A stretch of DNA of 64,000 bases, from assembly GCA_914767715.1 (NCBI GenBank), contig OU612075.1, forward strand, positions 10,538,001 through 10,602,000, in the 5' to 3' direction. Below, piece after piece: positions 1-64,000 of this stretch; within the stretch, counting starts at the first letter, position 1; every line of letters starts with the position of its first letter. A program made the position numbers and the translations under genes. Source of the stretch: Membranipora membranacea (lineage: Eukaryota; Bryozoa; Gymnolaemata; Cheilostomatida; Membraniporidae). A model generated the notes under the pieces. It had not been told where the DNA came from. It ran no database searches and saw only the letters and a program-made list of their open reading frames with translations.

Positions 1-3000
1 GATAGAAGACAACCTGACACCAGAAAGATACGAAGTAGAAAGATGTAAGACTCACAAGAAGCATGTGCTTGATGAGATTTGTAAGAACTGTATGAAGCAG
101 TTCTGTAGGAGGTGTGATTCTAAGGTAGCATGTTCAGCCTTAAATCAGAGGAGTGATCGGGCTGCAGCCCTTAATCAAGGTTGGTGTAGAATGAGTCCAT
201 GAGTTAATTGCAGAGTAAAAGGAAGAGACAACGGAAAACAGTATTGGTAAATTTGAAAATAACTACTTGTGAGAAACCATCACTTTGATTACAGAGACCA
301 GGTTAAATTCACTGGCCATTTTTGGTCAGGCTAATGTTTGGTTGAATGAAGAGCCACTATCCGAGCAAAAATTTCAGAATTTTTTTATTATGTATCAATC
401 TAATAGGATAACCAAATAGGAAAATAGTAGAGACTTTTAATCTTAGAGTTCAAGGTTCAATGCCAGATCCTTATCAGCAAAATTTAAAATATGGAGATAG
501 GGTTCGTTTGAACACCCAAAATGCAATGCAAAATATCCGGGGAATAAACCTCTGGAAATAATAGCTATCCTTTCTGTTGTTCTTGTAATTTTAGGCATGT
601 GCCATGAGGTTGTCCCACTCAAAGATGTGACCAAAGAAATGAGGGAGAAACTACGACAGCTGTCACAGAACATTTTAGACAAAATAAAAAGATGTAGAGA
701 CATTGAAAAGTCTAGCCGGAGGCGTTTAGCTGAACTGGAAACTCATATAGATAACATTAATAATCAGAAAGATGAAAGGGCTGAAAATCTGGTGAGTTGT
801 TTTTTGATGCAAAGGAGTAAATTGGAATTCGTCTTTTCATGATACAAGAGCAAGCAACTCTCTCCTATTATAGGTTATTGATCATTGTATGTAGCTCATG
901 CGTTTGGTCATCAGAGCAACAATGGTGTTTTTGCTAAATAAATTTATCCAAGAGGGTGTTGTCAATATGACTTGAAAATTGAACAACCCTGAGTTTAGTA
1001 GATCATTTTCGATCCAATTTGCCGGCATTCCAGTTGTTCGTACTCTTCAGGTGAGCTGCCAACCTTTTGCCAGCAACCCAAACTCTGATGAAGGCAAATT
1101 GGATCATTTTGATTTAGAGTATATTGGTAAAATCACACTACATTGTCTATTGATTTCTTTATACATATTTTGGTTTCTATCACTGACTACAGATTCAGCA
1201 AATCAAAAGAGAAGCTGAGGACCTGAAAACAGAATTTAAAGACCATCTTAACAAGTCGACAGAAATGGTAGGCGAGTTTTCTGATGAAATGCTGCTGAAC
1301 ACCACAGTTCTGGATGACCTGTATATCTATGGAACTCATTTAGCAGACAGAAGAGCAGACGAACAGCTACTCGAAGAGTTTGATGAGGTATCTTCAAACC
1401 TTACACAAACAAATGACAACATGGAGTATGAGACAAAGGTTGCCCTCAAAACACCTTATCTGCATACAGGTAATAAGTTTGCATGCAGGTATATTATATA
1501 TAATTATAATGGAGTTGACTAATATATATATATATATATATATATGTATATGCTAATACCAGCACATGCGGGGCAATGACCACAATGACCAAGGGGTAAA
1601 TAACCGAAACGAAGGATATATTAGATGGCATAAAGCGATAGAGCTGGATTAATGGATTTAACTGATATTATGTTCCTTCCTGTTTCAGTGTTTGGGTCTA
1701 AATCCTTTAGGAGTAGGAGGTAGCTCAGTTGGTAAGAGCGCCATCTTCAACACGCAAGTGATGAAGGTCATATGTTCGAATCCCACTGCAGTCTATCATC
1801 TACTGGGTTTAGGTTGGCCCCAAGGTGTGCTCCGACCTGCCTGCAAACTGAGAACAAAAATGGCTCAGACATTGCATTGCTTCTGGATGTGGCGTGTGAT
1901 ATGTCATCCGAAATTAATCAACCTTTTAATCAGACCAGGGAAATTGGAACCAGTTTGCGAAAAAAGTTAGAGCTAGAAACTAAAAGTACAAATGGATAGT
2001 AGCACGCTGTCCACATGTGACTGTAGGGATAAGCTTACACAAGTTTATAATGATAGTAGTTGAAAACTATCCAATCACCAGTTTGATTGTTATTCTCCAG
2101 GTCCAGGCTCAGTGAATTTGAATGGAGAAATCGGATTCCTACCAACAGCCATAACACATGTAAAGCAAGAGAAAACAGATGAGGACTGCATTGGGGTGAG
2201 CTGGACGCACGACGACAGAATACTCTGCGCCACACAATTCGGCCTTGAGATAAGAGACCCTGTTAACCTTAAATTACAAAAGCAACACCTAGGTAATAAC
2301 TACTTGTTTTCCTCTGCTACTCTTTGTGGAAGCAAACTGTTTATAAAGGGCATTTCATCTGGCTACGAGAAACACATAACCTTTTCAGGATCACTCGAGC
2401 AGCCTACTCGTTCTATATTAAACAGTGAAGTCACTGTTGCAACATCCATTCTTACCCATCTGTCAGCAAACAAAAACCACGTAGTGACCATTGACTCTAC
2501 CAATAACATGTTGAAACTCTTTTCAACTATTAATGAAGAGCACCAGTTTGACATTCAGCTGACAGAAGGACAGAACCCATATGGAGTTCATCTCACATCT
2601 GATGCGGTACTAGTGACATTCTTAGAAGAAGGAAAGGTGTGTAAATATGCTCTGTCACCATCACCAGATCCAATCTGGACATATGAAGGACTGGGAACCC
2701 CTACTACAGGAGTAACAACAGATGAGTCAGGCTTTATCTATGTAGCAAGTGCTGACATGCATAGAATCTACATCATCTCAGCTGAAGGTAAGTATTATTA
2801 GCAACCCAGACAGCGTTAATTTAGTTTTACTTGATTGATTTTTGTGAACTTATTTAGAGGTCAAATTTTGTTGTGGCCTACTATGAGTTGATCTTGGATG
2901 TTGTAAAGCACCACTTTAGTTTATAACTTTGAGGATCCTCAAACACTTTACTATACCTAGTTTGGTTATCACTTGTAGGTGAGAAGATAAAAGAGCTGAC

Positions 3001-3121
3001 TCACGAGAAGCTACAGGAGTGTTTCGATAAAGATGCTTGGATCTCAGATATTGCTGTGAGAGATGGGAAGATGGTGTTAGCTTGTCATGAAGAGGGTGCC
3101 ATGCTCTTCAATATGAGCTAG
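1..3121 (+). CDS. TRIM-like RING/B-box/coiled-coil/propeller gene, copy A (5' partial)
   Basis: The 3' part of a TRIM-type gene cut by the window start; RING and B-box 1 exons are missing. Exons with GT-AG junctions are 1-179 (B-box 2, phase 1 end), 595-791 and 1193-1469 (coiled coil), 2101-2787 (propeller) and 2979-3121 (last exon, stop TAG). About 493 codons are present. B-box 2 shows the ordered Cys/His ligands (CKTH, CKNC, CRRC). The propeller exon has repeated G-V...D-G-x-I-Y-V blade motifs resembling NHL blades. Family knowledge: RING/B-box TRIM proteins are intracellular E3 ubiquitin ligases whose C-terminal domain binds the target. Copy D is almost identical: I see only three amino-acid differences, two in coiled coil 1 and one near the end of the B-box 2 exon. 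Product role is inferred; the exon structure is well supported by five paralogs. Confidence 0.85.
1011..1105. mobile_element. short palindromic MITE, copy A intron
   Basis: The intron between the two coiled-coil exons holds an inverted repeat of about 95 bp. The left end starts GATCCAATTTGCC and the right end is its exact reverse complement, with weaker pairing inside. The same element sits at the equivalent place in C (25289-25377) and D (38666-38760). Related inverted repeats occur at 10436, 21731 and 51501. No coding potential is seen. Confidence 0.5.
1522..1545. repeat. (TA)n microsatellite in copy A intron
   Basis: About 12 TA dinucleotides lie just after the second coiled-coil exon. 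All five paralogs have a TA tract at this place with different lengths. Confidence 0.9.
1716..1932 (+). mobile_element. tRNA-derived SINE in the propeller-upstream intron (copy A)
   Basis: The 5' part resembles a tRNA: an A-box-like TAGCTCAGTTGG is followed by a B-box-like GTTCGAATCCC about 45 bp later. A non-tRNA body follows. It is preceded by CCTTTAGGAGTA, which in B, C and E recurs after the element as C(C/T)TTAGGAATA, so it is a target-site duplication. In A and D the 3' copy and part of the body are deleted. The same insertion is in all five paralogs. Confidence 0.8.
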
Positions 3122-3727
3122 TTAAAGAGATTGACTAGATACAGACTGTCAGCAGTGCTAGCACTTGTTTATTCACCAATATGTCAACAACTACTCATGC
3201 TATGGACCAAGAAACAATATTTTGTGTGATTGTGATGTGTGATCAGCTACGCCAACAATGTTGTATACAAAGTTGAAACCATTTTGACATGAAAAATTTC
3301 ATTGACTTCCTTTGATTTTAAACATGATGTAATGAGTAGTTGCAATGCATAATAATAGCCCCTCCCCCTTCATATCCCATTATAATGTAGCATTGCTTTT
3401 CACCTCCATAAAATTTGATGGCAATCACGGTATCGAATATTTCTTCTGACGCGAACTGATTATGACTTCTTCGTTTTCCAGATGTGATTGGTGGAGCCAC
3501 ATGTTAAGGTAAGAGAATATGGTATTTAACATTTATGTTTCATATAACTTTTGTGACTGTTGCTTGTGAGTATACTGGTTTGGCCAACCACTTAACTTTG
3601 ATGTGGCGAGACTATATATATCAACCCTAATTCAGCCCTAAAAATAAATGTATAAGACAATCAATGCATTGATTCAAATTGCTGTCTGTTTATAGTAATG
3701 AAATGGCCACATTCATGCATAGCCTAC
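3122..3727. other. 3' flank of copy A, no gene recognised
   Basis: The AT-rich 3' untranslated and flanking sequence of copy A. A minus-strand ORF of 60 codons (3318-3500) lies here, with one substitution in D (41046-41155 region); I see no domain or splice support for it. The flank is similar to the corresponding flanks of B, C and E. Confidence 0.5.
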
Positions 3728-6700
3728 CTTGATCCTCGCCTTGGAAGCAGAGTCTGATACGCTTTTCTTCACTTAGTTGCTCAAAGCTTGGCTAATCTGC
3801 TAGGTCTAGGAGAAATGAGTTATGTTACTGGTTCCTTTGTTTTGCTATAAACTAGAGGGCTTTTACAAATCTATAGCAAGCTTTGCTATCAACTCGCATA
3901 TAAGCTATCATGTTGATGACCCAATGAGGAAAGCCTTCATAGCTACTGGGATCTCAAGCATCGTAGAGCTTTCAAATAACAGTATTAGATTGCTTAAAAT
4001 ATAACATCACACAAGTTGTTTTCTCAGCTTATCAAGCAAGGACAACTCCTCTATTATAGAGATAACTTTGTTATTTTGATCTCAAAAAGGACCGATTTTG
4101 CTGGCATTGAAACTTCTGTATAAATTAATCAGGCTCAGTATATCTTCATGCATCAGGTTGAATTTAAACATCAAATTAAAGTAGTTAAATCTCTACAGGG
4201 TGCAAAATCAAAGTATTCATAACCGAGACTTAGAAGCTTGGCCCTCGCATACAAGGCAGGCAGAGCAAGACAGGAGATCACAGTCAGTTCACTGGCTGTA
4301 GCAAAAACAAGTCAATTCTCTGACTTTGGTATGAGATTTGCGATGCTCAATATGATGAATTTGAGTAACGGACTTTTGCATGAGAGACGGGTGCCTTGAT
4401 GATAGAAACTTTGCGCCGATGAGCAAACCTCCCTAAGTATAATGATGAGAGTGATGGGGTGAACATTGTTGCAGTGAAACAATGAAGAGTTGACATCCTC
4501 CCTGGCTGTGCAACAGCGTAAACACTCCGATTATGTCAAAATACTAAACTGAGAATGTGCACTGAGGGCTAGAAGCGATGGAATGAGATGCTCATCAACA
4601 CACAGGGGTGGCTTCATGCTGTTGAGGCCAGCCATGAGCAGGTTTTACTAGAGATGACCTCGAAACAGCGCTTTACTCATGGTTTCTAGCTAAAGACCTG
4701 TGTGCTGTGCGGTGATATGTGCACTACTGTATGTGTATTTCAAATATAATTGACTTGATAGAAAGTTACCAAAGAAGAGTCATAATGTAGCTACCCAGAT
4801 GCAGCATGTCAACCAGCGAGGACAAAATAACTTTGAGCAGTACAATGTAAACCAACTACTCTGAAGTCCAAACTTGAAGAGGGTGTCAAATATATTTTTA
4901 TCATAAATATTAAACCTAAAATGCTGGATTGAGTGGCGACGGAATTCATCGGCTCAAATAATTTCATGCGGGTTGAGATTACATCATATTTATCCTCTCC
5001 TGGGCTATGTCTGAATCTAACTATTAATTTAAACAAATATGAAGTCAAGGGTCTATTGAGACCCATTTGTTCCCTTACCTTATGCTTGGAAGCATCGTAT
5101 TTGACAAATTTTCTCTGTTTCGGTTCTTTTACTGAACATGATTTGATCTGGATCTGGCAGCCATACAGTGACCATCTTGCTTCACCGACCACATTATTAA
5201 TATTTGCCTGGTGGTCGGATGGATGGCATCATAAAATTAGTGAGTTTTCCCACCACAAACAAAAAAAGTAAAATATTGAAATATATTCAACTCTCGGTTG
5301 GATGTCATGGAATTTTAAAGATTATTTTCTAAGACAGCGTTAAAATTGCAGGCTGGCAACCTAAGCATTACTACAGTAAGGATTTCAAACCTTATAAACA
5401 TGATAATCAGATAAATTTCTGTACACACTACACAGATGCCAAAAGCTGGACATAGTGATTTCAGATCATCTCGTATCTAAAACTGGTTCTTGTTACAAGG
5501 AGCAATTTATTCAACATAAAGTTTTTGGGGTGTCTTTGTAAGAAAGAAAGGATACAATTCTAGATGCCTTCTATGCAGATGATTAGGCCTGGGTGTCATG
5601 TAATAAATAAAAGTGATTTATTGCAGACAAGGTTATCCTTGCGTACTTGCACAAATCACAGAGGCAAAAGTCACAAACCATGGCAGAAGACATACCAGAA
5701 AAGGCCTCAAAAAAACTTCTGCATATGACAGCCAGGCCTGTAGTTCTAAGGGAGGCAGGGACAATAATTGAATATTCCCTATCAGAATCAGCTTATTCGG
5801 GCCTCCAATTGCTCTCTATATCATTAATACACTTTGGAGGCTGGGAACTCAGGAGGAGCTCACAATACCTAACCTGGTGTTACTTCACCCTCTTAAGGAT
5901 TTTTTTCCTCCCCTACCATTTTTCCTAAACTATGGCCCTGTAGACTTACCCAAAATACCACCGATTATGTATATATATGATTACATATATATACGATTAT
6001 ATATATATACGATTATATATATATACGATTATATGCCCTGCGCCTCTCATCGATATAGCCTGCAGTATTCTCTCGTAGTCCTCTCCTATTCGTGGGTGTG
6101 CAGCGAGCTGCCAAAACTGAACTGGCACTAATCGGCCATTGGCTGTGACACTTTGATCTTAGCCTGCATTTCACAACATCAAAATTGATGTATATTAACC
6201 CCTGAGAAACAAATAATTTGAGTAACTGAAAAAAATTTAAATGCAAAAAAATGTCTTTACATCAACTGGGTAAAGCATATAAAAACTTCAAATCTAGCGA
6301 TTCGTGGCCATTATGTATATTTGGAGATTTCATTACATGTGATTTCAAATCTAAAGTATCATTGAACCAAGGAGTTAAATTCATTAATTGATTGAACCAA
6401 ATGGAGAACTGTATGGGAGGGGGGGGGGCAATCACTGTATTTTAACATTCATTATTTTCTTACTTCTTTCTGATACAATCAACCCGGCAATAAGTTTTTG
6501 ATTCATGAAATGGCAATGAAGCAGACAAATTAAGGAGAACTCACCATAGCAACCCAAGTTAAAAGCTGCACAAAGAGTCTCAACATCTTCAATGATATTT
6601 TCATCGGCCTCTTGGTCTCTTTGGCGACCAGTAGACTGAAAAAGAGTGATAACTGGTGAGAGCAAAATATCCATCAGGAGGTTGACATGGTGGCAAGTCA

Positions 6701-7052
6701 TTTCATTCAAAGCAATAACAACTTTCAAAAAAACTAACAAAAAACCAGCGCATCTACATCTATCCAATAAAATAATTACATTCTCTTTCTTCTAAAGACA
6801 TATTTACGGATAGTGCAGAAAAATCATTTTGACCGAAAAGCTTATATGGAATTTTTTTTTTATATCTTTTAATTTTCCTCCTAGATTTTACTTTAATCGA
6901 TTAAACAACAAGGGTGGATTTTTTTTCAGAAATGACAATCAAACCTCAGACTACAAAAGTAACAGTGAAATTTTAAAATGTTGAGAAAAGAGGAATACTT
7001 ACTCCTGTTCGTCTTGCAGCTTGACAGATTCCAGTTTGTCAGCGGAAGGCAT
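3728..7052 (-). CDS. unidentified convergent partner gene, unit A-B (exon-like pieces)
   Basis: Four minus-strand exon-like segments have good splice signals. 7003-7052 starts ATG CCT TCC and ends at GTAAGT. 6545-6635 follows TTATCACTCTTTTTCAG and ends at GTGAGT, with a frame encoding GRQRDQEADENIIEDVETLC. 5079-5207 is a 43-codon exon between ACCACCAG and GTAAGG encoding VGEARWSLYGCQIQIKSC. 3728-3799 ends at GTAGGC and encodes EEKRIRLCFQGEDQ. All four recur in unit D-E. The first and second pieces do not join in the best frame, so an exon is missing or the gene is decayed. The last piece has an in-frame TAG upstream that is absent in the B and C versions. I do not recognise the protein. It may be a pseudogene. 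Confidence 0.35.
3800..5078. other. intron or intergenic DNA between partner exons
   Basis: No recognisable protein domain. A minus-strand stretch near 4310-4510 stays open for about 60 codons after a GTTGCACAG acceptor-like site, but a small deletion in the D copy changes its frame, so it is probably not coding. The rest looks like AT-rich non-coding DNA conserved with 41454-42753 because of the recent duplication. Confidence 0.4.
5962..6050. repeat. ATATATACGATT tandem repeat with one GCGCCTCTCA unit
   Basis: Four imperfect units of TATATATACGAT are followed by one unit of the 25-bp sequence that is expanded to about 20 copies in the duplicated region at 43745-44282. This is the short allele or ancestral form of that minisatellite. 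Confidence 0.75.
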
Positions 7053-8663
7053 AGTTCTGTTACAGCAGTGTGTCCCTATGATTTCTTCTTCTTTCTATGC
7101 TTCCTGTTCACAACCACCACGACTCTGACCGTGTAGTATTTGCTTCACAGAGACATTAAGATTGACAGCTGTTGAAGAGTGACGCTATTGACCAGGTAAC
7201 GTGGCTCCCACCTGTAATTAGTTGTCAGTTTTAGTAGACAGTCAATCAATATGAAGGTCGAAGGTTGTATCCGTTTGGAGTTCACCACAACAATACAAGC
7301 CAGCAGATCATGTGATACTCGGTAGCGAAATAACACAGGTAAAATTAGCTTTCCTAAGACATCTGTTTATTAGTCCAAAAGTAACTCCGTGCTTGTGAGG
7401 ATTCAGTATCTACCATCGTATATTATTCGATGAGCACATAAAATTCCACTCTCAGGTTGATTATAATTATTATTGATCACACCAAACCAGCTGTACATGC
7501 CCTTGTGGGTTAAAGAAAATAAAATGCAGGCATTAATCCATTAAAATTAAAATTAAAACAGTATGACAACCTTCATCAATCATCACCTTTCTTTAAATAC
7601 CAGTGACAAGAGAGCCTAGCCATCACTCTTCAAAAGTTTGCAAACTGGTCGCCAATATTTATAATAACGAAGCAGTAACCACCAACCAAACACACAACTT
7701 ACTATAAACAGGATAAGTTCAATGTGATACGTTAATTATTTTATGACATTTTTTGTAGTAAATAGTTCCTCGAAAGAGTCAAAGAATATTAGAAATGCAA
7801 AATTATATAAATTTAAGCATAAGTGAGCCAGCTAACATTCCTGTATACAGGTTGAAGTTCAATGGGCGCAGCTCTTCTACGAGCATGGACCATCAGTTTA
7901 TATACCACAAAATGCACCCAGAAAAATGAAACTTATAATTCCGTTCAGGATTAAATTGGGTATGAACATTGGCCATTGTGAAATTAGATGTTATTGAAAC
8001 CTCACAAAGGCTGCAGTAAATTTTTAGTGAAGTTGGAGGTTTTTAAAACCTCAAAAAAACACTTGTGAATTCTAATGAGAATCTTTGAGCATCAGAAATA
8101 CCAACCTGCTCACTGGCCGGAAAGACACATAAAATTTTGATTATCCCCAAGTGCAAGTATCTGAAATGGGGTAAACCAGAGATAAAAGCCAGAACTTTGA
8201 TTGATTAAAGTTGGTTGGTTGTGACCTGAGCAATGTCAGAATGCAAATCAAGATGTAGCCAACAAGACAGCGCAAGTGGGAAGAGTTTGCAGAAACAACC
8301 CAGAAAGTCTTGCAGAGAGCCCTAGGGTGAACAATAAACCGCAAGTACAGTGCACAACTGACCTGCAACATGAACAATTCTCAGTCATTCAACTGGACAT
8401 TCGGCACTCTCACCTCAAGACCACCACAACCATATCTAGCGACGCAGCTTTCGATTATAATTGTTGAATCACAATAATAACTTATATCCATCTACAGCAA
8501 ATGTACCCAAAGTTTCAACAATCTACAGCTTAAAAATATGGGTGTCAATACTAGGCTAGCAATAACATTTCACAATAGGATAAAATAATACCACATGTTC
8601 AACATTATGATAAATAATTAAATGATTAAAATTAATAACTAACCATTAATAGTTAATAATAAA
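7053..8663. other. intergenic region between the divergent partner gene and copy B
   Basis: Mostly AT-rich sequence without a recognised gene, matching 45342-46940. One plus-strand frame is open from about 8235 to 8466 and reads NANQDVANKTAQVGRVC and onwards. In the duplicate (46486-46749) the frame stays open and one length difference of 12 bp is in frame, which hints at coding, but there is no known domain and no clear splice context. Confidence 0.35.
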
Positions 8664-8837
8664 TAGTAAAGCGTAACATAGTAAAGTGTCACATAGTAAA
8701 GCGTAATGTAGTAAGGCGTAGCGTGGTAAGGCGTAGCGTGGTAAGGCGCAGCGTGGTAAGGCGCAGCGTGGTAAAGCGTAGCGTGGTAGGGCGTAGCGTG
8801 GTAAGGCGTAGCGTGGTAAGGCGTAACGTAATAAGGC
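8664..8837. repeat. 15-bp minisatellite, about 11-12 units
   Basis: Tandem repeats of GTAAGGCGTAGCGTG with point variants. The duplicate of this region has a longer array (46941-47207, about 18 units). ORFs through it are an effect of the 15-bp period, which keeps the frame. Confidence 0.9.
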
Positions 8838-10022
8838 TAAATATCACAGACAGATGCAGCTTTATCTGGAAAGAAATTTATATGATAAAGACACAGCATC
8901 TATAGGGTGCTAGAAATTTCCTACCTATTGTTATCACCAAAAAAAAAATATCTCAGGTAGTCAATGTATGTATAAAGATTAAATATGAGAGGATTAAAGC
9001 AGGATTCCCTGCATATTTCACACCGAGTAGTATAAAATATTAAATTAGGGGTAATTCAACTGAAAACCATCTAAATTGATAATTTTTCACATTCCTCAAT
9101 CTTTTACAGCTTCATGAAACCAAATTTCTTTTAGTTATCCGGTTCTGGAATGAATTTCGCTGAGTGAAAGACCAAATGAGCGAAGGATCTCAGCTAAGTG
9201 ATGGAAAGAATTCTATCAAAAAGCATCGCTCATTGAGATTGAAAACCCCCAATATTGAGTTTGTTATCGTACTAACATTCGATGCTTGCAATGTTTGAAC
9301 CGATCACTGCTATATGATAAGCAGCATTGTAAGACATTGGCTAAATATGGATTTTGTTTGACCTTAACTTATCTAAATCAATACCCCAATTTCTAGTTGT
9401 CAGCAGTGTTTGTTATGCCTCTGGTCTAACCAGACACGATGTAACCCATAAATGACAGGTCCAGCGCAAGCGCAAGAAATAGATAGGGAAGACATCAAAA
9501 ATCAAGAGTTTGGAGTTGTCCTTCAAGATGGGGTATTTCAGCTAAAACTTTTCGAAACCATTCAGGTATCGTTCATTGCTGAAATGACCAGAGGTGTCAT
9601 TCCCAGTATGTTCAGAGTTCTACAGAATAATTCATCCTTTGAGTAATAAATCCCGAGAAGAATGTGCCCATATATAAGATTTGGAGAGCAAGGGTTTTCA
9701 GCGAAGTGATGGCAAGAATTTTTGTCACATTGCTATGCTCAATCTAATCAAAAGAGACCCAAGTATGAGTCATCATCAGGTTAATATTAGATTCCATGTG
9801 GTACTTGAACCTCGCTGCTATGAGATAAGCAGCATGGTAAAACTATTGCGTTTGTCAGACCTCTTATTTTATCTTACTCGTGACACATCATTTTAGTAAA
9901 GCATTGCGTGTTCTGCCTCCCAACTGAACAGTTTCATTTTTCCGGGTAGAGAAATCTTAGGTAAGTAATTCTTAATTTTCCTATGGTTCTATATTAGATA
10001 AGAACACCTAACATGGTCCAAG
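8838..10022. other. upstream region of copy B with an old internal duplication
   Basis: No gene recognised. Segments near 9300-9340 and 9805-9850 are similar (TGCTATATGATAAGCAGCA against TGCTATGAGATAAGCAGCA), which suggests an old tandem duplication. The whole stretch matches 50318-51230 upstream of copy E with many small differences. A 64-codon ORF at 9452-9646 is broken in that counterpart. Confidence 0.5.
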
Positions 10023-10170
10023 GAGTCGGAGATGGCTAAGTGGTTAGAGAGCTGGTCCTTCAAACTGAGAGCAATTTGGCGCAGACATTGCAGCCTCGCC
10101 CTTGAGGCACACACTACTTCGCCGCCATGATGTGGCGAGTGACTAACCATTGGGACTTTAACCATTTTAA
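10023..10170 (+). mobile_element. truncated tRNA-derived SINE, present in B unit and absent in E unit
   Basis: It carries an A-box-like region (GATGGCTAAGTGGTTAGAG) and a body sharing AACTGAGAGCAA, GGCGCAG and TTCGCCGCC with the SINEs inside the TRIM introns. The E unit has the uninterrupted sequence CATGTTCCAAGTAGGTCACC at 51237. In B this is split as GGTCCAAG, element, CCAAAGTAGG, so the insertion with a short target duplication is visible. Confidence 0.75.
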
Positions 10171-10435
10171 CCAAAGTAGGACACCATGCAATATGAATAA
10201 TTGGAAGAGCTAATTTATTATGGTAGATGCTAAGGTAGCTATCTGAGGGTTCTCAGATGTAAAGATTTAGCTGAAATCTGCAAGGTAGTGAGAGCTTGGA
10301 AGAGTCCGACAGATAGGAATTTGAAATCTCAATTTTGTTGGCTGACAGCTGTGATTGTGCTGAAATGCTGTTGGAGTTACAAGTTTACCTTTCATTATGT
10401 TGATTTTCCTCATGTTATGACTGTATGGTGAGGAC

Positions 10436-10552
10436 TAGATCAATTTTGATCTACTTTGCCTGCATTCTGGTTTGGCTCCCCCTCCACTGGTCCTTCAGCG
10501 TGAACAGTGAACAGGGAACAACTCCAAATGCAGGTTAATAAATCAAACTTGG
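10436..10552. mobile_element. palindromic MITE upstream of copy B
   Basis: An inverted repeat pairs TTTGATCTACTTTGCCTGCA on the left with a right end whose complement reads CCAAGTTTGATTTATTAACC and on into CTGCATTTGGAG. It matches 51501-51617 upstream of E and is related to the elements at 1011, 21731, 25289 and 38666. Confidence 0.45.
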
Positions 10553-10627
10553 TTATGGTGAGGCTTTTAGCTAACACTAACAACTTTTAATTTTAGTTGC
10601 AGATTGTCGTAGTGAAGTAAAGTAGTG

Positions 10628-13600
10628 ATGGAGAATATAAACATAGCAGTAACCAGAGATACAGCCTGTGGATTCTGTGGTCTGACATTATATGAGATAC
10701 AGGAACCAAGAGCTCTACTCTGTGGTCACACTCAATGTACTGAGTGTATTCATGTCAACTATCAGAATAAGGAGATTGAGTGTAAGACTTGCAGGTAAGG
10801 CTATTACCCGTGTTGAACCCACAAACGTCGCAATCTAGCGTTCCACTAACGTCGCAATCCAAAAAACGTCGCAACGAAGGGTTTTTAAAACGTCGCAAAC
10901 CCACAAACGTTGCAATTTTTTAAACGTCGCAATAGCTCGAACCCACTAACGTCGCAAATGTCGCAACTCAACAAAAATACGAAGTTGTCTTCTTATTTGA
11001 TGCAATTTGGTGATGATGATATGATTTAGAAGTAGAAAGGAGCATACAAACTGCAAAACACGTTAGGGAATTGAATATCAACATTATATATATTGTGCCA
11101 TGCATAATTGTTGTGTATTTTTCAGGTTATTTGAATCATTTTTTCACTTTCTAGGGTTGTTTATTGTTACCTCAGAATCCATTAACGCTGTCATAAATGG
11201 GTGTTAATCAAGATTTAGCACAAGTAAGGCAAATATCTGCATACATGTCAAGCTTGAAATATACTGTCATGTTTGATATAGGCTATGCTTAAAGTTGTTA
11301 AGAGGCTTTTACACTACTTGAAATACCATAAATATTAAATAATTTATGCATGAATCCCTTTATCTCTTTATGACTTACCCATTATCTACTGAATGAGGAA
11401 TTTTTACATCATCCCCGAGATGCAACTTTATGGTTTTATGATATGGTAATGATGGTATGATAATAAAACCTCAACAGGATACCATAGGAACCATTAGCAT
11501 ACAATAGGATGCGAAATTACACCTTGCATTACAATTGTATTTTCATCACTAGAATTATATGCAGTTTGTAAACTCAAATCCTGGGTTATGGACAAGAGAC
11601 CTTGACAGAGGGTCAATGATAGTGCAGTTGAAAATTTACAGAATTTAATATCGCTTTGTGACCCATCGGCTTATTGTTAATGGCCATGGATATATAATAA
11701 ATGGGTTTCCCTAAAAAATTCAAGTCAAATTATAATTGGCCTTAATATACTTTGGTAATTCCATAGATATGCATTATGGGAACCGTTAACCTCTTAAATT
11801 TTATTGAATTTGTTATTGATACTCTCTGAAAGAGAAATCTTCAAAGTGCCACATCCTGCAAGACCATGGCAAACAGTGGCCTTTCTTGACAAGCATTGCT
11901 GGAAGGAGAGAGGAACCCCTCCGACAAAGCTTGTCAAGACATGGTAAGGGACCAGCAGATGAAATTTTTTGAGATATCGTGATTGGCTTGTTTAGTAATC
12001 AAATCAATTTAAAAAATTTGCAGCTCAACTATGCCTGGGTACCCAAAGACTATTATCCTACCTCTAAAATTTCAACTTACTTTTGCCTATCTAGCCAGCA
12101 AGGTAAGCAGTATCTATCTATTCTACCTATACATACAGTGGGCTGCCTATTCTATCTATTCAGTGGTATGGAGGAGGGTCAATGAATAAAATGAGAAAGA
12201 GCTGAGAAGATCAGATGGTTGTTCATGTGCATCTGTTTGTAATTAAGGTTCATTAATGTTCAACCAGGGAGAATGGATGAACTTTCTACCATACCATTTT
12301 ATATTTCATAAGTGGGATGTAGAAAACATTGCTGACAGCGAACACAGTCTCAAACACATCAGCGACACCATCACAGATCTCTCCATCAAGCATTCCAGTA
12401 ACTTTGTCATCGCTGGAGACTTCAATCATCTCAACATGCATGACATAAGTGAAGTATTCCATTTGACCAATATCGTGAACTTTCCGACACAGAGAAATGC
12501 TTACTTAGACCGTATTTACACCAACATCAATGAGATTAAATCGCTGGTATGTGAGAAGCTTCCTCCGCTAGGAAGTAGTGACCACGACACCGTATATCTA
12601 CCTACAACAGCAGTGACATGCAGAGAATCCGAATATTACTACTCGAGAAAACCCACACCACAAACACGAATAGCGATCCAAGAAGATGTTACGTCCATCA
12701 ACTGGGACACAATCACATCTCTGTCTGATGTGAATCAACAGGCTGAGGCTATTCAACACACTATGACCAATATCGTAGACAAACACTGCCCTAAGAGACG
12801 TTATAAGAAATCCAACAAATCCGCACCCTGGTTTGACAGTTTGGCACGGAAACTAAGAAATGCTAAGAAGAAGTCGTACAGTAAAGGATCCCCTTCATCT
12901 AAGTTTTTCTCACGTCTACTGAAAAAACACCTACGGACAATAAAGAAGAAATGGATCTTCAAGAAACTTGATGATAGAAACCCAAAGACGTGCTGGAATG
13001 TTATCAACACACTCAGAGGCAAACACAAAACTAAGACAAAAGTATGCTACAACCTAAACGGCGAACACCTAAACCAACAGCAGACAGCTGATAGACTCAA
13101 TGACTATTTCTCATCAGTTGACGGAACCCCGACTAGCATAACCCCTGTCTGTTACAGTCGATCAGGTATATAAATGGCTCATAGATATTGACACAAGGAA
13201 GGCTACACATTCACACGACTTCCCATCATGGGTTACACGAATGTGCGCAGACGAGCTTTGCTTTCCTATTGTACTATCATAAACAGCTGTTTTAAATGTG
13301 GTTACTTTCCTGATATTTGGAAGTGTGCAGAGATAGTACCAATCGAAAAAAAGAAGTCTGTTGATACTGAATCAGATTTTAGACCTATTTCCTTGTTATG
13401 GCACCTGGGCAAAATTATTGAAAAAGCTGTTATGCATTTTTATGTTCAGTTTGTTTTACCAACAGTTGATGGAAACCAGTATGCGTATCAGAAAGGCCGA
13501 GGTAAAGTAGATGCAATCTTAGCTGCTATCGATAATTGGACCCAATTATTAGATGAACCAAAGTCAAAATATTTGACAGTCACTTTCCTTGACATATCAA

Positions 13601-16600
13601 AGGCTTTTGACAATATGGACAGAGGTAAACTGTCAGGTATGCTAACGAGGAAGGGTATCAACTATAATCCAGTGCAAATCATCAACAGCTTCCTCACACA
13701 CCGATACCAATCAGTACGCATCGGCAACAATACCAGCCGAACCTTACCAGTTATAAATGGAACACCCCAGGGAACATTGCTAGGTCCTGTCTTCTGGCTT
13801 TTATATGTGGACAGCCTTGAAGTTGAATGTGACATAATAAAATACGCAGATGACCTGACATTAACTGGCCTGCCCGCTAAAACACTAAACCAACAACTGG
13901 ACCTCCAAACCTCTCTAGACACAGTATCGACATGGTGCGATGAGTATAATATGGTGGCTAATGCAAAAAAGTCATCTATTATGCATCTGACTAACAAACA
14001 TGCTCGATACCAACTCCAACCACCAACTCTAAAGCTGAATGGAGAACAAATACCACCGACAACTAAGACTAGATTTCTAGGAATCACTATCGATCAGCAT
14101 CTGTCTTTCGAAGACCATGTCAACTCGATCCTGAAGAACATCAGACTGCTAACCTATACCCTTCTTAACCTCAAACGCTCTGGCGTACCTCAGCGGTTAC
14201 TCACGAGGTTCTACCTTACATGTATACGGCCTCGTATGACATATGGAAGCATAGCATGGTTCTGCATGATGACCGACCAACAGAAGAAACGAGTAATCTA
14301 GCTGGAAAAACTCTCACTGAAAATTATAGCCCCAGGCTGTGACGAGTATAGTGAAAGGACAGCCCTGCTAAACATCATACCACTAGACGAATATATTGAC
14401 TCTATGTGCCATCAACACATCGACAAGATCGAGACACCTGGGCACTGCCTGCATCATTTACTACCTCAACCGAGTGCTCGCAGACCTAGTATACATACAA
14501 CGCGCCTCAACACCAGCTCACGAACTGAATTGAGAGGCAACACTTTACTCATGTGTTACAGCAATGCCGGATGTGTAGATTATAAAGTCTAAGAATTAAT
14601 TTTTTTTTTTTCTGTTTTTATTTTCACGCCCAGGTTGCCTTCCTTACTTATATTGTGATGAAACCACTAAAATTTTTAGAAGATGATTATTGGTTCAGTA
14701 ATAAAGATTATATATACATGGCACATGGTATATAAAAAAAGTTTGACTTTATTTATCTGGGAAATCCAAAGCGTTGCATCATGGGAAGGCTGTGCAATTT
14801 GATGGATTAAGGCCATGTCAGCAAGAGAAAAAAATATAGCACTCAATCCAACTGTGTCAATACCTCTTGACAAGTTCAATCTTTGGCTAAATCAAACATT
14901 AAGGTACATCACAAATTGGTATGTCACTATATCTGCCAGATGGTGATTAGCATCCCTTTTATGACAGCATTAATGGATTCTGAGGTAACAACAAACGACC
15001 CTAGGAAGTGAAAAAAATGATTCAAATAACCTGAGAAATATTCAACAATTATCCATAGCACAATAAATAATGTTGATTTTGTTTGAAGTTTTGTTGAAGT
15101 TTGTATGCTCCTTTCTACTTCTCGCAACATATCATCATCACCAATTTGCATCAAATGAGAAAACAACTTTGTATTTTTGTTGAGTTGCGACATTTGCGAC
15201 GTTAGTAGGTTTGAGCTATTGCGACGTTTAAAAAATTGCAACGTTTGTGGGTTTGCGACGTTATAAAAATCCTTCGTTGCGACGTTTTTTGGATTGCGAC
15301 GTTAGTGGAACGGTAGATTGCGACGTTTTGACGTTTGCGACGTTTGTGGAATCAACAACCCTCCTTCAATGTTGACAACTAACACGGAGGATATCCTCAT
15401 TTTAGCAAATGAGGTTATATTACATAAATGTACCTTGATGAGAGGTGTGTCGCGGAAGCACAGCAAAATGATTTTCGAGCCAACACCTTCTTTCTCATAA
15501 ATCCAGCAATAAGCTTGAATGATGATATTTACAGGGAAACCTTCAAAGACATAGACATCAGAGCACTACCTACAATTCCTGAGCACCTTGTACAGGAGGC
15601 ACTGGCTGATACAGAGTTAGGATTACCGTCAGCAGGAAGAGAATGTAATCGATGTGAGGGTGAGAAAGTGAGGGCTGTGGTCTGCTGTGCTGACTGTAAG
15701 AAAAGGTTCTGTCACCAACATTCTGAGGTAGGAACCCGTCACCCTCAAGTCAGTATAGAAATATGTACGAATTTGTTTGTCTTGTGAAACTCATAATAAC
15801 AACTACGATACCTGACACTCGTTGCTTAGTTGGGTAGCCTAATGGATAAGTTGAATTTTTATATCGGAATGTGGATTTTCATCCTGGTTCTGGTTCTGAG
15901 TTTAAAATAATCACATACCTAAACAAATTAATTATATAATACCTTATAATTCGATGAGATGGTATTATGTATTTATTTATACAGGAGCACTTGTTCCATG
16001 TCAGCGATCATGTACTTCTGCCAATAGAAGACAACCTGACTGAAGAAAGATACGAGATAAAAAGATGTCAAACGCACAAAAAGTTTGCGCTTGATGAGAT
16101 TTGCAGGCATTGCAAAGAGCAGTTTTGTAGCAGATGTGACATTAGGGGAAGATGTGTTGCTTCAAACGCAGAGAGAGATGAAAGTGAGTTTGCTAAGCAA
16201 GGTTGATTTGGAACTAGTAGACATTGATTGTTACCGGTCCTGTTTGATTGATTGTTAATTTTGAGTAGACGCTAGGCCTGGTTATAGGCAAAAATGAAGA
16301 GACACTAACCCCTTTACAGCTTCAGTTTTCTGTTTCTGGTAATAAAGTCCCGTGGGGAAATAAAAACCCTCAGAAACAAAGCTGTACTTTGAGTTGTTAC
16401 ATGCTTTTCATTTTAGGCCAAGGTCATGAGGTTGTCCCACTTAAAGATGTAACCGAAGGAATGAGGGAGAAACTTCGAAAGCTGTCTCAGAATACTTTCG
16501 ACAAAATAAAAAGATGTAGAGACATTGAAAAGTCTGGCTGGAGGTGTCTAGCTGATCTCGAAGCTCATACCAAGAACATCTATCAGGAGATCGATGTAAT

Positions 16601-19107
16601 GGCTGAAAACATGGTGTGTTTTATTTTTATGCCTGATACTAGTCTTAGTGCTCAGACGGCTCCAATATGGGTTAGTGGCACAACATTATCAACCACCCAT
16701 CTCCACCGTGAAAATGGGTGGTTGATAATGTAATGCCACTACTTCGCATTGGAGTCAGAGAACTTAGACTAGTCTGAAACATAGAGATATTACTTGGAAA
16801 GTTGTCATGTCATATCTTGGAAGACAATCCTTTCCATTAGTATATAATTTAAGACTATCGATTTATGCAGTTCGGACAAACCTTGGCCTGTTGTCAATTA
16901 AACAATGAAAAAAATCAAAGATCTCAAAATGGTTTCTAATTACAAAACAAATTAAATGATACCAAATTTTCATCATGGTTTTTTATTCTAAATGCAATTC
17001 GAGATGATTGTCAATGTCTATATGAAGGTTGCAAGAGCAACTTTGAGTTTAAGGCTTTAAAAATCTTGAGTCAATGGGTGCCATTGCCATTGCCATTGCC
17101 ATTTCTTCAACCATTGGCAGATTCAGCGAATCAGAAGAGAAGCAGAAGACCTGAAGACAGAATTTACAGACCATCTTAATGAGTCAACTGAGAAAGTAGG
17201 CAAGTTTTCTGAGGAGATGCTGCTGAACACCACAGTTTTAGATGACCTGTATATCCACGGTTCTCATCTAGCAGATAGAAGAGCAGACCAGCAGCTTCTA
17301 GAAGAGTTTGATGAGGTGTTTTCAAACCTTACACAAACAAATGACAACATGGAGTATGAGACAAAGGTTGCCCTCCAAACACCTTATCTGCATACAGGTA
17401 ATAAATTTGCATATGGGTCTATTATATATTATTGTAATGGAGTTGACTAATATATATATATATATATATATACCTATATGTATAATTGTGTATATACTAA
17501 TACCTGCACATGCGGGGCAATGACCACAATGACCAAGGGGTAAATAACCGAAACGAAGGAAATATTAGATGGCATAAAGCGATAGAGCTGGATTAACGGA
17601 TTAAACTCATATTATGTTCCTTCCTGTTTCAGTGTTTGGGTCTAGATCCTTTAGGAGTATGGAGGTAGCTCAGTTAGTTAGAGCGCCGTCTTAAAAACGC
17701 AAGTGATGAAGGTCGTGGGTTCGAATCCTACTGAAGTCTATCATCTACTGGGGTTAGGTTGGCCCCCAGGTGTGCTCCAACCTGCCTGCAAACTGAGAGC
17801 AAAAATGGCGCAGCCTTGCCATTAGGCTAAGGCAAATATTTTGCTGCCCATGCTTTGGGTTGTGGCGTGTGGTTTGACATCCGATTTTAATTAACGTTTT
17901 ACTCAACCTTTAGGAATACGTAGACATGACCAGGGAGATTGGAACAAGTTGGTGGAAAAAAATTAGAACTAGAAACTAAAAGTACAAATGGATTGTAGCA
18001 CGCTGTCCACATGTGACTGTAGGGATAAGCTTACACATGTTTATAATGATAGTAGTCGAAAACTATCTAATCATCAGTTCGATTGTTATTTCCAGGTCCA
18101 GGCTCAGCGAATTTGAATGGAAAAATGGGATTCCTACCAACAGCCATAACACATGTAAAGCAAGAGAAAACAGGTGATGGCTGCTTTGGGGTTAGCTGGA
18201 CGCACGACGACAGAATACTTTGCACCACAGATGAAGGGCTCGAGATTAGAGACCCTGTTGACTTGAAACTACAGAAGCAACACCTAGATAATAACTACGA
18301 ATATTCCTCTGCTACTCTTTGTGGAAGCAAACTGTTCACAAAGGGCGTTTCAATTGACTTAGAGAAATACATAACCTTTTCCGGATCACTCGAGCAGCCT
18401 ACTCGTTCTATATTACACAGTGAAGTCACCGTTGGACCAGCCTTTCCTACCCAAGTGTCAGCAAACAAAAACCATGTAGCAACCATTGACCGAGCCAATA
18501 ACATGTTAAAATTCTTTTCAACTATTAATGAAGAGCACCAGTTTGACATTCAGCTAACAAATGGACAGTACCCATATGGAGTTCATCTCACATCTGATGC
18601 AGCACTAGTGACTTTCTATGAAGAAGGGAAGCTGTGTAAATATGCTCTGTCACCTTCACCAGACCCAATCTGGACATATGAAGGGCTGGAGGAGCCTTCA
18701 GGGGTGACAACAGATGAGTCAGGCTTCATCTATGTAGCAAGTGCGTGTGAATCCACAATCAACATCATCTCAGCTGAAGGTAAGTATTATTAGCAACCCG
18801 GACAGCGTTAATTTAGTTTTAGTTGATTATTTTATTTGAATATATTTAGAGTTCAAATCTTAAATTTAGATGTGGCCTAATATGAATTTATTTGAGATGT
18901 TTAAACACCGCTTTAGTTTGTAACTAAAAAATATCACTATACAAAGTTTGGTTACCACTTGTAGGTGAGAAGATAAGAGAGCTGACTCATGAGAAGCTAC
19001 AGGAGTGTATCGATGATGATTTCTGGATCTTTGACATCACTGTGAGAGATGGGAAGATGCTGTTAGCATGTGAGCATGAGGGTGTTATGTTCTTCAATAT
19101 GGGCTAG
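10628..19107 (+). CDS. TRIM-like RING/B-box/coiled-coil/propeller gene, copy B
   Basis: Seven coding exons, about 625 aa: 10628-10794 (RING), 15535-15727 (B-box 1), 15985-16201 (B-box 2), 16417-16613 and 17121-17397 (coiled coil), 18096-18779 (propeller), 18965-19107 (end of propeller, stop). The RING has the complete C3HC4 pattern C-x2-C-x14-C-x-H-x2-C-x2-C-x11-C-x2-C. The start is the first ATG in the RING exon; an acceptor TTTTAATTTTAG about 30 bp upstream suggests a 5' UTR intron. Intron 1 is 4.7 kb because it contains an inverted-repeat element with a LINE; the TRIM exons on both sides stay open and all later introns are normal, so splicing may still work. Predicted intracellular E3 ubiquitin ligase by family. 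Confidence 0.85.
10820..11215 (+). repeat. left terminal inverted repeat of the element
   Basis: Reverse complement of 14940-15348 with scattered differences. The outer 150 bp is dense in AACGTCGCAA decamers; the inner part reads on through GGAGCATACAAACT and CAGGTTATTTGAATCATTTTT. The outermost 18 bp seen on the right arm is missing here. Confidence 0.85.
11216..12255. other. interior of the TIR element, left of the LINE
   Basis: AT-rich, no recognised gene. The first 100-250 bp still pairs weakly with 14700-14940, so the inverted repeats were once longer. A 68-codon ORF at 11979-12185 has no support. Confidence 0.5.
12256..14592 (+). pseudogene. non-LTR retrotransposon (LINE) ORF2, truncated and broken
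   Basis: The frame from 12256 to about 13150 contains the C-terminal part of an APE-type endonuclease, with GDFN and the SDHD motif, then a Lys-rich linker. The frame from 13228 to 14301 is reverse transcriptase with FRPISL, FLDISKAFDNMD, NGTPQGTLLGP and the catalytic KYADDLTL. At least two frameshifts lie between 13150 and 13260. One in-frame TAG is at 14299-14301, after which the same frame continues to 14592. The 5' endonuclease half is missing and a T-rich tract follows the 3' end. The motifs fit the Jockey/CR1-like group; the clade is not certain. Confidence 0.85.
14593..14939. other. interior of the TIR element, right of the LINE
   Basis: T-rich LINE tail followed by AT-rich DNA that pairs weakly with 11216-11450. 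No gene seen. Confidence 0.5.
14940..15348 (-). repeat. right terminal inverted repeat of the element
   Basis: Inverted partner of 10820-11215. It contains seven exact GCGACGTT cores plus variants in its outer 170 bp. Confidence 0.85.
16638..16774. mobile_element. foldback MITE in coiled-coil intron of copy B
   Basis: A long hairpin whose inner arms ACATTATCAACCACCCAT and ATGGGTGGTTGATAATGT pair perfectly around a short loop. Outer arms ACTAGTCTTAGTGCTCAGAC and their partner near 16755-16774 pair with a few mismatches. The end shares TAGTCTAAGTGCTCAGACTCC with the hairpin at 28241. It is also at the same place in copy E (53187-53322) but not in A, C or D. Confidence 0.75.
17449..17472. repeat. 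(TA)n microsatellite in copy B intron
   Basis: TA tract in the same intron position as in the other paralogs. Confidence 0.9.
17660..17906 (+). mobile_element. tRNA-derived SINE in copy B intron
   Basis: A-box-like GGTAGCTCAGTTAGTTAGAG and B-box-like GGTTCGAATCC head, then the shared SINE body. It is flanked by CCTTTAGGAGTA (17648-17659) and CCTTTAGGAATA (17907-17918), the target-site duplication. Confidence 0.85.
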
Positions 19108-19794
19108 TTAAAGAGATTAACTAGATACAGACTGTCAACAGCGCCAGCACTTGTTTATCCACCGATATGTCAACAACTACTCAAAACTATGGGCCCAGGA
19201 AAAAAGTTTTGTGTGAATGAGATTGTGTGATTAGCAAGCTAGAAGTGCTGTTCACAAACTGACAACCATTTTGACATGAACTACTTCATATACTCACTAT
19301 TTCTGAGCAATCACTTAACCAAATATTCTCTTGTCTGTTTTAGATGAAGTGATGGGTAGGTTTGATGCATGATAAAAGCCCTCACTCCCTCCACATCCGA
19401 TAATAATATAATATATATTTTCTACCCCAAGTTAATTCAAAATAAATTTTTACATGCATAAAATTTGAGGGTTATTAACCTTATGTATATTACGACCAGC
19501 GTGAATCAATTACAACTTAGACATTCGCCCAATCGGATCACCTCACACTTTCCTGTCAGAGGCTCTCTTGAATTATAGACATTGAATGTGTGGTATTGAA
19601 TAAAAAGATTTGTAAATTTTGTGTGAGTTACATTAGTGAGAGTATGGTTTGGCTAACCACTCAGCTATGATGTGGTAAGATAATATATCAACTCTAATTC
19701 AGTCCTTGAAATAAATGTATTATACAAACAATGTCTTGATTCAATTGTTGACTAGTTTTTAGAGATGAAATGGTAACATATATACGTTGCCTAC
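19108..19794. other. 3' flank of copy B
   Basis: Non-coding AT-rich sequence homologous to the flanks of C and E. No gene seen. Confidence 0.5.
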
Positions 19795-19890
19795 CTTGAT
19801 CTTCGCTTTGGAAGCAGAGTCTGATTTGCTTTTCTCCAATTAGTTGATCAAAGTTCTTATAAGTCAGTAAATAGTCGCCACAGTTACCAG
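19795..19890 (-). CDS. partner-gene exon, unit B-C
   Basis: A 96-nt minus-strand exon between an acceptor ending in CTAG and the donor GTAGGC. It encodes GDYLLTYKNFDQLIGEKQIR and on to LCFQSEDQ. The C unit has an exon of exactly the same length at 28109-28204 with conserved FDQL, EK, IRL and FQ. The A and D versions are 24 nt shorter and carry a stop. Protein not recognised; possibly a gene remnant. Confidence 0.4.
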
Positions 19891-20156
19891 CTAGACCTAG
19901 GAGAAGTGATTTATGTTACCAGCTTTAATGATACAGGCAAGGAGGCTATCACAAATACATACCAAGCTAGCAGGCTTAGCTCTAGACTTCCAATCAGATA
20001 TCGTTTTTATGTACATTTCAGGAAAGCCTTCATTGTTCATTCAAGGTTGATTAATAAGAACAAATATTGGCTATGAGTTTAGCTAGGTCCCTGCAAAGTT
20101 GCAAAAAGTAAGAGCACATATGGATTGGTCCTGGGATTTCAGATTTCTAAAAATAA

Positions 20157-20385
20157 TCACAGGAGTAGCTTCCAAATTGTCCTCAATTTGTAGCACTGTC
20201 CAGAAATCCCATCCCTGTGGTCAAAGAATTTTGGCTTTCCACAATAAACCAATGAGCAAATTGTGGAATGGTCAGCAAAACATACAAATTGTTTAGCTGG
20301 TAACCTCTTCCTTACTGCAAATTCAGCATTGAACCTTGTGAACCTGATAAGGAACGAATTTCTGTACATATTTGTAAAGAGTTGG
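20157..20385 (-). pseudogene. partner-gene exon remnant, unit B-C
   Basis: A minus-strand frame reads EIAQLFTNMYRNSFLIRF and on to FNAEFAVRKRLPAKQFV. It is clearly related to 28510-28782 (EIAQLFTYMYRNSFHIKF). An in-frame TGA lies just upstream here, and the two sequences diverge after the conserved 45 residues. A more decayed version is at 56894-57000. No domain recognised. Confidence 0.4.
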
Positions 20386-20621
20386 GCAATTTCATAATCA
20401 AGTCAAGGATGATCAACTTATCAAGAACAATGCAAATCAATGAAATCACCTTTGCTTCAATAGCGTAGCGTCAACCACATTATAGTAAGTGCCTCAATTG
20501 TTGGTGTATTGGTGTATTAAGTCTAAAGTCTTTGGCTGACCATATATTGACTATATAGGAGTTGTCTTAACATCATCAATGTGAGCATAACTCTTATCCA
20601 CATAACATTCTGCCTATTTAT

Positions 20622-20718
20622 TTCGATAAAGGAGCTTGGATCTTTGATATTGCTGTAAGAGATGGGAATATGTTGTTAGCTTGTGAGAAATGGGTTGTCA
20701 TGCGTCTCAATATGGGCC
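20622..20718 (+). pseudogene. orphan fragment of a TRIM last exon
   Basis: The frame reads DKGAWIFDIAVRDGNMLLAC, closely matching the last propeller exon of the TRIM genes (DKDAWISDIAVRDGKMVLAC in A). It has no splice acceptor matching the family and no stop at the usual place. The same fragment begins downstream of copy C at 28993 and is cut at 29003 by the BEL/Pao element. Confidence 0.75.
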
Positions 20719-23199
20719 AAATAGTGTTAACTATCAAGCAAAAGCTGCAAGTTAACCAATGGGTACTAAGATCTATAATTGCAAATCCAATACATGTGTA
20801 AAAACATATATATATTATTATTTATATTGAAATCAGAGCTATCCTAACCACCAGATTAATATCATAGTTTGCTATAACTCCTTGGTTTTAAACCATTTAT
20901 ACAAGTAAGCTAAAGTTTCTCTTCATCCAAAAACAATATCGAGTCATTTCATCCAATACAAGGAAATCCCTCTTTTCATCGCCAGACTAATTTGACAACT
21001 CTTGTCAAATCTTAACCAACACTAATTTTTTGGCTTTGCTGGTTTGAATATATTTTGTACCACAGATCTAAGAATAGGATATAATGGACCCCCATCATTT
21101 GGAAATACTCGGGACGAGTGAGTGCTGGTTTTAATAGCTCATAGGTTCACATTGTCGCATCGCTAAAGAGTTTGTCTTCATCCTTACTAAGACTATGACA
21201 CAGTCAGAGGTTCATAGCCATAATTCAATTCAATAAAATGATCATAATAAATGGTTTTAGGTTTGAGTTCATGTTCCATCATTGTTGTTGTAGTTGTAAT
21301 CGTTTTTATGACGGCTTGAAAAAAGTTTATATATGTGATTGAATGGCATCAAATGACATTGGCTGGAAAGATCTGATTTTTTAATAAATTCTTTGCGTGT
21401 GACTGTCCAATCAAGTGTTCCATGAGTTAATGTTGTCACTACTAACTCCATTTGTACCCTTTTTTGTACGTTGACTGTCGCTAAATGAAAATCAATGAAA
21501 ATATATTTCAGATGCTAATAACTCTTGATGAATGCAATAGATATACCTTGCATAAGACATGAACTTTTTACTTATTCTTATGGGTCTATATTGACCTCAT
21601 TAATGACCCAGAAAAGGTGACCTATTAAAATGGACGTACCGCTATATCTAGTTTTGTTATAGCCATATAAATATTGAAGATCTTCAGGATCTCTGCATGC
21701 TCTTTGTTATCATGTGACAGTGATACTAGACCAAGTCTGATTTAGCTAACTACATACGGAGTTGCTCCCCCTCCACTGATAAGACTCTCTACGTTTTTGC
21801 CTGCAGATTATCAGAGGAGGAGTAGCAACTGTAATGTAGGCAAACTGGATCAAACTTGATCTACTGTCGTATACAAAGATGAGGTGAGGTACTCAAAAAC
21901 TGAAACTGATGCAGTGACATTGATGTAATGGATAAGTTATAATATTTGCTACAAACAGCCATAAACTCTCAATATGATTTTATTTACCTTAGTGAAGGGA
22001 ATATTAGCTAGAGTTAAGTCATGATAGTTTGGAGATGGCTTGATGTTAGCTATCACTAACTGGCTAACAAGTGTGAGTCTATACGGAGTAAATAAGGTGA
22101 GAAAATGTCGGCTAGCCGTAAAAGTAAATGTCTGAAGGCTATCCTATTTAGGCATCAGAAATAGTAAATAGTACCATGATATTTAGAAATACCTCTGGTA
22201 CAACCAATTTATGGGCTGAAATACTAAATTGTAGTCTTTGCTAAAATAACAGTTCAAATATTGGCTGCTCATTATTAAAAATCCCTTGCAACTTTATGCG
22301 AATGAAAGGATCATTTCATTAGCTACTCGCAGAAGTATGGATGACAGAAATGTTACCAAATTTTCATATTAGAGAGTTGGTCTCCAATATCACACTACGG
22401 ATACAACTCCTTCATTCTGCAAGTAATACGAAGGGTCATTTGGTAGTGATGATTGTTTGTATGGGCTGGTATCTAACATTATTGAGTATGTGCAGTAAGC
22501 AGCTGTTATCCTACCAATACTATCTAACAAGTTAACATGATATATTTTTTCTTTTGTACTTATGTTTTAAACATACATTCTTATGCAATAGCACCTCAAT
22601 AATCCTGAATGGGTGATCATTCAGTTGACTAAGCTCTAAAAAATTTTAGTTTTCAGTTTCAATGGTTCAAATATAATAGACACAATAATTTTAAGTAAAT
22701 CAAAGGAGTCAATTCCAATTATGTTTGGGTAATCGTTGTTGATCAATGCTCCTGCAAAAACAGACTGTACTGTGAAGCTGTGCATTTAATATTGTTAGGG
22801 TGTCATGAAAACATGTACAGAGAAAAGGGATGGCTTTGAGGAATTAATTTTGTAATTTGTGATCTGAATTATTTCTACAAATAAAATCTTTGAAAAGATT
22901 TCTGAGGTGGAAAGCATACCTTAGAAATTACTTTTGTTCCTAACAAGCTTATGTTCTGAGCATATTTATTAACACAGAAGGGGGAGGAGGTTATAACGCA
23001 CCACTTGATATTCATGCTAGTGATTTAGCACAACATTGGATCAGTTTGGTTCGGCAGCCAGTTGACAATCAAAGTCTTTCCGCAGCAAAGAGAGGTGAGT
23101 GGCTTAGCCTATGATCTTTGTTAGAAGGCACCAACCTAACTCATATACCACCACAACATGACTTGTACTGCAGAAAGTGGGATAAGATTCAGGCTACCG
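20719..23199. other. intergenic DNA between copies B and C
   Basis: No gene recognised apart from the MITE at 21731-21864. From about 22170 to 23340 the sequence is homologous to 35735-36750 upstream of copy D, so it is the shared upstream region of these two paralogs. Confidence 0.5.
21731..21864. mobile_element. palindromic MITE between B and C
   Basis: Left end CTACATACGGAGTTGCTCCC pairs imperfectly with a right end whose complement contains TTTGCCTACATTACAGTTGC. GATCAAACTTGATCTAC is at the right end. Related to the element at 10436. Confidence 0.4.
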
Positions 23200-23206
23200 T
23201 ATAAAA
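23200..23206 (+). promoter_or_regulatory. candidate TATA box of copy C
   Basis: TATAAAA lies about 140 bp before the ATG, and the surrounding CCGTATAAAATCATCATGAAG is conserved upstream of copy D (36612). Conservation may simply reflect shared ancestry. Confidence 0.25.
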
Positions 23207-23341
23207 TCATCATGAAGGTTATATGTACGTAAAAGTCCTCACCAAAGAAATTGTGGAGGCTGAGCGTATACTATACAATAGTATTCGTTGTCAGTCAGAT
23301 TTACGGCTTGTTGACATTGGTCTTCTTTTAGTTCTCTAAAA

Positions 23342-26300
23342 ATGGCGACCGCAGTAGGGGTCACAGAACCGGCGGTAACGCAGAATATAAAGATAACAGT
23401 AACCAGAGATACAGCCTGTGGATTCTGTGGTCTGACATTATATGAGATACAGGAACCAAGAGCTCTACTCTGTGGTCACACTCAATGTACTGAGTGTATT
23501 CATGTCAACTACCAGAATAAGGAGATAGAGTGTAAGACTTGCAGGTAAGGCTATTCGAGTCAGTGGCTCCAAAAAGTTCTGTGTTGGAATAGTTTGGTGG
23601 TGCCAAGGCGCTTGTTTTTTATTTGATATTGTCAGCGCTAGGCATAACAATATCCTTCACTTAGAGTAGGTTTTGTTGCAGATGCATTGCACAGAGGAAG
23701 TCCAGCAAATGATCCTCACACAACAGCATCTTAAGTCTAAGCGAATGATATTTTTATAGGGAGACTTTCAAAGATATAGACATCAGAGCACTACCCACAA
23801 TTCCTGAGCACCTTGTACAGGAAGCGCTGGCTGATGCAGAGTTGGGATTACAGTCAGCAGGAAGAGAATGTAATCGATGTGGGGATGAGAAAGTGAAGGC
23901 TGTGATCTGCTGTGCTGACTGTAAGAAAAGGTTCTGTCACCAACATGCTGAGGTAGGGACCCATCAACGGCATATCAGTTAAAAACATATTCATTCCTAT
24001 ATGCCTTATGAAGCTCATATAAAAAACTACGATACCTGATACTAGTTGGGTTGCATTATGGATAGAGTTCATTATAATTTTCTTTGGAATAAAGAATATG
24101 TAACATGATTTAACATACTGAATTCAATGGTAATAAATCTCAAAACCCAACTATATGCAATACCCCCTAAGTCGATAACACACATATATATGATCATAGA
24201 TTTCTATTTGCAGGAACACTTGTTCCATGTCAGCGATCATGTACTTCTGCCGATAGAAGACAACCTGACACCAGAAAGATACGAGGTAGAAAGATGTCAA
24301 ACACACAAAAAGCATGTCCTTGAGGAGATTTGTAAAAACTGTAAGAAGCAGTTCTGCAAGAGATGTGATTCTAAGGTAGCATGTTCAGCCTTAAATCAGA
24401 GGAGTGATTCGGCTGCAGCCCTATATCAAGGTTGGTGTGGAATGAGTCCATGAGTTAATTGCAGAGTAAAAGGAAGAGACAACGGAAAGCGGTATCTATA
24501 ATAATTTGAACAGCATCACTTTGAATACAGAGACCAGGTTAAATCCACTGGTCGAGGTTGGTAAGGCTAATGTTTGATCGGAATGCAGTGCCACTATCAG
24601 CGCAAAAGTTTCAGTTTTCCAATTTAGTATAATAGTCTAATAGGCTGACCAAATCGGTCGTAGGAAAATAGTAGAGACTTTTAATCTTTTGGTACAAGGT
24701 TCAATGTCTGCTTTGCTATTCAATTTGGCAGATCCTCCTTATCAGCAATAAATATCGAGATAGGGTTTGTTTGATCACCCAAAATGCAATGAAAATATCT
24801 GGGGAATAAACCTCTGGAAATAACAACTATGTTGTTCTTGTAATGTTAGGCATGTGCCATGAGGTTGTCCCACTTAAAGATGTGACCGAAGAAATGAGGG
24901 AGAAACTACGAAAGCTGTCACAGAATATTTTCGACAAAATAAAAAGATGTGGAGACATTGAAAAGTCTAGCTGGAGGCGTTTAGATGAACTGGAAACTCA
25001 TATAGATAACATTTATAATGAGATAGATGAAATTGCTGAAAATCTGGTGAGTTGTTTTTTCATGCAAAAATGTAAATTGAAAAGTCGTTTTTTCATGATA
25101 CAAGAGCAAGCAACTCTTTCCTATTTTAGGAGAGGATTTAAGACTAGGTTTATTAATCATTGTATGCAGCTTATGCGTTTGGTCATCAGAGCAACAATGG
25201 TGTTTTTGCTAAATTAATTCGATCCAAGAGGTTGTTTGTCAATATGACTTGAAAATTGAACAACCCTGAGTTTATGAAGCTCAAGTTTGATCCAAATTGC
25301 CGCGATTCCAGTTGTTCTTCTGGTGAGCTGCCAACCTTTTGCCAGCAACCCAAACTCCGATGAAGGCAAATTGGATCATTTTGATCTATAGTATATTGGT
25401 AAAATCACACTACATTGTCTATTGATTTCTTTATACATATTTTGGTTTCTATCACCGACTACAGATTAAGCAAATCAAAAGAGAAGCTGAGGACCTGAAA
25501 ACAGAATTTAAAGACCATCTTAACAAGTCGACAGAAATGGTAGGCGAGTTTTCTGAGGAATTGCTGCTGAACACCACAGTTCTGGATGACCTGTATATCT
25601 ATGGAACTCATTTAGCAGACAGAAGACCAGACGAGCAGCTACTGGAAGAATTTGATAAGGTATCTTCAAACCTTACACAGGCTAATGACAACATGGAGTA
25701 TCAGACAAAGGTCGCCCTCAAAACACCTTATCTGCATCAAGGTAATAAGTTTGCATACAGGTATATTATATATTATTATAATGGAGTTGACTAATATATA
25801 TATATATATAAATATATGTTTATACTAATACCTGCACATACGGGGCAATGACCACAATGACCAAGGGGTAAATAACCGAAACGAAGGAAATATTAGATGG
25901 CATAAAGCGATAGAGCTGGATTAATGGATTAAACTGATATTATGTTCCTTCCTGTTTTAGTGATTGGGTCTAAATCCTTTAGGAGTAGGAGGTAGCTCAG
26001 TTGGTGAGAGCGCCGTCTTCAACACGCAAGTGATGAAGGTCGTGGGTTCGAATCACACTGCAGTCTATTGACTACTGGGGTTAGGTTGGCCCCAAGGTGT
26101 GCTCCGACCTGCCTGCAAACTGAGAGCAAAACTGGCGCAGCCACTGCAGCCTGGCCATTAAGGCAAAAAAATATTTCGCCGCCTATGCTTCGGGATGTGG
26201 GTGTGATATGACATCCGAATTTAATCAACCTTTTAATCAACCCTTAGGAATATGTACACATGACCAAGGAAATTGGAACCAGTTTGTGAAAAAAGTTAGA

Positions 26301-27436
26301 ACTAGAAACTAAAAGTACAAATGGATTGTAGCATGCTGTCCACATGTGACTGTAGGGATAAGCTTATGCATGTTTATAATGATAGTAGTCGAAAACTATC
26401 TAATCACCAGTTTGATTTTTATTTTCCAGGTCCAGGCTCAGTGAATTTGAATGGAGAAATGGTATTCCTACCAACAGCCATAACACATGTAAAGCAAGAG
26501 AAAACAGGTGATTGCTGCATTGGGGTTAGCTGGACGCACAACGACAGAATTCTGTGCGCCACAGATGAAGGGCTCGAGATTAGAGACCCTGTTGACCTCA
26601 AATTACAAAAACAACATCAAGATAGTAACCACATTTATTCTTCAGCTATTCTTTGTGGAAGCAAACTGTTCACTATGGCCGTTTCATCTGACTTGAAGAA
26701 ACACATAACCTTTTCTGGCTCACTCGAGCAACCTACTCGTTCTATATTACACAGTGATGTCACTGTTGGACCAGCTCTTCCTACCCAAGTGTCAGCAAAC
26801 AAAAACCATGTAGCAAACATTGACCACGCCAATAACATGTTAAAACTCTTTTCAACTATTAATGAAGAGCACCAGTTTGACATTCAGCTGACAGAAGGAC
26901 GCGACCCATATGGAGTTCATCTCACATCTGATGCAGCACTAGTGACATTCTTAGAGGAAGGGAAGCTGTGTAAATATGCTCTGTCACCATCACCAGACCC
27001 AATCTGGACATATGAAGGACTCGTGGGACCTACAGGAGTAACAACAGATGAGTCAGGCTTCATCTATGTAACAAGTTGGGATGAGCCCAGAATCTACATC
27101 ATCTCAACTGAAGGTAAGTATTATTAGCAACCCAGACAGCCTCAATTTAGTTTTACTTCATTATTTTATATGAATATATTTAGAGGTCAAACCTTAAATT
27201 TGTATGTGGCCTAATATCAATTTATTTGAGATGTTTAAACACCAGTTTGTAACTCAAAAATATCACTATACAAAGTTCGGTTACCACTTGTAGGTGAGAA
27301 GATAAGAGAGCTGACTCACAAGAAGCTACAGGAGTGTATCGATGAGGATGCCGAGATCTATGACATCGCTGTGAGAGATGGGAAGATGGTGTTAGCATGT
27401 GAGCAGGAGGGTGTTATGCTCTTCAATATGAGCTAG
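23342..27436 (+). CDS. TRIM-like RING/B-box/coiled-coil/propeller gene, copy C
   Basis: Seven coding exons, 637 aa: 23342-23544, 23760-23952, 24214-24430, 24850-25046, 25465-25741, 26430-27113, 27294-27436. The RING uses C26, C29, C44, H46, C49, C52, C64 and C67. B-box 1 is about residues 105-134, with its last His from the next exon. B-box 2 is about 160-195, the coiled coil about 205-362 and the propeller 364-637. The propeller reads as six blades, each with a short hydrophobic strand followed by a variable turn. The start ATG lies 10 bp after GGTCTTCTTTTAG, a likely acceptor of a 5' UTR intron. The propeller is compared with the paralogs in the findings. This is the cleanest reference copy in the window. 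E3 ligase role is inferred from the family. Confidence 0.88.
25289..25377. mobile_element. short palindromic MITE, copy C intron
   Basis: Same element as at 1011-1105, with ends GATCCAAATTGCC and GGCAAATTGGATC, in the intron between the coiled-coil exons. Confidence 0.5.
25792..25811. repeat. (TA)n microsatellite in copy C intron
   Basis: Short TA tract in the conserved position. Confidence 0.85.
25988..26240 (+). mobile_element. tRNA-derived SINE in copy C intron (most complete copy)
   Basis: Full body from GGAGGTAGCTCAGTTGGTGA to the ATCAACCTTTTAATCAA tail. It is flanked by CCTTTAGGAGTA (25976-25987) and CCCTTAGGAATA (26241-26252). The head has tRNA-like A and B boxes but does not fold as a normal-length tRNA, so it is not a tRNA gene. 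Confidence 0.85.
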
Positions 27437-28108
27437 TTAAAGAGATTAACTAGATACAGACTGTCAACAGCGCGAGCACTTGTTTATCCACCGATATGTC
27501 AACAACTACTCAAAACTAATGACCCAGGAAAAAAGTTTTGTGTGAATGAGATTTTGTGATTAGCAAGCTAGAAGTGCTGTTCACAAATTGAAAACCATTT
27601 TGACATGAAATACTTCACATACTCAATATTTCCGAGCAATCCCTTTACCAAATCTTCTCTTGTCAGTTTTAGATGAAGTGATGGGTAGGTTTGATGCATG
27701 ATAAAAGCCCTCACTTCCTCCACATCCGATAATAATATAATATATATTTTCTACCCCAAGTTAATTCAAAATTGTGTTTCCCATGAATAAATTTGAGGGC
27801 AATCAATTTAATGTATATTTCGACCAGAGCGTATTGATTACAACTTAAACATTCGCCCAATCAGATCGCCTCACACTATCCTGTCAGATAGACATTGAAT
27901 GTGTGGTATTGAAAAAGAAACATTTGTAAATTTTACGTGAGTTATGTTAGTGAGAGTCGGGTTTGGCCAACCACTTAGCTATGATGTGACAAGACTATGT
28001 ACCAACTCTAATTCAGCCCTCATGATAAATGTATAAAACAATCAATGTCTTGATTCAATTGTTGACTAGTTTTTAGAGATGAAATGGTGACAAATAAACA
28101 TAGCCTAC
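27437..28108. other. 3' flank of copy C
   Basis: Non-coding, homologous to 19108-19794 and 55649-56304. No gene seen. Confidence 0.5.
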
Positions 28109-28204
28109 CTTGATCCTGTCCTTGGAAGTAGAGTCTGATATGCTTCTCGTCACTTAGTTGATCAAAGTTGGGATATTTCAGCAAAGACTCGACAGGGTGA
28201 CAAG
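28109..28204 (-). CDS. partner-gene exon, unit C-D
   Basis: A 96-nt minus-strand exon with an acceptor ending CTAG and donor GTAGGC, encoding VESLLKYPNFDQLSDEKHIR and on to LYFQGQDQ. It is fully open and equal in length to 19795-19890. Compared with the B unit the differences keep the frame. Protein not recognised. Confidence 0.4.
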
Positions 28205-28240
28205 CTAGATCTACGACAATTAAGTTATGTTACCTGTGAT

Positions 28241-28350
28241 GTAGTCTAAGTGCTCAGACTCCAAGGCGCAGGGAGTTAATTGCGCAAGCTATCAATTGAT
28301 AACTTGCGCAATTAACTCCCTGCGCCTTGGAGTCTGAGCACTTAGACTAC
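28241..28350. mobile_element. near-perfect foldback MITE
   Basis: A 110-bp palindrome: the first 55 bases pair with the last 55 with a single mismatch. Ends are GTAGTCTAAGTGCTCAGACT and its complement. CTGTGAT lies immediately on both sides (28234-28240 and 28351-28357), extendable to 9 bp if the ends are trimmed, so a target-site duplication is visible. The insertion is absent from the equivalent flanks of A, B and D. Confidence 0.85.
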
Positions 28351-28509
28351 CTGTGATGATGTTTAAAACTAATAGGCTTTTACAAATATATACAAAGCTA
28401 GCAAGATTTGCTCTTGAGTTCCAATAAGCTATGATTTTTATCAGCTCATCAGGAAAGCCTTCATTGTTCATTCAAGGTTTGTTAATAAGAACAAGTATGG
28501 GCTATGAGT

Positions 28510-28782
28510 TTAGCTAGGCCCATACTGGTCACCAATTTGTAGCACTGTCAAAAGATCCCATCTCTGTTGTAAGTCGTAATGTTGCAATGTCAGCATAGAC
28601 GCATGTGATGAATCGCTATCACCGATGTTTGGAAGATAAAATACAAATTCTTTAGCTGGTAACCTCTGCCTTACTGCAAATTTGGCATTGAAACTTGTGA
28701 ACTTGATGTGGAACGAATTTCTGTACATATATGTAAAGAGTTGGGCAATTTCATTATCAAGTCGAAAAAGATCAACTTTCAA
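28510..28782 (-). CDS. partner-gene exon-like ORF, unit C-D
   Basis: A minus-strand frame of about 90 codons containing EIAQLFTYMYRNSFHIKF and FNAKFAVRQRLPAKEFVF. The core is conserved with 20157-20385. It lies on the upstream (5') side of the exon at 28109-28204, in the order expected for one gene. No domain recognised. Upstream exons would lie where the BEL/Pao element is now, so the gene is probably disrupted. Confidence 0.4.
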   Translation of the reverse strand: MKVDLFRLDNEIAQLFTYMYRNSFHIKFTSFNAKFAVRQRLPAKEFVFYLPNIGDSDSSHASMLTLQHYDLQQRWDLLTVLQIGDQYGPS

Positions 28783-29000
28783 AAATGACTCAAATCAATG
28801 AAAACACCTTTGCTTCAATAGCGTAGCGTCAACCACATCGGTAAGTGCCTGAATTCTTGTAGTCCATATGGTGTATTGGTGTATTAAGTCTTAAGTCTTT
28901 GACTGACCATATATTGACTATATAGGAGTCGTCTTAACATCATCAATGTAAACACAATTCATATCCACATAGCATTCTGCCTATTTATTTTGATAAAGGA

Positions 29001-29318
29001 GCATACAGTAAATATAAATCTCAACAATCTCTAGCTCAGGCTAACCAAAGGGCTCAACTCGCTCTGAATTCAGCTCGTACCGCTATCGATAAACTGGAAG
29101 CCATCCAGTTCCCAGTTGAGCATTCATATAATGTCAATCCTGTAATCTTGTATGCAGAGAATGCTTTAGTCTCATGTCAACAATCATTTCTGTCAATAAC
29201 TGATTATACATCTGATTTTGAAAATCTGATTTCTAAGTTAGGATCACTGTTACTAGAAATTCAGTGCAGAGTGCCCAAGCCAAATAATTTGGCTAACCTA
29301 GTGTCTGATATTTTTTGA
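29001..29318 (+). pseudogene. BEL/Pao gag N-terminal fragment
   Basis: An open frame from the truncated left end to TGA at 29316-29318, with a predicted helical segment (ANQRAQLALNSARTAIDKLE). A one-base slip in the T run at 29311-29316 separates it from the next frame, which continues the same protein. Wild-type gag would start upstream of the truncation. Confidence 0.7.
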
Positions 29319-31695
29319 GACTCCAAGTATTGTCTCTGCGCGAAATGCCAACTCAAATCAACTATCGCAGCAGCAAGGGCCAACGCGAGGTCCAATAGCT
29401 GTTCAATCTAGTCATGCTGGGCTTTCCCATAGTGCTGTGAACGGTGGCGTTATCGGCGCTGTTGCGGGGTCCTCTGGGGGGCGGGCAGCTGGCAATCTAT
29501 CACACTTTTCTATAGTATCGGTGTACAATAACCAAACTCGACACAACACACTTCCTCTTAGCTCCACCCAGTTAGGTCATACCAATGTGCATAGTAGTAG
29601 TAGTGATGGTCACAGATCCAGTCCGTGTTCACATAGGAAATCTAGATTTAAGGAATCCCCTCTACCCACATTTAACGGTGACCGCTTGAAATGGGCTGAA
29701 TTCAAAGCTATATGGTGCAGGTATGGGGCCGAGGAAATAGATAATGATGTAGACCGAGCTTATGCTTTAAAGCAATGTTTAAAAGATGAGGCGTATAGGA
29801 TAGTGGAATCAATAACAGCAAATCAACCTGATGCGTATCCTAATATGTGGCATAAACTTGATCTTGTGTACAGTGATGTTAGTCAGGGTGTTCAACATGC
29901 ACATTATCAACTAGAAAAGCTAAAACCAGTAAAAGAAGGTGATTATGCAGCGTTAGTCAAATTAGTGAATGCTATCGAAGTGGTGTATAGCCAGCTTGGT
30001 GCATTGGACCAGCTTTCATCCATTACCTTACCAACTGTTGATAACTTAGCTGATTTATTACCCATCACTGTAAAGCGAGATTGGTTAAAGGCTTATAGAG
30101 TGCTAATGGTAGAAGATAAAATCCATCCTTTCCCTGAGTTCATGCGATTTATTGAAAGTGAGCGAGACACTGCTTACAGGGAGAGTGCTCGGAAATCTAT
30201 CAAGTCCAGTAGTAGTAGCGGTAAATCATTCCAGTGTGATTCATCATCATCATTACTAAAGTGTAGCACTGTATTAGATACAAGTGATAACTCTGATTCT
30301 GAATCGTCTCATATCAAGTCTGATACAATGTATACTAGTAATGAATATCAATGTGTGATTCATAATGATACGAAGGTTGGTCACGTTACGGCAAACTGTC
30401 CTGATTTTGTCAAGCTTGAGAGACGAGTTAAATTTGATGTATTGAAAGGAGCTAGAGTGTGTTTCCGATGCTTTGGTAATCATTCTCGTCACTCATGTAA
30501 AGTAAATGATAAATGCTCTCTATGTGGATTCACGAATCATCATGTACTTTTATGCAAGTCTGTACAGAATAAAGCAAGTATTGCAAATCAAATCACAACC
30601 TCGGATTGTAACGCTGCCGATAGTCGACAAAAGTCTGTTTTCGCCATCAACCATGTAAGGAGCGCTCGCTGTCCTCAGGAGGCTACACTCTTCTATGACG
30701 GCGGATCAAATACAACATACATACTAAATGATGCTGTCAAACGTCGGAAAGCTAGGAAAATCAGACCAGTGACTCTTGATGTTACAACTATGGGAGGTAA
30801 TGTGAAGCAATTTCAGACCAACTTGTACGAGGTAGATCTGCTTACTACAGAAAAGAAGACTTACACACTGGAAGCATTTGGAATGGAAACGCTAACGGGA
30901 CCTGTTAGGCGGTTGGACATGGAAGTGATACAACAACTCTTTCCTCTATTCAACGTGAAACTGTTGGAGCGTAGGAATTCTCAAGTGGACATACTGGTGG
31001 GTATAAACCATTTAGGAGCCCATCCGAAGAAGGAGGTAGCAAGATGTGGAGAGGACTTAGGCATATTCGAAGGAAAGTTGGGATTCTGCATACAAGGAAC
31101 ACACCCAGCCCTTTGTGAAGGCACAGTCGTATCTAATCACATCAAAGCAATAGTCAATGTAGCTGAAACTCGAGTGGATACCAGAAAGAAAGTTGGTGAT
31201 ATAGTACTGAACAAAGTTGTAGCACCATTCATAGAAGGAGAACAACTAGGATTAGAAGTTTTGCCAAAGTGTGGTGCCTGTAAGTGTGGCAAGTGCCCCA
31301 CAGTAGGACACACATACTCCTTTCAGGAACAGCAAGAGCTTGATGTGATCAGAAGTAATCTGATTTATGATAAGGAAGGTCAAAGATGGGTGACTAAATA
31401 CCCATGGATCGAGGACCCCTCTACATTACCTGATAACTATGGATCTGCTCTCGCTACACTCCGAAACACAGAGAAAAGGCTAAAAAAGGATCCTGAGTGG
31501 GCTAAAATCTATGATTCTCAGATTCAAGATATGATAGACAGGAATGTGGCAAGAAAACTCAGCAAGAAGGAAATGGAAGAATGGACAGGACCGCTTTTCT
31601 ACATATCTCACTTGGCGGTTGAAAATCCCAAGTCAAAGAGTACCCCAGTGCGCATTGTCTTCAATTCTTCCCAAAAGTTCAAAGGTTCTCTCTAA
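29317..31695 (+). pseudogene. BEL/Pao gag-protease-RT N-terminal part
   Basis: The frame opens right after the slip; the first ATG is at 29437. It encodes a DUF1759-like gag region (LPTFNGDRLKWAEFKAIW), two zinc-knuckle-like motifs (CFRCFGNHSRHSC, CSLCGFTNHHVLLC), an aspartic protease with FYDGGSNTTYI as the likely active site, and the start of reverse transcriptase (VRIVFNSS). It ends in a frameshift at about 31690. Confidence 0.8.
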
Positions 31696-31700
31696 ATGGT

Positions 31701-32123
31701 ATGCTGGCTAAAGGACCAGATGCCTATCTCAACAACATTCTTGGCATTCTTCTGCGGTGGAGGGAAAACTATGTAGGAATAGCTGCGGACATACGCAAAA
31801 TGTACAATTCAATATTTGTGGAAGAAATTGAACAACACTGTCACAGGTTCCTGTGGCGCAATATGGATGACCGAGAACCGGATGTGTACGTCATTATGAG
31901 GGTCAACATGGGGGACAAGCCGGCAGGAGCTATCAGTGCGGAGGCTCTATACAAAACTGCTTCAATGTTCAGGGAGACTAATCCAGATGTTGCTCAGTTG
32001 CTATTAGGATCTACATACCTTGATGATATAGTTGATTCTGTAGAGGATAAGTCAACGGCAGGTAAGGTAAGGCAGGATTCAAAACCAAAGGTTGGCTACT
32101 CAGTGGTGAATCAGAGGTATTGA
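31701..32123 (+). pseudogene. BEL/Pao reverse transcriptase middle part
   Basis: It contains the palm segments ADIRKMYNSI and the catalytic YLDD (TYLDDIVDSV). It continues 31695 after a small frameshift. It ends at a second frameshift near 32070, where about ten codons also seem to be lost compared with typical elements. Confidence 0.75.
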
Positions 32124-34573
32124 CAGATCTCCGTACGGTATCGAACCAAGCACCAAACCCATCAACAACCAAAGTATTAGGAGTGGAATGGGTTTCAGCA
32201 AGTGATGAGATCACTTATTCTATGGATCAACAAACTCAGCTCTTCACTGAAGTTATGGTAACTGACAGGTTGACAAGAAGAAGGGCACTGGAGCGTGTGA
32301 TGAAGATTTACGACCCACTAGGAATACTCTCCCCCTTTACACTAAGGGCCAAGATATATCTACGAGAAACATGGTCCGAGAAGCTAGGATGGGACGAAGT
32401 TATGAGTACAGATCTTCAAATGAAATGGAAGCTATTCTTTGATCAGATGGAGAACGTTTCATCACTGCGTTACAACCGATGTCTGAAACCCATCGATGCA
32501 AGCTCAAACGATCCGAAGCTGATCATATTTTCGGATGGGAGTGATGTTGCATACGGAGCTGTGGCTTATGTTAGGTGGCAACTGGAGAATGGAAAGTTTT
32601 GGAGCACGCTTGTGATGGCAAAGAGTCGAATAGCCCCCATGAAGAAGATCTCAACTCCTCAAATGGAGCTAAATGGAGCTGTTGTATCAAAGAGGATTCG
32701 CCAGGTCATAGAAAAGGAAATGAGAGTGAGGTTCGAGGAAGTGATTCACCTGGTAGATTCTGTAACGGTTCTAGGTATGCTGCATAAAATCTCGACTCAG
32801 TTTAAAATATATGAAGGAGTTCGATTGGGTGAGATTCAGGCTGCAACAAATGGCAACATGGACAGTTGGTACTGGATAGAGGGAAAGTCTAACATCGCAG
32901 ACTACTTAACCAGACCTAAAGATCTCCATGAGATAAATCAAGATAGCCGATGGTGGAAAGGCCCTGAGTTTCTTGAGACACCAATGGACTCTTGGGCAAT
33001 AAAGTCTAAGGTTGAAAACCCAGAGTCATTGCCAGGAGAGAAGGCCTCCACACATGCTGCTGAAACTAAAATCAACCAAAATTCGGATCTGGTCGATTAT
33101 TCCTCATTTAGTTCCCCAAAGAAGCTACTGTGGACAGTAGCCCGCGTATTGGATATCTGTCGTAGGAGATTTAAGGGAGGTTGTAAGATGGAGAATATAG
33201 ATCCACAAGTCTTCCAAGATGCAAAGATATTGCTACTGAGAGATGTCCAACGAAACTTAGGAGAAATGAAACAGTACAAACAACTAAAACCAGTCCGTAA
33301 TGACAAGGATTTGTGGGTCTTAGGAGGCCGGCTATCATCCTTCAATCCGCTAGCTCAAAATCCTACAGATGGGGCCCAAGTGCTTTTGCCTACCAATCAC
33401 CCGTACACACGTATGCTCATGAGACAAGCTCACGTACTAAGCGGACATGGTGGTCATGATTCAACTCTAGCTCGATTCAGATGGCTCTTCTGGACACCTC
33501 AAGGATCGAAGATAGCCTCCGCGGTAAAGAGAGAGTGCCAAATGTGTAAGAAGAGGGATGTAAAGCTGATTCAGCAGCATATGGGAAATCTCCCCACCGA
33601 AAGACTCTCTCCTTCGCCCCCCTTCAACAGAGTGATGCTGGATATATTTGGACCATACTTAGTGCGTGGAGAGGTCCAAAAGAGAATATCACAGAAGGCC
33701 TATGGTGTGATTTTCACAGATCTGTATTCTCGGGCTGACCATATCGAGCCTGTGTACGGATATGATACTGCTTCCTTCATGTTGGCACTCCTACGGTTCA
33801 CTAGTATTAGAGGTTGGCCGGCTAAGATATACTCGGATCCTGGAAGTCAATTGGTAGCTGCAGAACGGGAGCTCAGTCAAGCATGGAGTTCTATGGATAA
33901 GGCGGAGATTCACCGGACATCTACAGAAAACGGAACGACCTGGACACTCAGTCCTGCAGACAGTCCATGGAGGCAGGGGACAGTTGAGGCGCTGATAAAG
34001 TCAACGAAACGATGCTTTTCTTTTTCTATGTGCAATCATCGTCTTTCTCCATCTGAGTTCAATACAGTGTGTTACCAAGTGTCTAACACGTTGAACGAAA
34101 GACCAATAGGTAGGTGTGGTGGACATGATTCAGATATAAGTGTGTTAACACCAAATCTCTTGCTACTGGGTAGGACAGGTACTAGCAATCCAGGTAATTT
34201 ATATGAAACTAATAGTTACAGATCTAGTTTAGTTAGTTCAGTCTATAATGTATTCTGGAAGCGATGGTGTGAGTTGTATGCACCAACAATCATCAGACAG
34301 TATAAGTGGTTTGAATCGTCGCCAAATTTAAGACCCGATGATATAGTTGTTGTATGTGATCAAAACGCATTGAAATCAAATCATTATTTGGCTAGAGTAA
34401 AGGAGGTTTTCCCAAGCTGTGATGGAAAAGTGAGGAAAGTGTCTTTGGCTTACAAAAACTTCCAAGTTGGGGAAAAAGTACACCAATACTATGGGGCTAA
34501 GGATACAATCATATATCGAAGTGTCCAAAAATTGGCTTTGCTGGCGCCCGCCCCTGAGTGGTCAATGCGGTAG
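32120..34573 (+). pseudogene. BEL/Pao RT end, RNase H, integrase and DUF5641-like domain
   Basis: A long open frame of 817 codons. RNase H begins near IIFSDGSDVAYGA. The integrase zinc-binding part has HVLSGHGGH and CQMC. The catalytic core has MLDIFGP, SDPGSQ and EALIKS as the D, D and E. The C-terminal part (RWCELYAPTIIRQYKW, LRPDDIVVV) matches the DUF5641-type end of BEL/Pao. This part is uninterrupted, so the insertion is not very old. Confidence 0.85.
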
Positions 34574-35734
34574 CGCTGCACTGTCGAGAGATCACAGTTG
34601 GCTTGGTAGAGTTAGCTTAATTAGATTACCGCCTGTGATAACGCGAAATGAAGCGTGCGATTTTGTACACATCCCCACAGACACTTTTTATGCACTATAC
34701 TTTGAATTTCTGGTTCAGTATCATTTTGATAGATTATTGACTGAGTTGCATCAAATTTATTCGATGTAATTCAGCCAACGTCTACCCCTCCGATGTATTC
34801 GGATAATTACTTGGCTATCAAATCCTGTTACAAGTTGTGACTAATGTAACTCAAAGCTTTTGTGCTTTTACTGAGCAAGTATAATTACAACTGGTCAAGC
34901 AGTGTATGTTCAACCATCAGAGAGCTGTGAGGTGTTTTATTTTGTCTCACCATTTTACAATCTACCTATTCATAATGGAATATATCTATCTGATTACGAG
35001 ATGAGACTATTATGCTATACACACTCAATGTTATTGTAAGTAAAGATCATCATTGATTAATATATTTCAGCATTCAATTAGATTCCTTTGTTTTGACTGA
35101 CTTATGAACTGTTTGATTGTCAAAATAATTATCCTCTTTATTGTAATTTGCAATGTGTAATGAAGACTAGGAAAATGGATCAGCACCTATCTTATCAGGT
35201 TTATTTTTATAGAGAGCACAACCATCACTCGCTCATCACACCGCACAGCTAACATACACCCAAATCTGCAGGGTTAGAGTCTCATAAGGTCATAATTTGT
35301 AAGATCATATTAACCGTTTTTGATTATATTATAATTATTGTTTTATGCCAAACCTGCTCTGTTTATGTAATATCGTATAATTTTGAACGTTTATAGAATC
35401 TTATCATAACAATTGTCATTTTTATACAGGTTACGATATCAATACAATCAGTTAACTTTTACGACAAGACCTATCCTGCAACAATCACTCTGCACAGGCA
35501 CAAACCATTGAGGCACAAATTTGTACCTACAATATAAATATAACTAGCACTATATCTATGATGAACTCGGGACCCAATCAATAATAAATACTTCGGCCAC
35601 TGAAACACTTATATTTGATATTTCAAAATCTTGCATTGTGTGGGCTGCCTTACTTGACAAAAGGCAGTACGGTGGTCAATTTGCTGCAAAGATGGCGTAT
35701 GCCCAAAGACTATCCTAGATATCAGAAACAGTGT
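34574..35734. other. BEL/Pao 3' region, probable 3' LTR, and junction
   Basis: No gene. Sequence up to about 35600 has no counterpart upstream of copy C and is attributed to the element. AATAAATA near 35582 could be its polyadenylation region. Homology to the region upstream of copy C resumes at about 35735. Confidence 0.5.
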
Positions 35735-36753
35735 CAACCTGGACATTTTGAAATGTCTCTGGTGCAAAAAACTAACTGACTGAAATACTTTATTATGGTC
35801 TACGCTAGCATAACAATTCAAATACAGGCTGCTCATAACAATAATAATGCCTTTCAACATTACACAAATGTTAGGGCGGGGGGGGGCAAAAGTCTGGGGG
35901 GCTCAGACTATTGAGCATGCTGCTATCCTACCAATACTATCTAACAAGTTTACATAAAATATTATTTGTTTTGCCCTTTGTCCATACATTCTTATGCAAT
36001 AGCACCTCAATATGCTGAATGGGAGATCATTCAGCATATTGACTAAGCTCTAAAAGTTTGTTTAGTTTTCAGTTTCAATGGTTCAAATAAAAAAGAGTCA
36101 ATAACTTTAAGTAAATAAAAGGAGTCAATTCCAATTATGTTTTGGTAATCTTTGTTGATCAATGCTCCTGCAAAAACAGACTGTACTGTGAACCTGTGCA
36201 TATAATATTGTGAGGGCGTCATGAAAATTTGTACAGAGAAAAGGGATGGCTTTGAGGAATTATTTTGTAATTGGTGATCTGAATTATTTCTACAAATAAA
36301 ATCTTTGAAAAGATTTCTGAGGTGCAAAGCATACCTTAAATTTACTTTGGTTCCTAACAAGCTTATGTTCGGAGCATATTTATTAACACAGAAGGGGAAT
36401 GAGGTTATAATCCACCACTTGATATTCACGCTAGTGATTTAGCACAACATTAGACCAGTTTGGTTCAGCAGCCAGTTGACAACCGAAGTGTTTCCGCACC
36501 AAAGAGGTGAGTGGCGTAGCCTATGAATTTTGTTAGAGAATACCTACCTAACTCATATACCACCTTAACATGACTTGTACTGCAGAAAGTGGGATAAGAT
36601 TCAAGTTACCGTATAAAATCATCATGAAGATTTTATGTACGTAAAAGTCCTCACCAAAGAAATTGTCGAGGCTGAGCGTATACCATATAATATTATTCAT
36701 TCTCAGTCTGTTTTACGGCCTATTGACATTTGAGAACTTTCAGAACTCCACAA
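35735..36753. other. upstream region of copy D
   Basis: Homologous to 22170-23341 upstream of copy C with small indels, including a G run at 35877-35886. It contains a TATAAAA at 36612-36618 in the same relative position as in C and an acceptor-like GAACTTTCAG just before the ATG region. No other gene seen. Confidence 0.5.
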
Positions 36754-39700
36754 ATGGCTACAGCAGAAGGGGTCACAGAACCTGCGGTAATGGAGAATTT
36801 AAAGGTAGCAGTAACCAGAGATACAGCCTGTGGATTCTGTGGTCTGACATTATATGAGATACAGGAACCAAGAGCTCTACCCTGTGGTCACACTCAATGT
36901 ACCAAGTGTATCCATGTCAGCTATCAGAACAAGGAGATAGAGTGCAAAGTCTGCAGGTATAGCTATTAGAGTCATAACCTCCAACATAATTTTTGTGTTG
37001 GAATAGTTTGGTGGTGCCAAGGTGCTTGTTTTTTATTTGATATTGTCATCGCTAGGCATAACAATATCCTTCACTTAGAGTAGGTTTTGTTGCAGATGCA
37101 TTGCGCAGAGGAAGTCCAGCAAATGATCCTCACACAACAGCATCTAAAGTCTAAACCAATGATATATGTATAGGGAAACCTTCAAAGATATAGACATCAG
37201 AGCACTACCCACAATTCCTGAGCACCTTGTACAGGAAGCGCTGGCTGATACAGAATTAGGATTACCATCAGTAGGAAGAGAATGCAATCGATGTGAGGAT
37301 GAGAAAGTGAAAGCTGTTGTCTGCTGTGCTGACTGTAAGAAAAGGTTCTGTCACCAACATGCTGAGGTAGGAACCCATCACCCTGAAGTCAGTATAGAAA
37401 TATGTGCATTTTTTTGTGAAACTCATAAAAGCAACTACGATACCTGACAACTGTTACCTAGCTGGGTCGCCAAATGGATAAATCATATAAACAAATCTTC
37501 TTCTGAATACGAATTTTCAATCTGTACATCATTCTGAGTTTAAAAGTATTACATACCTGAACAAAGTAATTTTATAATTCTCGATGACTTAGATAGTATA
37601 CTGTACTATTTATACAGGAGCACTTGTTCCATTGTGGCGATCATGCACTTCTGCCGATAGAAGACAACCTGACACCAGAAAGATACGAAGTAGAAAGATG
37701 TAAGACTCACAAGAAGCATGTGCTTGATGAGATTTGTAAGAACTGTATGAAGCAGTTCTGTAGGAGGTGTGATTCTAAGGTAGCATGTTCAGCCTTAAAT
37801 CAGAGCAGTGATCGGGCTGCAGCCCTTAATCAAGGTTGGTGTAGAATGAGTCCATGAGTTAATTGCAGAGTAAAAGGAAGAGACAACGGAAAACAGTATT
37901 GGTAAATTTGAAAATAACTACTTGTGAGAAACCATCACTTTGATTACAGAGACCAGGTTAAATTCACTGGCCATTTTTGGTCAGGCTAATGTTTGGTTGA
38001 ATGAAGAGCCACTATCCGAGCAAAAATTTCAAAATTTTTTTATTATGTATCAATCTAATAGGATAACCAAATAGGAAAATAGTAGAGACTTTTAATCTTA
38101 GAGTTCAAGGTTCAATGCCAGATCCTTATCAGCAAAATTTAAAATATGGAGATAGGGTTCGTTTGAACACCCAAAATGCAATGCAAAATATCCGGGGAAT
38201 AAACCTCTGGAAATAATAGCTATCCTTTCTGTTGTTCTTGTAATTTTAGGCATGTGCCATGAGGTTGTCCCACTCAAAGATGTGACCAAAGAAATGAGGG
38301 AGAAACTACGACAGCTGTCACAGAACATTTTAGACAAACTAAAAAGATGTAGAGACATTGAAAAGTCTAGCCGGAGGCGTTTAGCTGAACTGGAAACTCA
38401 TATAGATAACATTAATAATCAGATAGATGAAAGGGCTGAAAATCTGGTGAGTTGTTTTTTGATGCAAAGGAGTAAATTGGAATTCGTCTTTTCATGATAC
38501 AAGAGCAAGCAACTCTCTCCTATTATAGGTTATTGATCATTGTATGTAGCTCATGCGTTTGGTCATCAGAGCAACAATGGTGTTTTTGCTAAATGAATTT
38601 ATCCAAGAGGGTGTTGTCAATATGACTTGAAAATTGAACAACCCTGAGTTTAGTAGATCATTTTCGATCCAATTTGCCGGCATTCCAGTTGTTCGTACTC
38701 TTCAGGTGAGCTGCCAACCTTTTGCCAGCAACCCAAACTCCGATGAAGGCAAATTGGATCATTTTGATTTAGAGTATATTGGTAAAATCACACTACATTG
38801 TCTATTGATTTCTTTATACATATTTTGGTTTCTATCACTGACTACAGATTCAGCAAATCAAAAGAGAAGCTGAGGACCTGAAAACAGAATTTAAAGACCA
38901 TCTTAACAAGTCGACAGAAATGGTAGGCGAGTTTTCTGATGAAATGCTGCTGAACACCACAGTTCTGGATGACCTGTATATCTATGGAACTCATTTAGCA
39001 GACAGAAGAGCAGACGAACAGCTACTCGAAGAGTTTGATGAGGTATCTTCAAACCTTACACAAACAAATGACAACATGGAGTATGAGACAAAGGTTGCCC
39101 TCAAAACACCTTATCTGCATACAGGTAATAAGTTTGCATGCAGGTATATTATATATAATTATAATGGAGTTGACTAATATATATATATATATATATATAT
39201 GTATATGCTAATACCAGCACATGCGGGGCAATGACCACAATGACCAAGGGGTAAATAACCGAAACGAAGGATATATTAGATGGCATAAAGCGATAGAGCT
39301 GGATTAATGGATTTAACTGATATTATGTTCCTTCCTGTTTCAGTGTTTGGGTCTAAATCCTTTAGGAGTAGGAGGTAGCTCAGTTGGTAAGAGCGCCATC
39401 TTCAACACGCAAGTGATGAAGGTCATATGTTCGAATCCCACTGCAGTCTATCATCTACTGGGTTTAGGTTGGCCCCAAGGTGTGCTCCGACCTGCCTGCA
39501 AACTGAGAACAAAAATGGCTCAGACATTGCATTGCTTCTGGATGTGGCGTGTGATATGTCATCCGAAATTAATCAACCTTTTAATCAGACCAGGGAAATT
39601 GGAACCAGTTTGCGAAAAAAGTTAGAGCTAGAAACTAAAAGTACAAATGGATTGTAGCACGCTGTCCACATGTGACTGTAGGGATAAGCTTACACAAGTT

Positions 39701-40776
39701 TATAATGATAGTAGTTGAAAACTATCCAATCACCAGTTTGATTGTTATTCTCCAGGTCCAGGCTCAGTGAATTTGAATGGAGAAATCGGATTCCTACCAA
39801 CAGCCATAACACATGTAAAGCAAGAGAAAACAGATGAGGACTGCATTGGGGTGAGCTGGACGCACGACGACAGAATACTCTGCGCCACACAATTCGGCCT
39901 TGAGATAAGAGACCCTGTTAACCTTAAATTACAAAAGCAACACCTAGGTAATAACTACTTGTTTTCCTCTGCTACTCTTTGTGGAAGCAAACTGTTTATA
40001 AAGGGCATTTCATCTGGCTACGAGAAACACATAACCTTTTCAGGATCACTCGAGCAGCCTACTCGTTCTATATTAAACAGTGAAGTCACTGTTGCAACAT
40101 CCATTCTTACCCATCTGTCAGCAAACAAAAACCACGTAGTGACCATTGACTCTACCAATAACATGTTGAAACTCTTTTCAACTATTAATGAAGAGCACCA
40201 GTTTGACATTCAGCTGACAGAAGGACAGAACCCATATGGAGTTCATCTCACATCTGATGCGGTACTAGTGACATTCTTAGAAGAAGGAAAGGTGTGTAAA
40301 TATGCTCTGTCACCATCACCAGATCCAATCTGGACATATGAAGGACTGGGAACCCCTACTACAGGAGTAACAACAGATGAGTCAGGCTTTATCTATGTAG
40401 CAAGTGCTGACATGCATAGAATCTACATCATCTCAGCTGAAGGTAAGTATTATTAGCAACCCAGACAGCGTTAATTTAGTTTTACTTGATTGATTTTTGT
40501 GAACTTATTTAGAGGTCGAATTTTGTTGTGGCCTACTATGAGTTGATCTTGGATGTTGTAAAGCACCACTTTAGTTTATAACTTTGAGGATCCTCAAACA
40601 CTTTACTATACCTAGTTTGGTTATCACTTGTAGGTGAGAAGATAAAAGAGCTGACTCACGAGAAGCTACAGGAGTGTTTCGATAAAGATGCTTGGATCTC
40701 AGATATTGCTGTGAGAGATGGGAAGATGGTGTTAGCTTGTCATGAAGAGGGTGCCATGCTCTTCAATATGAGCTAG
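36754..40776 (+). CDS. TRIM-like RING/B-box/coiled-coil/propeller gene, copy D
   Basis: Seven coding exons, 638 aa: 36754-36956, 37174-37366, 37618-37834, 38250-38446, 38848-39124, 39756-40442, 40634-40776. The RING is complete (CGFC, LPCGHTQCTKC, ECKVC) with Pro before the third Cys as in typical RINGs. B-boxes and coiled coil are as in the other copies. The propeller exon has one extra codon (GTPTTGV instead of VGPTGV type) shared with A. From the B-box 2 exon onward it is nearly identical to copy A, including introns, SINE and MITE. The N-terminus MATAEGVTEPAV resembles copy C (MATAVGVTEPAV), so D and C share their 5' part. Predicted E3 ligase by family. Confidence 0.88.
38666..38760. mobile_element. 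short palindromic MITE, copy D intron
   Basis: Duplicate of 1011-1105 with at most one change seen (CTCCGATG instead of CTCTGATG). Confidence 0.5.
39177..39200. repeat. (TA)n microsatellite in copy D intron
   Basis: TA tract equal in position and almost equal in length to that in copy A. Confidence 0.9.
39371..39587 (+). mobile_element. tRNA-derived SINE in copy D intron
   Basis: Same internally deleted form as in copy A, with the right target duplication lost. This shared deletion links A and D. Confidence 0.8.
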
Positions 40777-41381
40777 TTAAAGAGATTAACTAGATACAGA
40801 CTGTCAGCAGTGCTAGCACTTGTTTATCCACCAATATGTCAACAACTACTCAAGCTATGGACCCAGAAACAATATTTTGTGTGATTGAGATGTGTGATCA
40901 GCTACGCCAACAATGTTGTATACAAAGTGGAAACCATTTTGACATGAAAAATTTCATTGACTTCCTTTGATTTTAAACATGATGTAATGAGTAGTTGCAA
41001 TGCATATTAATAGCCCCTCCCCCTTCATATCCCATTATAATGTAGCATTGCTTTTCACCTCCATAAAATTTGATGGCAATCAAGGTATCGAATATTTCTT
41101 CTGAAGCGAACTGATTATGACTTCGTCGTTTTCCAGATGTGATTGGTGGAGCCACATGTTAAGGTAAGAGAATATGGTATTTAACATTTATGTTTCATAA
41201 AACTTTTGTGACTTTTGCTTGTGAGTATACTGGTTTGGCCAACCACGTAACTTTGATGTGGCGAGACTATATATATCAACCCTAATTCAGCCCTAAAAAT
41301 AAATGTATAAGACAATCAATGCATTGATTCAATTGCTGTCTGTTTATAGTAATGAAATGGCCACATTCATGCATAGCCTAC

Positions 41382-44300
41382 CTTGATCCTCGCCTTGGAA
41401 GCAGAGTCTGATACGCTTATCTTCACTTAGTTGCTCAAAGCTTGGCTAATCTGCTAGGTCTAGGAGAAATGAGTTATGTTACTGGTTCCTTTGTTTTGCT
41501 ATAAACTAGAGGGCTTTTACAAATCTATAGCAAGCTTTGCTATCAACTCGCATATAAGCTATCATGTTGATGACCCAATGAGGAAAGCCTTCATAGCTAC
41601 TGGGATCTCAAGCATCGTAGAGCTTTCAAATAACAGTATCAGATTGCTTAAAATATAACATCACAGGAGTTGTTTTCTCGTCTTATCAAGCAAGGACAAC
41701 TCCTCTATTATAGAGATAACTTTGTTATTTTGATCTCAAAAAGGACCGATTTTGCTGGCATTGAAACTTCTGTATAAATTAATCAGGCTCAGTATATCTT
41801 CATGCATCAGGTTGAATTTAAACATCAAATTAAAGTAGTTAAATCTCTACAGGGTGCTAAATCAAAGTGAGTTTGAGTTCGTTCTAAAGTATTCATAACC
41901 GAGACTTAGAAGCTTGGCCCTCGCATACAAGGCAGGCAGAGCAAGACAGGAGATCTCAGTCAGTTCACAGGCTGTAGCAAAAACAAGTCAATTCTCTGAC
42001 TTTGGTATGAGATTTGCGATGCTCAATATGGTGAATTTGAGTAACGGACTTTTGCATGAGAGACGGGTGCCTTGATGATAGAAACTTTGCGCCGATGAGC
42101 AAACCTCCCTAAGTATAATCATGAGAGTGATGGGGTGAACATTGTTGCATAAAACAATGAAGAGTTGACATTCTCCCTGGCTGTGCAACAGCGTAAACAC
42201 TCCGATTATGTCAAAATACTAAACTGAGAATGTGCACTGAGGGCTAGAAGCGATGGAATGAGATGCTCATCAACACACAGGGGTGGCTTCATGCTGTTGA
42301 GGCCAGCCATGAGCAGGTTTTACTAGAGATGACCTCAAAACAGCGCTTTACTCATGGTTTCTAGCTAAAGACCTGTGTGCTGTGCGGTGATATGTGCACT
42401 ACTGTATGTGTATTTCAAATATAATTGACTTGATAGAAAGTTACCAAAGAAGAGTCATAATGTAGCTACCCAGATGCAGCATGTCAACCAGCGAGGACAA
42501 AATAACTTTGAGCAGTACAATGTAAACCAACTACTCTGAAGTCCAAACTTGAAGAGGGTGTCAAATATATTTTTATCGTAAATATTAAACCTAAAATGCT
42601 GGATTGAGTGGCGACGGAATTCATCGGCTCAAATAATTTCATGAGGGTTGAGATTACATCATATTTATCCTCTCCTGGGCTATGTCTGAATGTAACTATT
42701 AATTTAAACAAATATGAAGTCAAGGGTCTATTGAGACCCATTTGTTCCCTTACCTTATGCTTGGAAGCATCGTATTTGACAAATTTTCTCTGTTTCGGTA
42801 CTTTTACTGAACATGATTTGATCTGGATCTGGCAGCCATACAGTGACCATCTTGCTTCACCGACCACATTATTAATATTTGCCTGGTGGTCGGATGGATG
42901 GCATCATAAAATTAGTGAGTTTTCCCACCACAAACAAAAAAGTAAAATATTGAAATATATTCAACTCTCGGTTGGATGTCATGGAATTTTAAAGATAATT
43001 TTCTAAGACAGCGTTAAAATTGCAGGCTGGCAACCTAAGCATTACTACAGTAAGGATTTCAAACCTTATAAACATGATAATCAGATAAATTTCTGTACAC
43101 ACTACACAGATGCCAAAAGCTGGACATAGTGATTTCAGATCATCTCGTATCTAAAACTGGTTCCTGTTACAAGGAGCAATTCATTCAACATAAAGTTTTT
43201 GGGGTGTCTTTGTCAGAAAGAAAGAATACAATTCTAGATGCCTCCTATGCAGATGATTAGGCCTGGGTGTCATGTAATAAATAAAAGTGATTTATTGCAG
43301 ACAAGGTTATCCTTGCGTACTTGCACAAATCACAGAAGCAAAAGTCACAAACCATGGCAGAAGACATACCAGAAAAGGCCTCAAAAAAACTTCTGCATAT
43401 GACAGCCAGGCCTGTAGTTCTAAGGGAGGCAGGGACGCTCTGCCTCCCGTAGATTGCTCAATAGAGTGGCCTAAAAAGACTATAATTGAATATTTCATAT
43501 CAGAATCAGCTTATTCGGGCCTCCAATTGCTCTCTATATCATTAATACACTTGGGAGGCTGGGGACTGGGAACTCAGGAGGAGCTTACAAACCAAACCTT
43601 GTGTCACTTCACACCCTCAAGGATTTTTTTCCTCCCCTACCATTTTTCCTAAACTATGGCCCTGTAGACTTACCCAAAATACCACCGATTATATATATAT
43701 ATATACGATTATATATATATATATACGATTATATATATATACGATTACATGCCCTGCGCCTCTGATCGATTACATGCCCTGCGCCTCTCACCGATTACAT
43801 GCCCAGCGCCTCTCACCGATTACATGCCCAGCGCCTCTCACCGATTACATGCCCAGCGCCTCTCATCGATTACATGCCCAGCGCCTCTCATCGATTACAT
43901 GCCCAGCGCCTCTCACCGATTACATGCCCAGCGCCTCTCACCGATTACATGCCCAGCGCCTCTCACCGATTACATGCCCAGCGCCTCTCACCGATTACAT
44001 GCCCAGCGCCTCTCACCGATTACATACCCAGCGCCTCTCGCCGATTACATGCCCAGCGCCTCTCATCGATTACATGCCCAGCGCCTCTCACCGATTACAT
44101 ATATATATGATTACATGCCCAGCGCCTCTCATCGATTACATACCCAGCGCCTCTCGCCGATTACATGCCCAGCGCCTCTCACCGATTACATGCCCAGCGC
44201 CTCTCACCGATTACATATATATACGATTACATGCCCAGCGCCTCTCACCGATTACATGCCCAGCGCCTCTCATTGATATAGCCTGCAGTATTCTCTCGTA

Positions 44301-45341
44301 GTTAGAGTGAGTCTGGGACATCAGTTCAGAAATAACTGGTCCTGTCACCTCGCATGTCATTCAGTGGATGGGGTTTTCAGATCAGCCCATTGGTATGATC
44401 CATTTTGAGTGAGCTCAATGATACTATTGTCTAACGAGGGAAGCGTTTTGATGAGTTTTACAACCTCAACATTGCTGTAGATTAACCCATGAGAGACAAA
44501 ATATTTGACTGACTGAAAAAAATTTAAATGCTATAAATGTCTTCACATCAACTGGGTAAAGCATATAAAAAATTCAAATCTAGCGATGCGTGACCATAAT
44601 GTATATTTGGAGATTTCATTACATGTGATTTCAAATCTAAAGTATCATTGAACCAAGGAGTTAGATTCATTGATTGATTGAACCAAAATGGAGAACTGTA
44701 TGGGGGAGGGCAATCACTGTATTTTAACATTCATTATTTTTTTACTTCTTTTCGATACAATCAACCCGGCAATAAGTTTTGATTTTGAATCTTAAAATGG
44801 CAATAAAACAGACAAGTTAAGGAGAACTCACCATAGCAACCCAAGTTAAAAGCTGCACAAATAGTCTCAACATCTTCAATGATATTTTCATCGGCCTCTT
44901 GGTCTCTTTGGCGACCAGTGGACTGAAAAAGAGTGATAACTGGTGAGAGCAAAATATCCATCAGGAGGTTGACATGGTGGCAAGTCATTTCATTCAAAGC
45001 AATAGAAACTTTCAAAAAAACTTACAAAAAACCAACCCAACTATATCTATCCAATAAAATAATTACATTCACTTTCTTCTAAAGACATATTTACGGATAG
45101 TGCAGAAAAATCATTTTGACCGAAAAGCTTATATGGAATTTTTTTTTATATCTTTTAATTTTCCTCCTAGATTTTACTTTAATCGATTAAACAACAAGGG
45201 TGGATTTTTTTTCAGAAATGACAATAAACAAACCTCAGACTACAAAAGTAACAGTGAAATTTTAAAATGTTGAGAAAAGAGGAATACTTACTCCTGTTCG
45301 TCTTGCAGCTCGACAGATTCCAGTTTGTCAGCGGAAGGCAT
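41382..45341 (-). CDS. unidentified convergent partner gene, unit D-E (exon-like pieces)
   Basis: Duplicate of 3728-7052. Pieces are 45292-45341 (ATG exon, donor GTAAGT), 44832-44922 (91 nt, acceptor CTTTTTCAG, donor GTGAGT), 42754-42882 (129 nt) and 41382-41453. Compared with unit A-B, the 91-nt exon has one silent and one Leu/Ile change in the GRQRDQEADE frame, the 129-nt exon has a Glu/Val change and the first exon a Lys/Glu change. No change breaks these frames, but the last piece keeps the in-frame TAG. The interval between pieces contains the expanded 25-bp minisatellite. Protein not recognised. Confidence 0.35.
43680..44282. repeat. 25-bp minisatellite, about 20 units
   Basis: After a short ATATATACGATT array, about 20 copies of CGATTACATGCCCAGCGCC + TCTCAC follow with few variants, interrupted twice by ATATATATGATTACAT-type units. 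The duplicate locus at 5962-6050 has one unit. The unit has no stop in any forward frame and 25 is not a multiple of 3, so long ORFs in all three frames are an artefact. Confidence 0.95.
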
Positions 45342-46940
45342 AGTTCTGTTACAGCAGTGTGTCCCTATGATTTCTTCTTCTTTCTATGCTTCCTGTTCAC
45401 AACCACCACGACTCTGACCGTGTAGTATTTGCTTCACAGAGACATTAAGATTGACAGCTGTTGAAGAGTGACGCTATTGACCATGTAACGTGGCTCCCAC
45501 CTGCAATTAGTTGTCAGTTTTAATAGACAGTCAATCAATATGAAGGTCGAAGGTTGTATCCGTTTGGTGTTTACCACAACAATACAAGCCAGCAGATCAT
45601 GTGATACTCGGTAGCGAAATAACACAGGTATAATTAGCTTGCCTAAGACATATGTTTATTAGTCCAAAAGTACCTCCGTGTTTGTGAGGATTCAGTATCT
45701 ACCTTCGTATATTATTCGATGAGCACATAAAATTCCACTCTCAGGTTGATTATAACTATAATTGATCACACCAAACCAGCTGTACATGCCCTTGTGGGTT
45801 AAAGAAAAAAAAAGGCAGGCATTAAAATTAAAATTAAAACAGTATGAGAAGGAAAATCCTTCATCAAAACCACCTTTCTTTAAATACCAGTGACGAGAGA
45901 GCCTAGCCATCACTCTCCAAAAGTTTGCAAACTGGTCGCCAATATTTATAATAACGAAGCAGCAAGCACCAACCAAACACACAACTTACTATAAACAGGA
46001 TAAGTTTGATGTGATACGTTATTTATTTAATGATATTTTTTGTAGTAAATGGTTCCTCAAAAGAGTAAAAGAATAATAGAAATACAAAATCATATAAATT
46101 GAAGCATAAGTGAGCCAGCTAATATTCCTGTATACAGGTTGAAGTTCAGCGGGCACAGAACTTCTACAAACATGGACCATCAGTTTATATAGCAAAATGC
46201 ATTCAGAAAAATGAAACATATAATTCCGTTCAGAATTAAATTGGGTATGAACATTTGCCATTGTGAAATAAGATGTTATTGAAACCTCACAAAGGCTGCA
46301 ATAAATTTTTAGTGAAGTTGGAGATTTTTAAAACCTCAAAAAGACACTTGTGAATTCTTATGAGAATCTTTGAGTATCAGAAATACCAACCTGCTCACTG
46401 GCCGGAAAGACACATAAAATTTTGATTATCCCCAAGTGCAAGGATCTGAAATGGGGTACACCAGAGATAAAAGCCAGAACTTTGATTGATTAAAGTTGGT
46501 TGGTTGTGTCCTGAGCAATGTCTGAATGCGAATCAAGATGTAGCCAACAAGACAGCGCAAGAGGGAAGAGTGTGCAGCAACAACATAGAAAGTCTTGCAG
46601 AGAGCCCTAGTGTGAACAATAAACCGCAAGTACAGTGCACAACTGACCTGCAACAGGAACAATTCATAGACATTCGGCACTCTCACCTCAAGACTACCAC
46701 AACCATATCTAACATGCAACTTTCGAATATAATTGTTGAATCACAATAATAACTTATATCCATCTACAGCAAATGTACCCAAAGTTGTTTTTTAACAAAC
46801 TACAGCTAAAAAATATGTGTGTCAATACTAGGCTAGCAATAACATTTCACAATAGAAAAAAATAATACCACATGTTCAACATATGTTAAATAATTAAATG
46901 ATTAAAATTAATAACTAACCATTAATAGTTAATAATAAAT
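45342..46940. other. intergenic region, duplicate of 7053-8663
   Basis: No recognised gene. It is about 95 percent similar to its duplicate with several small indels. The plus-strand frame at 46486-46749 (NANQDVANKTAQEGRVC) is the counterpart of the one near 8235. Confidence 0.4.
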
Positions 46941-47207
46941 AGTAAAGCGTAACATAGTAAAGCGTAACATAGTGAAGTGTAGCGTGGTAAGGCGTAGCGT
47001 AGTAAGGCACAGCGGTAGTAAAGCGTAGCGTGGTAAGGCGTAGCGTGGTAAGGCGTGCGTGGTAAGGCGTAGCGTGGTAAGGCGTAGCGGTAGTAAGGCG
47101 TAGCGTGGTAGGGTGTAGCGTGGTAAGGCGAAGCGTGGTAAGGCGTAGCGTGGTAAGGTGTAGCGGTAGTAAGGCGTAGCGTGGTAAGGCGTAGCGTAGT
47201 AAAGCGT
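46941..47207. repeat. 15-bp minisatellite, about 18 units
   Basis: GTAAGGCGTAGCGTG-type units, some shortened or with an extra GTA. Longer than its duplicate at 8664-8837. The next insertion starts exactly at its right end. Confidence 0.9.
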
Positions 47208-47212
47208 TCAGC

Positions 47213-49270
47213 ATGAATCAATGTATCCAAACATATAAGTTAATGGTAAAATGTGTTTTGATGTATAATTCATTTGAGGTTAGTAGAGAAACGATACCTT
47301 ATCATTCAACAAAAATGATAGATAGTCTATTATGGCTCGCCATATATTTACGGAGTTGTCTTAACAAGATCAATGTGGGCACAACTGTTAACTACAAACG
47401 AGCTCACCAAAATAGTAAACCATGGGTAAACAGAAGCATTACTGATCTTGTTACACTGAAACACCAGATGGCGAGAGATGGCAATAAACCAATGATGCAT
47501 AAACTCAAGAAAGACATAAAAAAATAACTCATCAAATCTCAAAAGAAATATGTCAAACTTGCTCAAGAACCAGCCAATGCATGGACAGAAATAAAAAAGC
47601 TCAGTGGTTTCACTAACAACCCACCAACCATTAAACCATCTCCTATATATCCAGCGGAGGACCTGAACAAATTCTTCTGCAGATATGAGAAAACAGATCC
47701 CACCAAACCAAAACCTAATCACACCAACCCCCATACACCCTTATCTGATATACCAGAAACTGATGTACTGATGCAGCTTCGTCGACTGAACCCCAGAAAG
47801 GGCCCCGGCCCAGATGGTATCCTGCCTAAGATGATCAAGTTGTGTGCTTACCAACTAGCACCTGTACTTACTGGCATCTTCAACTGCAGCATACAGCAAG
47901 GAGAGGTACCCAGTATATGGAAAACTGCAGAGATCAGACCACTGCCAAAAGTAAGCAAACTTAAGCAGCTCAAAGACTATAGGCCAATAGCTTTAACTAG
48001 TTGTTTATGTAAATCCTTAGAGCGTTTGATAAAGTCATACATTACTACTAATACTGTTTCAGATGCATTACAATTTGCATACAAGTCTCATAGGTCTACT
48101 CAAGATGCTGTTTTGCAACTTGCTTCTTATGTAACTAAGTTCATTGATGCTGGGGCTGGCAATTATTGTTTATGGATTTTTCGTCCGCCTTTAATACGAT
48201 ATGTGTAGCTAAGTTAGTTGAAAAACTGACACACTTGGACTCTAATGTCACTTCATGGATTTCAAGTTTTTTAACTGACCGCACTCAATATGCTAAATTT
48301 GACTCAGATTGTTCTAGACGTATGACCACTAATACTGGTACTCCTCAGGGTACAGTTTTGTCACCACTGCTTCTCTCGATATATACTGATATTATCACTT
48401 CTGCTACCTCAAATTACACGGTGCTAATATATGCTGATGACACGGTTATTATAGGAAATATTCAGTCTGATAGTGATTTTATATTATACGAAGAAAAAGT
48501 TAATATAATTTGCATACTTTGTAATAATAGCGATCTTTTACTGACTCCAACCAAGACACACGAAATGAATTTTACCACAAGCCGTGATCCACCTGTTTTT
48601 CCTCAAGTATATATTGATAACTGTGCTATTGAAACAACAGAGGATGTTTTATACCTAGGAGTACACATTGATTCCAAACTACGATTTTCTAAACAAGCCA
48701 CATCAGTTGAGTCAAAATGCAGACAACTCATGTATATTTTAAAACGTTTCGCATTCTATGATGCATCTGAGCAATTACTTTGCCAGCTTTTCCGTTCTTT
48801 CATCGAGTCATGCCTTTTATACTGTCTACCTGTGTTCTTTAACAATTTATTTGACTATGATAAGAATGCACTCGGAAAGATTTATCATATAGCAAACTCT
48901 TATGGTGCATCAGTAGGGACTCTAGACAATCGAATATCGTAGCGTTTTAAACGATACTGTATGCTTATATTACATGATGATGACCACCCTTTCCATAATT
49001 TTATTTCTAAACTTCCGTCTGGTAGACTCTGTGCATATAAATCAAGATGTGCATGTGGTAGTAACAGTTTTACTAGACACTATATAAATTTTATCAATAC
49101 TGTGATAGCTGGTTCCTGAGAGTAGATCTTGAGTAGCAAACTGCTTTTATCGTAGACTTTATTTTTTTTTAGTATCATCGTCTTTTTTTCTACTATTTAT
49201 TCACAGAGTGGCAATCTAAGTTTTATCTCGCCAATTTTTTTGTTAAAAATTGTGTGACAAATAAATAATC
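47213..49270 (+). pseudogene. second LINE-type retrotransposon, truncated and broken
   Basis: Reverse transcriptase motifs are RKGPGPDGILPKMI, KDYRPIALTSCLCKSLER, NTGTPQGTVLSPLL and the catalytic IYADDTVIIG, followed by the thumb region GVHIDSKLRFSKQ. Breaks: TAA at 47525-47527 after KKDIKK, a frameshift near 48165-48175 between NYCLWIF and MDFSSAFNTI, and a TAG at 48940-48942 after NRIS; the same frame then continues to about 49119. The endonuclease is missing. The 3' end shows CAAATAAATAATCAATCAG. The motifs fit the CR1/Rex-Babar-like group; it is not a copy of the LINE at 12256. Confidence 0.85.
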
Positions 49271-50317
49271 AATCAGCTACATAAAGTTTCATCCTAGACT
49301 TTCATAATAATATTGGTTTTCTAACAGCCGCCTATTGCACTCGCCACTCAGGAGTTAGCGCATACTTTTTTACCATATAAAAAAACAATATTTTCATATA
49401 ACAATGCAGGCATTGAATAATTATCATAATTAAAGTAAATGTCAAGTTTTATCATCACATTTTGAGTGCACTGACAATGGTAAGATTGATATGAATTGAG
49501 TTGAGGTAGGGCGAAGGGAATTCCATTCTCCCTGGTTGAGGCAAAGCTAGTTCTAACCTGACAGTAACCTAAATCAGTCCGTTATCTATTCAACCAAAAG
49601 AATGTAGGAGAATTATACCAATGATTATTCCAAAAATGTTAAAATAAGACTGTAATATCTCAAACATAATGTGGCCGTAATTATTTAAATATTCTGAAAT
49701 TCATTCTCTCACTACTTTCAATCTTATTTTCGTCCGATAAAGAAACTAATGTCTGCCTTTACTATATAAATAATGGTATGGGTTTGATCTCATCACAGCA
49801 ATAATAAATGGGAAAGACTGTCCAAATAATTACCAGGCTATTCATCCGAGCAAGTCAAGTTCTTTACTCTTTTTATAAATGATAAACACCTGATAACAGT
49901 TTGTTAATGCTCTGTTTTCTGCACTTTTGCTGTTTTTTTCTTAATTTTTCTGTCGAAATGTATGAGATTACAGAACAAAATGCTTCTACTGATGGAGCAA
50001 CAGATGCAGAAGCGACGCGATAAAGGAGAACACAAGGTGAGAGGTATACACTCAAGGATGCTGAGGGCTGGAACAATCAACGAAGCAAGCTCCCCCAGTG
50101 GGAGTTGAACCTACAACTCCTGCAGCATTAATCGCCTAGAAGAAAATAGCAAATACGCTAACCGATTGCACTCTCTTGCCATCTCACCATCCCCAGGGTG
50201 TCAATGCCATCACTCCAAGTCACAATCTCCACTTTTTAATTGGCGATAATAATCTTTTTGCTGTAAAAGTCTCAATTTGGACAGGTACAGCACAATCAGG
50301 AAAGAAAATTGATATGA
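49271..50317. other. insert without counterpart in unit A-B
   Basis: About 1 kb of AT-rich DNA between the LINE and the point where homology to 8880 resumes (TATGATAAAGAC). It contains the tRNA-like sequence at 50089-50182 and nothing else recognised. Confidence 0.5.
50089..50182 (-). mobile_element. tRNA-like sequence, probable SINE head
   Basis: On the minus strand it reads GGCAAGAGAGTGCAATCGG, then GTTAGCG, a spacer, and AGGTTCAACTCCCAC, resembling A and B boxes of a tRNA with an enlarged middle. The ends GGCAAGAG and CACTGGGGG do not pair as an acceptor stem, so it is not a functional tRNA gene. It differs from the SINE in the TRIM introns. Confidence 0.45.
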
Positions 50318-51500
50318 TAAAGACGCAGCATCTATAGAGTGCAAATATCTCAGGTATTCAATGTATGTATAAAGACTTAATTGCAAAGAAATACAAGTGG
50401 GGATCCCTGCTTATCCATACCAAGTAATATAAGATATTATATTGAAAACAGTCTAAATCGTTAATTTTTCACATTCCAAAATTTTCAACAGCTTCATGAA
50501 ACCAAATTTCTTTTAGTTATCGGTTTTGGAAGAAATTTCCCTAAAGTGAAAGGCCAAATGAGCAACGGATCTCAGCATAGTGATGGGGAGAATTACTATC
50601 AAAAAGCATAGCTCATTGAGATTGAGAACCCCCAATATTGAGTTTGTTATCGTACTATTATTCGATGCTTGTAATGATTGAACCTATCACTGCTATATGA
50701 TAAGCAGTATTGTAAGACCTTGGCTAGCTATGGATTTTGTTCGACCTTATCTTATCTAACTCAATACTCCAAATTCTAGATCTCAGCAGTGTTTGTTCAA
50801 CATTGGTCTAACCAGACGAGATGTAAAACATCATTGACAGGTCCAGTGCATGTGCGAGTTATAGGTACGGAAAATATTTAAAATGATGAATTTGGAGTTG
50901 TCCTTCAGGATGGGGTATTTCAGCTAAAACCTTTCAAAACCATTCAGATATTGTTCAGCGCAAATCTCATTGAAAGAGACCGAAGTATGAGTCATCACCA
51001 TACGAATATTTGATTCTATGTGATACTTTAACCTCACTGCTATGAGATAAGCAGCATGGTAAAACTTTTGCATTTGTTAGAGCTCTTATCTTATCTTACT
51101 CGTGACACAACATTTTAGAATAGCATTGCGTGTCCTGTCTCCCAACTGAACAGTTTCAGTTTTCCGGGTAGAGAAATCTTAGGTAAGTAATTCTTAATTT
51201 TCCTATGGTTCTATATTTGATTAGAACACCTAACATGTTCCAAGTAGGTCACCAATATGAATAATTGGAAGAGCTAATCTAGTATAGTAGATGCTAAGAT
51301 AGCCATCTGAAGGTTCTCAGATGTAAAGGTTTAGTTGAAATTAGCAAGGAAGTGAGAGTTTGGAAGAGCCGAACGGACAAGAAGTGGGAATCCTAAGTTT
51401 GTTTGTTGACAGCTGTGATTGCGCTGAAATGCTGTTGGAGTCACGAGTTTACCTTTCATTATGTGAACTTTCCTCATGTTATGACTGAATGGTGAGTACT
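50318..51500. other. upstream region of copy E
   Basis: Homologous to 8880-10435 upstream of B but without the SINE at 10023 and with many small changes. No gene seen. Confidence 0.5.
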
Positions 51501-51617
51501 AGATCAATTTTGATCTACTTTGCCTGCATTCTGGTTTGGCTCCCCCCCCCCACTGGTCCGTCAGCGTGACCAGTGGACAGGGAACAACTCCGAATGCAGG
51601 ATAATGAATCAAACTTG
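51501..51617. mobile_element. palindromic MITE upstream of copy E
   Basis: Counterpart of 10436-10552, including a C run at 51541-51551. Confidence 0.45.
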
Positions 51618-51693
51618 GCGAAGGTGAGGCTTATAGCTAACACTAACAACTTTTAATTTTAGTTGCAGATTGTCGGAATAAAGTAAAAAAGTG

Positions 51694-54600
51694 ATGGAGA
51701 ATATAAAGGTAATAGTAACCAAAGAGACAGCCTGTGGATTCTGTGGTCTGACATTATATGAGATACAGGAACCAAGAGCTCTACCCTGTGGTCACACTCA
51801 TGTTACTGAGTGTATCCATGTCAACTATCAGAATAAGGAGATAGAATGCAAAGTCTGCAGGTAAGGCCATTAGAGTCATAACCTCTAAAATAAGTTTTGT
51901 GTTGGAATAGTTTGGTGGTGCCAAGGTGCTTGTTTTTCATTTGATATTGTCATCGCTAGGCATAACAATATCCTTCACTTAGAGTAGGTTTTGTTGCAGA
52001 TGCATTTCACACAGGAAGTCCAGCAAATGATCCTCACACAACAGCATCTAAAGTCTAAGCGAATGCTATATATTTATAGGGAAACCTTCAAAGACATAGA
52101 CATCAGAGCACTACCCACAATTCCTGAGCACCTTGTACAGGAAGTGTTGGCCGATACAGAGTTGGGATTACCATCAGCAGGAAGAGAATGTAATCGATGT
52201 GAGGATGAGAAAGTGAAGGCTGTGGTCCGTTGTGCTGACTGTAAGAAAAGGTTCTGTCACCAACATGCCGAGGTAGGGACCCATCAACTGCAAGTCAGTA
52301 TAGAAATATGTACGAATTTGTTTGTCTTGTGAAACTCATAAATACAACTACAATACCCGACACTCGTTGCTTAGTTGGGTAGCCTAATGGATAAGTTGAA
52401 TCTTTATATCGGAATACTAATTTTCATCCTGGTTCTGATTCTGAGTTTAAAATAATCACATACCTGAACAAATTAATTATATAATACCTTATAATTCGAT
52501 GAGATGGTATTATGTATTTATTTATACAGGAGCACTTGTTCCATGTCAGCGATCATGTACTTCTGCCAATAGAAGACAACCTGACTGAAGAAAGATACGA
52601 GATAAAAAGATGTCAAACGCACAAAAAGTTTGCGCTTGATGAGATTTGCAGGCATTGCAAAGAGCAGTTTTGTAGCAGATGTGACATTAGGGGAAGATGT
52701 ATTGCTTTAAACGCAGAGAGAGATGAAAGTGAGTTTGCTAAGCAAGGTTGATATGGAACTAGTAGAAGTTGATTGTTACCGGTCCTGTTTGATTGATTGA
52801 TGGTTAGTTTTGAGTAGACGCTAGGCCTGGTTATAGGCAAAAATGAAGAGACACTAACGCCTTCACAGATTCAGTTTTTTGTGTCTGGTAATAAAGTCCC
52901 GTGCGGAAATAAAAACCCTCAGAAACAACGCTGTACTTTGAGTTGTTACATGCTTTTCATTTTAGGCAAAGGTCATGAGGTTGTCCCACTTAAAAATGTG
53001 ACCGAAGGAATGAGGGAGAAACTTCGAAAGCTGTCTCAGAATACTTTCGACAAAATAAAAAGATGTAGAGACATTGAAAAGTCTGGCTGGAGGCGTCTAG
53101 CTGATCTCGAAGCTCATACCGAGAACATCTATCAGGAGATTGATGCAATGGCTGAAAACATGGTGTGTTTTATTTATATGCCTGATACTAGTCTTAGTGC
53201 TCAGACAGCTCCAATATGGGTTAGTGGCACGACATTATCAACCACCCATTTCCACGGTGAAAATGGGTGGTTGATAATGTAATGCCACTACTTCGCATTG
53301 GAGTCTGAGAACTTAGATTAGTCTGAAATATAAAGATATTACTTGGAAAGTTGTCATGTCATATCTTGGAAGACAATCCTTTCCATTAGTAAACAATTTA
53401 AGATTATCGATTATTATGCAGTTCGGACAAACCTTGGCCTATTGTCAATTAAACAATGAAAAAATCACAGATCTCAAAATTGTTTCTAATTACAAAAGAA
53501 ATTAAATGATACCAAATTTTCATCATGGTTTTTTGTATTCTAAATGCAATTCGAGATGATTGTCAATGTCTATATGAAGGTTGCAAGAGCAACTTTGAGT
53601 TTAAGGCTTTAAAAATCTTGAATCGATGGGTGTTTAATTGCAATTACCATTTCTTCAACCATTGGCAGATTCAGCGAATCAGAAGAGAAGCAGATGACCT
53701 GAAGACAGAATTTACAGACCATCTTAGTGAGTCAACTGAGAAAGTAGGCAAGTTTTCTGAGGAGATGCTGCTGAACACCACAGTTTTAGATGACCTGTAT
53801 ATCTACTGTTCTCAACTAGCAGATAGAAGAGCAGACCAGCAGCTTCTAGAAGAGTTTGATGAGGTGTCTTCAAACCTAACACAAACAAATGACAACATGG
53901 AGTATGAGAAACAGGTCGCGCTCAAAATACCCTATATGCATACAGGTAATAACTTTGCATACAGGTATATTATATATTATTATAATGGAGTTGACTAACA
54001 TATATATATATATATATGTATGTATATGTGTGTATATACTAATACCTGCACATACGGGGCAATGACCACAATTACCAAGGGGTAAATAACCGATAGAGCT
54101 GGATTAACGATAAAGCGATTAAATATAGCGATAGAGCTGGATTAACGGATTAGACTGATATTATGTTCCTTCCTGTTTCAGTGTTTGGGTCTAGGTCCTT
54201 TAGGAGTAGGAGGTAGCTCAGTTGGTTAGAGCATCGTCTTCAACACACAAGTGATGAAGGTCGTGGGTTCGAATCCTACTGAAGTCTATCATGTACTGGG
54301 GTTAGGTTGGCCCCCAGGTGTGCTCCAACCTGCCTGCAAACTGAGAGCAAAACTGGCGCAGCCTTGCTATTAAGGCAAAAAATATTTTGCCGCCCATGCT
54401 TTGGGATTTGGCATGTGGTTTGACATCTGATTTTGATTAACTTTTTAATCAACCTTTAGGAATATGTAGACATGACCAGGGAAATTGGAACAAGTTAGTG
54501 GAAAAAAGTTAGAGCTAGAAACTAAAAGTACAAATGGATTGCAGCACGCAGTCCACATGTGACTGTAGGGATAAGCTTACACATGTTTATAATGATAGTA

Positions 54601-55648
54601 GTCGAAAACTATCTAATCTCCAGTTTGATTGTTATTTTCCAGGTCCAGGCTCAGTGAATTTGAGTGGAGAAATGGGATTCCTACCAACAGCCATAACACA
54701 TGTAAAGCAAGAGAAAACAGGTGATTGCTGCATTGGGGTGAGCTGGACGCACGACGACAGAATACTTTGCACCAGAAGAGTCGGCCTTGAGATTAGAGAC
54801 CCTGTTGACTTGAAACTACAGAAGCAACACCTAGATAATAACTACAGATATCCCACTGCTACTCTTTGTGGAAGCAAACTGTTTATCAATGCCGCTACAT
54901 CTGACCTTAAGAAACACATAACCTTTTCTGGATCACTCGAGCAACCTACTCGTTCTATATTACACAGTGATGTCACTGTTGGACAAGCTCTTCCTACCCA
55001 AGTGTCAGCAAACAAAAACCAAGTAGCAACCATTGACCGAGCCAATAACATGTTAAAATTCTTTTCAACTATTAATGAAGAGCACCAGTTTGACATTCAG
55101 CTGCCAGAAGGACAGGACCCATATGGAGTTCATCTCACATCTGATGCAGCACTAGTGACTTTGTTAGAAGAAGGGAAGCTGTGTAAATATGCTCTGTCAC
55201 CATCACCAGACCCAATCTGGACATATGAAGGACTGGAGGGACCTACAGGAGTAACAACAGATGAGTCAGGCTCCATCTATGTAGCAAGTGCGCGCGAACC
55301 CACAATCAACATCATCTCAGCTGAAGGTAAGTATTATTAGCAAACCAGACAGCGTTAATTTAGTTTTAGTTGATTATTTTATTTGAATATATTTAGAGTT
55401 CAAATCTTAAATTTGGATGTGGCCTAATATGAATTTATTTGAGATGTTTAAACACCACTTTAGTTTGTAACTGAAAAATATCACAATACAAAGTTTGGTT
55501 ACCACTTGTAGGTGAGAAGATAAGAGAGCTGACTCATGAGAAGCTACAGGAGTGTATGTATTCCAAGATCTCAGATATAGCTGTTAGAGATGGGAAGATG
55601 GTGTTAGCATGTGAGTGGGAGGGTGTCATGCTCTTCAATATGAGCTAG
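51694..55648 (+). CDS. TRIM-like gene, copy E, with altered RING
   Basis: Seven coding exons, 623 aa: 51694-51860, 52080-52272, 52530-52746, 52966-53162, 53669-53945, 54643-55326, 55512-55648. It is closest to copy B in its 5' end (MENIK start), B-box 2 and coiled-coil exons. In the RING the motif GHTQCTEC of the other copies is GHTHVTEC, because of a small change in CACTCATGTTACT; the fifth zinc ligand (Cys) is gone. B-box 1 has VVRCADC instead of VVCCADC, which leaves the expected ligands. The last exon is two codons shorter (ECMYSKISD). All frames are open, so it may be an expressed protein with weakened or no ligase activity. Confidence 0.87.
53187..53322. mobile_element. foldback MITE in coiled-coil intron of copy E
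   Basis: Same hairpin and place as 16638-16774, with perfect inner arms ACATTATCAACCACCCAT and complement, and a few independent changes. Confidence 0.75.
53998..54032. repeat. (TA)n/(GTATA)n microsatellite in copy E intron
   Basis: TA tract followed by TGTATGTATATGTGTG, in the conserved intron position. Confidence 0.85.
54209..54452 (+). mobile_element. tRNA-derived SINE in copy E intron
   Basis: Complete form flanked by CCTTTAGGAGTA (54197-54208) and CCTTTAGGAATA (54453-54464). About 55 bp upstream, AAGCGAT / GATAGAGCTGGATTAACG is partly duplicated at 54090-54140. Confidence 0.85.
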
Positions 55649-57100
55649 TTAAAGAGATTAACTAGATACAGACTGTCAACAGCGCCAGCACTCGTTTATC
55701 CACCGATATGTCAACAACTACTCAAAACTAATGACCCAGGAAAAAAGTTTTGTGTGAATGAGATTTTGTGATTAGCAAACTAGAAGTGCTGTTCACAAAT
55801 TGACAACCATTTTGACATGAAATGCTTCATATACTCAATATTTCCGACCAATCACTTCACCAAATATTCTCTTGTCTGTTTTAGATGAAGTGATGGGTAG
55901 GTTTTATGCATGATAAAAGCCCTCAATCCCTCCACATCTGATAATAATATAATATATATTTTCAACCCCAAGTTAATTCAAAATTGTGTTTCGCATGAAT
56001 AAATTTTAGGGCAATCAACGTAATGTATATTTCAACCAGCGTGAATCAGGTACAGCTTAGACATTCGCCCAATCTGATCACCGCACACTATCCTGTCAGA
56101 TAGACATTGAATGTGTGGTATTGAAAAAAAAGGATTTGTAAATTTTATGTGTGTTATGTTGGTGAGAGTAGGGTTAGGCCAATCACTCAGCTATGATGTG
56201 GCAAGATGATATATCACTTCTAATTCGGTCATCGAAATAAATGTCTTGATTCGATTGTTGACTAGTTTTTAGAGATGAAATGGTAACATATATACATAGC
56301 CTACCTTGATCCTCGCCTTGGAAGCAGAGTCTGATACGCTTTTCTTCACTTAGTTGGTCAAAGTTTGTTCGTGAAAGATTTTGCTGGCAACTCGTTTAAT
56401 CAGGCTCAATATATCTGTATGTAGGATGCACACTTTCAGGTGATGAGAATACTTCGTAAGGTGAACAGATACTTCAACTTTGGCATATTGCTCCTCACTG
56501 TGTATGAAATAGTAAATAAGATGTGTCCATTAAATTTCATCCTAAATATTCAATCTTTAGTTAATGCTCGGACGTCATAAGTTGGTTCACAAATTTTATT
56601 GTTGTGATAACAACACTTCCATTCTCTTCTGCCGGCCTATGTCAGAGTGCAGTATTTTGTTTCAAACGTTAATGTTGCGGGTCGGTGGTAGTCAGCTTAC
56701 GCCTTCCCTAAGACCAAATTGCAGCACTGTCCAAAAATCCGATCACTATGTAAAATACTCTTGGCTTTTTGCCATTATCAAACAAGCAGAATATTGAATT
56801 GTCAGCACATATGCGTGTGTTGAATCATAATCGCCAATGTTTCAAACATAAAAACCAGATTATTGAGCTGGTAAACTCTGCATTACTGCACATTTAGCAA
56901 TGAAAGTTGCAAACTTGATGAGAAGCAAGTTTTCGTATATATATGTCAAGATTTTGACAATTTTCTAGCTCATAATCAATAGCAGTACAGGATTTAGGTG
57001 GTATAGCGGTACGAATCCTGTTGCTCTCTGATGTTGATGTACAGAGGATGTTGAGGGAGCTGAATGCTCGGCTAGCTGAGGTATAACTGTACAGCATCAC
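55649..57100. other. 3' flank of copy E with partner-gene remnants
   Basis: Up to about 56370 it is homologous to the other TRIM flanks. The partner exon remnant starts at 56305 on the minus strand (FDQLSEEKRIRLCFQGEDQ) but its 5' side has diverged. At 56894-57000 the minus strand shows a decayed, frame-shifted relative of the 28510-28782 ORF (LLIKFATFIAKCAVMQSLPA). No intact gene. Confidence 0.45.
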
Positions 57101-58284
57101 AAGCTGACTGGTAGAGTAGGCGTCATGATAGTGTAGACGCTGGAGTGAGTTGCTCTGTGGTTGGTGTGTGGGTTGGCATGAGTGTTGAGTCAGCTTCTAG
57201 CACTAGACATTATCCAGAAATAAAGTTTCACTGTTCTGGACTACAAGGCTTCTTGATTTATTTACACTTATAGTATCACAGGATCACAGGTTTTATTCTA
57301 ATCCCCGAAGGTTCCGTGAAACTGGAATAGAAAATGGTGCAATTAATGTAGTGCATAAAAATGTGGCTCATTCAATAAAAATGCCGTTAATAATTAACTA
57401 TTCAATTTAACGCAAACTATAAGAAACAATATACTCACAGATCAAATAAACACAAATCTAAACCCTATTAATTAATTTTGAATGTACCGAGAAATAAAAG
57501 AGATATTAAGTCAAGTGAACTTGGACTCGAATTATTTTAACCTACAGAAAACAGGATTTAATTTAAAACATACCTTTTTGCTCCTTGAGTAAATCCCCAA
57601 ATATCACCTTTGCCCAGAAAAATAGATAAATATAGTTATAAAGTTTATACGCAACTCAAGTTTACTGAGCCTGTGAGGAAAACCTCACACACCAAGGCTC
57701 ACAGGGCAACTAAACGCTTGAGGAATTTGCTCGCCAAATTAATCCATCAGTGCAGATAATTGGACTCAAAACACAATAGCCCGGTACGGCACAAAGCTAT
57801 GCAGCTATGGCCAATTAGGCACAACTCCCAGTGAATGGCAAAGGATCTAAACCGCCGTGAAGCAGCCACACTCCCGGCAAAATCACCTTGTGATTTCTCC
57901 CATCAACCATGACTGAAGATCGCAAGGAAGAACTGATCAGAAAGAGAAAAAGAAGCCTAGGATATTTCTCATTCCATTCCAAACATTTGGCACACCAATC
58001 ATAAATACAAAAACTGACATTCGAGAGGTTTGATCGAGCAAACAAATTAATAAACAAACGGCAAGTTATTGAGGCAGCGACTGGCACTACCGAGAATAAA
58101 TACAAATGAGAAGTGCCTATCGCTGTATGAAATGATAATAAATGCAATGCAATACAATGATGAATTAGTACAGAGCAAAGCTTAACGAGTGAAAAATAAA
58201 CACCATGAGATGGGATGAAAAAGCAACAATTTGGAGTTGCTCCTCCATGAGTCCTGATATAAGTCTATTATTTACATTGTATCC
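57101..58284 (-). mobile_element. probable 3' non-coding end / LTR of a minus-strand BEL/Pao copy
   Basis: It lies directly downstream, in minus orientation, of the BEL/Pao integrase end. It has no gene; the minus-strand ORF at 57815-58147 has no support. LTR ends are not certain because a second LTR is not visible; the assignment is by position. Confidence 0.4.
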
Positions 58285-58640
58285 CTATGACAGAGCTTCA
58301 GATTCGAATAGGCACACCAGTTTGTTGACTGGGCGAGTGAATGTTGAGTGATTGTTACTGATTACATCATAACACAGAACTTTGAAAGATCTGACTAGAT
58401 TATCAACACTAGGTAAAACTTTGGTTATTCTTCCTAGTTTCCAAAAACGTCGACCACAGTCATCACTGAGAATAACGATGTCATTAATTGATTGATTGAT
58501 TGATTGATGGATTTTACCCATTTCTGTCTCTGCTGAAGATTTTGCACATATTCCTTATGCCATCTATTCCAGAATTTGTTGGCTAGCAGCTGTACTGCAC
58601 GCAATTTCTCTCTGGCATAGACGTCGCCATCATCAAAATT
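58285..58640 (-). pseudogene. BEL/Pao integrase C-terminal (DUF5641-like) fragment
   Basis: Minus-strand pieces read FWNRWHKEYVQNLQQRQKW, then, after a short interruption, NDIVILSDDCGRRFWKLGRI and RPVNKLVCL. These are the hallmarks of the BEL/Pao C-terminal domain. The interruption is a run of ATTG/CAAT tetramers at 58485-58508 that shifts the frame. At its upstream side the sequence passes into DNA similar to 61376-61570 at about 58656. Confidence 0.75.
58485..58508. repeat. (ATTG)n microsatellite
   Basis: Five to six copies of ATTG inside the BEL/Pao fragment. Confidence 0.85.
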
Positions 58641-58655
58641 ACCAGGCATAGGTAA

Positions 58656-58795
58656 AAGACTGTCTATGATCGGGTAGATACCAACAACCATCCCCATACT
58701 GGTCGGGCGTTCAAGGTAAAGTTTAAAGATAAGTAGTGTTAAAAGTTTTAAAAAGCGTATTTTGAGAAGTGGAGACACAATCTAGCTTGCCTGGA
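58656..58795 (+). pseudogene. partial direct copy of the exon region at 61376-61570
   Basis: GACTGTCTATGATC, CATCCCCATACTGGTC and CGGGCGTTCAAGGTAAAG occur in the same order as in the exon at 61319-61492, but with internal deletions, followed by matching intron sequence TTGAGAAGTGGAGACA. A decayed tandem copy of that exon. Confidence 0.65.
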
Positions 58796-58804
58796 TGGTA
58801 AATG

Positions 58805-61265
58805 AGTAAATGAGTTTGATCCATAGAGTTATTATATGCTCTAGAGTGGACAATATGTACAAAAATAGCATCAGTTTTTGTCCTACTTAATTATTGTGAA
58901 ATCCGTGACACAACGCAATCTGGTTGTGCATGGCTAGTGCCTGTATCATATAACGTATCATTGAGAATATAGGTATTGGGCATGGAAATTTTGATTTTAA
59001 GAGCGCTTATAGCCATATTTTCGGAAACATTTTCATGTGACACTATGTGGATCACTTGCAGGTATTCTCACTCGCAGCCAGTGGAAATGTTTCTATGTTT
59101 TCCCATTAAAATAAGCCAAAATCTCAACCGCAAAGACATCATTGCGATGAAATAGGAACTGAAAGGCTAGCTCGATTTTTTTTACTGCCACTTGCCATCC
59201 ATATTAGCTGTGTCTTGTTTCTCATATTATATGTTACACACTCAAGGGGCTTCTTTTATTTTTGATTAAATGAAGTACAAGCAGACTGTGTAAAAGTGAT
59301 CGGAGGTGTAAAAGTTTGCCACTTGCCTCATTTGCAGTCACAGTGTACATAATTGCCAGATTCAGATTTACTCTTCAGATATCATTGCTTTATTTGATGT
59401 ATTATATTAAGTTTTTTGCTTGGTATGTCAAAGTAGATTGGTGCTAAAATCACTGCAAGTTAAATGTGATGATGCTACAAGCTCCCAGTGCTCATCAGCT
59501 CACTTTCTGACTGCAAGACTTTTATTTTCATAGCATCAAACCATTTCTGATGGAGACTCAAAGGTCTTAGAAATTCTAACTCCGGTCGTTTCAAAGGAGT
59601 TACCAATTAACAAGGTTGTTTCTACTTCACTGTTGCTCAAAAGCTTATAAAAAATGTGCATCATCCGCTATGCAAATGCACACCTATAACCTTCAGCTTC
59701 AAATATTTCAAACATTACTGAACTATCATAAAGTGTAAAAAATTTATTGTATATGATGCTGATGTTTTCATTTACAAATAAACAACTATCAGAGAAAATT
59801 GCATCACACCCACCCCCCCCCCCCTCACCCCCCCCACTGAACCAAATGATCTCTTATTTTGATTATGGTGAGAAATATCTGTAAACTTTAAAATGTCACA
59901 TCGGTGAGAGAGTGAAAATATATATATATCGGCTTTCTCAGTACTAATAGCCCTGTTAATATCAGTCTTGTGGGTAGAATTTTCTGGAAGTTGGTAGAAT
60001 GCAAAGGTGAGTACAAATAGAAATATTTGGACCGATGATATATATAACATTGGTTAAAACATCTTAATTCACATTGTATACTATTATAATATGTACCTAA
60101 AGATGAAATATTAATTAAGTCTATAATTATGCCCTCCGTACTCTTCTCAACAGAAGATTGGAGTTGCAAAGACGAAATATTATGGTGTTATCCATAATGT
60201 GTTGCAACTGATTACTGACTGCCATTTTCATACAATTCTAAAGACTGAGTGAGGGAATTTAAGAAAATCTAGAGTCAATCTGGACAAGTATAATTCTTGA
60301 TTTGACCATTTGATGTTTCTTGATATTCAGCGACTCAGCAGAAAGGTTTATGCATTTATTTATTTAACCTGCTGTGCTGTGTTGGCTTGAATAGTTTCGG
60401 CAATCCAAAAACGAGTGGCCACCCCGGAGAGGGAATTAAAAGCTTTAAATGATATAGCCAAACCAAAACCTGAAAATTTTTGTACGCCTTGTATAATTGG
60501 AAGTCATAATACTGGACAGATAAAATGAACACAGTGAGTATGTAACATTTTAGTTAGAGAGGCAGGACACAGTTAAACTGGCAGGCAAGTGGCAGTGGCA
60601 AAATCCGGCTAGCCAGGTAATTGTGATTTTATTGCGATGATATGTTTGCGGTTGAGATTTTGGTGTTTAATGGGGATAACACAAATCCTTTTGTCCCCTG
60701 ACTGCTAAAGAAATAACTTGCAAGTCATCTAATAGTGTACCATGAAAAGTTTTACAAAAATATTGCTAAAAGTGCTCTAAAAAAACAAAAAAAGGCAAGC
60801 AGCAAACCTTTTCACCTTCAATCACTTTTCCATAGGCTAGGAAAAAATTTGTATACTGACTGGTTGAAAAAATACCCTAGGGGATGTTAATGGTGTTACA
60901 TGTGAAATTCTCTGAAAAAATGGCTATAAATGCTCCACAAACTAAATTTGTATGTACAATTCTAATATTTTCAATGATAAAGTCAATGATTCATGCACTA
61001 TCCATGCACAACCAGATTTCGTTGCGTCATGGAATTGTAAGTGAAGATACCTGCAAGTGATCCAAAAATATGGCTATAAGCGCTCTAAAAATCTAAATTC
61101 CCATTCCCATTACGTGTTTTCTTATTGATAAGTTATATGATACAGGCACTAGCCATGCACAACCAGATTGCGTTGTGTCATGGATTTCGCAATAATTAAG
61201 TAGGACGTTTTTAGCACTGCATTGTCCGCTCTAGAGTATAAAATAGCTCTATGGTTTGAGCGTAG
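58805..61265. mobile_element. 2.4-kb inverted-repeat element
   Basis: 58805-59000 is the reverse complement of 61080-61265 (shared GCACTAGCCATGCACAACCA), and 59080-59215 of 60590-60680 (shared TTTGCGGTTGAGATTTTGG). The right arm contains an extra, older tandem copy of part of the repeat (60900-61040). The interior has a poly-C tract and no transposase ORF. Superfamily not determined. Confidence 0.65.
59808..59837. repeat. poly-C tract
   Basis: Runs of C interrupted by TCA; low complexity. Confidence 0.9.
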
Positions 61266-61318
61266 AGATTTAGCAGAAATATTGTATTTGTACTATCATT
61301 TGTGATTATTTTTCTCAG

Positions 61319-61492
61319 GCTGATGCTTCGAAGTCGCAGCGTAAGAGAAAGTTGAAAAGTACATTTTGGCCTGTGCCGACTGTCTATGATCACATAGATA
61401 CAAACGAACATCCCCATACTGGTCCGACCACTACTAAGAAAGATTACAAACCTGCAACACGTATACACTCTGTAACCCGTCGGGCGTTCAAG
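61319..61492 (+). CDS. exon of unidentified gene
   Basis: A 58-codon exon in phase 0 between TTTTTCTCAG and GTAAAG, encoding ADASKSQRKRKLKSTFWPVP, then TVYDHIDTNEHPHTGPTTTK and ending RRAFK. The basic stretch near the start could be a nuclear signal. A decayed tandem copy lies at 58656. No domain recognised. It may belong to the same gene as the exons at 62780 and 63852. Confidence 0.4.
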
Positions 61493-61905
61493 GTAAAGAT
61501 TGAAGTAAAGTTATGTTTAAAGTTTTTAAAAATTGTTTTTTGAGAAGTGGAGACAACATCTAGCTTGCCTAGAAAATTATGTTATTGCTAATCTCAAAAA
61601 CTCAATTATCCAGCTTCAAATCATATTTATTGCAATAATTAGAGATCTGGCTACACGTCAGCCTTGGATAGACCTCCCAAAAGAAAAGGATTTCTAAACA
61701 ATAAAGTGAGCATTACTCCTCACAGGATTTTTACAGAGACACTTGCGATAATTGATGCTAGGGCACGATTTGCGTGAGACAAACTCACAGTGCTCATACC
61801 CCGTAACTACATCCACATCCATTGAAGTTGAATTAATAACATAAATGCATCTATGAAATCCACATCCCATCATCACATCCACATCCCATGTTTTAATGTT
61901 GACAG

Positions 61906-62083
61906 AAAGCTATCAAGGAACACTTTGAGCCCGCTGATGGAGTCGTATAAGACTGGCTCGATTCAGAGACTGCGTGACGAACTGCTACTCCTTCCCTGAG
62001 AGCTTCGCTAAACCCTGCGGTGCCACGTTACGCACTCTGCGTAATGTCATCGGGCCGCATGTCAGAATCATGCATTCGGACAG
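61906..62083 (+). pseudogene. decayed exon-like segment
   Basis: Between an acceptor GTTGACAG and donor GTAAGA. One frame reads MESYKTGSIQRLRDELLLLP and stops; one base shift later ESFAKPCGATLRTLRNVIGP continues to the donor. Either a frameshifted exon or chance. No domain recognised. Confidence 0.25.
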
Positions 62084-62779
62084 GTAAGATCAATCTTTTT
62101 TGAGAGAGAGATTATTTCAACTTCATTGATTTGAAGTTTATTGTGGCTTGCCATAGTCTGTTTTGGTTTTCCTGGTCAGCAAGGGTGATTAGATTAGATA
62201 AGACACCCTGGAGTTTGAATAGTTTGGGGCAGGCTAAATGTTAGTTGGCGTTTGTTTTCACAAGCTAAGGTGGGAACTTGTGAAGTTATGGCGTTGAGTA
62301 AATGAAAGATTGTCACAACTCTTACTATTCCAAGGTGAGTTGTCTTCCCTGTGAAAACTACACTCCCTAAAAGGTGTTTCTCCTTTATAGCCGGCAAGAT
62401 TTACTGATTATGTATGCAGCCTCAGTAGACCTATAGTGACTGGCAAAGTCATCACAATCAAATGCCCAATAAGGTCAAATTAAATGTTATACCTAGAAGA
62501 TCGTGGTTCACTTTTTCCACCTACTCCAACTTATTTTATTTTTCTGTTCAACACTTTTATTATGCTTTCCAAAAATAAACTCTATAATTATTATTCTTAG
62601 CCTTTCATTACAGTTGCAGGCATCTGTAGCATACATTTATATTTGTTGTACAGAAACTTTCTTTTATTTACAGTCATATGTATATACTGAATATGAAGTG
62701 TAGCGAGAAATTCCACATAGGTAAACTTACTAGTAAGTATTTATCAGCAGTCTCCCCGGTCAGCAGAATAACCAAATAA

Positions 62780-63175
62780 CCTGTTAAAACCGCCGTACCA
62801 CATACCAACACTTCTCCCAAACAAAACCAAACTCCTCAAAAACAGCAAGGGCAAGACAAACTTGCACAAGACACAGTACAGCACCAACTAGCATCTACCC
62901 AATCAACAACGAAAACACTAGACAAACAAGAAAAAAACGCAATCCATCATCAACTAACACGTTCCGATATTGAAACAGATGCTTTTGACTACCTACAAGA
63001 TGAAATACAACATCATCAACAAACACCTACGGCTATGGAAACAGATGTTATCGATGACCAAACAGATGGGTATACCTCAGCTGAAGCCGGTCAGAGCAGT
63101 GCAGGAAATAAAAATCCTCCTTACACAAGAACAGATGCTAATGTTTCCTCCTACAAAGCAGAATCCGATGCTGTG
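62780..63175 (+). CDS. Q/T-rich exon of unidentified gene
   Basis: A frame open for 132 codons up to the donor GTGGTAAGT, rich in Gln, Thr, Asp and His (QKQQGQDKLAQDTVQHQLAS; ETDVIDDQTDGYTSAEAG). The composition suggests a disordered region. A TAA lies directly upstream and no convincing acceptor is visible, so the true start of the exon is unknown; it may begin at an AG inside, for example near 62845. No domain recognised; a transposon-derived ORF is possible. Confidence 0.35.
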
Positions 63176-63851
63176 GTAAGTATAAACACATGGTTCCCCC
63201 TAGAATTTTTGAGTGGAGGGAGGAAAGGGTCACACAATGAAGGTCAGGTATCTTGTGTCTCATTGTCCTATACACAAAATATATTAGTCTGCAGAAATCC
63301 TAAATATTTGCTTGTCATATAATGAACTGCTTGCGAAAAATTGAAATTTCCATGGTTATTCCGCTGGTTGCAAATGTGCGAATGCATCGGGGTGGGAAGC
63401 TACGTTGCAGATCTTTTCCAGCGCTTGGCCGATAGCATGTATGCCTATCAAAATTAAGTTGTTTTTTTTTTAAACTGCATGATAAATTCCTATCCGAGAT
63501 TTTTGTGCCAAACCTTCATTGATACCCTAGTACAGACAACCAATTACTCAAAGCTCCTACTGAGTCACTCCATGCTACCATCACCAAAATACTCGTTGCC
63601 AAAATCTGTTGTACCCATCCGATAGGATGACAAATTCGAAAAGTTTTGCTGCGTTAAACTTATTTTCGTCACAATATGTAAAACCCTGACTTGTGGAAAT
63701 GAAATGTAGCTCTCAACTGTGTGTGGGGTTTTACATTAATCATTAATAATCGATTTTCTTATCACTGCACATATGCTTTTGCCTATTATGAAGTTTTTCA
63801 GATTTTATCATGATGCAAACTATTTTTTTACCGATTCTCCTCTGTTGACAG
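63176..63851. other. intron or intergenic DNA
   Basis: AT-rich, no gene recognised. Confidence 0.4.
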
Positions 63852-64000
63852 AGGGCGCTGTTCAAGATGATATACAAGTACAGCCCTGGCAGTGTTATGA
63901 CAGTCAAGGATATCAAGGCAGACGTCGCGAAGTTTGGTTTATTTCTCGCCGTCTCTCAAATAGGTCCTATGCTACAACTCGCCATACACAAGAAAATATC
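63852..64000 (+). CDS. exon-like segment running off the window
   Basis: Follows CTCTGTTGACAG. Two frames remain open to the window end. The phase-0 frame reads ALFKMIYKYSPGSVMTVKDI and ends with a hydrophobic stretch GLFLAVSQIGPMLQLAI that could be a membrane segment. The other frame (QPWQCYDSQGYQGRRREVWF) is also open. I cannot decide between them. Confidence 0.25.

Follow-up and report, generated by a model that had tools for sequence, protein, structure and literature searches.

A tandem array of predicted TRIM-NHL genes in Membranipora membranacea with replacements concentrated on one predicted face of the propeller

RESULTS

Five TRIM genes on one strand

The window, by which we mean the whole 64,000-nt stretch of DNA analysed here, corresponds to C11:10538001-10602000 of an 18-contig, 339-Mb genome. 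Its plus strand carries five TRIM genes, A to E, the first of which is truncated by the window start. In all four complete copies (B to E) the exons follow in the order RING-BB1-BB2-CC1-CC2-NHL1-NHL2, and the spliced frames are open over 626 (B), 638 (C), 639 (D) and 624 (E) codons, stop included. The gene model of copy A (1-3121) consists of the end of BB2 (1-179), CC1 (595-791), CC2 (1193-1469), NHL exon 1 (2101-2787) and NHL exon 2 (2979-3121). Copy B (10628-19107) comprises RING 10628-10794, BB1 15535-15727, BB2 15985-16201, CC1 16417-16613, CC2 17121-17397 and NHL 18096-18779 and 18965-19107. The corresponding exons of copy C (23342-27436) are RING 23342-23544, BB1 23760-23952, BB2 24214-24430, CC1 24850-25046, CC2 25465-25741 and NHL 26430-27113 and 27294-27436. 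In the same order, the model of copy D (36754-40776) has exons at 36754-36956, 37174-37366, 37618-37834, 38250-38446, 38848-39124, 39756-40442 and 40634-40776, and that of copy E (51694-55648) at 51694-51860, 52080-52272, 52530-52746, 52966-53162, 53669-53945, 54643-55326 and 55512-55648.

In the preliminary description each propeller was treated as a single exon. The spans were correct, but each consists of two exons and an intron. In copy C, according to the AlphaFold2 model, the first propeller exon (26430-27113) encodes the d strand of blade 6 and blades 1-5 to the end of strand c5. The second (27294-27436) encodes strand d5 and blade 6 with the loops DA6 and BC6, and the 180-nt intron between them (27114-27293) falls between strands c5 and d5. 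This intron has no match in two relatives, P0006 and P0020. P0006, an outside protein record, runs without introns across the CC2-NHL1 and NHL1-NHL2 borders and P0020 across NHL1-NHL2; this continuity agrees with the gene models, and both records presumably resemble spliced transcripts.

The segments containing A (1-5762) and D (37656-43436) are 98.8% identical in DNA, those of B and E 91.9%. The propellers of A (2101-3121) and D (39756-40776) have the same amino acids and differ by no synonymous change either, which leaves four distinct propellers in the window. With surroundings that differ by about 1.2% (8% for B/E), this identity is the mark of a very recent duplication or conversion.

Several other features lie in and between the genes. 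Frames of a BEL/Pao-type LTR retroelement (Pfam DUF1759, Peptidase_A17, DUF5641 and Integrase_H2C2) occupy 29302-34573 between C and D, and a pair of overlapping frames with reverse-transcriptase (RVT_1) matches, of which the first does not reach the Pfam cut-off, is located at 47528-48942 between D and E. The first intron of B holds a reverse-transcriptase-bearing insertion (10823-15328) flanked by ~390-bp inverted repeats of 90% identity (10823-11210 and 14944-15328); the same intron of E is 219 nt long. A tRNA-like, SINE-looking stretch was found in the CC2-NHL1 intron of C (25990-26060), and similar translated stretches were seen by eye in the same intron of B, D and E. A 25-bp minisatellite (43742-44272, unit CGATTACATGCCCAGCGCCTCTCAC) adjoins a TA-rich run. 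An open frame at 62780-63322 contains 66-bp tandem units in which H, Q, T and D are abundant, and has no Pfam match.

Domain composition

The zinc ligands of a RING finger, in what we take to be the C3HC4 pattern, were read by eye in the models of B, C and D. In the RING exon of copy E (51694-51860) the motif CGHTHVTEC replaces the CGHTQCTEC of B and C, with loss of one zinc cysteine; E may therefore be a non-catalytic member, perhaps a dominant-negative or a decoy. The Pfam zf-RING_UBOX match in C is below threshold (19.1 bits, cut-off 25.2). Sequence search matched the RING chains of TRIM56, TRIM5 and TRIM21, and the best-scoring solved RING was that of TRIM56 (5jw7_B, E 0.0033; some exon borders of the query were incorrect). 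Cysteine and histidine patterns, presumably those of two B-boxes, are legible in exons BB1 and BB2; Pfam listed no B-box match for the query, in which a few residues between the two exons were incorrect. Exons CC1 and CC2 have the helical, charged look of a putative coiled coil.

The predicted fold of the C-terminal domain is a six-bladed NHL propeller, although the Pfam NHL score of C is below threshold. A Pfam search with full-length C returned no filamin match. Nor did it return a SPRY match, and with a propeller as the C-terminal domain there is no B30.2 (PRY-SPRY). NACHT and WD40 matches were likewise absent from the same search, and the six blades are unlike one another. By their parts and predicted fold, with Pfam scores below threshold, A-E are classed as TRIM-NHL (TRIM class VII) proteins. 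From the sequence we infer that they have ubiquitin ligase activity.

Replacements in the window copies concentrate on one predicted face

AlphaFold2 modelled exon 1 of C with a mean pLDDT of 89.7. A full six-blade model was obtained from the relative P0006 (pLDDT 87.9, pTM 0.83), in which alone strand d6 is visible. The loop sequences that the preliminary description had quoted for B, C, D and E were all present verbatim in the gene models (48/48), and its two variable loop classes, DA and BC, do share one face, the top, of the predicted structure. Its statement that strands and linkers are nearly invariant was too strong, as 33 of the 143 strand residues vary among the window copies. The variable ones number 21/65 in the top-face half of the strands, 9/65 in the other half and 3/13 in the middle.

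Every one of the 12 top loops carries at least one replacement, BC4 having a single variable site, whereas 4 of the 11 bottom loops carry one each. The difference in variability between top and bottom loops is highly significant (Fisher p = 8e-10), and when the variability profile was shifted circularly, none of the 256 shifts reached the observed contrast. With strand borders taken from C's own exon-1 model, 28/41 top and 3/42 bottom positions are variable (p = 4e-9). These position tests assume that positions are independent. In the predicted structures the bulk of the variable loop sites is thus on a single face, and a spread over both faces was not seen.

Related arrays elsewhere in the genome

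A genome search, which the preliminary description had suggested, revealed many more members. The propeller exon of C has at least 129 matches, a lower bound as 150 of the 183 candidates were scored. About 34 propeller loci, all on the plus strand and some of them broken, make up array 1 (C11 10.53-10.92 Mb). The same interval contains 34 of the 68 genome-wide matches of the RING exon, four of the 34 with an internal stop and two partial. Thirty loci of array 1 were retrieved; 25 had both propeller exons free of gaps and yielded 22 unique propellers. Loci L005 (internal stop) and L019 (stop codon absent) were omitted from the codon models and kept in the entropy and loop-variant counts, and L020 and L027-L030 (partial or with stops) were omitted from all array-1 counts.

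Three other arrays were found: array 2 (C11 5.63-6.06 Mb) and two on C5, at 12.1-14.6 Mb (C5:12 Mb) and 21.0-21.5 Mb (C5:21 Mb). RING, both B-box, CC1 and CC2 exons lie upstream in both array-2 copies checked and in none of the four C5 copies checked. Of the RING matches listed genome-wide, the nearest to the C5 arrays lies outside them at C5:21.67 Mb and is weak. The C5 copies may have a different N-terminus. The C5:21 Mb array is a distant one of seven propeller copies (L058-L064), and RING was absent from the two upstream stretches checked there. The C5 copies are about 34-39% identical to C.

The propeller of C has a twin, L002, at a distance of 336 kb. This pair and the identical propellers of A and D are what an assembly artefact might look like, in which uncollapsed haplotypes of a few genes mimic an array. 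About 34 loci are, however, ordered on a single contig; the proteins of L003-L026 share 73-93% identity with C and are hence too distant for alleles; the window copies adjoin different insertions; and there are three more arrays elsewhere. The artefact was rejected on this evidence, and we regard it as extremely improbable.

The bias towards one face extended to the other loci. Among the 22 propellers of array 1, mean entropy was 0.95 in DA and 1.40 in BC loops, as compared to 0.24 in AB, 0.20 in CD and 0.39 in strands (top over bottom, p = 7e-11), and 58/66 top and 19/47 bottom positions were variable (p 1e-7). In the other three arrays the analysis covered exon 1, with structural classes transferred by alignment; variable positions numbered 30/49 top vs 15/42 bottom in array 2 (p 0.021), 32/46 vs 13/43 in C5:12 Mb (p 3e-4) and 32/43 vs 8/44 in C5:21 Mb (p 1e-7). 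There were exceptions. Two top loops show no variation in one array each (BC3 in array 2, DA2 in C5:12 Mb), and one bottom loop, AB4, is variable in each of the C5 arrays, with mean entropies of 0.70 and 0.85.

Metagenome searches found 21 relatives with the exon 1 query, 41 with an alignment query and none when the propeller region of the full-length protein was used. One of the 41, P0041, was dropped as a lactonase-like propeller. In the remaining 40 taken together with the four window copies the top loops were more variable overall (p 2e-4), and 3 of the 10 metagenome clusters other than the window's own showed the face bias at p<0.05. No relative was found in the viral contigs scanned.

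Exchange between copies

Copy C is chimeric. Its 5' part is nearest to A/D, with which it groups in CC1, CC2 and the CC1-CC2 intron (7% divergence vs >50% from B/E), whereas its NHL1-NHL2 intron and 3' flank are nearest to B/E (7-12% vs 18-28% from A/D). Of the informative sites, 19/31 in the propeller exons and 8/35 in the flanks are in conflict with the main grouping (p 0.002), and the conflicting sites are clustered in runs (p 0.0004). In array 1 a PHI-type test gave p 0.002, and 19 of the 66 loop pairs displayed all four combinations of two variants. Taken together, the conflicting runs, the PHI-type test and the four-combination pairs indicate that loop variants appear to have been reassorted between copies. 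The number of variants per loop in this array is 6-18 for top and 2-5 for bottom loops.

Selection on the top loops

Codon models were fitted with our own implementation using F3x4 frequencies; for the array sets, topologies were from FastTree and kappa was fixed from a one-ratio fit. Simulations with recombination covered the window copies and array 1.

For the four window copies M2a was favoured over M1a (2dL 44.5), with the omega of the selected class at its upper bound. With one dS for all sites, omega was 1.73 in the top loops (p 0.002) and 0.30 elsewhere, and two other topologies agreed. When the top loops were given their own dS, their omega was 1.18 (p 0.53), and the pairwise NG86 estimate was 0.95 (bootstrap 0.63-1.54). 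The N-terminal half gave a 2dL of 5.4 (p 0.07); the maximum in 60 simulations with recombination was 8.1.

In array 1, represented by 20 unique intact copies, M2a gave a 2dL of 143.7 and placed 9% of sites at omega 4.8. Fifteen of the 17 sites with posterior >0.9 are in top loops (9 BC, 6 DA), the other two in strands a2 and a6. Own-dS omega was 1.35 in top loops (p 0.027), 0.27 in bottom loops and 0.51 in the rest. The CC2 exon, in 16 unique copies, gave a 2dL of 0.0 and an omega of 0.45. Site tests, which the preliminary description had proposed, thus detected positive selection concentrated in the top loops of array 1, and an outcome of purely neutral or purifying evolution was not seen.

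The runs of conflicting sites and the PHI-type result would also fit a gene-conversion patchwork of old, diverged copies, for which selection on the loops is not needed, as would the raised synonymous rate of the top loops in array 1 (1.33 vs 0.80 and 0.93). Under M1a with segment-wise trees, however, none of 100 simulations of array 1 reached the observed 143.7, the maximum being 38.6, and loops on one face in four arrays are unexpected from conversion alone. The top-loop dN=dS test was borderline, its observed value being reached in 5 of 100 simulations. Recombination alone was rejected; we consider it very improbable.

Signals of selection were also obtained in array 2 (2dL 112), C5:12 Mb (267) and C5:21 Mb (125). 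Own-dS omega of the top loops was 0.70 in array 2 (p 0.03, below 1), 1.43 in C5:12 Mb (p 0.09) and, the highest of all arrays, 3.19 in C5:21 Mb (p 0.001). Top loops hold 7/11, 13/18 and 11/18 of the selected sites, respectively; the remainder is mostly in strands. In the two C5 arrays strand omega was 1.09 and 1.37, and of the 18 selected sites in each array 5 and 6, respectively, are in strands, so the signal is less confined to the top face there. Strong selection therefore acts on some of the sites, which are most frequent in the top loops, while the averages over whole loops range from below to well above 1.

Comparison with non-coding DNA bears on relaxed constraint, under which the top loops drift freely, whereas the fold, or a contact with the coiled coil, constrains the strands and bottom loops. 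The pairwise and own-dS estimates for the window copies and the array-2 value are in keeping with such drift. A neutral rate is a ceiling, but in the B/C/E pairs the top loops (0.19-0.21 differences per base) exceed the flanking introns (0.03-0.10); the 3' flanks are at 0.09-0.12. In the pairs with D the value for the top loops is 0.29-0.31, which is higher than in the NHL1-NHL2 intron (0.17-0.19) and similar to that of the 3' flank (0.27-0.29). Over 190 array pairs divergence was 0.233 in top loops, 0.177 in the NHL1-NHL2 intron, 0.116 in the upstream intron and 0.274 in the 3' flank, and the top loops exceeded these three regions in 140, 164 and 75 pairs, respectively. The 3' flank, at least as divergent as the top loops over all array pairs, counts against a simple selection reading and speaks for relaxation, although part of its divergence may come from misaligned unrelated sequence. 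Against relaxation stand the two intron comparisons, the M2a excess far beyond the recombination nulls and the top-loop omega of C5:21 Mb. Mere relaxation was rejected on these grounds, and we hold it to be unlikely.

DISCUSSION

The preliminary description suggested that these genes form a family of E3 ligases whose recognition surface diversifies, and in the computational tests this proposal mostly held. The variation on one face, the many members and the selection on sites are in favour of it; the selected strands of the C5 arrays and the top-loop omega below 1 in array 2 are not. The reading we favour is that of a tandem TRIM-NHL array in which replacements concentrate on the predicted top face, with which ubiquitin ligases, diversified under selection for new targets, would probably bind those targets.

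In the mechanism that we propose, tandem duplication and gene conversion would supply the copies and reshuffle their loops, and each copy would keep the near-constant frame and the bottom face. The coiled coil would dimerise, the top face of each copy would bind a different, probably protein, ligand, and the RING would then ubiquitinate the ligand or signal. The array could in this way furnish a range of specificities. The top loops are acidic (K+R 3-7 vs D+E 14-19, counted in the loops alone with channel-lining strand residues left out), whereas a positively charged face has been described for TRIM71. We therefore favour a protein ligand over RNA, which the loop composition makes less likely. 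The likeliest ligands would be proteins of viruses, intracellular microbes or parasites. By analogy with finTRIMs, TRIM5-alpha and fungal WD40 NLRs, immunity would be the likeliest pressure.

The face might instead diversify for endogenous targets such as self RNAs, developmental or allorecognition proteins, or transposon products, a rather unlikely alternative in our judgement. Retroelements do lie inside the array, and those named TRIM-NHL relatives whose ligands are known use the top face to bind RNA (PMC9634614). Acidic top loops are, however, ill suited to RNA, and the duplicated arrays of finTRIMs, with recognition loops under positive selection, have been tied to immunity (PMC2657112).

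TRIM-NHL proteins (TRIM2, TRIM3, TRIM32, TRIM71/LIN-41, Brat, Mei-P26, Thin) share with A-E the RING and the six-bladed NHL propeller and, as far as the sequence of A-E suggests, the putative B-boxes and coiled-coil region. They are encoded by single genes, described as conserved within each orthologous group, whereas here tens of tandem copies show recurrent replacement on the top face; A-E differ also in their sub-threshold Pfam NHL score and the lack of a Pfam filamin match. TRIM56 is a single human gene rather than an array, and an antiviral role has been described for it in the literature. Its RING is the solved one that scored best by sequence, and it has an NHL-like propeller (PMC9634614). 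Among human TRIM-NHL members, too, differences are greatest near the top opening and the loops that connect the blades (PMC9634614).

Teleost finTRIMs and primate TRIM5-alpha likewise combine a TRIM frame with C-terminal recognition loops positively selected after duplication (PMC2657112). The present arrays, too, combine expansion with positive selection in recognition loops. The recognition domain of finTRIMs and TRIM5-alpha is, however, a B30.2/SPRY beta-sandwich, whereas here it is a propeller with loops variable in each blade; lacking B30.2, A-E are not finTRIMs despite the similar way of working. The fungal WD40 NLRs HET-D, HET-E and HET-R of Podospora are alike in their selected propeller interaction surface and in exchange between family members (PMC4986451). 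They differ in being NLRs with near-identical internal WD repeats, whereas A-E are TRIM genes in which the six NHL blades are unlike one another and exchange is between paralogs.

An NHL-domain TRIM subfamily has been listed as an animal one, and tandem expansion of animal TRIMs has been noted, both in PMC3503706. In a 2008 survey, group 1 TRIMs have varied C-terminal domains, are highly conserved and are present in invertebrates, with one worm and fly expansion noted, whereas group 2 TRIMs carry SPRY, evolve fast, are absent from invertebrates and are tied to innate immunity; by exclusion, NHL types belong to group 1 (PMC2533329). Among the matches listed in the open-licence literature, none was a study of arrayed NHL-type TRIMs under positive selection, which is weak evidence of novelty.

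An NHL-type array that duplicates and diversifies one binding face would break this division between group 1 and group 2. As a bolder idea, which we offer tentatively and lean against rather than towards, the arrays could constitute a germline intracellular repertoire: a constant propeller frame with twelve variable loops on one face and cassettes shuffled by conversion would yield new ubiquitin-tagging receptors in an animal without antibodies. The analysis names the sites at which specificity could be swapped. If true, the repertoire would be built on a domain regarded as conserved and as a binder of RNA, and propellers could serve as an animal counterpart of variable-loop receptors, like the WD40 propellers in fungal NLRs.
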